A stretch of 33,316 nt of DNA from Candidatus Scatousia excrementigallinarum (GTDB taxonomy: Bacteria > Cyanobacteriota > Vampirovibrionia > Gastranaerophilales > Gastranaerophilaceae). The translations under genes were made by a program, and so were the position numbers. This document shows positions 1 through 33,316 of the stretch, one piece after another. Under the pieces are notes generated by a model that made no database searches, had not been told where the DNA came from, and was given only the letters and a program-made list of their open reading frames with translations. How positions within the stretch are numbered: the first letter of the stretch is position 1; the number at the start of each line of letters is the position of its first letter. Location of the stretch: NCBI GenBank assembly GCA_018711035.1, contig DVIU01000217.1:1-33316 (forward strand). Reading direction: 5' to 3'.

Positions 1-34
1 AAACTTCCGCTAAAGTGAAAGCAAATTTTTTCAT
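1..34 (-). CDS. Type IV prepilin-like protein (5' end only)
   Basis: Only the first eleven codons lie in the window, reading MKKFAFTLAEV. This is the N-terminal signature of a type IV prepilin or pseudopilin: a short basic leader, then A before F-T-L-x-E, with cleavage expected between A and F by the prepilin peptidase and the Glu at mature position 5. A strong Shine-Dalgarno (GGAGG at about 41-45) sits at normal distance before the ATG at 34-32. The rest of the gene is outside the window, so length and subfamily (major pilin, minor pilin or pseudopilin) cannot be judged. An extended -10 promoter and an upstream terminator indicate that it starts its own transcript. Confidence 0.7.
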   Translation of the reverse strand, partial: MKKFAFTLAEV

Positions 35-55
35 AATTCCTCCGTTTAATAAACC

Positions 56-64
56 ATTATACCA
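56..64 (-). promoter_or_regulatory. Extended -10 promoter of the prepilin-like gene
   Basis: The minus strand reads TGGTATAAT, a perfect TATAAT with the TGn extension, 21 bases before the ATG. No good -35 is visible at 17 bases, which is acceptable for extended -10 promoters. It lies directly after the terminator of the preceding gene. Confidence 0.6.
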
Positions 65-74
65 AAATAAAGAC

Positions 75-103
75 AAAAAATCACCGTGACAATAGTCACA
101 GTG
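75..103 (-). terminator. Rho-independent terminator after the DUF151 gene
   Basis: A 9-bp stem with one mismatch (82-90 with 95-103, loop AATA) is followed on the minus strand by six T residues (80-75). It lies about 120 bases beyond the DUF151 stop and just before the prepilin promoter, separating the two transcripts. Confidence 0.6.
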
Positions 104-155
104 CGGTTTTAGCAGGCTATTAAACGTCTGAAACCCTTTTCTATAAAGACTAAAG

Positions 156-165
156 CCCCCCCCCC
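156..165. repeat. Homopolymer C10 (G10 on minus)
   Basis: Ten consecutive C residues in an otherwise AT-rich non-coding stretch, in the 3' untranslated part of the DUF151 transcript and about 95 bases upstream of the prepilin -10. Long G/C tracts are prone to length change, both biologically and in sequencing. Confidence 0.9.
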
Positions 166-222
166 GTCTGAGTTTTGAAGCTATAATTAACGTTTGCATA
201 AATTTCTCCTTTTTATTTAGCT

Positions 223-738
223 TTACTGATCGCTCTCGTGATGGTCGTTATCTTTCATAAGTTTTGCAAAATCTGAAGGTTTTATACTTTGTACAAATTT
301 TTTGAACTCTTGAGCTTCTTCTTCGTCTTTTGCAGAATCAGTCGAGACTGAACCATTCGATATTACATTTGCAGTAACAAAAATCGGTGCATCAACGCGT
401 ATTGCAAGTGCAATAGCATCAGAAGGTCTTGAGTCGATTTCAAGAACTTCATCTTTATCATTTTTCAGAAACAATGTTGCATAATATGTATCTTTTTCAA
501 CATCATTAATTTCAATTTTGTCAAGATGATAACCTGCTTTTTCAACAATATTAATAATTAAATCGTGAGTCATAGGTCTGGCTACAGAAAGATTTTCAAT
601 TTTTCTTATAATGGCACTTGCTTCGGCAGACCCTATCCAAATTGGCAAAGCCTTTCTATTATCTTTATCATGAAGAACAACAATAGGTGATCCTGTTCTT
701 GTATCAAGAGCTATGCCCATAACTTTCATCTCAATCAT
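223..738 (-). CDS. DUF151 / bifunctional nuclease (BFN) family protein
   Basis: 171 aa, the usual size for a bacterial DUF151 protein. The family core is clear: an N-terminal strand region followed by LPIWIGSAEASAI (about residues 31-43), a Thr-His-Asp-Leu segment (57-60) and the conserved SRPSDAIALAIR (103-114), then an acidic C-terminal tail. Plant homologues (BFN) act as nucleases. The bacterial proteins are widespread, often linked to DNA repair or regulation, and their biochemical role is poorly settled. The ATG at 738-736 has an AGAAAGG Shine-Dalgarno. It is transcribed alone and ends at the terminator at 75-103. No signal peptide, so cytoplasmic. Family assignment is firm; cellular function is not. 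Confidence 0.92.
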   Translation of the reverse strand: MIEMKVMGIALDTRTGSPIVVLHDKDNRKALPIWIGSAEASAIIRKIENLSVARPMTHDLIINIVEKAGYHLDKIEINDVEKDTYYATLFLKNDKDEVLEIDSRPSDAIALAIRVDAPIFVTANVISNGSVSTDSAKDEEEAQEFKKFVQSIKPSDFAKLMKDNDHHESDQ

Positions 739-810
739 CTTAAAAAACCTTTCTGATAAGTTAGTATCTATTAATAATATTATAGCCGGAAAAAAAATAA
801 TTTAAAACCG

Positions 811-839
811 TTTACGAAAAAAAATATTTATGTTATATT
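811..839 (+). promoter_or_regulatory. Promoter of tRNA-Ser
   Basis: TTTACG (811-816) and TATATT (834-839) are separated by exactly 17 bases, with a TGT extension before the -10. Transcription would start near 846. A 6-bp hairpin (855-860 with 865-870) lies in the leader before the mature tRNA. Confidence 0.6.
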
Positions 840-892
840 AAAAATATAAACGCAGCTGAAATAATTCAGCATGACAATAAGAATAATGAAAT

Positions 893-982
893 GGAGTAGT
901 GGCCGAGTGGCTGAAGGCGGCACCCTGCTAAGGTGTTATGTGGGTTATACCTGCATCCAGGGTTCAAATCCCTGCTGCTCCG
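893..982 (+). tRNA. tRNA-Ser (anticodon GCU)
   Basis: 90-nt class II tRNA with a long variable arm. The acceptor GGAGTAG (893-899) pairs with CTGCTCC (975-981) with one G-T wobble. The D-arm contains GCCGAGTGGCTGAAGGC. The anticodon loop is CTGCTAA, giving GCT, which reads AGC/AGU serine codons. The T stem CAGGG/CCCTG (958-962/970-974) encloses TTCAAAT. The discriminator base is G (982), normal for tRNA-Ser. CCA is not encoded, so it must be added after transcription. A run of seven T residues follows at once and can end the transcript. Confidence 0.97.
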
Positions 983-1160
983 TTTTTTTACAAAAATATT
1001 TAATATGGAATTTGAAAAGCTGTCCGGACGGGTGGTTTTTAGTATTATTAGAAAATTTTTTTTAATCTAACATCAAAAATAATATCAAGGATGCAATTGT
1101 TTTTTGCAACATGGCAAATCTGAATAAATTAATGATTAGAACAACAATGGATAAATTTTT

Positions 1161-1847
1161 ATGAAAAACAAAATTCAAAAATTTTTAGCTGATAAGTATG
1201 TTGATAATTTTTTAATTGGATTAATTTTGTTAAATTTTATCGTTTTTATATTTCAGACTGATAACAGCTTTTATAGTACATTTAAAACATATATAAATGC
1301 TTTTGAACTATTTTCAATGATTATTTTTACCATTGAATATTTTTTGCGTATTTTATCTCTTAACAATTGGCGTGATATGTTTAAGCCTATGATGGTAGTA
1401 GATTTTCTGGCAATATTCCCGTTTTATCTATCTTTTGTAACCGTAAATACAATATTTTTAAGAATATTACGATTATCCAGACTATTGCGAATAGCAAAAC
1501 TTGCCAGATATACGTCAGCTATTAAACGAATAAAAATGGCATTCTTGAAGCGTAAAGATGAATTCATCGTAACTGCGGGTATATTTCTTGTAGGTTTAAC
1601 TGTAGCAGCTATTGCAATATATTTTGCTGAAAATCAGACAGGCAATCAGGCATTTTCGAGTATCCCGAGTTCATACTGGTGGGCTGTTATAACATTTACA
1701 AGTGTAGGTTATGGTGATACTTATCCTGTAACGACTTTAGGTAAGTTTATAGGTGCTTTTACTGCAATAATGGGAGTAGGGCTTCATGCTGTTTTAATTG
1801 GTGTAGTCGGAGCGGCTTTTATCGATGCTGCAAAACGAGAGGAGTAA
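1161..1847 (+). CDS. Voltage-gated potassium channel-like ion transporter
   Basis: 228-aa six-helix inner-membrane channel of the Kv type. Segments S1-S3 occupy about residues 15-95. S4 (about 98-118) is a textbook voltage sensor with a basic residue at every third position: R101, R104, R107, R110, K113, R116. S5, a pore helix and S6 follow, with the potassium selectivity filter TSVGYGD at 180-186. There is no long C-terminal regulatory domain, so this is a minimal Kv channel, slightly shorter than KvAP. The role is membrane-potential-dependent potassium flux; direction and gating cannot be read from sequence. The Shine-Dalgarno is weak. The next gene starts two bases after its stop, so the two are co-transcribed. 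Confidence 0.92.
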   Translation: MKNKIQKFLADKYVDNFLIGLILLNFIVFIFQTDNSFYSTFKTYINAFELFSMIIFTIEYFLRILSLNNWRDMFKPMMVVDFLAIFPFYLSFVTVNTIFLRILRLSRLLRIAKLARYTSAIKRIKMAFLKRKDEFIVTAGIFLVGLTVAAIAIYFAENQTGNQAFSSIPSSYWWAVITFTSVGYGDTYPVTTLGKFIGAFTAIMGVGLHAVLIGVVGAAFIDAAKREE

Positions 1848-1849
1848 AA

Positions 1850-2065
1850 ATGAAAAAATTTATTAGTCTTTTAATTATGGTATGTTTAAATTTTTCTCTG
1901 GCAGCTTTTGCTGAAACTGTTGTGTTCAATCCGGATTCAAAAATTTATCATTCTATAAATTGCTATCATGCTGTTAAATGCAAAAAATGTATTAAAATAG
2001 AGAAAAAAGAAGCTCAAAATCGTGGCGGCAGACCTTGTAAAAATGCGGGGGATAAGCTAGAATAA
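1850..2065 (+). CDS. Small exported Cys-rich protein, Ada-type metal-binding-like
   Basis: 71 aa. Residues 1-21 form a signal peptide (MKKF, hydrophobic core, cleavage after AFA). The mature part of about 50 residues has the layout KIYHSINCYHAVKCKKC followed by an alpha-helical stretch and GGRPCKNAG. This resembles the small Ada-like zinc-binding module seen in many secreted proteins (Y-H-x(4)-C-x(n)-A-x(n)-G-x-R-P-C-x-x-C), but the last Cys of that pattern is Ala here, while an extra CKKC is present. It should fold in the periplasm as a metal- or disulfide-stabilised mini-domain. It starts two bases after the potassium channel stop and is probably translationally coupled. Its final bases overlap the end of the convergent PHP gene. 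Function unknown. Confidence 0.7.
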   Translation: MKKFISLLIMVCLNFSLAAFAETVVFNPDSKIYHSINCYHAVKCKKCIKIEKKEAQNRGGRPCKNAGDKLE

Positions 2066-2887
2066 ACTCAATTTCGAAGAATCTATGTATAAACCTTTCT
2101 TATTTAATGTTGCAAGAGGAATATTTTTGTTAGTTCCATGGTAATCGCTTCCTCCGGTAATGATTAGGCTGTTTGCTTGTGCACATTGTATAAGAAAGTT
2201 TATTTCATCGGGAGAATAGCGGGAATAATAGCATTCAAGACCTTTTATACCGCATTTTATAAGTGTTTTAAGTTTAGGAATAAATTGTTCAGGCGTTAAA
2301 TGAATTTCTCCTTCCCCTCCGAGAGGATGAGCCCATACCGGAATACCGCCTGCGTTGGAGAGTATACCTATAGCTTCTTCTCCGTCAAACCGCGAGTTGC
2401 CTGTTTTGCACCCGTCAAGATATTTTCGCATTGCGTCAAGGTTATTTTCTGCCAGTTTTCTTTTTACAAGAATATTTGCAATATGCATTTTTACAACGCT
2501 TTTGCGTGAATACAGCCAGTCAAGTTCTTCTCTTTTCAATTCTATTCCATGTATTTCTTGTAAATAGTTTATTCTTTTTTCTAATTTCATCCGTCGTAAA
2601 GTTTTACCATTATCAAGAAGCGCAAGTAAATCTTTGTCGTACGGATTAAAATTATATCCGAGAATATGGCACTTGCAGTCTTTTGCCTTACAGGTGAGTT
2701 CTACTCCGTTGATAAATTTTATATTATCAGGGACAAGCTTTGATATTTCAAGACACCCGTCAATTGTATCGTGATCCGTAAGCGCAAATATATCAATTTT
2801 ATTTTTTTTAATTTTTGCAAGTAATTCCTCTAATGAATCACTTCCGTCAGAATAATCGCTATGTATGTGTAAATCAATTTTAGCCAT
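2057..2887 (-). CDS. PHP-domain phosphoesterase (YciV/RNase AM-like)
   Basis: 276-aa metal-dependent phosphoesterase. All PHP motifs are present: HIHSDYSDG (7-15), TDHDT (37-41), GVEL (about 61-64), WAHP (about 185-188) and GGSDYHG near residue 245. These His and Asp residues bind a trinuclear metal centre. Length and motif order match stand-alone PHP proteins such as YciV, which hydrolyse 3',5'-nucleotide bisphosphates and short RNA/DNA ends; that activity is assumed from the family. Cytoplasmic. It begins seven bases after the pnuC stop without a clear Shine-Dalgarno, so translation probably depends on coupling. Its end overlaps the convergent small Cys-rich gene by nine bases, with no terminator between them. 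Confidence 0.88.
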   Translation of the reverse strand: MAKIDLHIHSDYSDGSDSLEELLAKIKKNKIDIFALTDHDTIDGCLEISKLVPDNIKFINGVELTCKAKDCKCHILGYNFNPYDKDLLALLDNGKTLRRMKLEKRINYLQEIHGIELKREELDWLYSRKSVVKMHIANILVKRKLAENNLDAMRKYLDGCKTGNSRFDGEEAIGILSNAGGIPVWAHPLGGEGEIHLTPEQFIPKLKTLIKCGIKGLECYYSRYSPDEINFLIQCAQANSLIITGGSDYHGTNKNIPLATLNKKGLYIDSSKLSLF

Positions 2888-2894
2888 ATTTTAA

Positions 2895-3587
2895 TTATAT
2901 ATCAAACGAAACTTCTTTTTTCCAATTGTGCAAAAAATAAAAAGCCAGAATAAAGTACGTTAACCACATAATAACCGTTGCTAAGCAATTTGACCCGTTA
3001 ATATATGCCTGAATCCACATTATAACCGATAATCCGTTCACTATAATCCATACATACCATTGTTCTATACAGCGTTTTATTGTGAGTATTAACCCTCCTA
3101 TTGAAAATATGGTTGTAACAGCATCAATGAATGGTGTTGCGTCGCCAAATTGTTTTAAAATTAAAGCCAGAAGAACAGAACCGGTTATTACAGCAGTAAA
3201 AAATATTATATTTTCAGTTCCGGTCATTTTTGTTTTGATAATTTCCTGCGAATCTTTTTTTAAATGTTTTTTCCATTTAAAAATTCCCACAATCTGCATA
3301 GGAAAATAAAATAATATATATAAAAATAGGTTTCCGTAAAGATGATTTTTATATGCAATATATGCATAGCACAATGTTCCGGTAAGTCCGATAAAATAAC
3401 AGGATATTTTTCCTTTCCCTGCAAGAATAGTGTAACTTATGCCGCATATTGCGGATACCAGTGCAATCTTACTGTCGCCGGTTAAAAATGATATAAATAT
3501 TATTAGTAAGATTTCCAGAGGAAAAAATATGCGTTCGTATTTTCCAAAACCTGTAAATTCTCTTTTAATAAAATCACAAATATTCAT
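2895..3587 (-). CDS. pnuC: PnuC-like nicotinamide riboside (or related vitamin) transporter
   Basis: About 230 aa, an integral membrane protein with seven or so hydrophobic segments and no signal peptide. The region KRCIEQWYVWIIVNGLSVIMW near residue 190 matches the conserved PnuC core (E-x-W-x-x-W-x-x-x-N), whose Trp residues line the substrate site. An N-terminal basic amphipathic stretch precedes the first helix. PnuC proteins carry nicotinamide riboside by facilitated diffusion; relatives carry thiamine (PnuT) or riboflavin (PnuX), and sequence alone does not separate these here. An in-frame TTG lies one codon upstream (3590), but the ATG at 3587-3585 is the better start. It precedes the PHP gene in one transcript. 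No riboswitch fits in the short upstream gap. Confidence 0.8.
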   Translation of the reverse strand: MNICDFIKREFTGFGKYERIFFPLEILLIIFISFLTGDSKIALVSAICGISYTILAGKGKISCYFIGLTGTLCYAYIAYKNHLYGNLFLYILFYFPMQIVGIFKWKKHLKKDSQEIIKTKMTGTENIIFFTAVITGSVLLALILKQFGDATPFIDAVTTIFSIGGLILTIKRCIEQWYVWIIVNGLSVIMWIQAYINGSNCLATVIMWLTYFILAFYFLHNWKKEVSFDI

Positions 3588-3594
3588 CAAATTT

Positions 3595-3623
3595 ATTTTA
3601 CTTTTTTCTTTGTGTGTTGTCTA
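3595..3623 (-). promoter_or_regulatory. Promoter of the pnuC-PHP operon
   Basis: Minus strand TAGACA (3623-3618), 17-base spacer, TAAAAT (3600-3595), each 5 of 6 to consensus. The predicted start of transcription falls at about 3588, within a base or two of the ATG at 3587, so the mRNA may be nearly leaderless; consistent with this, no Shine-Dalgarno is visible. Confidence 0.5.
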
Positions 3624-3642
3624 CTATTAACAGGTAAAAGAA

Positions 3643-4692
3643 ATGCAAGTACAAAAAATAAGCCGATTTTTAAATAATAAAATGCTGCTAAAAACGTTAG
3701 AGAAAGTATCCGAGCACGGAAGCTCCTTTGCTGCCGGCACTTCTCTTGTAATGGCTTTAGGCGTACGGCCTCTTGCTATTCTGTCAACTCCGGATGTTGA
3801 AAAAGAAAATAAGCAATATGCTTGTGCAAATTCTATCTGTTCAGGACTTATTAAATTTGGGATGATAGAAGCTGTTGCTCTTCCTGTTGAAAATGCTGTT
3901 AAGAAAATTGATAAAAATCCTGATAAATACCTGAAACCATTAACTGTTAAGCTGCTAAAGGGGGGAGCATCCGGTTTATCTGAATCAAAAAGCTATAAAT
4001 TGGCTGCTCAAATAACTAAACTCGGAACAGGTTTAATAACTGCAATTCCAAAGTCAGTTCTGACTATTGCTTTAATTCCTGTTATTATGGACAAACTTTT
4101 TAATATCAAAAAGAATAATGAAACAGTAACTGTAGAAAATAACCCTGATAATATACAAATCATAAAAAGTAAAAAAATTCCTTTTCAAGGCAAAGGAACA
4201 GAACAGCTTGCGAAAGGTATCGGCAAAATATTTGACAACAAAACTGTACGTCAATTTGTGATAAAACATGCCGATGAAGAAAAAAATATTGCAAAACATA
4301 TGACTGCTGCTACTGATATTCTTCTGACCGCATCTGCCGCTTATCAGACAAATAACAGCCCAAATATAAAAGAAAACCGGAAAAAAGCACTTATTTATAA
4401 TAATGTATTATCAACGGCAATTACTCTTGGTTTTGGTTACGGTATAGATAAAGCTATTAAAAATAAAACAGGTAATTTTATTAAGCGGTTCGCTGAAGTC
4501 AACAGGCATGACCCTAAACTTCATAAATATATTGAAGGCATAAATATAATCAGACCTGCGTTAATATTCGCAGGTATCTATTATGGTTTACTACCGGTGT
4601 TTTCCACATATATTGCAGAGAAAATCGATAAATTTATTGAAAGAAATTCATTAAAGACTAAAGATTCTGAACTTCATCAGTCTGTTTCTTAA
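3643..4692 (+). CDS. Hypothetical protein, possibly membrane-associated
   Basis: 349 aa, no family recognised. The N-terminus MQVQKISRFLNN has the short lineage-style start also seen in the AAA+ protein of this window (MRITQIQTF). Several moderately hydrophobic helices are visible (about residues 28-48, 125-148, 255-270 and 300-325), separated by lysine-rich helical segments such as the stretch around 150-200. Gly/Ala-containing helices (GTGLITAIPKSVLTIALIP, ALIFAGIYYGLLPVF) suggest membrane insertion or hydrophobic packing. No signal peptide and no catalytic motif. The start has AGGTAAAAGAA upstream. It is divergent from pnuC. Its last 35 bases are also the last codons of tpsB on the other strand. 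Real gene likely, from length, start signal and codon pattern; function not assignable. Confidence 0.7.
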   Translation: MQVQKISRFLNNKMLLKTLEKVSEHGSSFAAGTSLVMALGVRPLAILSTPDVEKENKQYACANSICSGLIKFGMIEAVALPVENAVKKIDKNPDKYLKPLTVKLLKGGASGLSESKSYKLAAQITKLGTGLITAIPKSVLTIALIPVIMDKLFNIKKNNETVTVENNPDNIQIIKSKKIPFQGKGTEQLAKGIGKIFDNKTVRQFVIKHADEEKNIAKHMTAATDILLTASAAYQTNNSPNIKENRKKALIYNNVLSTAITLGFGYGIDKAIKNKTGNFIKRFAEVNRHDPKLHKYIEGINIIRPALIFAGIYYGLLPVFSTYIAEKIDKFIERNSLKTKDSELHQSVS

Positions 4693-6511
4693 TCTGTTGT
4701 TTCGGTTTTCTTAATTTAACAAGAGCATCATAGTCAGGAGTTAAAACTATATCAAAATGGAATCTTCCTGCCTGCTGATGCGGTTCGTGCGAGTTTCTTA
4801 TCATAGGGAAGCCCCAGTATAATCTGGCTGTAATATCCTTAGGCAAAGAGACCCTGAGCCCCATACCTATACCCAAAAGAACATCATTGGCATCATATCC
4901 CGGAGCACCCGGGCCGTCTCCTTTAAACGGAAAAACCATTGCATGGTCAACAAATGCTACCCCTTTTACATATTTACCTAAGAACGGCACTTCTTTCTTT
5001 TTATCTTTTGTTTTTATTGTTGACGGCGCAATAGGAAACAAAAGTTCGCCGCTCAGAAGATATCCGCTGCGGCCTATTAATAACCCTTCCGAGTAACCTC
5101 TTACGGAAGAAAGACCGCCGGCCTGGAACTGGTCAATATAAGGTACAACATCTTTTGGAATTGCCTGATAATTTCCTCTGAACTGACCGACAATACCATG
5201 TCCGAAATCGTGGAGTCTTACAATACCTCCTTCAAGTTTAACGTAATTTGAATTATCTCTGAATATCGGCATTGCATATGACACATACTGATTTGCATAC
5301 CATATACCGCGTTTAGTGTCATATCTGAGGTTCAAACCTGTTCTTGCGCTTGTAATTTTATCTGTATTTAAGTCATATCCGTCAAAAGATGTTGTGGCCT
5401 GTTTATAATCCACCGAACTGAAACTTGATAATTCCATATATGGCTTTCTTATAATCGGCTGGTTAAAATACAGTGAATAAACATAAGAACGGCTGCGAAT
5501 GTTAAACATTTCATACGGGCCTTTTGCAATATGCGCATAACTTGAGGAGAATGAGAACCCTACTCTGCCGTCTTTTTTGTTTACCGGAATGTTATAATCG
5601 GCAAACGGCGTATTTGAGTGTGCACTGAAATACGCACCCAGTGTTAATTTGTCTCTATAACCGAAAAGGCTGTCATGAGTTAGGGCGACACCTCCGCGGA
5701 ATTTACCTATCGTTGAACGTCCGGCATTATCGAAAATCAAACTTGTATGGAACGGGAGTTTTTCTTTTGCAGTAAGTTCAATATCTGTAGTTCCCATTCT
5801 TTTCTCACCCGGTTTCAGATTTGCGTTTAAGTCAATACCGTCAGTGTATTTATTAAAATTTAATACATTTTGTTCAAGTTCAACTATATCAAATAGTTTA
5901 TAAGGTTTTGCAGAGATTCGTTTTTTTATGTAAGATTCTTTTGTCCAGCGGTTACCGGTAACAGTAACATCTCCTACTTTACCTTCAAGTAAATCAATAT
6001 AAATAGTACCTTCGTCAATTGTTTGTTCCGGAACAAATGCTCTTGCTGTTACAAATCCTTTTTCCATATAAAGGTTATTTATTTTAGCAACAATTTCTTT
6101 AATTTGTTCAAAGCTTAAATTTTCTCCAAGATAAGGGGTAATGATGTTTTCAATCTCGTCTTCCGTCAAAATTTCACTGGGAGCGACTCTTATTTTATCA
6201 ATATATACGCCTTTAGTCGCATATTCTTCTGCTCTTGCTTTAATAACATTTTTTTTTTGCTTTTTTTCTATTTTATCAACTTGCTGCTCTTTTTTTTGTT
6301 CTTCTTTCTGACGTTTTTTTAATTCTTTCCAATCTTCTTCCTGTTCTTTTCGTCTTTCCAAATCTCTTATTCTGTCCATATCATGAACATTGAGGTTTCC
6401 GGCACTTCCCGCAGCATCCATAACTCCGGCAGGAATTTCACCGATTGCCTGAGCTGCATTACTAATACAGGATAGACATATAGCAAGTAATAAAATCTTT
6501 TTCAAATCCAT
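4658..6511 (-). CDS. TpsB-type outer-membrane transporter (ShlB/FhaC/HecB family)
   Basis: 617-aa secretion partner for the giant adhesin encoded divergently. Residues 1-22 are a signal peptide (cleavage after AQA). A highly charged Lys/Glu helical segment (about 46-98) precedes two POTRA domains (about 101-176 and 178-253), which bind the TPS domain of the substrate in the periplasm. From about 254 a 16-strand Omp85-type barrel follows, with the loop-6 signature VRGY at 470-473. The last barrel strand (GRFHFDIVLTPDY) is followed by a polar Lys/Gln-rich tail of roughly 25 residues, unusual because these porins normally end at the aromatic last residue. AAGGTGA lies before the ATG. An A10 run in the coding sequence (6249-6258) falls near codons 85-88. 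It is not in the usual tpsB-tpsA operon but head-to-head with tpsA. Confidence 0.92.
   Translation of the reverse strand: MDLKKILLLAICLSCISNAAQAIGEIPAGVMDAAGSAGNLNVHDMDRIRDLERRKEQEEDWKELKKRQKEEQKKEQQVDKIEKKQKKNVIKARAEEYATKGVYIDKIRVAPSEILTEDEIENIITPYLGENLSFEQIKEIVAKINNLYMEKGFVTARAFVPEQTIDEGTIYIDLLEGKVGDVTVTGNRWTKESYIKKRISAKPYKLFDIVELEQNVLNFNKYTDGIDLNANLKPGEKRMGTTDIELTAKEKLPFHTSLIFDNAGRSTIGKFRGGVALTHDSLFGYRDKLTLGAYFSAHSNTPFADYNIPVNKKDGRVGFSFSSSYAHIAKGPYEMFNIRSRSYVYSLYFNQPIIRKPYMELSSFSSVDYKQATTSFDGYDLNTDKITSARTGLNLRYDTKRGIWYANQYVSYAMPIFRDNSNYVKLEGGIVRLHDFGHGIVGQFRGNYQAIPKDVVPYIDQFQAGGLSSVRGYSEGLLIGRSGYLLSGELLFPIAPSTIKTKDKKKEVPFLGKYVKGVAFVDHAMVFPFKGDGPGAPGYDANDVLLGIGMGLRVSLPKDITARLYWGFPMIRNSHEPHQQAGRFHFDIVLTPDYDALVKLRKPKQQIKKQTDEVQNL
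6249..6258 (-). repeat. A10 homopolymer inside the tpsB coding sequence
   Basis: Ten consecutive A residues on the coding strand, in the Lys-rich segment before the first POTRA domain; a second run of seven A residues lies close by (6261-6267). Slippage of one base would truncate TpsB before its POTRA domains. Confidence 0.85.
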
Positions 6512-6588
6512 AATAAATAATTCACCTTTTTTTCACCTTACTACAAGATATAAAAATTATGCACAAAATGTAACATTATATTAAAGAT

Positions 6589-6617
6589 TTGAAACATAAC
6601 TTTAGCAATTATAGAAA
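6589..6617 (+). promoter_or_regulatory. Candidate promoter of tpsA
   Basis: TTGAAA (6589-6594) and TAGAAA (6612-6617) are 17 bases apart, giving a leader of about 65 bases before the ATG at 6688. An alternative -10, TATATT, is at 6577-6582 but lacks a -35. The 176-base gap between tpsB and tpsA must hold promoters for both directions. Confidence 0.35.
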
Positions 6618-6687
6618 ATTTTTCATATTTAATCTCATCATGAAGCAAATAACCAGTATAGTGATGATTTTAAGAAAAGGGATATAT

Positions 6688-9600
6688 ATGAAAAAGGTTA
6701 GAACGTTTAAAACTATTGTTACAAAAGCTTTTGCGTTATTTTTATGTTTGAGCTTTATATTTCAGCAATCACTGATAGTACCGGTACTTGCAAGTGAGAT
6801 TACGCCGGATAATTCAGCCGGCATGGGAGCTAATATTAATAATCCTGTAGACGGTGTTTATGATATTACTGCAGGGTTTACTCATGGCTCAACTGATTTT
6901 GGTCATTTTGATCAATTTAATCTTACTCCCGGAGATGTGGCTAACCTTATAAATTCTGTTGGTATAAATAAATTTGTTGCTTTAGTAAATAATCAGGTTA
7001 ATATTAACGGTCTTTTAAATATCCTTAACAGCGGCGGTGTTTTTAATAACGGGCATGCCGTATTTGTATCCCCTAGCGGTATCGTAATAGGTGCCTCAGG
7101 AGTCCTTAACGTCGGAGCGCTTTCATTAATTACTCCTTCGCAGGGTACTTATAATAATTTTGTTGGCGGTTTGAAAGCAAATCCTACAGAAGATTTAACC
7201 GCATTGAAAACTGATTCGCAGGGAAATATAACCATAAACGGTAAAATTATTGCCCGCGGTGATGTCGAAATGTACGGTAAAGACATTACAATCGCAGGCG
7301 ATGGTAATTCGTCCGCAGGTATTCTTGCCGGTTTAGGAGATAAATTAAAAAATCAGGTTTTGACAGCAGATAATGCTGAACAAATTTTTAACGGACTTGT
7401 CTCTAATGCGATTCAAGACCCGACAGGTTTTGGCTTTGAAAACGGAAAGGTTGTTATAAAAGCTCAGGCTGTAAATAATCATGCTCCTGATTCGAATGTT
7501 ACATCTGCCGGTGTAAATATTAAAAATGCGGCTATTGTCGGTAAAGATATTGATATTTCCGTAACAGCTTCCGATACTATAGAAACAACGGCGGACGAGG
7601 CAGGTTCTGTTAAAGATATTGTATTAAATATTGATAAATATTTTGACATGGAAAATCCTTATGAAGATTTTACAGGTGCAAGAGCCGAAGCTGTGATTAA
7701 TATTGAAAATTCAAAACTTGCAGCAGTAGACAATATTAATATCTCAACAAATGCTTCCGCAACTACTAACATTTCTTCAGCTGATAAACCTTCCAGCGCG
7801 CTGGTATTAGCATTAGGAAATTCCACAAAATCAACAATTGATATTAAAAATACAAAAATTAATGCAGGCGGTGACCTCAATGCCAATGCTGTATCGGAAA
7901 ATATTTCTGAAATTGAAATCTCGAACGAAGCAGAAGATTCCGATGATATGAAGTCAAAAGCTTTAATTGCGGTTAACCATACCTCAAAAGCCGATACTCA
8001 TGTTGTTATTGATAATCAATCAACAATAAAAGCTGATAATCTTAATGTGAAAGCTGTAAATGCTACCAATAATAATATTTCTGTTACAAACACAGTTAAA
8101 TATGAAGGAGATTCAAAAGACGGAAAGAAAGCCGGCAACAATGCCGCTAGTTCTGCCGGAGTTTCCTTGCTTTTAAAAAATGACAGAATTACAACAAATG
8201 CTGAAGTCAATGCGAATACCGAACTTAAAGGCGAGGCTAAAGTTACTGCACAAAATTTACACGTAAGCAATACTGCAATTTCTTCCTCGGGGGTTGTTGC
8301 AGAAGAAGATGACAAGGAGTCCGAAAAATCTGATACTGATACCTCTGGTATTTTTTCTAAAATTCAGGATATTTTGGCTTCATTCTCGCAGGCCGGAGTT
8401 GATTCCTCTAATCCGACTTCAGGGTCTTCCGCTTCAGGGTCGGGAACTCCTGCTGCGGAAATGAGCGGTGTTGTTAATATTAATAAAAGTGAAGTTACAA
8501 CAACAGCCTCAATAGGAAGCACTGATTTTAATGCAGGCGGGGATGTATCTGTTGAAGCTAATACTATTGATTACACAACTAATATTGCTTCTGCCGCTTC
8601 CTCTGACGGTGCAAAGTTTGCACCTGGTGCAGCTGTGATTGTAAATTCACAAAATAATACTACAAAGGCAGTGATTAAAGATAATTCTAAAGTTAGTGCA
8701 AAATCTGTTAAGCTGAATGCGACTACAGAATTGCCTTTGACTCTTGCTGAGCTGAAGTTGAATATTTTAGACAAAAGTTTTTCATTAAACCCGCAGTCTA
8801 ACGGAAACTGGGATTTCTCAGGTTTTGAAGGCAGCGGCGATGACTACGCCGGTATAGATTTAAGCGACCTTGATTTTGGCTTTATCGGTGAAGACGGAAG
8901 TCCTGTAGAATTTTCAACACAGTTTTTTAATAATCAGGCTACTTCTGCTGCAAACGGTGTTACTACTGGAATTGCCGGTGCCGTCGTTTACAATTCCATC
9001 GTAAACGACACAACTGCGTCGATTGGAAACAACGCAGTTGTTACTGCTTCTCAAGGTGATATAATTGCCAATGCCGTAAATTCTGTTGTCAATTATAACG
9101 CAGCAGGCGATGTCTCCGCATTATTTAAACAGGATGATAAAGCAAACGGAGGTAAGTTCGGACTTGGCGGGTCTGTTCTTATTAATAATTATACAAATAA
9201 CGCAACGGCTTCAATTGGGAAAAATGCAACCGTAACGGCCGGGAATGGAAAAGTTGAATTAACTTCCGCGAACGAGGCTTCTTATATGAATCTTGTTTCT
9301 TCCGGTGCCCAAGCCGGTAAATTTGCTCTTGCCGGGTCGGTTCTTGTGAATAATATTAATGGAAATACAGAATCAAAAATCGGGGAACAAGCAAGAGTAA
9401 AAGCTGCCGTAGTGAACGTAAAAGCAGGAGAAGGGCAAATTAAAACTGCTGCAAATACAGACGGTTTGAAAGATGATTCTCTTGACTTGAATCAGGAACG
9501 TTCGGCAAAAGACAAAACGTCCGTAATAAATATCGGCGGAGCAATCTCACAGCAAAAAGCCCGGAAAGGACAATCTTCTGGTAAAGCTTCTTCCGGAGGT

Positions 9601-12600
9601 AATAACAGTTCAGGTGCTGCAATAGGTGCTACTGTTATGGTGAATAATATTAACAAAAATGTAAAAGCTTCTATTGGTAACAATGCAGAAATAACCGCAA
9701 CAAAAAGTGTTGATATAAAGGCAAATACAGAAACCGGAACATTAAATATAGGTTTGGCAGGTGCTTTTACCGGCGGTGTTAAAACCAAAAAGCCAGCCTC
9801 AAAAGATTCATCATCACAAGGGCAGGATTTCGGAAATTTTGGCAACTGGCAGGATAGTGTCGGTAATATTACAGATAGAGTAGAAAATGCGGTTTCCTCT
9901 ACTGATAATACCGTTAATAATGCTACAGGAAGTTCTGTAACAGACCATTTGCAGGGTAGTGATGTTCAGGGCGCTCTGGGTTCTACAAATAATACCCCTA
10001 ATGATGTTACACCGGGTACTTCCGGTACAACTTCACAAGGGCAAAATCTTGCAGGTCATAGTGGAAACCTTATGCAAAATGAAGATGGCTCCAATGCTGT
10101 TGCAAACGGCTCAACTGCAACAAACAGCTTTTCGACAGCGGCAGCCGGAGTAGTCAATGTAAATTCCAATGAAACTAATGTAGAAGCATCTATTGGAAAT
10201 GCAACCATAAATGTCGGAGATTCACTAAATGTCGAGGCTTCACAGGATACTCAAGGCCTGGATATTGCAACAGGTGTATCAAAAGCAGGAAATTTAGGCG
10301 CAGGTGCTGCTATAAATGTTAATTCAAAAGCAGGTTCAACAAATGCCTTAATGAATGGTACGAATGTTATATTTACCGGTTCCGGTGACAGACTCAGTGT
10401 AATTGCAGATGAAACGAATAACAATATTGCCGTGGCACTTGGAGTAGGTGCAGCAAAAGGCGGTAATAATACCCAGATTGCAATCGGGGGTTCTTTTAAT
10501 ACGAATTTAATTGAAAATTCAGTCAAATCTTCAATGAATGATGTTGACGTTGAAGGCAAAGGTAATACAGAAATAGAAGTTATTGCAAATAACTATTCTA
10601 AATCCTATAAAGGTGCCGGCGGTGTAGCTTATGCCGGCGGTAAAAGCAACAGTTCAGGCGGAGGCGCTACCGGAGGTGGCGTTTCAGGTAGCGGAACTTC
10701 AGATGGTGGCAGCACCGGTGTAGGGGCTGGTGTAGCCGGTAATATTGATGTTTATAATAAAACTACAAAGGCTGAAATAACAAGTTCAGAAGGGAATAAA
10801 TCAAAACTTACAAATGTCGGCAATGTCTCTGTTGAAGCTAACAATAAAGGCGGTGCTACAGACGATGTTATCGGTTTTTCTATGGGTGGTGCCATATCCG
10901 GTGCAAATACTTCTGCGAATTTTGCAGGTGCAATTGGTGTTGGTGTATTTGGAAATGAAGTTAGTGCTTTGATTAAAAACGCTGATATTTCTTCAATCGG
11001 AGATATTAATGTAAATGCGGATTCAAACCTTAATCTTGCAAATATTACAGGGAGTGCATCAATTTCCAAAGCTTCAAAAGGTGCCGGAGTTGGCATCGGT
11101 ACTGTTGTAAATGTTATTAATAACATTGTTATTGCCGGAATTGAAGATACAATAATTTCAAAATCAAAATCAGTTAATGTCAATGCAAAAGAAACAGAAG
11201 TTTTACAATTCCTTGCGGCTAATCTTGGGTTTAATGCCGGTGTAGACGCAAAACATGTCGGGGTTTACCCAAATGCGATAGTAAGCGTTCTGGATAGTGA
11301 TATAAAATCTTATATCACCGGTGGTTCTGTGACTTCTGATGGTAATGTCGCCAGTAAAGCCGCTTATGATTCTGATATTAAAGGTATAACGGCAGTTCTT
11401 GCAAGCGATGGATTTGTTGTTGGTGGTAATATTGTAAGCAATGTTCTGACAAATTCAACAACTTCAAATGTAAATTCGACTGTTTCGGCAGGTGGTCAGT
11501 TGAGTTCTGTTGCGGAAGCTGACGAAAATATAGATGTTATAGCCGCAGGTGCTGCTATTTCATCCGGCAAACTTGCGGTGGCAGCAAATATCGGTGTAAA
11601 TGTTCTTGATAATACAACTGACGCTAAACTTGGCGGAAATGTTACGAAATCCGGAAGTGTAAATGTAAATGCTTCAGATACAACCAATTTAAAAACCAGA
11701 GGAGGTACTCTTTCGGGTTCGGCTGGAACAGGTGTGGGAGGTTCAATTATTGTTGATGTCCTCGTAAAAGATGTTTCAGCTTCGATTTCGGATGGAGCAA
11801 ATATTAATTCTGACGGAAATGTGAATGTAAATGCTTCTGCAAAAAATTATTCCGGCGGGGACTCTAAACTTTCGATAAATTTAGCGGATATTTTAAATAA
11901 TATAGATAATATTGATTTAGAAAATTATGAAGAATTAAAAGACTGGCAGATGACCTATGACCTTGTAGGAGGAGGCAGTACAGCTCTCAGCGGTTCATTG
12001 ATTACGAAAGTTGTCAATAACAACGTAACTGCTTCTGTTGGTAATGCTGTTGTCAACTCGGGGTCTTTAAATGTTGCAGCTTCTGAAGATGTAGTCATTA
12101 ATGCAATTGTGGGTAATATTTCCGGCGGTGCAGGTAAAACTATCGGTGGTTCTGCTTTTGTTAATGTTGTAACAGGAACTACAGAGGCTAAAATCGCCAA
12201 AGGAGCTAATGTTACAACTACATCAAAAGGCGTAAGTGTTATAGCTGATAATAAGCAGTCAATCCGAACAATAATGGTTATGGGCGGTGGCGGACAGATT
12301 GCCGTTAACGGTTCTGCAAATGTAAATGTATTTAATAACAATACGCTTGCGACTGTTGAAGACGGTGTAACAATCGATTCAAAAGGTGCCGTAAAGGTTG
12401 ATGCTGCTGAAAAAACTGAAGTAGAAAGCATTAACATAGCTGCTTCAGCCGGTAGCAATATTGCAGCAGGAGGAGTTATTTATGTAAACACTTTCTCAAG
12501 CGATGTTAAGGCAACAGTCGGTAAAAAAGAAGGTGAACAAACTTCTATTACAGCCGGCGGAGATATTGATGTTAATGCTGATTCAAAATCTGCATTCGGA

Positions 12601-15600
12601 GCTACAATGATGATGGCAGGTTTAGGCGGTACTGCCGGGGTTTCCGGAGCTGCGGTTGTAAATGTTGTTGATGCAGTGGTTTCTTCTTATGTCGTAAATT
12701 CGTTGTTAAGTAATGCCGGTCACGATATAAATGTTCTTGCTAACAGCAATTTTAATAACTGGAAATATTCAAACAACAGCTTGTATGACACTATGAGCAA
12801 AACAGAATCATACCTGACAGGCAAAATTGATGAAATTGATATGGATAATTTCACTCCGATTGTAAATATCTTATCCTTATCAGGCGCAGGAACGGCTGCT
12901 GTAGGTGCTGTTGCGGTTGCAAACACAGTTACAAATAATGTTTCTGCTGTTGTAGAAAATTCTAATATTACAAATACAAACAGTTTGAATGTCTCGGCAA
13001 CAACAGCTTCACAAACATACGACGCGCTGGCAAGTCTTGCAGGTTCCGGTGTTGCGTCTGTAACAGGCAGTGCTCTTGTAAACTTAATTGAAGGAGAGAC
13101 AAAAGCTGCTGTTATAGGAACTACAGTTGAACGCGGTTCCGTTTATGTAAATGCAGCAGACAATGCCTATATGGATGGTATTCTGCTGGGAGTTGCAGGA
13201 GCAGGAACCGCTGCTGTGACAGCTTCTGTGAATACAAACCTTACAGAAAATAAGGTTAATGCCGTAATTGATGAATCAACTATACGTGATGCTGATAAAG
13301 TTAGCGTTAAGTCTGAATCAAACAAAAAAGCCTCAACTCTGGCAAGTGGTATTGCTGTTTCAGGTGGAGCCGGTGTAAACGGTCTTGTTATTGTTAATCA
13401 GAACGAAACCGAAAATAATGCAAAGATAACTAATTCAACAATAAAAACTAAAAATGATGTTAAAGTTGAAGGCAAGAGTTCTTTTAAAACATTTGACGCC
13501 TTAGCTTCAGCAGGAGTGTCGACTGTAGCCGTAAACGCCGCTGCAATTTCAAACATTGCGGCAAATAAAAATACAGCTTCAATTGAAAATACTAATATTT
13601 CAGAATCAGGTTCGGTAACTGTTAATGCTGAAAGTACAAATGACATAAAAGGTAATAATATTTCGCTCGGTGTAGGTGGAGGTGCGATTGGGCTTTCTGC
13701 TCTTGTAAACCTAGTTGAGTCTGAAACAAAAGCCTTTATAAATAATTCAGACCCTTCTAAAATAATCAAGACCGCTGCTCTTAATGTAAAGGCAAATGAT
13801 TCAATTAACCTTGATATGAATGTCGGGGTATTAACAGCCGGAGGCGTAAGTGCTGCCGGTGCCGCAAATGTTAATATTATAAATAATGCTGTACTGGCAG
13901 AAATAAAATCTCAATCCGAAATATCAGCCTCATCGGTTAATGTTAATGCAGTATCTGATATGGATATAAATATATTAACTGCATCTGCCGCAGTCGGAGC
14001 ATTCGGCGGTGCTGCATCTGTTGCAGTTACCTCAATCGGCGGAAAATTTGACGATAGTAACACAGATGCATATCTTAAAACAGATGATGGCGGAAATCTT
14101 GTAGATAAAGCAATTTCACAGACAGGTGTTAAAGTTTCCGAAAATTCAAAAGGCGGAACTGTAGCCAATGTTAATGCAAATATAAAATCAGACGGCGATG
14201 TTAATGTAAAAGCCTCTAATAATTTAAATTTAGATAAAACAAATGCACAGGCTGTTGCCGGATTTGGCTCTCTCGCCGGAAATGTGCTTGTTACAAATAT
14301 GAAATATAATACGTCAGCCTCTATGCAGGGTGATGTTACCGGGAAAAATATTTCAGTAAACGCAAATAATACTGTTAAGGCAAATACTACGGCTTATTCA
14401 GCCTCATTATCAGGTGTAAATTTTGGAGGTAACGTAGCTTACTTTACTAATGATGCAACAACCTCTGCTGCAATTAATGGTGGTACAATTAAAGGTACAA
14501 ATGTGGCTGTTAATGCAACATCAAAGGATACTACATCTGTTAATTCAACAGGCGCCAGCGTTTCAGGAGCCAATATCAACGCAACAGTTGCATTGACTGA
14601 ATCAAACAATAAAGTTAGTGCTGCTATTAATAACAAAGTAAATATTAATGCGGATAAACTGGATGTTATTGCAGATAATACCAGTTCGCTTACATCTGAA
14701 CTTGCGTCGTTGAGTGCTTCTGTAATAAGCGGTCAGGTTGTAATTAATAAAGCTGAATCTAGTGCTATTACAAGTGCTATCGTTGACGCAACCGGCACAA
14801 TAAATGCCGCTGATATGAATGTTATAACCTCAACCGGCGGTATAAGTGCAAAATCTATTGTAAACATGGGTGGTGTGTCTTTAGCCGGTGTTGATGTTAC
14901 ATCTCAGGGTGCTATAGTCAAAGCCCAATTTGATTCTGCAATTAAAGGTGACGCAGAGATAGTAAATAAAAATAGTGATAAAACCGGCAGTACCAATGTT
15001 TATGCCGGTGTAAAAACCGGTACGACAGAAGCCGGTGAAATTAAAGCAGAAGCGTCTGCCAAACAGGTAAAGGCAGGATTAGCAGGTGTTGGTGTCACAA
15101 GCCTTAATGCTAACGTAAGTGCTGCAACTGATGTAACAATTAATCCTGCTAATTTGAAAACCGATAACTTAAATGTATTTTCAAAATTAAACAGGACTGC
15201 TAATGTTGGGTCAGAATCCGGAAGCCTTAGTGCTATAGAATTGAGTACTCTTGATATGGACGCCTATGCCGGTGGTTCAAACACAATTACTATCGCTGGT
15301 AATACGGAAGTTGAAAAGGCTATTAACGTTCAACTCGGCGATAAAGCAAACGTTAATACTTCAATTATGAACCAGAGCATAAGCCTTGTTGGAGCCAATG
15401 TGAATACTGCTGATGCTGTAATTGATACGGATACGACAATTAATATTGGTGGAAATCTTTCTATGGATAATATGACCGTAAATTCTAATGTGGAAAGAAA
15501 CACGGTTAATTCCTCAGAATCGTCTGGTGGTGGGTTTGTAGATGTTAATTCTTATAAAATGACAACAAATTCCGGCGGGGATTCAACAATAAATATTACG

Positions 15601-18600
15601 GCAAATATTCAGGGCGATTCTAAAAACGCAGTGGATGTAACTTCAACTGCCAAAAATACTGCCAATACACGGATTTCAAGTAAATCGGCCGGTCTTGCAG
15701 CTATTGCAAAAAATGAAACAAAAAATACAATTACTGCAACAAATAAAATTAATGTAAACGGTGCAAACATAAAAACTAACGGTGGCGATATTTCAATTAA
15801 GGCAGACAGTGAAAACCGTGTATTAATGCGTCAGAATGAACAAGGTGCCGGTGCAATTGTTATTCGCGGAGGTAAAATCAACAATTCTATTAATTCTATT
15901 GCCGATGTTGAATTTAATAATGCAAATATAGAAGCTGAAAATGTTAATGTTTCTGCTTCTGCAAAATTGGGTACAATCGGCGATAAAGAAATATCATACA
16001 GAGTTGGTGTATCAGGTTTTTCCGCTACACATGATGCTGATATCTCAAACGATATTACTCAAAATTCAAATATCAAGTTTAATAATTCTACAGTCAAGGC
16101 TAAACAAAATATGAATGTAAAGGCCAGAACTGAAAGTACATTAAAACAAAAAATCTATACCGAAGGTGACGGTTTTGTAACGAAAAACGTTGCAACCTCC
16201 AATCTTAAGGTGACTAACAATAATAATATTACAATTAGCAAAGGGTCAACTTTAGAAGCGAATGACTTGAATCTTGCTATGGATTCAAAAAATATTTTAC
16301 ATTCGGAATCCGTCACAAATGCTGATCACTTTGGAGGTTTAGACCCTGAAGCTCATGCAAATCTGGAATTAACTATTAACAATACAATTAATAACAGCGG
16401 TGAACTCAAAGGTAAAGACACTGTTCAGATTAATTTTATGAAGGATGATTCTGTAAATGAATTGACACAGCTTGCCGAATTAACTGTTGATGCGGCTGTC
16501 GCAACCGGCGATGCCGATGGTTATCTGAAATATAATGTTAATAATAACCTCAATGTAAATGAAGGTGCAAGCATATCATCAGGAAAAGATGTTGCTATAC
16601 GTTACAGCGACGGTGATTATAAACTTAATTCAAGAGTTCATTCTAAAAAGACAAGTTATCTGCTTTTTGGTATTCCTATTACTGTGGAGGATGATTATTC
16701 TAATGTTTCAAGAGGCGGAACAAGTAAACTTACCCTTAACGGTGAAATTACAGCAGGAAGCGAGTCTAAATATAACTTTGAAATTGATAGAGACGGTAAT
16801 GTCGTTGAACACAGCGGCTTTGAAGATAAATATGAAAAAGTTGACAGTGATAAAGTCATTTCTGCTGAACAACAGGAAAAAGATAATGAGAAAGTAATTT
16901 CAGAAGTTAAAGATGAAATTGAAAATATTAATAACGAAATTGCAGAAATGAAAAAGAATCAGGAAGCAAACTCAAAAGAAATTGCAGAATATGAGCAAAA
17001 GCTTGAGCAATACCAGACTCTTCTTGACAGTTTAAATGCAAATAAAGATAACACAATAACAATGGATAACATTGAAAATCAAATCAAAGATAAAGTAAAT
17101 GAAAAAATAGAAGATGCAGATAACTTCTGGTCAAATTATAATAAATATGCAAATGAGCATAAAGGTGAAGGCGGTGACTTATTTGATAAATATGTAGATA
17201 CTCTTTCGATTGAAAATAAAGCAGAAGTAAAATCTGCATATCATTCAGTGGCTGACAATATTACAACAGATGCGGAATCAGGATTAGCTATATTTAAACA
17301 GGGTGATTTAATAAGCATAATCTCTGATAAAGATTCCGTGCAGGAATCAATTGACAGACTTGAGCAGGTGGTAAATAATTATACCCAGCAATTAAATAAC
17401 CTTAAAATAAAAGGTGAAGGGCTAATATCTTCAATACAAAGCAATTCAGAAAGTCTTTCTGCTATGAATGACCAGCTTAAATACCTTGAAGATTTAAGAG
17501 GTTCTTTTACTGATACAAGTGTCGGTAAACCTTATTTCAAATTTGATAATTTAGATATTCCTAATGCAAAAATTGAAATTAGCGGCATTGATATGAAGGT
17601 TGTAAAAGATTCCAACGGCAATGAATCATTAGCTCCGAATATCGAAGGTAATGGCAATTTCCATATTTTTGCTCCTACTGTAGAGGTAACGAATTATTCG
17701 GATTATGATTTGGTATTCGGGAATATAAACTATAATACTTCAGGTAATTCAGGGCTCATCATAAATGATGTAACCTATAATCACCTTGCAAATAAAGATA
17801 CTCCTGTTGCAGATAATGTTCATCTGCTTTCAGGCGACACAACCGGTGATTTTAATCCAGGCATATCGATTAAAAATCTTTATGACCATAATAATCCGGT
17901 AGCCGGAGGGTCGATTGTTTCAAATATAATAATGAACGGACTTATAAACTTTAATAACGGATATTTGTCAATCTGGAATGAAAGCGGTGATATAACCATA
18001 AAAAGTTTAATCAATACCGCATCAAAAGATATTATTGCCACACAGGGTAATGCCGTTTACACCGGCGGAGGCAGCTTTGAAATTAAAGAAAATGACAGAT
18101 TTGTTGCAGGTAAAGATGTAACCGTAAATGCATCAAATATTAAAGTTGACGGCCTTGTGCAGGCAGGTTACGGAGATAGAAATATTGTAATAACAGAAGA
18201 TATGATTAAACCTGAAAACCTTGTTGTTGACCCGAATACCGGCGAGAAGAACATGGTTGATACCGCATATCTTGACAATTCGAACGGTAATATAAAAGTC
18301 CTGTATGTTGACGGCAAGCTTCTTGTGTTCAATACACAGCAGGAAGGCGGCAACGTTAACTTTACCGGTTCTGTGTCAGGCAGCGGCACTGTTAAATATA
18401 CAGACGGTTTTGCAAATGTAAATATACAGAACAAAACAGATAAAGAACTTGTAGTTAACAATCTTGCAAATGACCGTATGAACGGACAATTTACTAACAG
18501 AGGTTCTCTGAAATCTGATAATATTATTAATCAGGGTCATTCCGAAGCCCTTACAAATATTGACTCAAACGGTAAAATCAGTATTTTAGGTTTCTTAAAA

Positions 18601-21450
18601 CACGGACATAATAGACAAAATACTGACGGTGCCGGTCAGCTTACAATTAAATCAGATAACGGAATCGCAGTAAATGAAAAAAGAGGTTCTAATGGGGAAT
18701 TGCTTGCTACAGTTGATTCTGTTGGTAATACAGTAATCGAAAACGGTAATAATTCCGGCATAACAATTGATGGTAAAGTCCTCAATGACGGTGCAATTAA
18801 CGTTAAAAATAACGGTTCGGAAGGCGTTTCCGTTAATAGTATAATTGAAAACTCAAACGGTACCTTAAAAGTAGATAATACGCAAGGAAATGTAACAATT
18901 TCAGAAAAAGGAACTTTACAAAATTCTAACGGAAATATCGAAATTAAAAATACCGGAGAGGGCAAGGTTTCAATTATCGGTAAAATTAAAAACCTGTTAA
19001 AAGGCGATACAAAAATCGATTCGCAGGGTGAACAGGGAATTGAAATCTCTGGTACTGTAACCAATACTGACGGTATTGTTGAAATTTCAAATAAAAAAGC
19101 CGGAGTAACAATTTCCGGACTAGTAGAAAATAAAAAAGGTAAAACTACCGTTAAAAATGAAGGTTCTGACGGTATAAAAGTTACCTCTGCCGGTAAAATC
19201 CAAAATAATAACGGACAACTTGAGCTTGAAAATACAGGTAAGGGCGGTATGAAGCTTGAAGGTAAAGTTAAAACAAGTACCGGTGATATTAAACTTACCA
19301 ATAAAGATTCTGATATTGTAATCGGGCATAAAGATACAGATTTCAATATAGAATCCGGCAGTAATGTTGTTATTAACCAGACAAACGGAGATGTTCTAAA
19401 TGCCGGTGTTGATAAAACTTTAATCTCAGCAGCTTCTGACTTGATTATGACTGTTAACGGCGGCAGTGTCGGTAAGCGTGCACAAACAGACAAGCCTGCT
19501 TACAGTATAGATGCAAGTACAAGAGACTATACAAAATCTCTTAATGTTAATATTAAAGGAAAAGTTAATATTGAAGCAAACGCAAAAGACGGTGTAAAAG
19601 ATTCCGGCTTGGTAAATCTTACAGCTAAAAAATCAGATTTGAATGTTGATAAGATTAAAACCGACGGGGACATTGTCCTTACTGCTGCGGATTGGAAATA
19701 TCAGGATGAAGAAAATCCTGATCCGAATAATGACCCTTATTACAGAGGCTACTCAATTAGAAATGCTTCGACAGATAAATCACAGGCAAATCTTGAAGGT
19801 AAAAATATCTCGGTAATCTCAAGTAACGAAATCGGCGAAAAAGGCAACGCTTTGACATATAATCAAAGAACAGACCTCGACGCGAATGCAAAAGTCGGAT
19901 TTGAGGCTGAAAATGATATTTACCTTGACGGTTCGGCAAAAGGTGATAAGACAAATATCGCTTATCTGGTATCAAAACGCGGTTCAATTGACTTTGCGCT
20001 CGGGTCGGATGCTGAAATTCATGAAATAACTTCAAATAATCATTTACATATTCAAAGCAGAGCCAAAAATCTTACAATATATAACCTTGGCAAACTGACC
20101 AGCCTTGGCGAAGATTTTAATGACCTTCTCTATCCGCACGATAAAATCAAGCTTGGTGGAAATTCTATGGACGTAGTTCCACAGACTGTTGCAATAGAAG
20201 TTCTTGATGCAAACGGTGGAGCCGAGGCAAATTCAACTCTGAAAATCTATAATGCCTATGTCCGTGGTGCAAATAACGGTAAGGGAAGTTATGAACAATA
20301 CCTTGACCAGACATTCCAAACTGCCGATGTATCGTTGATGGCTGATAATATTTACGCTCACGCTTACGATGCGGCAAAATCGGATGTGTACACAAATAAC
20401 AGACCTGGTGGATTTGACCCTACTTTAGATACTGTATATACAGACCTGAATGGTAACGAAGCGCATGCTACAGGCTTTAATACAGTAGGTGAAGGTGCGA
20501 AGTTGTCTTTTGACCTTCAGGGCGTATCTAGAGAAATGGTTAAAAGCGCAACAGGAGATGATTCCACACGAAGCTATAACGAAACTGATAAATTCCAAAC
20601 AATTGAATTTTTCAATAATAAATACCAGATTCCGGACGGTAAGGCTTACAAAGCTCATGAAGTTACATTGTCTGTAAATTCAAGTGACGAATCTGAAGAA
20701 ACCGGCAATAACCGCGGATTAAATATAAACAAAATCTATGCTGATAATGCTTATGTTGATACAAAAGACTTAAATCTTTCTGTAAGAGACGGCCTTATCA
20801 CAAACTATGCGGAATTCAGAAACGGTAACAGATTTGGAGAAGGTAATTATCCTGGAGATTACAGATGGCTCACTGTTGTTGATAATGATTTCAGAAGACT
20901 CGTTGATTCAACACTTCAACTTTATACCGAAAAAACCGGTTCTTTTGGACTTGATATGGGCAACCTTGTTATTCTGAGATCTAAAGCTCCTGCTGTTAAT
21001 TATAATCCTTATGAAGTTGCAAACTTATTTAGAAATGAAAACAGTTTCTACAGATTGACTTATAAGGATGACAAAATTCAGTACAACACAACAACTCCTG
21101 ACTTTAAAGATATTGATAAGGCAACTTATAAGGCCACAAAACGTGTGTCTATGCGCTTCCCTACAAAGGATCAAAATCTTCAATCAAATGTCGCGGTATA
21201 TGATATTTCTAAAACCGGTGCTTTGATAGATAACCCTAATAACCTCAAAATAGGGGATAAAAAACATGTAAAACTTTTATATGAAGATATGGATATTGAT
21301 GTGGATGTAGAAGTTGTACGTATTACAGACAATGGTTTTGCAGGTGTTAAATTCATAAACATGAATAAATCCACCGCAAATAAAATTCTTTATCTGAATT
21401 TATCAAGAGCAAATTCAATGAAGGAAAATTACACAAGTCAGTTACCATAA
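6688..21450 (+). CDS. TpsA: giant LktA-like filamentous adhesin with C-terminal PilZ domain
   Basis: 4,920 aa from the ATG at 6688, chosen because AAAAGGG lies 7 bases upstream and MKKVRTFKT opens a typical signal peptide (1-35, cleavage after VLA); an in-frame TTG at 6589 lacks these. Domain order: TPS secretion domain (about 36-290) with VFVSPSGIVIG (SPSGI at 128-132, in place of the NPNGI of FHA); thirty or more degenerate beta-strand repeats (about 590-2760); further beta-rich passenger; an alpha-helical coiled-coil insert (about 3390-3610); eight or nine beta-helix units of 22-25 residues (about 4016-4210); a beta-rich region; and a PilZ domain (about 4812-4910). By eye the only Cys is in the signal peptide, as expected of an exported protein. 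TpsB is encoded divergently. Substrate or host receptor unknown. No toxin or immunity gene follows, so it is an adhesin rather than a CdiA. Confidence 0.92.
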   Translation: MKKVRTFKTIVTKAFALFLCLSFIFQQSLIVPVLASEITPDNSAGMGANINNPVDGVYDITAGFTHGSTDFGHFDQFNLTPGDVANLINSVGINKFVALVNNQVNINGLLNILNSGGVFNNGHAVFVSPSGIVIGASGVLNVGALSLITPSQGTYNNFVGGLKANPTEDLTALKTDSQGNITINGKIIARGDVEMYGKDITIAGDGNSSAGILAGLGDKLKNQVLTADNAEQIFNGLVSNAIQDPTGFGFENGKVVIKAQAVNNHAPDSNVTSAGVNIKNAAIVGKDIDISVTASDTIETTADEAGSVKDIVLNIDKYFDMENPYEDFTGARAEAVINIENSKLAAVDNINISTNASATTNISSADKPSSALVLALGNSTKSTIDIKNTKINAGGDLNANAVSENISEIEISNEAEDSDDMKSKALIAVNHTSKADTHVVIDNQSTIKADNLNVKAVNATNNNISVTNTVKYEGDSKDGKKAGNNAASSAGVSLLLKNDRITTNAEVNANTELKGEAKVTAQNLHVSNTAISSSGVVAEEDDKESEKSDTDTSGIFSKIQDILASFSQAGVDSSNPTSGSSASGSGTPAAEMSGVVNINKSEVTTTASIGSTDFNAGGDVSVEANTIDYTTNIASAASSDGAKFAPGAAVIVNSQNNTTKAVIKDNSKVSAKSVKLNATTELPLTLAELKLNILDKSFSLNPQSNGNWDFSGFEGSGDDYAGIDLSDLDFGFIGEDGSPVEFSTQFFNNQATSAANGVTTGIAGAVVYNSIVNDTTASIGNNAVVTASQGDIIANAVNSVVNYNAAGDVSALFKQDDKANGGKFGLGGSVLINNYTNNATASIGKNATVTAGNGKVELTSANEASYMNLVSSGAQAGKFALAGSVLVNNINGNTESKIGEQARVKAAVVNVKAGEGQIKTAANTDGLKDDSLDLNQERSAKDKTSVINIGGAISQQKARKGQSSGKASSGGNNSSGAAIGATVMVNNINKNVKASIGNNAEITATKSVDIKANTETGTLNIGLAGAFTGGVKTKKPASKDSSSQGQDFGNFGNWQDSVGNITDRVENAVSSTDNTVNNATGSSVTDHLQGSDVQGALGSTNNTPNDVTPGTSGTTSQGQNLAGHSGNLMQNEDGSNAVANGSTATNSFSTAAAGVVNVNSNETNVEASIGNATINVGDSLNVEASQDTQGLDIATGVSKAGNLGAGAAINVNSKAGSTNALMNGTNVIFTGSGDRLSVIADETNNNIAVALGVGAAKGGNNTQIAIGGSFNTNLIENSVKSSMNDVDVEGKGNTEIEVIANNYSKSYKGAGGVAYAGGKSNSSGGGATGGGVSGSGTSDGGSTGVGAGVAGNIDVYNKTTKAEITSSEGNKSKLTNVGNVSVEANNKGGATDDVIGFSMGGAISGANTSANFAGAIGVGVFGNEVSALIKNADISSIGDINVNADSNLNLANITGSASISKASKGAGVGIGTVVNVINNIVIAGIEDTIISKSKSVNVNAKETEVLQFLAANLGFNAGVDAKHVGVYPNAIVSVLDSDIKSYITGGSVTSDGNVASKAAYDSDIKGITAVLASDGFVVGGNIVSNVLTNSTTSNVNSTVSAGGQLSSVAEADENIDVIAAGAAISSGKLAVAANIGVNVLDNTTDAKLGGNVTKSGSVNVNASDTTNLKTRGGTLSGSAGTGVGGSIIVDVLVKDVSASISDGANINSDGNVNVNASAKNYSGGDSKLSINLADILNNIDNIDLENYEELKDWQMTYDLVGGGSTALSGSLITKVVNNNVTASVGNAVVNSGSLNVAASEDVVINAIVGNISGGAGKTIGGSAFVNVVTGTTEAKIAKGANVTTTSKGVSVIADNKQSIRTIMVMGGGGQIAVNGSANVNVFNNNTLATVEDGVTIDSKGAVKVDAAEKTEVESINIAASAGSNIAAGGVIYVNTFSSDVKATVGKKEGEQTSITAGGDIDVNADSKSAFGATMMMAGLGGTAGVSGAAVVNVVDAVVSSYVVNSLLSNAGHDINVLANSNFNNWKYSNNSLYDTMSKTESYLTGKIDEIDMDNFTPIVNILSLSGAGTAAVGAVAVANTVTNNVSAVVENSNITNTNSLNVSATTASQTYDALASLAGSGVASVTGSALVNLIEGETKAAVIGTTVERGSVYVNAADNAYMDGILLGVAGAGTAAVTASVNTNLTENKVNAVIDESTIRDADKVSVKSESNKKASTLASGIAVSGGAGVNGLVIVNQNETENNAKITNSTIKTKNDVKVEGKSSFKTFDALASAGVSTVAVNAAAISNIAANKNTASIENTNISESGSVTVNAESTNDIKGNNISLGVGGGAIGLSALVNLVESETKAFINNSDPSKIIKTAALNVKANDSINLDMNVGVLTAGGVSAAGAANVNIINNAVLAEIKSQSEISASSVNVNAVSDMDINILTASAAVGAFGGAASVAVTSIGGKFDDSNTDAYLKTDDGGNLVDKAISQTGVKVSENSKGGTVANVNANIKSDGDVNVKASNNLNLDKTNAQAVAGFGSLAGNVLVTNMKYNTSASMQGDVTGKNISVNANNTVKANTTAYSASLSGVNFGGNVAYFTNDATTSAAINGGTIKGTNVAVNATSKDTTSVNSTGASVSGANINATVALTESNNKVSAAINNKVNINADKLDVIADNTSSLTSELASLSASVISGQVVINKAESSAITSAIVDATGTINAADMNVITSTGGISAKSIVNMGGVSLAGVDVTSQGAIVKAQFDSAIKGDAEIVNKNSDKTGSTNVYAGVKTGTTEAGEIKAEASAKQVKAGLAGVGVTSLNANVSAATDVTINPANLKTDNLNVFSKLNRTANVGSESGSLSAIELSTLDMDAYAGGSNTITIAGNTEVEKAINVQLGDKANVNTSIMNQSISLVGANVNTADAVIDTDTTINIGGNLSMDNMTVNSNVERNTVNSSESSGGGFVDVNSYKMTTNSGGDSTINITANIQGDSKNAVDVTSTAKNTANTRISSKSAGLAAIAKNETKNTITATNKINVNGANIKTNGGDISIKADSENRVLMRQNEQGAGAIVIRGGKINNSINSIADVEFNNANIEAENVNVSASAKLGTIGDKEISYRVGVSGFSATHDADISNDITQNSNIKFNNSTVKAKQNMNVKARTESTLKQKIYTEGDGFVTKNVATSNLKVTNNNNITISKGSTLEANDLNLAMDSKNILHSESVTNADHFGGLDPEAHANLELTINNTINNSGELKGKDTVQINFMKDDSVNELTQLAELTVDAAVATGDADGYLKYNVNNNLNVNEGASISSGKDVAIRYSDGDYKLNSRVHSKKTSYLLFGIPITVEDDYSNVSRGGTSKLTLNGEITAGSESKYNFEIDRDGNVVEHSGFEDKYEKVDSDKVISAEQQEKDNEKVISEVKDEIENINNEIAEMKKNQEANSKEIAEYEQKLEQYQTLLDSLNANKDNTITMDNIENQIKDKVNEKIEDADNFWSNYNKYANEHKGEGGDLFDKYVDTLSIENKAEVKSAYHSVADNITTDAESGLAIFKQGDLISIISDKDSVQESIDRLEQVVNNYTQQLNNLKIKGEGLISSIQSNSESLSAMNDQLKYLEDLRGSFTDTSVGKPYFKFDNLDIPNAKIEISGIDMKVVKDSNGNESLAPNIEGNGNFHIFAPTVEVTNYSDYDLVFGNINYNTSGNSGLIINDVTYNHLANKDTPVADNVHLLSGDTTGDFNPGISIKNLYDHNNPVAGGSIVSNIIMNGLINFNNGYLSIWNESGDITIKSLINTASKDIIATQGNAVYTGGGSFEIKENDRFVAGKDVTVNASNIKVDGLVQAGYGDRNIVITEDMIKPENLVVDPNTGEKNMVDTAYLDNSNGNIKVLYVDGKLLVFNTQQEGGNVNFTGSVSGSGTVKYTDGFANVNIQNKTDKELVVNNLANDRMNGQFTNRGSLKSDNIINQGHSEALTNIDSNGKISILGFLKHGHNRQNTDGAGQLTIKSDNGIAVNEKRGSNGELLATVDSVGNTVIENGNNSGITIDGKVLNDGAINVKNNGSEGVSVNSIIENSNGTLKVDNTQGNVTISEKGTLQNSNGNIEIKNTGEGKVSIIGKIKNLLKGDTKIDSQGEQGIEISGTVTNTDGIVEISNKKAGVTISGLVENKKGKTTVKNEGSDGIKVTSAGKIQNNNGQLELENTGKGGMKLEGKVKTSTGDIKLTNKDSDIVIGHKDTDFNIESGSNVVINQTNGDVLNAGVDKTLISAASDLIMTVNGGSVGKRAQTDKPAYSIDASTRDYTKSLNVNIKGKVNIEANAKDGVKDSGLVNLTAKKSDLNVDKIKTDGDIVLTAADWKYQDEENPDPNNDPYYRGYSIRNASTDKSQANLEGKNISVISSNEIGEKGNALTYNQRTDLDANAKVGFEAENDIYLDGSAKGDKTNIAYLVSKRGSIDFALGSDAEIHEITSNNHLHIQSRAKNLTIYNLGKLTSLGEDFNDLLYPHDKIKLGGNSMDVVPQTVAIEVLDANGGAEANSTLKIYNAYVRGANNGKGSYEQYLDQTFQTADVSLMADNIYAHAYDAAKSDVYTNNRPGGFDPTLDTVYTDLNGNEAHATGFNTVGEGAKLSFDLQGVSREMVKSATGDDSTRSYNETDKFQTIEFFNNKYQIPDGKAYKAHEVTLSVNSSDESEETGNNRGLNINKIYADNAYVDTKDLNLSVRDGLITNYAEFRNGNRFGEGNYPGDYRWLTVVDNDFRRLVDSTLQLYTEKTGSFGLDMGNLVILRSKAPAVNYNPYEVANLFRNENSFYRLTYKDDKIQYNTTTPDFKDIDKATYKATKRVSMRFPTKDQNLQSNVAVYDISKTGALIDNPNNLKIGDKKHVKLLYEDMDIDVDVEVVRITDNGFAGVKFINMNKSTANKILYLNLSRANSMKENYTSQLP
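6793..7557 (+). other. TPS (two-partner secretion) domain of TpsA
   Basis: Directly after signal-peptide cleavage. It contains N-I-N-G-L-L-N-I-L-N-S-G-G, then HAVFVSPSGIVIGASGVLNVG, the family hallmark of a beta-helix that docks on the POTRA domains of TpsB and starts outward transport. Boundaries are approximate. Confidence 0.85.
8455..14960 (+). repeat. Degenerate protein repeats in the TpsA passenger (about 30 or more)
   Basis: Each unit of about 55-75 residues follows the pattern G-G-s-x-x-V-N-x-x-x-N-x-T-x-A-x-I-G-x-x-A-x-V-x-A-x-x-x-V-x-V-x-A. Clear examples lie at about 8455, 9160, 9330, 9610, 11560, 12140, 12300 and 13060. At DNA level the copies have diverged strongly, so this is an old protein repeat, not a recent tandem duplication. 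Two Ser/Gly-rich linkers interrupt it (about 8335-8460 and 10640-10735). This architecture is typical of LktA-type filamentous adhesins. Confidence 0.8.
16860..17510 (+). other. Coiled-coil insert in the TpsA beta-passenger
   Basis: Around residues 3390-3610 the Gly/Asn/Ser/Val-rich beta pattern stops and gives way to heptad-like helices rich in Glu, Lys, Gln and Leu (for example EIAEYEQKLEQYQTLLDSL and DRLEQVVNNYTQQLNNLKI). Beta-rich sequence resumes right after LKYLEDLRGSF. Confidence 0.75.
18733..19315 (+). repeat. Eight to nine short beta-helix repeats (22-25 aa each) in TpsA
   Basis: Units follow I/V-x-N-x-G-x-x-G-I-x-I-x-G-x-V-x-N-x-x-G-x-I-x, one per likely beta-helix turn; examples are ITIDGKVLNDGAINVKN and IEISGTVTNTDGIVEISN. 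They are shorter and more regular than the upstream repeats and end just before the non-repetitive C-terminal region. Confidence 0.75.
21118..21420 (+). other. PilZ (c-di-GMP-binding) domain at the C-terminus of TpsA
   Basis: RVSMR (R4819 and R4823, the RxxxR motif) is followed 16 residues later by DISKTG (D4839, S4841, G4844, the DxSxxG motif). Then comes the expected barrel pattern L-x-I-G-D...V-K-L-L-Y-E...V-D-V-E-V-V-R-I...G-F-A-G-V-K-F and a C-terminal helix. Both ligand-binding motifs are intact. No Shine-Dalgarno with an in-frame start precedes it, so it is a covalent part of the adhesin. Confidence 0.85.
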
Positions 21451-21458
21451 CGTAAATC

Positions 21459-21484
21459 AGAGCCGTTTTTAACGGCTCTTTTTT
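21459..21484 (+). terminator. Rho-independent terminator of tpsA
   Basis: Perfect 9-bp stem AGAGCCGTT/AACGGCTCT (21459-21467/21471-21479), loop TTT, followed by five T residues. It begins eight bases after the tpsA stop and separates tpsA from the MerR gene. Confidence 0.92.
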
Positions 21485-21485
21485 A

Positions 21486-21494
21486 TGGTAAAAT
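21486..21494 (+). promoter_or_regulatory. Extended -10 promoter of the MerR-family gene
   Basis: TGGTAAAAT directly abuts the T-run of the tpsA terminator, 20 bases before the ATG at 21515. The same layout (TGnTAAAAT, then a GGAGGG ribosome site) precedes cutA. Confidence 0.5.
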
Positions 21495-21514
21495 GTTTTC
21501 AAGGAGGGTACATA

Positions 21515-21928
21515 ATGTACACGATTAAAGAAGTTGCAGATAAAATGGATGTTTCCGAGCATACTCTTCGTTTTTGGGCAAAGAGCGGATTTTTTCCTTT
21601 TATAAAAAGGAATGAAAATAATGTGCGTTTATTTTCGGAAAATGATTTGGACTGGGTTAAAATTGTTAAGTGTTTGAGAATGGTTGGAACTGAAAATAAG
21701 GCTATTAAACGATATATTGACCTGTGTCTTATAGGTGATTCAACAATTCCTGAACGTTTTGGAATTATTCAGGCGACAAAGATTAAGGCTCAGCAGCAGA
21801 TGGATGATTTGCAAAGACAAATGGATTTGTTGGAATATAAAGAAAACTATTATAAAAATCTTATAAAAAATAACCTCAATGACGAGTGGAATCCGATGAA
21901 TAAAGTTGAGCATGAAAGTATTGCATAA
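21515..21928 (+). CDS. MerR-family transcriptional regulator (AdhR/NmlR-like)
   Basis: 137 aa from the ATG at 21515, chosen for its strong AAGGAGGG ribosome site; an in-frame ATG at 21485 has none. The N-terminal winged helix-turn-helix reads MYTIKEVADKMDVSEHTLRFW (DNA-binding, residues 1-70), with the MerR wing and the helix containing ENDLDWVKIVKCLR. A long C-terminal dimerisation coiled coil (about 85-122, MDDLQRQMDLLEYKENYYKNL) follows. There is no long effector domain and no metal-binding Cys cluster; C50 in VKCLR and C72 in IDLCL are the visible cysteines. This fits the AdhR/NmlR subgroup that responds to aldehydes and other electrophiles. The two palindromic 19-bp-spacer promoters at 23749-23779 and 26604-26634 are its best candidate targets. 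Confidence 0.9.
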   Translation: MYTIKEVADKMDVSEHTLRFWAKSGFFPFIKRNENNVRLFSENDLDWVKIVKCLRMVGTENKAIKRYIDLCLIGDSTIPERFGIIQATKIKAQQQMDDLQRQMDLLEYKENYYKNLIKNNLNDEWNPMNKVEHESIA

Positions 21929-21930
21929 TA

Positions 21931-21965
21931 AAAACGCCCGATAATAATAATCGGGCGTTTTGTTT
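21931..21965. terminator. Bidirectional terminator between the MerR gene and the DXS-like gene
   Basis: 11-bp perfect stem AAAACGCCCGA/TCGGGCGTTTT (21931-21941/21951-21961) with A- and T-rich flanks, so it can act on both convergent transcripts. It starts two bases after the MerR stop and touches the stop of the DXS-like gene. Confidence 0.9.
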
Positions 21966-23716
21966 TAGAGACATTTTTTTATATCATCAACAATAAGTTC
22001 TTTTGTAAGATGATATCTCTGATAAAGTTCTTCAAGCGGAACTCTGTCGGTAAATTCTTTTTTGCCGCCGAAGTTTAGAACCTTAATATCCGACTTTCCA
22101 AAATATCTTGATATTTTTTCGCCAAAACCTCCGTCAACCTGTCCGTCTTCAAGAGTTATGACAACTTTATGACTGTCTTTTAAGCTGTTTAGCAATTCTT
22201 CGTCAATTCCTGTAATAAAACGCGGATTAATTAATGTTGCGTTAATTCCGGTTTTTGCTTTTAATTCGTCTTTGACATCTTTTGCCAGATGGAAGAAGTT
22301 TCCGAGCCCTAAAATTGCTACCTCTGAACCCTGTTCTTCAACTTTGAATTTATTAAGAATTGAATAATCTGTATTGTCTTCAATGCCTGTAGAAACAAAG
22401 TTTCCGAACGGCACTCTTATTGCAACAGGAAAATCTTTTTGTTCAACAGACCAGTCGAGCATTTTAAGGTATTCTTCTTTAGAAGTTGGCGCAAGATAAA
22501 CCATATTAGGAATATTACAAATCAGCGGTATATCAAATGACCCGAGATGTGTTGCGTCGCCGTTTGAAAGTGCGCCCCAGTGCACTAAAATAGTAACAGG
22601 GGAATTGTTCAGGCACAAATCCTGTGAAAGCTGGTCATACGTTCTTTGTACAAAAGAACTGAGAATTGCAAGAATAGGTTTTGCACCGTATTTTGCCATT
22701 GCAGAGGCTGCTGCAACGGCATGTTCTTCTGCAATTCCAACATCAAGATACTGTTTGCCGAGTTTTTTTCTGAATTCCGGCGTAAAACCGTATGCCCCCG
22801 GTGTGGCAGGAGATATCGCTATAATCGAAGGGTCTTTTTCGGCTTTATTCAGAATGTAATCTGTTGTAATTGACACGTAATTTTCACTCTGTACAGGTGC
22901 AGGTTCTTCTTTCTTATCCAGAGTTCCCGGAAGAATCCAGTGGAAGGCCTCTTTGTTTTCTTCCGCAACTGCAAGACCGTGACCTTTTAGAGTATGTAAA
23001 TGTACTACTACCGGGTGATTCGTGTCTTTTACTCTTTTGAAAGCTTCTATTAGTTTTTCAATATTATTGCCTTCGGCTACATAAATATAATCAAATCCTA
23101 AGGATTTAAAGAAGTTACATTCACATTTTCCGTCGGAATCCTTTAATTCCTGTAGATTTTTGTATAATCCGCCATAATTTTCGGCAATAGACATATCATT
23201 GTCATTAACCACAACAATCATATTACTGTCTAAAACCGCTGCGTTATCGAGTCCTTCAAGAGCTTCACCTCCGCTTAAAGAGCCGTCTCCTATTAGTGCA
23301 ATGATATTTTCTTTGCCGCCTGTCAAATCTCTTGCTTTTGCAAGTCCTGTTGCAAGGCTTACAGAGGTTGAGGTGTGGCCTACTTTAAATATATCGTGCA
23401 TACTTTCTTCCGGAGCAGTGTAGCCTGTATATTTATGGTAAAGTTCAGGATTTGTAAAGCCTTCTTTTCTACCTGTCAAAATTTTGTGCGGGTAACACTG
23501 GTGCGATACATCAAAAACTATTTTATCAACAGGAGAGTTAAAAACATAATGCAATGCAATTGTTGTCTCTATAATTCCCAGATTCGGCCCCATATGACCG
23601 CCTGTTGTATTTACTTTTTTAATAATAAGTTCTCTGATTTCATCGGCAAGCGTGTTCAATTCATTCAAAGATAAATTTTTCAAATCTGATGGTGAATTTA
23701 CTTTGTCTAAAATCAT
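21965..23716 (-). CDS. dxs: 1-deoxy-D-xylulose-5-phosphate synthase-like TPP enzyme (divergent DXS)
   Basis: 583 aa, about 40 residues shorter than canonical DXS. The transketolase-type TPP enzyme features are clear: GGHMGPNLGIIE near residue 40, DVSHQCYPHKILTGR, GHTSTS, the TPP/Mg motif GDGSLSGG...NDNDMSI, and the catalytic Glu in DVGIAEEHAV. Canonical DXS joins pyruvate and glyceraldehyde 3-phosphate for isoprenoids, thiamine and pyridoxal. Two sites differ: GHS is GHT, and the DRAG segment holding a substrate-phosphate Arg reads VHWG, so that Arg is His by my alignment; the later Arg in IRVPFGN remains. It could be a true DXS or a paralogue with another acceptor. ATG at 23716 is preferred (AAAGGAG upstream) over an in-frame TTG at 23722. 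It is driven by a MerR-type promoter, atypical for a housekeeping dxs. Confidence 0.8.
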   Translation of the reverse strand: MILDKVNSPSDLKNLSLNELNTLADEIRELIIKKVNTTGGHMGPNLGIIETTIALHYVFNSPVDKIVFDVSHQCYPHKILTGRKEGFTNPELYHKYTGYTAPEESMHDIFKVGHTSTSVSLATGLAKARDLTGGKENIIALIGDGSLSGGEALEGLDNAAVLDSNMIVVVNDNDMSIAENYGGLYKNLQELKDSDGKCECNFFKSLGFDYIYVAEGNNIEKLIEAFKRVKDTNHPVVVHLHTLKGHGLAVAEENKEAFHWILPGTLDKKEEPAPVQSENYVSITTDYILNKAEKDPSIIAISPATPGAYGFTPEFRKKLGKQYLDVGIAEEHAVAAASAMAKYGAKPILAILSSFVQRTYDQLSQDLCLNNSPVTILVHWGALSNGDATHLGSFDIPLICNIPNMVYLAPTSKEEYLKMLDWSVEQKDFPVAIRVPFGNFVSTGIEDNTDYSILNKFKVEEQGSEVAILGLGNFFHLAKDVKDELKAKTGINATLINPRFITGIDEELLNSLKDSHKVVITLEDGQVDGGFGEKISRYFGKSDIKVLNFGGKKEFTDRVPLEELYQRYHLTKELIVDDIKKCL

Positions 23717-23748
23717 GTTCAATTATCTCCTTTCCATGCTATATTCAT

Positions 23749-23779
23749 ATTTTAAAACCTGATAGCAGCTATCAGTCAA
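23749..23779 (-). promoter_or_regulatory. MerR-type operator/promoter upstream of the DXS-like gene
   Basis: -35 TTGACT (23779-23774), a 19-base spacer and -10 TAAAAT (23754-23749). A perfect 8-1-8 palindrome, CTGATAGC-A-GCTATCAG (23759-23775), fills the spacer and overlaps the -35. Over-long spacers with a central dyad are the hallmark of MerR-activated promoters, and TTGACT with AG(T)-n-(A)CT inside the dyad is the AdhR/NmlR pattern. The -35 contains the TGA stop codon of the upstream EamA gene. Confidence 0.8.
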
Positions 23780-24738
23780 GAGGTATATTGAACTTTTTTA
23801 TTTATTCGTTTTAATCTTTTCATTGCACGCGGAGCAAAACGCAGTTGTGATAATAAAATTGCACTTATCATAATAACACATCCGAGGCCTTCTTTAAAGG
23901 TTAAAGTTTCACCAAGGATTGCCATTCCCCCTAATACGGCAAAAACGGATTCCATACTTAAAATCAAAGAAGCGAGTACCGGCGGCGTGTTTTTCTGACC
24001 GTAAATCTGTAATGTGTAAGCCACGCCGGTTACAACAACTCCTGAAAACAGGATTGGTTTTATACCGTTAAGAATTGCATTTACTGATACAGGCTCAAGT
24101 ATAAACATTAATACTGCCGATAGGATTGCGGTAACCAGAAACTGAACGCAGGCAAGCTTGATAGAACTTATTTTATGTGAATAATGCCCGACTGCAAAAA
24201 GATGGAGCGCGAAAAATATAGAACTTATAAGAAGTCCCAAGTCACACAACTGAAAAGGTGAACTCTCTTTTACACAAAGAAGATACAAGCCTGTTAATGC
24301 CAGAATAATACTGATTTTTACATTATTTTTTAGTTTACGCTTAAAAAAGACAACAGAAATAAGCGGAACAAAAATAATATACAATGCAGTTATAAAACCT
24401 GCTTTTCCGGCTGGTGCATAAAGCATACAGTATTGATTAATAGATAATGCCAGAAAAAACAAAATCCCGCATATTATGCCGCCTTTAGCAAGAAGTTTAT
24501 GCTGGATATGTATTTCGTTTTTTGAGCGCGAATATTTTTTTGAGGAATAAATTTTTGCTATGAAAATTATAGGCAGTAAACTCATAACTCCAAGAAAGTT
24601 TCTCACCGTGTTAAATGTAAACGGCCCGACAAATTCCATTCCCGCTTTCTGTGCTACAAATGAAAGCCCTAAAATAAAAGCAGTCAGCAGCAATGCAAGA
24701 TTTGAATATAAATGCTGTAACTTGTATTCTTTTCCCAT
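23776..24738 (-). CDS. EamA/DMT-superfamily transporter
   Basis: 320 aa with ten hydrophobic segments arranged as two EamA repeats (about residues 14-152 and 170-300). Each repeat has the usual features: a first helix with AFILGLSFVAQKAG, the APAGKAGFITALYIIFVPL stretch in repeat 1, and SLILSMESVFAVLGGMAILGE in repeat 2, the most conserved DMT segment. It is an inner-membrane exporter or importer of small metabolites; substrate not predictable. The ATG at 24738 has only a weak AAGAAAG. A possible promoter (TTGACT at 24792-24787, 19-base spacer, TAAAAT at 24767-24762) precedes it but lacks the palindrome of the MerR sites. Its stop codon lies inside the -35 of the next promoter. Confidence 0.88.
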   Translation of the reverse strand: MGKEYKLQHLYSNLALLLTAFILGLSFVAQKAGMEFVGPFTFNTVRNFLGVMSLLPIIFIAKIYSSKKYSRSKNEIHIQHKLLAKGGIICGILFFLALSINQYCMLYAPAGKAGFITALYIIFVPLISVVFFKRKLKNNVKISIILALTGLYLLCVKESSPFQLCDLGLLISSIFFALHLFAVGHYSHKISSIKLACVQFLVTAILSAVLMFILEPVSVNAILNGIKPILFSGVVVTGVAYTLQIYGQKNTPPVLASLILSMESVFAVLGGMAILGETLTFKEGLGCVIMISAILLSQLRFAPRAMKRLKRINKKVQYTS

Positions 24739-24793
24739 ACTTCTAATACTTTCTTAACTACATTTTACAGCACATTTATATATTTAAGTCAAA

Positions 24794-25141
24794 TTATTTT
24801 TCTAAATATTCTTTTAAAACAACAGCTTGATTGTGTTCTGTATCCTTTGCTGCGTATAATAGTGTTACATTATGTGTTTCAAGAATATCTTTAATTTGTT
24901 TAATATCATCCATATGAGTTTTTAATTCTGTTTTGTATCTTTGGGAGAATTCTTTAAATCGTTCGGGTTTGTGTCCGAACCATTCTCTTAATTCGTTGCT
25001 GGGTGCAATATCTTTCATCCATAAATCTAGATGCGCATCCTCTTTTTTTATTCCGCGCGGCCACAATCTGTCTATTAAAATTCTTTTGCCGTCGTTTTTT
25101 GATGGAGTATCATATATTCTTTTTATACTTAAATTCTTCAT
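24794..25141 (-). CDS. DUF488 family protein (YeaO-like)
   Basis: 115 aa, standard length for YeaO-type DUF488. Conserved segments are all present: KRIYDTP (7-13), the signature ILIDRLWPRGI (about 21-31), the helix LDLWMKDIAPSNELREWF with FGHKPERF, and the C-terminal TLLYAAKDTEHNQAVVL. The family is widespread and uncharacterised; Arg/Trp/Asp conservation suggests a nucleotide- or phosphate-binding pocket, but no reaction is known. No Shine-Dalgarno is visible; a TATAGT box ends nine bases before the ATG, so a leaderless mRNA is possible. It is separated from the upstream CMD-like gene by the terminator at 25199-25220, so it is its own transcript. Confidence 0.9.
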   Translation of the reverse strand: MKNLSIKRIYDTPSKNDGKRILIDRLWPRGIKKEDAHLDLWMKDIAPSNELREWFGHKPERFKEFSQRYKTELKTHMDDIKQIKDILETHNVTLLYAAKDTEHNQAVVLKEYLEK

Positions 25142-25191
25142 AAAATTAACTATATTTCAATATGGAAAAATTTAAATTCCTCGTAAGGGTA

Positions 25192-25226
25192 ATAAAAAAA
25201 CTCCCATTTTAGCGGGAGTTTTCTTT
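25192..25226. terminator. Terminator after the CMD-like gene (bidirectional form)
   Basis: 7-bp stem AACTCCC/GGGAGTT (25199-25205/25214-25220) with an 8-base loop. On the minus strand it is followed by a T-run; the plus strand also has TTTTCTTTTTT. It starts eight bases after the CMD stop. Confidence 0.85.
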
Positions 25227-25227
25227 T

Positions 25228-26025
25228 TTATTCGGGGATTGCCTCATTTAAATATCTAATGGCATTCAGTGTTCTCGGAAATCCTATATAAGGCAGGCAT
25301 TGAGCGATTGCGGCAATCATTTTCTCTTTTGAATTACCGGTGTTAAGATTTCCTGTAATATGCCCTTTTATCTGACTTTCTGTATCACCGAGAGCTGCTA
25401 GCATGCAAAGTGTTAAAAGTTCTCTTGTTTGCAAATTAAGGCTTTGTCTGGTGTAGAAATCTCCAAAACAATATTCTGCCAGGTACTGCGGTATAAATTG
25501 TTCAGTTTTCGGGTATGAATTTTTCATGTTTTTAATCCCGTCTCCGAAAATTTCAACCTGTGCAGAAAGCCCTTTTTCATATCTGTCTTTTTCATTTACA
25601 GTCTTTTGACTTTTTAAAGGCAGTTGGATGTTTTGCTCCTTAAATGTTTGATTTGAAACCTTGATTGCTATCAAAGTTTTTGGAATTCCTGCATAAGGTG
25701 CGGTTTGATATATAGCTTCTTTAATTTCTTCAGGTGTTACACCGTCTTCTAAAGCCTGTTTGATATATTCTTGCAGAATTTCGGGCTGTTGGTTTACAGT
25801 TAATACCACAATTGTAATTAAATCGCGTTCTTTTGTCGTTAGTTCTCCAAGATTTGCTATATCTTTATTTATAAATCGCTGTGCAATTTCAGCAAGTTCC
25901 GGATCGGATTCATTTTGAAATATTTTTGTCATATTAGTTACCCTCATGTCTTTCTGTGCCGCAAAGCATATTGTACTGCCGGTTGCGATGATTATTAATA
26001 ATCCTGATATAATATTCTTTAACAT
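25228..26025 (-). CDS. Exported tandem carboxymuconolactone decarboxylase (CMD)-like protein
   Basis: 265 aa. Residues 1-22 are a signal peptide (hydrophobic GLLIIIATGSTICFA, cleavage after CFA), so the protein is periplasmic; most CMD proteins are cytoplasmic. Two CMD domains follow. Domain 1 (about 45-130) has TTKERDLITIVVL...ALEDGVTPEEIKEAIYQTAPYAGIP but a Glu-Tyr where the family His normally lies. Domain 2 (about 165-260) has LQTRELLTLCMLAALGD...KGHITGNLNTGNS...CLPYIGFPRTLNAI and keeps the His. Neither has the CxxC of AhpD, so peroxidase activity of that kind is unlikely. Its ribosome site (AAAAGG) lies in the 12-base gap after the flavoprotein stop, so the two form an operon under a MerR-type promoter. 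Reaction unknown. Confidence 0.85.
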   Translation of the reverse strand: MLKNIISGLLIIIATGSTICFAAQKDMRVTNMTKIFQNESDPELAEIAQRFINKDIANLGELTTKERDLITIVVLTVNQQPEILQEYIKQALEDGVTPEEIKEAIYQTAPYAGIPKTLIAIKVSNQTFKEQNIQLPLKSQKTVNEKDRYEKGLSAQVEIFGDGIKNMKNSYPKTEQFIPQYLAEYCFGDFYTRQSLNLQTRELLTLCMLAALGDTESQIKGHITGNLNTGNSKEKMIAAIAQCLPYIGFPRTLNAIRYLNEAIPE

Positions 26026-26037
26026 AAGAATCCTTTT

Positions 26038-26580
26038 CTATACCGATTTACCCAGATTATATGCCTGTTGAGGCAGTTGAGTTGAAGCAGCATCTCCTTT
26101 TTGCCAAACTCCTGTTCCAATTATCATACCTTTTTCCTTGGCTCCGGAAAGACAATATAAAAATCCTCGTAATTCTTCAATTACTCGATCCATAGCGTGA
26201 GGATTTCCGTCGGCGGCTGTCATTATATAATAAAATTCCTTGTTGTTTATATGTGTATAACGTGCGCAGCATCTGTCAATAAGTGTTTTTAACTGTGCAC
26301 ACATTGTATAAAAATAAACCGGAGTTGCAAATACGATAACATCTGCCTCAACCATTTTTTCAAGAATTTCTCCGGCGTCATCTTGTTGTGAACAGCCTGA
26401 GTAATCATTTGTATTACAAAATCCACAGCCTGTGCAGTAGTTTATTTTTTTATCTCTTAAAAAGATTTTTTCAACCTGATTGCCGGCAGCCTGAGAACCT
26501 TCAAGAAATTTATCGCACAGAATGTCCGAATTACCGCCTTTTCGCGGTGAAGATGATATTATTAACACTTTTTTACTCAT
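26038..26580 (-). CDS. Iron-sulfur flavoprotein / NADPH-dependent FMN reductase family
   Basis: 180-aa flavodoxin-fold protein. The FMN phosphate loop is SSSPRKGGNS (9-18). The compact motif C49-x2-C52-x2-C55-x7-C63 matches the [4Fe-4S] motif of archaeal-type iron-sulfur flavoproteins (Isf), and FATPVYFYTMCAQLKTLIDRC is the family flavin/dimer segment. Such proteins move electrons from NAD(P)H or ferredoxin to quinones, oxygen or peroxide. Cytoplasmic. Perfect AAAGGAGG ribosome site. First gene of a two-gene operon with the exported CMD protein, transcribed from the palindromic MerR-type promoter at 26604-26634. This regulation fits electrophile or quinone stress. Confidence 0.9.
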   Translation of the reverse strand: MSKKVLIISSSPRKGGNSDILCDKFLEGSQAAGNQVEKIFLRDKKINYCTGCGFCNTNDYSGCSQQDDAGEILEKMVEADVIVFATPVYFYTMCAQLKTLIDRCCARYTHINNKEFYYIMTAADGNPHAMDRVIEELRGFLYCLSGAKEKGMIIGTGVWQKGDAASTQLPQQAYNLGKSV

Positions 26581-26603
26581 TATTTATCCTCCTTTACATT
26601 TTT

Positions 26604-26634
26604 ATTTTAAAACCTGATAGTTACTATCAGTCAA
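26604..26634 (-). promoter_or_regulatory. MerR-type operator/promoter of the flavoprotein-CMD operon
   Basis: Same geometry as the site at 23749-23779: TTGACT (26634-26629), 19-base spacer, TAAAAT (26609-26604), and a perfect 8-1-8 palindrome CTGATAGT-T-ACTATCAG (26614-26630). About 33 bases around the two sites match almost exactly. Where the half-sites differ (GC versus GT), the partner base changes too (GC versus AC), keeping symmetry. Confidence 0.82.
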
Positions 26635-26653
26635 GAGGTAAGTAAATTTTTTA

Positions 26654-26662
26654 TGATAAAAT
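26654..26662 (+). promoter_or_regulatory. Extended -10 promoter of cutA
   Basis: TGATAAAAT, 20 bases before the ATG at 26683, in the gap that also holds the divergent MerR-type operator (edges about 20 bases apart). No good -35 on the plus strand. Confidence 0.45.
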
Positions 26663-26682
26663 GTTTACAAACGGAGGGTAAT

Positions 26683-27000
26683 ATGGATATTAGAGTTGTT
26701 TTCTGTACTATAGATAAGCTTGAGGGTGCAAAAGAAATTGCACGTAAAGTTGTTGATAAAAAACTTGCAGCATGTGTTAATATTGTTCCAAGAATTTGTT
26801 CTGTTTATCAGTGGCAGGGCGAAATTGTTGAAGATGACGAGTATCTTCTGATAATAAAAACCAGAGAAAGTCTTATGGATTCTCTGAAAGATTGTATTAC
26901 AAAAATACATACGTATGATGTGCCGGAAATTATTTCATTAGAAGTAAAAGAGGGAGCAGATTCGTATATTAAATGGGTTTACGATTCTACGGGAAATTAA
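26683..27000 (+). CDS. cutA: CutA1 divalent-cation tolerance protein
   Basis: 105 aa from the ATG at 26683, chosen for its GGAGGG ribosome site; an in-frame ATG at 26653 has none. It has the CutA core: VVFCTIDKLEGAKEIARKVVDKKLAACVNIVPRICSVY as two separated blocks (the conserved Cys is in AACVN), YQWQGEIVEDDEYLLIIKTR (the W-x-G-x-I signature) and YDVPEIISLEV. CutA forms stable trimers with a ferredoxin-like fold; links to copper tolerance exist, but the exact role is unsettled. No signal peptide. Divergent from the flavoprotein operon. Confidence 0.95.
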   Translation: MDIRVVFCTIDKLEGAKEIARKVVDKKLAACVNIVPRICSVYQWQGEIVEDDEYLLIIKTRESLMDSLKDCITKIHTYDVPEIISLEVKEGADSYIKWVYDSTGN

Positions 27001-27068
27001 TTGCCTTAATGTCGGATGAAAGCATTTTAGCTTTGTTTTGAAAATATAAAAAAAAGAAATGAGGCAAT

Positions 27069-27377
27069 ATGTTAGTCGAATTAAATGAAAAGAATTTTGA
27101 AGATAATATTAAATCAGGTTTAAAGCTTGTGGAATTTTACGCGCCATGGTGCGGCTTCTGTCAAAAACAGCGGCCTGTTTTAAGTGACCTCTCAGATAAT
27201 AATATCTGGATTGGGACAGTAAATTCTGATGAAAATCCTAAACTTACGCAAAAATACGGTATTTCCGGCTTCCCGACTTTTTTATTATTTAGAGAAGGAA
27301 AAGTCCTTGCGACTCTAACCGGCTATCATGAAAAATCACAGCTTCTGGCAAATCTTATGGCACATTTGAATCATTAG
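27069..27377 (+). CDS. Thioredoxin-family protein
   Basis: 102 aa, thioredoxin size. The active site is WCGFC (27-31) in FYAPWCGFCQKQRPVL, with the cis-Pro in SGFPTFLLFREGK and the final GYHEKSQL helix. Standard thioredoxins have WCGPC; Phe in place of Pro would shift redox potential. No signal peptide, so cytoplasmic dithiol-disulfide exchange is expected. Ribosome site ATGAGG before the ATG. Eighteen bases separate its stop from the CDGSH gene, so the two likely form an operon; a thiol reductant next to iron-sulfur proteins suggests a redox role. Confidence 0.92.
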   Translation: MLVELNEKNFEDNIKSGLKLVEFYAPWCGFCQKQRPVLSDLSDNNIWIGTVNSDENPKLTQKYGISGFPTFLLFREGKVLATLTGYHEKSQLLANLMAHLNH

Positions 27378-27395
27378 CCGGAGAAAGTAAAAAAT

Positions 27396-28094
27396 ATGTC
27401 TGAAAAGGAAATATTTATTAAGGTTGCAAAAGACGGCCCTTATTTGGTATATGGATTTCCAAAGATTACAACTCAAAAAATTTTGACAGATGAAAACGGA
27501 GTTTGTATAGATTACAGCGAGGGCGAAATCATAAAAACTCAGGCACGTCCTGTTGCTCTTTGCAGGTGCGGAAAAACAAAAAATGCTCCTTTTTGTGATT
27601 ATTCTCATGTTGAAGCAGGTTTCGACGGAACTGAAACTGCTTCATTTGAACCGATTTTGGATAACGCTGTTGAATTTCATGGCAAAAATCTTACACTTGC
27701 AGACAATGAACAATACTGTGCATATGCAAGATTTTGTGACGCAAAAGGGTCAATTTGGAACCTTATTATAAAGGGAGAGGAGCAATCTGATAAAGATGCA
27801 GTGAGAGAGGCGAATTTGTGTCCTTCGGGAAGGCTTGTCATTTTTGATAAAAACGGCAATATGCTTGAAGATGAGCTTGAAAAATCAATTTCTATACTTG
27901 AAGATGACGGGTTGAAATTGAGCGGCCCTATATGGGTACGAGGCGGTATAAGAATTGAAAGTTCTGAGGGAAAAAGTTACGAAATCCGAAACCGCCAGAC
28001 TCTTTGCAGATGTGGATTATCAACAAATAAACCGTTTTGTAACTGTGCACATGCTCATAATAATTTTAAAGCTCAAAAAAAAGAGGACAATTAA
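27396..28094 (+). CDS. Double CDGSH-type iron-sulfur protein
   Basis: 232 aa. Two CDGSH [2Fe-2S] motifs: C56-R-C58...P-F-C67-D-Y-S-H71 and C204-R-C206...P-F-C215-N-C-A-H219, each with the 3Cys-1His ligand set. Between them lies a region (about 95-150) with further Cys residues in YCAYARFC and ANLCPSG, resembling the divergent 4Fe-4S (Fer4_19-like) domain that accompanies CDGSH in many bacterial proteins. Cytoplasmic, with no signal peptide or membrane anchor. Electron transfer or Fe-S sensing is likely, partner unknown. Its stop codon lies in the loop of the terminator at 28082-28101. Probable operon with the thioredoxin gene. Confidence 0.9.
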   Translation: MSEKEIFIKVAKDGPYLVYGFPKITTQKILTDENGVCIDYSEGEIIKTQARPVALCRCGKTKNAPFCDYSHVEAGFDGTETASFEPILDNAVEFHGKNLTLADNEQYCAYARFCDAKGSIWNLIIKGEEQSDKDAVREANLCPSGRLVIFDKNGNMLEDELEKSISILEDDGLKLSGPIWVRGGIRIESSEGKSYEIRNRQTLCRCGLSTNKPFCNCAHAHNNFKAQKKEDN

Positions 28095-28108
28095 GTCCTC
28101 TTTTTTTA
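28078..28108. terminator. Bidirectional terminator between the CDGSH and AAA+ genes
   Basis: Stem AGAGGAC/GTCCTCT (28082-28088/28095-28101), extended by A/T pairs, with T-runs in both directions. The CDGSH stop is in the loop and the AAA+ stop lies in the T-run. Confidence 0.9.
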
Positions 28109-29638
28109 TTTGTTAAAACCTACAGCTTTTCTGTCAGGTTTTTTCCCTTCCTTAAATTTTTCAATAGCATTTTCAAAATCTGTATCAAGGATTCTGAATT
28201 TGTCCAAATCCGCATCGGTTAAAGTATTTGATTCAAGCTTTGCAGTTATTCCGGCTCTTTCATATCCCTTTAAGTAAGCATCAGTTACAAGCCTTCTTAC
28301 ATCAGCACCGGTACATTTCAAATCAAACATTTTTCTTGCAATTTCATCTTTTGATAATGTTTCACTTACGGGTTTTCCGTTTGTATAATTATCAAGAAGT
28401 TTTCTTGTTGCGTTGAGGTCCGGATGTTTAAAGTCAAGAATTTTCCCGAATCTTCCTGACCTTATCAGTGCATTATCAAGACGGTCAAAAAAGTTAGTGG
28501 CTGCCATTACAAATACATCGTATCTGTTTGCATCAACATCTGTCATACAGGTTAAAATCTGGTCAACAACTTTGTCGCCGTATTCATCATGTCCGCCTCT
28601 GGCTCTGCCTACTGCATCAAACTCGTCTATAAATAAAAGGTATGGCTGATTATCTATAGCTTCGTCAAATAAATCTCTCCAGGCAGCTTCGGACTCGCCG
28701 ACGTATTTCTGTTCCAGTTCAAGCCCGTTTAGAAACTTATAATTCATTCCGGCTTCGTTTATTAAAGCCTGTGCCGTATGTGTTTTCCCTAAACCGGGGG
28801 CGCCTTTTAGAATGTATCCGTGATGAAGATCAAGATTTTCGTATGCTCTTGGCATTCTTAACGGATAAAGAATATTCTCTTTTAATTCCTTAATAACTTC
28901 ATCCTGCCCTATTACGTCTTTAAACATTGTTTTCTTTACAGGTTTCTTTTCGCTGTAAAGAGTAGTTAATACACGGCGATTCTGGTTTTTGATAACTTCT
29001 TCGGCTTCTTTTTCATAGTTGAAAGCCTTGGCATAAGCAAATCTGTGCATACTCAAATCAACTTTGGGTTTGTTTTTTATTGTCACAATGCTGTCGTCAA
29101 TGCGTACTGTATCACCAGGGATTACATAATTGCTTCCTTGAGCCGGGATTTCATATTCATGTCCGTCTGTTGTTATAAAAATAGGTTTTTTATTAGCATT
29201 AATTATTTCCGTGTCGCCAAGAGTATCCTTTCTGAATGCTAATATCCCTTTGAAATTATCATCTTCAATAAAAAATGCTCGTTTTATCAGGCTTTTTTTC
29301 ATTTTGTCTGCGGATTCAATAAGTGATTTTTGAGTTTCCTTAAGTGTTTTTCCTACAACTACGAGATCTCCGTATTTCATAAATGTAAACGCATCAGCCA
29401 GTCTTTCTTCAAGAGGGAGCTGTTTTGCAAGAATATTTGTTGCTTTTTCTATTGCGCCAGTAAATACAGGATGCTTTTTATTTAATAAAATCCTATTGTA
29501 ATTCATATCGCAAAGAGGGCTTGAATTCATTTTTGAATTTAGCACCGGCGGAGAATTTTTTGTTCCTGATGCTGGATTTGTATATACGGTTTGTTTGCTG
29601 CGCTGCGGGTTAAATGTTTGGATTTGTGTAATTCTCAT
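28106..29638 (-). CDS. AAA+ ATPase, Cdc48/Vps4-like, with N-terminal substrate domain
   Basis: 510 aa from the ATG at 29638, chosen because GAAAGGAG lies 10 bases upstream and MRITQIQTF is a lineage-style start; a longer reading frame from 29770 has no ribosome site and would cross a strong hairpin. Residues 1-60 are low-complexity and polar. About 85-190 hold a domain with a beta-barrel-like strand pattern (ending in YVIPGDTVRIDDSIVTI), resembling OB or Cdc48-N type barrels. The AAA+ module (about 237-480) has Walker A GAPGLGKT (279-286), pore loop KYVGESE (311-317), Walker B LLFIDEFD (334-341), sensor N382 and Arg fingers R393/R396. It probably forms a hexamer that unfolds or remodels proteins. 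No protease domain and no transmembrane segment, so it is not FtsH. Target unknown. Confidence 0.88.
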   Translation of the reverse strand: MRITQIQTFNPQRSKQTVYTNPASGTKNSPPVLNSKMNSSPLCDMNYNRILLNKKHPVFTGAIEKATNILAKQLPLEERLADAFTFMKYGDLVVVGKTLKETQKSLIESADKMKKSLIKRAFFIEDDNFKGILAFRKDTLGDTEIINANKKPIFITTDGHEYEIPAQGSNYVIPGDTVRIDDSIVTIKNKPKVDLSMHRFAYAKAFNYEKEAEEVIKNQNRRVLTTLYSEKKPVKKTMFKDVIGQDEVIKELKENILYPLRMPRAYENLDLHHGYILKGAPGLGKTHTAQALINEAGMNYKFLNGLELEQKYVGESEAAWRDLFDEAIDNQPYLLFIDEFDAVGRARGGHDEYGDKVVDQILTCMTDVDANRYDVFVMAATNFFDRLDNALIRSGRFGKILDFKHPDLNATRKLLDNYTNGKPVSETLSKDEIARKMFDLKCTGADVRRLVTDAYLKGYERAGITAKLESNTLTDADLDKFRILDTDFENAIEKFKEGKKPDRKAVGFNK

Positions 29639-29660
29639 CTGCGTTGTTCTCCTTTCCGGT

Positions 29661-29701
29661 AAAAAAATAAGCCTGCAAATATACCCCTTGATTTGCAGGC
29701 T
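29661..29701 (-). terminator. Leader terminator (attenuator) upstream of the AAA+ gene
   Basis: Perfect 11-bp stem AGCCTGCAAAT/ATTTGCAGGCT (29701-29691/29680-29670 in transcript order), loop CAAGGGGTAT, followed on the minus strand by TTATTTTTTT. It ends six bases before the Shine-Dalgarno of the AAA+ gene, so it would stop transcription unless a competing fold forms. Confidence 0.8.
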
Positions 29702-29734
29702 GTAAGTATGTTTATTAGGTTTAGTAAAATTAAG

Positions 29735-29762
29735 TAATATCCGGTAAAAACAGTCTGCAATA
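29735..29762 (-). repeat. Duplicate of the terminator 3' arm (candidate antiterminator)
   Basis: The minus strand reads TTGCAGACTG then TTTTTACCGGA, a near copy of the terminator 3' arm plus T-run and ACCGGA found at 29678-29655. TTGCAGACTG (29760-29751) pairs with CAGCCTGCAA (29702-29693) in 9 of 10 positions and so can take the 5' arm away from the terminator. Confidence 0.65.
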
Positions 29763-29772
29763 TGAAACATTA

Positions 29773-29797
29773 TGCTTAAAGACGGAGGACTTTAGCA
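29773..29797 (-). promoter_or_regulatory. First hairpin of the AAA+ leader, loop UCCUCCGU
   Basis: TGCTAAAG (29797-29790) pairs with CTTTAAGCA (29781-29773) with one bulged A. The loop carries UCCUCC, complementary in part to the downstream ribosome site GGAG at about 29650. It forms right at the predicted 5' end of the transcript. Confidence 0.5.
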
Positions 29798-29802
29798 CCT
29801 TA

Positions 29803-29831
29803 ATTAGCATAACTCGTTTCATTAGTGTCAA
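29803..29831 (-). promoter_or_regulatory. Promoter of the AAA+ gene leader
   Basis: Perfect -35 TTGACA (29831-29826), 17-base spacer, -10 GCTAAT (29808-29803). Transcription would start near 29796, giving a leader of about 158 bases before the ATG at 29638. Confidence 0.6.
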
Positions 29832-29941
29832 TACTGTCATTTAATATCCCTTGTTTAATAAGTGTTGTTAATACAATACATTATGTTATGGAAATCGTCA
29901 ATGCCCCTTTTGACGTGCCAATAATCCCCTTGTAGGATAAT

Positions 29942-29959
29942 TTACTACCAATGTAGTAA
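29942..29959. repeat. Perfect 7-4-7 inverted repeat
   Basis: TTACTAC-CAAT-GTAGTAA, in the divergent intergenic region, with no T-run on either side, so more like an operator than a terminator. Confidence 0.6.
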
Positions 29960-30165
29960 GTTGTTGTATGATTTGTGTAATAATTATTTTCTAAAAATAT
30001 AAGTGTTTAATGTTTTTTTATAAAAAGCAACATTTTCTTATGCGCAATCGTAAAATTTACACTTTTAGTATTTTTTTACAATTCTTAATATATACCTGAG
30101 CATTAAGCCTTTTTAGGGATAAAATTTGTGATTGAATGTATTATTATGCCTCAAAAGAGGTGTAT

Positions 30166-31812
30166 ATGAGTAAGATAAAAGTTTCGGACTATTTAATTCA
30201 AGAACTTTATAAACTTGGCATAAAGGATTTTTTCGGATTGCCGGGTGATTATTGTTTTAATATAGTAGATTCTGTACAGAATAATCCTAATACAAAGTGG
30301 ATTGGCTGTACGAACGAACTTAACGCAGGTTGTGCCGCCGACGGATATGCCAGATTAAACGGTTACGGGGCTTTGATTACTACATATAATGTCGGGGAGC
30401 TTTCTGCAATGAATCCTATCGGAGGATGTTATTCGGAAAATGTTCCTGTGATTCATATTGTCGGTGCTCCTAAAACAAAGTATATTAAAAGTAATGCTGT
30501 TATGCACCATAACTTCTGTGAACCGGATTATTATGCAGGCATAAGAGCTTTTGAAAATTACACCGAAGCGTCTGCTTTTTTGGATGAACAAAATGCAAAG
30601 AATGAAATTGAGCGGGTTATCTCGATAATGATGAGGACAAAAAAGCCTGTTTATATAGCAATTCCGGCAGACATTTGTGATATGGAAATAGACAACGAAC
30701 CGGATATTCAACTTCCGGTCAGTGATGAAAAAACTCTTAATGAAGCTGTAGAACACGCTGTAAGGCTTATAGACAATTCTGCCGTGCCTGTGATAATCGG
30801 TGATTTTCTGGTAGAGAGATTTATATGTAAAAAAGAGTTTAATGAATTTGTCAATACATGCGGTATTCCTGTAACGACCTTCATAATGGGAAAAGGCATT
30901 ATAGATGAAAATTCAAAATATTTTACAGGTTCATATCTCGGGTCAATGGAAAATACTGATGTTTATTTTCAGGTTAATAATTCTGATTGCCCGATTTGCG
31001 TTGGGACTGTGTTCGGGGATTTTAACACTCTTAAATACGATATAAGGGTTAATCCTAAAGACCACATTGAAATTCTCGGTACTGTCACAACAATTGAGAA
31101 TACTGTTTACGAAAACGTTTTGATGAAAGATATACTCACAAAACTTTCACTTAGAGTGCAAAAAAGAAATATGAAAGTGATAAAAGCTGTTCCTCAGGTT
31201 TGCAATATAGAAGATAATGATAATCCTCTTGATTTTGAATTTATGTTCCAGAGGTTTCAGGAATTTTTAAAAGAAGATGACTGTATTTTTTCAGATACAG
31301 GCATATTAAACTTTTTCCCTCCGATGTTGAATTTTCCGCGCAATGCACGCTGGTATAACCAGTTATTGTGGGCTTCAATCGGCTGGGCGACTCCTGCTTT
31401 ATTCGGTGCTATGGTTGCAAAACCTTCCCGCAGAATGATTTTGTTAACCGGTGAGGGCGCGCACCAGCTTACAATTCAATCGGTAAGTAATATGTTTTAT
31501 TACAATCTTAAACCAATAATCTTTGTTTTAAATAATTCCGGTTACACAATCGAGCGTATTCTTTCCAAAGATCCAAAAGATGCATATAACAATATAATTC
31601 CGTGGGCATATACCGATATAATAAAAGCATTCTGTAAAAAAGACGTTTTTACAGCAAAAGTCTATACCAATCAGGAGTTTGCCGATGTCCTTGAAATTGC
31701 CGCTGAAGAACAGAAATCAAAGTTATGCTATATTGAACTATTTACAGAGGAAATGGAACTGCCTTATCTTGTAAAAAAACTTTATCGAAGAAATGAAATT
31801 AAACCGGAATAA
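30166..31812 (+). CDS. TPP-dependent 2-oxoacid decarboxylase (pyruvate/indolepyruvate decarboxylase family)
   Basis: 548 aa from the ATG at 30166, which has AAAAGAGGTG upstream; an in-frame ATG at 30136 has none. Fold and motifs match PDC/IPDC/KdcA: cofactor-activating Glu E51 in TNELNAG, the catalytic pair H114-H115 in VMHHNF, a central Rossmann-like domain (about 190-330), and the TPP/Mg motif GEGAHQLTIQ...FVLNNSGYTIER near 430-465. Most PDCs read GDGS here; Glu in place of the Mg-binding Asp is found in a subgroup. It converts a 2-oxo acid to an aldehyde and CO2, possibly ending fermentation in ethanol or aromatic aldehydes; no alcohol dehydrogenase is adjacent to support one option. Monocistronic, with its stop inside the shared terminator stem. 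Confidence 0.88.
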   Translation: MSKIKVSDYLIQELYKLGIKDFFGLPGDYCFNIVDSVQNNPNTKWIGCTNELNAGCAADGYARLNGYGALITTYNVGELSAMNPIGGCYSENVPVIHIVGAPKTKYIKSNAVMHHNFCEPDYYAGIRAFENYTEASAFLDEQNAKNEIERVISIMMRTKKPVYIAIPADICDMEIDNEPDIQLPVSDEKTLNEAVEHAVRLIDNSAVPVIIGDFLVERFICKKEFNEFVNTCGIPVTTFIMGKGIIDENSKYFTGSYLGSMENTDVYFQVNNSDCPICVGTVFGDFNTLKYDIRVNPKDHIEILGTVTTIENTVYENVLMKDILTKLSLRVQKRNMKVIKAVPQVCNIEDNDNPLDFEFMFQRFQEFLKEDDCIFSDTGILNFFPPMLNFPRNARWYNQLLWASIGWATPALFGAMVAKPSRRMILLTGEGAHQLTIQSVSNMFYYNLKPIIFVLNNSGYTIERILSKDPKDAYNNIIPWAYTDIIKAFCKKDVFTAKVYTNQEFADVLEIAAEEQKSKLCYIELFTEEMELPYLVKKLYRRNEIKPE

Positions 31813-31837
31813 CAGCTTATTCCGCTTCCTGTTTTTT
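31805..31837. terminator. Palindrome containing both convergent stop codons (candidate terminator)
   Basis: Perfect 8-4-8 stem CGGAATAA-CAGC-TTATTCCG (31805-31824). The plus-strand TAA (31810-31812) and minus-strand TAA (31819-31817) both lie in the stem. A T7 run (31831-31837) follows six bases later on plus; the minus side is weaker. Confidence 0.55.
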
Positions 31838-33004
31838 TATGCTTTCGCCAAGAAGTTCAAAAGAACCGCGGGTTACAACTTCCTCTCCTGCATTAACACC
31901 TGAAATAATTTCTGTGAATTGATCATTTTTTCTGCCGGTTTTAACTTTGCGTTCTTCATAAGTATGCGGTGCGGTTTTAACGTATGCAAAGTCATAATCT
32001 CCATATTTTTCAACAGCATCGTTCGGGATTGCAAGGACATGTACTATTCCGGTATTTACAAACATCTCAGCATACATATTAGGTTTGATTTTAAAATCTT
32101 TGTTAGGAATATCTGCGCGTACTTCCAGCGTTTTTGTTGTGCTGTCAAGAATTGGTGAAACATAAGACAATACTCCGTTTATTGTTCCGGAGGCTTCTTC
32201 AAGCGTTCCTGTTACGGATTCTCCAACGTGAAGCGCGGAAGAATCTTTCTCAAATGCGTATCCGACAAGCCATATTGTTGACAGGTCTGCAAGGTTAAAG
32301 AGTTCTCTGTTCTTTTCAACAATTTCCCCGGGATTAACTTTTCTTTCCAGTAAAATGCCGTTTTTGTTTGCTCTGAGTGTTACATAAGGATAAATCTGTT
32401 TTGTCCGCAGCACTCCGTCAATACTTCCTCCATACACGGCAAGCCGCTGTTTATAAACGTTTATCAATGATGAGCGTTTCAGATATAACGCGTCTAAGTT
32501 TGCTTTATCTTTTTTCATTTGTGCGTTTGCCGTTTCGTATTCGGCACGTGATGAAATTTTTTCATTGTAAAGCGTTTTTTCTCTGTTGTAGTTCTGGCGG
32601 GACAGCTCAAATTGTGCTTTTAATTCGTTTACACCCGCATCAATCTCAAGAATTTTCTCTAAAAATTCAAGCTGAATCTGGCTTATTTCGTCAGATTTAA
32701 TTTGAACAACTGGCTGCCCGATTTTCAGAACAGCACCTGGCTCGACATAAACTTCAGTTATTTTTCCGTCAACAGGGGAATAAACTCTTTCGATAGACTG
32801 ATTCCTTGCTTTAAACTGGGCGGGAATGGTTATTTGTAATTCAATGTCCATTTCCTGAAGCGGAGAAGTCTCAATTTTCGCATTTGATTCCTGTGCATCA
32901 GTCAGTGTTAAGAGCTTATTGGTATGCTGTGCGGTATTTTTTGACGCGCATCCGGTAAGAACTGCTGAAAGAGTGATTATTAAAATTGATTTAAGAATTT
33001 TCAT
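31817..33004 (-). CDS. RND efflux periplasmic adaptor lipoprotein (CusB/HlyD family)
   Basis: 395 aa from the ATG at 33004 (AGGGGAAAATAAAA upstream); a longer frame from 33118 would lie within the permease gene. A lipobox LTGC (17-20) gives a lipid-anchored periplasmic protein. Order: beta-barrel and lipoyl halves (the first lipoyl half is near VYSPVDGKITEVYVEPGAVL, the second near RANKNGILLERKVNPGEIV), with a helical hairpin between them (about 115-195), then a barrel domain (ESVTGTLEEASGTINGVLSYVSPILDSTTKTLEVRADI) and the membrane-proximal domain. This matches CusB/CzcB adaptors that join an inner-membrane RND pump to an outer-membrane channel. No Met-rich metal-binding N-terminus is evident, so the substrate is open. 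Its start overlaps the permease end by 14 bases. Confidence 0.88.
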   Translation of the reverse strand: MKILKSILIITLSAVLTGCASKNTAQHTNKLLTLTDAQESNAKIETSPLQEMDIELQITIPAQFKARNQSIERVYSPVDGKITEVYVEPGAVLKIGQPVVQIKSDEISQIQLEFLEKILEIDAGVNELKAQFELSRQNYNREKTLYNEKISSRAEYETANAQMKKDKANLDALYLKRSSLINVYKQRLAVYGGSIDGVLRTKQIYPYVTLRANKNGILLERKVNPGEIVEKNRELFNLADLSTIWLVGYAFEKDSSALHVGESVTGTLEEASGTINGVLSYVSPILDSTTKTLEVRADIPNKDFKIKPNMYAEMFVNTGIVHVLAIPNDAVEKYGDYDFAYVKTAPHTYEERKVKTGRKNDQFTEIISGVNAGEEVVTRGSFELLGESIKKQEAE

Positions 33005-33316
33005 TTTTATTTTCCCCTGTAATTTTATATAATAGCGGAATAAGAAATATTGTAAAGGCTGTGCCGAAAGAAAGTCCTCCGATAATTGCAATAGCAAAAG
33101 GCTTTTGGCTCTGAGCACCTATTCCGTTGGAAAGTGCAGCAGGCAGCAGTCCTAAAATTGCGACAAGAGAGGCTGTGAGTACAGGCCGAAGCTTCTGAAC
33201 CGCCCCTGTTATAATAGCAGTTCTCAAATTATGATAAAGCTTTTGCTGACGGATAATTGACGATAGTAAAATTACGCCGTTTTGGATTGAAACTCCTATT
33301 GCAGCTATAAAGCCTA
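32991..33316 (-). CDS. RND efflux permease, CusA/CzcA-like (3' end only)
   Basis: The last 107 residues are in the window; the frame stays open to the edge. It reads GVSIQNGVILLSSI, a cytoplasmic loop LYHNLRTAIITGAVQKLRPVL, then GLLPAALSNGIGAQSQKPFAIAIIGGL and a last helix ending FLIPLLYKITG. These are the final transmembrane helices of heavy-metal-type RND pumps (CzcA: N-G-x-V-L, RLRPVL, TG-x-GAE-x-Q-P-A, IGGL). It precedes and overlaps the adaptor gene; in most such operons the adaptor comes first. Confidence 0.9.
   Translation of the reverse strand, partial: GFIAAIGVSIQNGVILLSSIIRQQKLYHNLRTAIITGAVQKLRPVLTASLVAILGLLPAALSNGIGAQSQKPFAIAIIGGLSFGTAFTIFLIPLLYKITGENKNENS

What the first reader, a model, noticed from the sequence alone, without database searches (positions are those of the whole stretch)
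21118..21450. PilZ c-di-GMP receptor domain fused to the C-terminus of an exported giant adhesin
Seen: RVSMR then DISKTG 16 residues later, followed by the full PilZ strand pattern, in frame with a protein that starts with a signal peptide and a TPS domain. Known: PilZ binds c-di-GMP, a cytoplasmic messenger, while TpsA proteins are exported N-terminus first through Sec and TpsB. Inference: the C-terminus may stay in the cytoplasm, where ligand-bound PilZ folds tightly and stalls translocation, leaving the 4,800-residue fibre threaded through the envelope. Loss of c-di-GMP would then let it slip out. This would be a direct messenger-controlled surface anchor, different in wiring from the LapA/LapD/LapG protease switch.
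Basis: partly seen in the sequence, partly recalled or inferred. Interest (0 to 1): 0.88.

Follow-up and report, generated by a model that had tools for sequence, protein, structure and literature searches.

The report
Exported giant adhesins ending in PilZ
Gut bacteria of the order Gastranaerophilales carry many secreted surface-fibre proteins that end in PilZ, a domain normally found inside cells where it binds the messenger cyclic di-GMP, so either the messenger directly controls how the fibre is tethered or the domain works outside the cytoplasm, for which no precedent was found.

Summary
The 4,920-aa LktA-family/TPS-like adhesin at 6688-21450 ends in a PilZ domain (Pfam E=2.6e-9; both c-di-GMP motifs intact; the AlphaFold model matches c-di-GMP-bound PilZ structures). 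It is not a one-off. Of 74 non-redundant complete adhesin-PilZ proteins from Gastranaerophilaceae, 70 have the N-terminal secretion domain and a signal-like segment, PilZ is always C-terminal, and 69 keep the full RxxxR + (D/N)xSxxG signature. All 286 genomes sampled have GGDEF enzymes. LapG was not found in 59 relatives, and the window's genome has no EAL protein, so no LapD.

I found 12 small proteins, nine directly downstream of adhesin-PilZ genes, that are just a Sec-type signal peptide, a spacer and a PilZ with the ligand motif intact (12/12); a second family has them too. Adhesin PilZ domains are also almost free of cysteine, like exported sequence.

Best reading: PilZ is exported and folds at the C-terminus as a periplasmic tether keeping the fibre in its TpsB pore, with cyclic-dinucleotide binding setting its stability. 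Location and ligand are inferred, not shown. Cytoplasmic stalling remains a live rival.

The parts
6688..21450 (+). Giant LktA-family / TPS-type exoprotein (adhesin), about 4,920 aa
   Evidence: ORF; ATG and ribosome-binding site; NF012204 at residues 58-204; 25 LktA_tand_53 repeats
6688..6795 (+). Signal peptide MKKVRTFKTIVTKAFALFLCLSFIFQQSLIVPVLAS
   Evidence: sequence; a hydrophobic segment precedes the secretion domain in 70 of 70 complete relatives
6859..7299 (+). N-terminal secretion domain (adhes_FxxPxG, TPS-like)
   Evidence: NCBIfam NF012204, 7.4e-36
21007..21153 (+). Disordered linker between the last beta-rich region and PilZ
   Evidence: model residues 190-238 have pLDDT below 50
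21118..21450 (+). PilZ domain with RVSMR and DISKTG, beta-barrel plus C-terminal helix
   Evidence: Pfam 2.6e-9; Foldseek top hits are PilZ structures
4658..6511 (-). TpsB transporter (POTRA_2 + ShlB barrel), divergent from the adhesin gene
   Evidence: Pfam ShlB 3.4e-22, POTRA_2 7.5e-21

Best explanation
SHOWN: in Gastranaerophilaceae, many exported LktA/TPS-type adhesins (about 1.0-6.4 kaa) end in a PilZ domain whose c-di-GMP signature is strongly conserved, usually behind a disordered or simple-repeat stalk; the same lineage also makes small signal-peptide + PilZ proteins, often from the next gene. INFERRED: the adhesin is exported through Sec and then N-terminus first through TpsB; the PilZ domain crosses the inner membrane last and folds in the periplasm at the mouth of TpsB as a stopper/anchor, so the fibre stays tethered by its C-terminus. 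Binding a cyclic dinucleotide (c-di-GMP or a similar anion) would stabilise the folded stopper or make it pair with another PilZ, for instance the small exported PilZ protein; loss of ligand would let the end unfold and slip out. How ligand would reach the periplasm is unknown. I put the tether role overall at about 0.6 and this periplasmic, ligand-set version at about 0.4.
For: PilZ identity and fold. C-terminal position: median 6 residues after the domain in 74 complete proteins, 70 with the secretion domain and a preceding hydrophobic segment. Ligand motif intact in 69/74 and among the most conserved columns of 101 domains (R 96/98, R 97/100, D/N 99/101, S 101/101, G 101/101). Twelve small signal-peptide + PilZ proteins with the motif intact in 12/12 at 40% mean pairwise identity, PilZ confirmed by Pfam for the seven tested, nine directly downstream of an adhesin-PilZ gene; two more in another family. 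Cysteine 9/15,745 residues in adhesin PilZ domains, against 1.7% in window neighbours and 0.8% in GGDEF proteins. A simple-repeat stalk precedes PilZ in smaller members. In FhaB the C-terminal prodomain is retained in the periplasm (PMC8263021), and in CdrA a C-terminal hook stalls it in its pore (PMC8472254).
Against: c-di-GMP is described as normally cytosolic and not periplasmic (PMC8472254), so strict conservation of the motif outside the cytoplasm lacks an obvious ligand source. No localisation or binding data exist. Motif-less PilZ ends occur in 5 of 74 proteins, so ligand is dispensable in some giants. The small exported PilZ proteins were found in one genus plus one other family, not in the window's own genome. 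Signal peptides were judged by hydrophobicity and cleavage-like sites only; the hydrophobicity cut-off of 2.2 was also passed by 26% of unrelated frames, and L170 was scored from a downstream Met because its own start is TTG.
Confidence: 0.4

Rival explanations
1. One reading: the C-terminal PilZ stays in the cytoplasm; c-di-GMP-bound PilZ folds tightly, stalls the Sec channel, and the fibre stays threaded through both membranes until c-di-GMP falls.
For: Motifs strongly conserved; c-di-GMP synthases in all 286 genomes, and the messenger is cytosolic; PilZ is the last domain out and follows a flexible linker. Tightly folded domains can block Sec translocation (general knowledge).
Against: Small PilZ proteins with their own signal peptides and intact motifs; cysteine depletion like exported sequence; each adhesin would occupy a Sec channel; TPS adhesins studied so far hold the C-terminus in periplasm or outer membrane (PMC8263021, PMC8472254).
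Confidence: 0.25
2. The whole protein, PilZ included, reaches the surface or medium, where PilZ binds cyclic di-GMP released by lysed or neighbouring cells (sensor, sponge or matrix glue).
For: Small exported PilZ proteins; motif conservation; low cysteine.
Against: No evidence for extracellular c-di-GMP in this niche; no paper found on secreted PilZ.
Confidence: 0.15
3. PilZ is an exported folding, docking or dimerisation module; the motif positions are kept for another anionic ligand or a protein partner, and c-di-GMP plays no role.
For: Five of 74 adhesins lost RxxxR but kept the barrel and its C-terminal position; non-binding PilZ domains used as protein-interaction modules are known (PMC10333796).
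Against: In the other 69 the exact c-di-GMP signature, including D/N, is retained; RxxxR contacts ligand rather than the barrel core (general knowledge).
Confidence: 0.17

Closest known systems
CdrA/CdrB (P. aeruginosa TPS adhesin) with LapD/LapG
   Same: TPS adhesin whose release is inhibited by c-di-GMP; the C-terminal end acts as the retention element (PMC8472254)
   Different: Here the candidate messenger receptor is part of the adhesin; no LapG in 59 relatives, no EAL in the window's genome, and no cysteine hook
LapA/LapD/LapG
   Same: c-di-GMP-linked retention of a giant adhesin
   Different: LapA is held by its N-terminus after type I secretion and released by a protease (general knowledge); here N-terminal TPS-like domain and C-terminal PilZ
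FhaB/FhaC of Bordetella
   Same: Exported N to C; C-terminal part retained in the periplasm (PMC8263021)
   Different: The FhaB prodomain is about 1,200 residues and controlled by proteases; here a PilZ of about 105 residues
ExlA/ExlB
   Same: TPS protein held in its pore at high c-di-GMP by an unknown relay (PMC8472254)
   Different: No PilZ is described in ExlA; it is a toxin, not a fibre
LktA-family filamentous adhesins (NF012204/NF012206)
   Same: N-terminal domain and 53-residue repeats matched
   Different: Addition of C-terminal PilZ; 10 complete TPS proteins of the same lineage lack it
Cytoplasmic PilZ receptors (YcgR, Alg44, BcsA)
   Same: Same fold and motif
   Different: Those PilZ domains face the cytoplasm; here PilZ is fused to exported proteins or sits behind signal peptides

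Membership tests
PilZ domain (PF07238) | Profile match and beta-barrel fold | tested here: met
   E=2.6e-9; Foldseek 4q63, 4xrn, 4rt0 with TM (target) 0.58-0.68
PilZ domain (PF07238) | RxxxR and (D/N)xSxxG c-di-GMP signature | tested here: met
   RVSMR/DISKTG; 69 of 74 relatives
PilZ domain (PF07238) | Binds c-di-GMP | not testable with these tools
   needs DRaCALA, ITC or similar
PilZ domain (PF07238) | Cytoplasmic location of known receptors | tested here: inconclusive
   signal-peptide PilZ paralogues and low cysteine point to export; no direct data
TpsA exoprotein / LktA-family adhesin | Signal peptide and N-terminal secretion domain | tested here: met
   NF012204 123 bits; no Pfam TPS hit
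TpsA exoprotein / LktA-family adhesin | Linked TpsB transporter | tested here: met
   ShlB/POTRA_2 at 4658-6511
TpsA exoprotein / LktA-family adhesin | Actual TpsB-dependent secretion | not testable with these tools
   experiment needed
LapA/LapD/LapG-type switch | LapG protease (PF06035) | tested here: not met
   0 of 59 genomes; control rings in Caulobacter
LapA/LapD/LapG-type switch | LapD (EAL-containing receptor) | tested here: not met
   no EAL in the window's genome
CdrA-type cysteine hook | C-terminal cysteine pair | tested here: not met
   no cysteine in the window's C-terminal 316 aa; 9 in 15,745 residues across the family's PilZ domains

The most novel reading that the evidence does not exclude
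PilZ has been moved outside the cytoplasm in this lineage: exported adhesins and companion small secreted PilZ proteins form an extracytoplasmic cyclic-dinucleotide receptor system that sets fibre tethering or reads messenger released by other cells.
Probability: 0.35. Interest if true: 0.93.

Novelty: new variant of a known kind. Interest (0 to 1): 0.8.

Why it matters
c-di-GMP control of secreted adhesins is known only through relays (transcription, or LapD/LapG). A messenger receptor built into the adhesin would be the shortest possible wiring. If PilZ works outside the cytoplasm, it would break the assumption that c-di-GMP receptors face only the cytosol. It occurs in about half of the sampled genomes of a common, little-studied gut lineage, and simple localisation and binding assays on a domain of about 105 residues would decide.

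Tried and rejected
Assembly fusion or chance: rejected, the C-terminus is conserved in over 30 other genomes and in many smaller adhesins. LapD/LapG wiring: rejected for lack of LapG and EAL. Transmembrane anchoring near the C-terminus: no hydrophobic segment near PilZ; the 12 flagged segments lie deep in the repeat region of giants. Whole-protein Pfam scan missed PilZ, so domains were scanned separately. Literature searches for secreted, periplasmic or extracytoplasmic PilZ and for adhesin-PilZ fusions found no precedent. G334's hit is a generic short PilZ without the adhesin. A second structure prediction was not run because profile hits already settled the fold of the small PilZ proteins.

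Full report
OBSERVATION. The ORF at 6589-21450 (likely start ATG 6688, 4,920 aa) is an exported LktA-family filamentous adhesin: signal peptide, NCBIfam NF012204 secretion domain at residues 58-204, 25 copies of the 53-residue LktA repeat, and a divergent TpsB gene at 4658-6511. Its last ~105 residues are a PilZ domain: Pfam E=2.6e-9 when the C-terminus is scanned alone, though missed when the whole protein is scanned. AlphaFold on 15 relatives gives a PilZ barrel with a long C-terminal helix (pLDDT about 80) preceded by a disordered stretch; mean pLDDT of the whole 336-residue model is only 63. Foldseek's best PDB matches include PilZ-c-di-GMP complexes (4xrn, 4rt0). RVSMR and DISKTG are both present.

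SPREAD. A search of 286 genomes of the order found matches to the C-terminal region in 154. Two size classes appear: giants of 4.7-6.4 kaa and smaller proteins of about 1.0-3.2 kaa. In a non-redundant set of 74 complete PilZ frames over 400 aa, 70 carry the N-terminal secretion domain preceded by a hydrophobic segment; the other four appear cut by stops or assembly (not examined further). PilZ is last in all, with a median of 6 residues after it. In smaller members PilZ follows simple repeats such as (DT)n, (DA)n or PGPGPG; one such linker scores against the SD-repeat stalks of staphylococcal MSCRAMM adhesins, below their cut-offs, which recalls a stalk followed by an anchor. In 386 genomes across the phylum the adhesin type is confined to this family; four matches elsewhere in the phylum are weak, and the one examined (G334) is a short generic PilZ. 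The window's genome encodes three adhesin-PilZ ends. Ten complete TPS proteins of the same lineage lack PilZ, so it is not needed for secretion as such.

LIGAND. In 101 aligned domains the motif positions are among the most conserved: R 96/98, R 97/100, D/N 99/101, S 101/101, G 101/101. Five of 74 complete proteins (giants or pieces of giants) have lost RxxxR, some of them with the Asp/Asn as well. All 286 genomes have GGDEF proteins, usually about seven. So c-di-GMP binding is a reasonable prediction; it is not shown.

COMPARTMENT. In one genus, genes directly downstream of adhesin-PilZ genes (open frames beginning within about 200 nt of the adhesin's stop) encode proteins of 166-247 aa made of a Sec-type signal peptide, a spacer and a PilZ domain. 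A second, more divergent type of 221-226 aa lies elsewhere (L169-L171). All 12 keep RxxxR and (D/N)xSxxG at mean pairwise identity of 40%, minimum 28%; the seven tested hit Pfam PilZ at 6e-11 to 1e-5. A related signal-peptide PilZ occurs in another family of the order (L223, L224). PilZ domains are thus apparently sent across the inner membrane on purpose in this lineage. In addition, cysteine is nearly absent from adhesin PilZ domains: 9 of 15,745 residues, against 1.7% in window neighbours and 0.8% in GGDEF proteins; the rest of the adhesins is at 0.14%. Caveats: signal peptides were judged by eye and by a crude hydrophobicity score; cysteine depletion is indirect and shared ancestry weakens it; only one cytosolic PilZ (L001) was available as a like-for-like comparison.

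MECHANISM. Known TPS adhesins are held by the C-terminal end: FhaB's prodomain is retained in the periplasm (PMC8263021) and CdrA is stalled by a C-terminal hook that LapG removes when c-di-GMP falls (PMC8472254). ExlA is kept in its pore at high c-di-GMP by an unknown relay (same paper). Gastranaerophilaceae appear to lack LapG (0 of 59 genomes), and the window's genome lacks EAL proteins. The simplest reading is that PilZ is their C-terminal stopper. Exported through Sec unfolded, it would fold in the periplasm; ligand binding or pairing with a small exported PilZ would stabilise it. The unsolved step is the ligand: c-di-GMP is regarded as cytosolic (PMC8472254). I put the periplasmic tether at 0.4, the cytoplasmic stall at 0.25, a ligand-independent or other-ligand module at 0.17 and a fully surface-exposed PilZ at 0.15.

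NOVELTY. Each part is known (LktA/TPS adhesin, PilZ). The fusion, its spread through a bacterial family, and stand-alone exported PilZ proteins have no precedent in the papers searched; that library lacks most subscription journals.

Noticed in passing
L160-L166, L169-L171, L173, L174; L223, L224: Small signal-peptide + PilZ proteins with intact c-di-GMP motifs; nine lie directly downstream of adhesin-PilZ genes.
   Followed up: yes
L109, L110, L113, L133, L138: Adhesins whose C-terminal PilZ lost RxxxR while keeping the barrel and its terminal position: natural ligand-less controls.
   Followed up: partly
L120, L121, L122, L123, L125, L126, L127, L135: TPS proteins of the same lineage that end without PilZ, in L120 and L121 in tandem with others; possibly freely secreted forms.
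   Followed up: partly
L042, L045, L046, L121, L161, L186: Long simple-repeat linkers, (DT)n, (DA)n, (EP)n or (PTG)n, before PilZ, likely variable in length.
   Followed up: no
window:6589-21450: A whole-protein Pfam scan misses PilZ in this giant, so database annotation of such proteins may omit it.
   Followed up: yes
window:21485-21928: MerR-type regulator gene starting 35 bases after the adhesin stop, same strand; could be co-transcribed.
   Followed up: no
G000 (window's genome): GGDEF proteins present but no EAL protein; c-di-GMP breakdown probably relies on another enzyme type such as HD-GYP (not tested).
   Followed up: partly

Follow-up and report, generated by a model that had tools for sequence, protein, structure and literature searches.

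The window analyzed here, a stretch of DNA of 33,316 nucleotides from an uncultured gut bacterium of the Gastranaerophilales, relatives of cyanobacteria, carries on its minus strand a gene for an AAA+ ATPase of 510 amino acids (28106–29638). The leader features described below lie on the same strand and are given in window coordinates. The protein has a classic AAA domain with Walker A and B motifs (Pfam AAA, 1.6e-31) and a p97-like N-D1 domain order, and we describe it as a single-ring, p97/Cdc48 N-D1-like ATPase. Its closest sequences are VCP/p97-like, the matches to VCP-like ATPases among PDB sequences reaching 4.8e-71, and its close relatives match at 68–76%. A structure model (pLDDT 77.9, pTM 0.50) was matched by Foldseek to p97 N-D1 at 5.4e-23 over about 420 columns with an rmsd of 15 Å; because of this pTM and rmsd, the match to the p97-like N domain and the relative placing of the domains are uncertain in the model. 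Matches in a defence library (IetA) were to the AAA domain only. Elsewhere in the window, a repetitive ORF of 4953 amino acids (6589–21450, plus strand) adjoins an ORF of 617 amino acids (4658–6511, minus strand) that by eye looks like a two-partner secretion transporter.

Just before the ribosome-binding site of the AAA+ gene lies an intrinsic terminator, at the place given in the original prediction. It forms a perfect hairpin of 11 bp (29670–29701) from the 5′ arm AGCCTGCAAAT (region 3, 29691–29701; ACAGCCTGCAA as the arm in the pairing) and the 3′ arm ATTTGCAGGCT (region 4, 29670–29680), and is followed by the U-run TATTTTTTT (29661–29669), the Shine–Dalgarno sequence AAAGGAG (29649–29655) and the ATG at 29638. 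Upstream, beyond a spacer TTTTACTAAACCTAATAAACATACT (29705–29729) that is strongly conserved within the genus, the segment TTGCAGACTGT (region 2, the antiterminator, 29750–29760) is complementary to region 3 at 10 of 11 positions. This segment had been described as a near copy of the terminator 3′ arm together with its T-run and ACCGGA; the pairing with the 5′ arm held up, and the T-run and ACCGGA turned out to be unconserved even within the genus. Taken alone, the window shows a complementarity of regions 2 and 3 modestly beyond chance (P value 0.033 in one test and 0.06 in another), so that the claim of 2:3 pairing is carried by the comparative evidence. The leader as first delimited folded, as a whole, no better than shuffled sequences (z = −1.23).

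For the comparison, we gathered AAA+ orthologues with searches of the window's own genus, its family and three other genera, and read the DNA upstream of them. The main set contained 43 loci, of which 14 without a terminator (9 from one subgroup of the genus g24 and 5 of another type) were dropped before the counts. The resulting 29 leaders represent four genera, with five species of the own genus, including the window, and three other genera. Locus L054, whose protein is identical to that of L007, was excluded, and the near-copies L003/L036, L007/L055 and L081/L082 were kept; for some counts, 26 or 18 representatives were used in place of the 29. Positions were set by hand for elements in L058 (including its terminator), L059 and L004, and for the start of the leader ORF in L007, L055, L008 and L053. 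In 18 further loci of the family, one of them (L030) with a frame resembling the leader ORF, we saw no such terminator by eye. The same layout recurred in the 29 leaders while the letters changed: a promoter, a Shine–Dalgarno sequence, a leader ORF (uORF), an antiterminator at the uORF stop, the terminator and the AAA+ start.

The 2:3 pairing exceeded that of shuffled sequences with a mean z of −3.7, and z was below −1.64 in 26 of the 29 leaders. Conserved alternative pairing in orthologous leaders had been named as a check on the original prediction, and its presence upholds the proposal that mutually exclusive terminator and antiterminator folds control the AAA+ gene. The antiterminator and terminator letters read CTGCAA/TTGCAG in the own genus, GTAAATTCAAATA/TATTTGAATTTAC in the genus g22, TTGTAAATTC/GAATTTACAA in most of g24 and CCTGCAAATCAC/GTGATTTGCAGG in L083, and the complementarity of the antiterminator often reaches into the terminator loop, where it is of no use to the terminator itself. 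These differences between genera and the extension into the loop argue against the earlier idea that the element arose by duplication; judged by its letters, the antiterminator appears to be a functional mimic of the terminator 3′ arm and not a visible copy. An ordinary intrinsic terminator with chance complementarity upstream would be in line with the P values of 0.03–0.06 for the window alone and with how common such terminators are by chance in the region, but the pairing recurs, despite changed letters, in 26 of the 29 orthologous leaders, which makes this extremely unlikely.

A scan located the promoter of the window, TTGACG-17-TATTGT (29873–29901), and a pattern search placed one correspondingly ahead of the uORF in all 29 leaders. 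Since this position-conserved promoter replaces the one originally proposed, the transcription start is predicted at about 29866 and the leader at about 228 nt instead of 158 bases. The TTGACA (29826–29831) earlier taken for a strong promoter is codons 4 and 5 of the uORF (TTG ACA) and reads TTGAAA or TTGATA in relatives. The uORF itself, absent from the earlier description, has 36 codons in the window (29730–29840, encoding MTVLTLMKRVMLIKVLKSSVFKHNVSYCRLFLPDIT followed by the stop) and is preceded by the Shine–Dalgarno sequence AAGGG (29848–29852). Across the 29 leaders, it spans 22–36 codons and always lies between promoter and terminator. A strict pattern found a Shine–Dalgarno-like motif before its start in 26 of them, at +17 to +45 from the predicted transcription start, and in the other three (L007, L055 and L008) the motif and start were placed by hand.

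Ahead of the antiterminator, the uORF frame contains 2 in-frame stops in total and the other two frames 93 and 69; picking the open frame biases this count in favour of the uORF, though its start sits at a fixed place. The frame was open in 17 of 18 representatives, the 18th stopping 3 nt short, in comparison with about 3 of 18 expected from shuffling. Gaps in the uORF were whole codons within the compared pairs, and its start lies 69–96 nt from the antiterminator. The uORF is presumably translated, and its peptide is weakly constrained, with a pN/pS of 0.74 (11 pairs compared, 9 summed) and 49, 37 and 57 differences at the three codon positions. A search of 26 uORFs for a run of one regulatory amino acid found none, and no single residue stood out; the enriched residues are spread over Asn, Leu, Met, Val and His. 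The codons CGA, TCG and GTG are enriched relative to the AAA+ genes, and the enrichment of CGA and TCG possibly reflects a candidate hairpin inside the uORF.

In 27 of the 29 leaders, a ribosome halted at the uORF stop would cover at least part of the antiterminator. The window is one of the two exceptions: its uORF extends 17 nt beyond the antiterminator, and region 2 would hardly be covered by a ribosome that has reached the stop. The uORF of L008 stops 17 nt short. The conservation of the uORF and the location of its stop codon over the antiterminator suggest that sensing is done by the ribosome and not through a ligand, and we therefore abandoned the earlier framing as a riboswitch to be probed with candidate ligands. 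The spacer is the one feature that would speak for a riboswitch binding a ligand or protein, with the uORF incidental: the segment TTTACTAAACCTAAT is nearly invariant in the five leaders of the genus although the uORF diverges, is present also in an orphan leader (L089, see below), and plain base pairing needs no such conservation. Against this, the spacer is unconserved in g24, g22 and g29, where the switch itself is kept, the uORF is open in all leaders and no Rfam class fits, and we hold a riboswitch of this kind to be highly improbable. A search with Rfam covariance models gave no leader match at the gathering score, the best E value of 3.9 being at chance level, and a known riboswitch, another Rfam class or a T-box was rejected for lack of a covariance-model match.

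Region 2 has a second partner, also missing from the original prediction. Region 1, the anti-antiterminator, consists of the uORF start codon and the first codons (approximately 2–10; 29809–29844), and in the window forms a 1:2 duplex of −14.9 kcal/mol (P value 0.023). Compared with dinucleotide shuffles, the 1:2 pairing had a mean z of −1.88 and was below −1.64 in 18 of the 29 leaders, including the window, whereas a control pairing of the central uORF with region 2 had a mean z of +0.31 and was below the threshold in none of the 29. The 11 leaders above it include L007, L062, L069 and L081. Cognate partners averaged −13.0 kcal/mol versus −8.3 kcal/mol for noncognate ones. In an alignment of 16 rows from g24, 77.7% of the 1:2 cells and 93.8% of the 2:3 cells were paired, versus 17–45% and 14–54%, respectively, in slid versions, and the column pair 37/114 shows a compensatory change with A–U in 8 rows, G–C in 3 and U–A in 1. 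The covariation counts come from these 16 related rows, and some of the measures do not exceed column shuffles: 304 of 500 for changes on both sides of 1:2, 470 of 500 for further pair types and 74 of 500 for the paired cells of 2:3.

Comparison of the sequences shows the elements of the switch, the competing helices, the uninterrupted uORF frame and the placement of its stop; the ON and OFF signs and the inducing stress we infer. The best explanation, which we consider probable, is a ribosome-read transcription attenuator in which early stalling on the uORF turns on the p97/Cdc48-like ATPase gene. In a transcript begun at the predicted start, region 2 would pair either with region 1 or with region 3; failing 2:3, the 3:4 hairpin would form and RNA polymerase would stop before the AAA+ gene. 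With the uORF untranslated, the 1:2 helix would let the terminator form and keep the gene off. A ribosome finishing at the uORF stop would cover or have passed region 2, the 1:2 helix might re-form, and the gene would again be off. A ribosome stalled early, at about codons 3–14, would mask region 1 and leave region 2 free, and the 2:3 helix would then block the terminator and turn the gene on. The inducer would be impaired elongation, through amino-acid shortage or ribosome-targeting inhibitors, and the signal is likely slow elongation of any kind within the first half of the uORF.

We modeled the folding of RNA ended before the terminator 3′ arm, with ribosome footprints of an assumed size blocked. 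For the window, the 2:3 pairing probability came to 0.00 without a ribosome and to 0.87, 0.72 and 0.19 for a ribosome placed at codon 7, codon 13 and the stop, respectively. Averaged across the 29 leaders, the four values were 0.66, 0.82, 0.77 and 0.05, the last of which is low in part because the modeling itself blocks the footprint. In the model, the early-stalled ON and the finished OFF states appear general across the 29 leaders, and the untranslated OFF state holds for the window, not for many g24 leaders, and may apply only to some. An alternative is a two-state switch without region 1: a ribosome that has reached the stop would occlude the antiterminator, and the gene would be turned on whenever translation of the uORF failed, lack of initiation included. 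It would suit the many g24 leaders modeled as readthrough when untranslated, the 27 of 29 leaders whose stop codon lies on the antiterminator and the nonsignificant region 1 pairing in 11 of 29. We regard such a switch as rather unlikely, given that 18 of 29 leaders, among them the window with its P value of 0.023, show clear region 1 pairing, that this pairing comes with compensatory change, and that the untranslated window shows no 2:3 pairing in the model.

We looked for the leader ahead of other genes with two leader models. Model R1 gave 6 strong matches in 13 genomes of the genus, 5 preceding the AAA+ gene and 1 orphan, and model R2 gave matches in 21 of 65 g24 genomes, of which 18 are AAA+ leaders judged by their position and the other 3 (L114, L116 and L117) ordinary terminators. 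Strong matches thus adjoin the AAA+ gene in 23 of 24 cases (5 of 6 for R1 and 18 of 18 for R2), with one strong copy per genome, and the idea that the leader also serves other genes was rejected, the orphan being the only strong match elsewhere. Many of the same leaders had gone into building the models, and matches outside the training rows are those in G148, G209 and G169 and in the near-copies G210 and G191. Of the weak R1 matches L092 to L096, the two resolved are L092, an ordinary terminator, and L094, the reverse strand of the orphan.

The orphan (L089, G148:C1:58899-58997) is a complete leader with uORF and helices intact and no AAA+ gene downstream; its upstream neighbour is the same as in L033 and L034, and an ORF resembling a single-strand binding protein follows. 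In another case (L098, G209:C10:58339-58431), the leader is intact and the AAA+ gene broken, matched in two pieces with internal stops. A leader kept in full without the gene could mean that the promoter–terminator unit mainly yields a small RNA or microprotein, with the AAA+ gene as a mere bystander. We give this little credence: the single case, itself possibly a recent deletion or an assembly fault, stands against 23 strong matches adjoining the AAA+ gene (one gene broken), and an antiterminator conserved in its complementarity makes no sense for the plain terminator of a small RNA. In a tree of the AAA+ proteins, 20 rows with the attenuator fall inside one clade of 22 (support 93/90) with two g24 rows lacking it nested within, and the attenuator probably had one origin and a loss. 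On another branch, L016 and L038 have a different uORF and no terminator; by eye, a GTCCCGT in the uORF is complementary to an ACGGGAC shortly before the Shine–Dalgarno sequence of the gene, an arrangement that is perhaps a translational attenuator.

The type of switch is known. Amino-acid attenuators of the trp and his kind have regions 1–4, helices 1:2, 2:3 and 3:4 and a leader peptide; our leaders, 18 of 29 as regards the 1:2 helix, share the plan of three helices with a leader ORF. They differ in that no stretch of codons for one regulatory amino acid occurs in 26 uORFs and in that the target is an AAA+ gene, not a biosynthetic one. The Listeria hflXr/rli80 attenuator, as described in the cited passages, has a 14-codon ORF with an RLR motif for macrolides, and ribosome stalling turns the gene on (PMC6310831). 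The short ORF over a candidate anti-antiterminator, the antiterminator, the intrinsic terminator and the stalling-ON sign that we propose are alike, whereas 22–36 codons, the lack of a common short motif, the p97-like AAA+ target and the Gastranaerophilales host set our case apart from what is given there (PMC6310831). For Bacillus vmlR, the cited text reports a three-codon uORF inside stem-loop 1 and a hairpin sequestering the Shine–Dalgarno sequence, with a start-codon mutation abolishing induction (PMC9226507). Our leaders resemble it as presented there in the logic of anti-antiterminator, antiterminator and terminator and in a uORF in the anti-antiterminator stem, but here the uORF spans region 1 to region 2 and stops on the antiterminator (PMC9226507). 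The Escherichia coli toiL-topAI uORF is portrayed, in the portion cited, as a broad sensor of translation stress acting on the ribosome-binding site and Rho; the idea of a broad sensor and pairing along the uORF are shared, while our leaders use an intrinsic terminator (PMC12121999). In its cited part, a survey from 2010 lists leader-peptide systems as known only from Proteobacteria, Actinobacteria and, newly, Firmicutes (PMC2965389). Our literature search turned up no relevant report of an attenuator in this bacterial group or ahead of an AAA ATPase gene, and, as far as such searches show, the occurrence in this group and for this type of gene is undescribed.

The proposed switch provides the p97-like ATPase family with a functional clue, translation stress. 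More speculatively, and with considerable doubt, the p97/Cdc48-like unfoldase of Gastranaerophilales might be a dedicated translation-stress factor, acting on stalled ribosomes or their products; a uORF sensing ribosome stalling in general, and not one amino acid or drug, would switch it on in the course of a single transcription cycle. If this is true, ribosome-read attenuation would gain a target of a new kind, and uncultured gut bacteria a new route to antibiotic tolerance.

Upstream of the promoter, the window contains a palindrome TTACTACATTGGTAGTAA (listed also as TACTACAnnTGTAGTA; 29942–29959), a candidate operator whose core matches TACTACANNTGTAGTA at 13 of 14 positions and which we take to resemble BlaI/MecI operators; the genome has one Penicillinase_R gene (G000:C79:3015-3317). 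With at least 11 of 14 matches, the palindrome was found upstream of 7 of 9 AAA+ homologues from the own genus, g22 and g29, in none of 10 attenuator leaders of g24, in 14 of 17 homologues without a uORF and in 3 of 5 that have a uORF and lack the terminator. By eye, a common box AAGTGTAAGATTAACATTTGTAAAGATTA is seen upstream of six AAA+ homologues without a uORF (L011, L012, L015, L021, L023 and L024).
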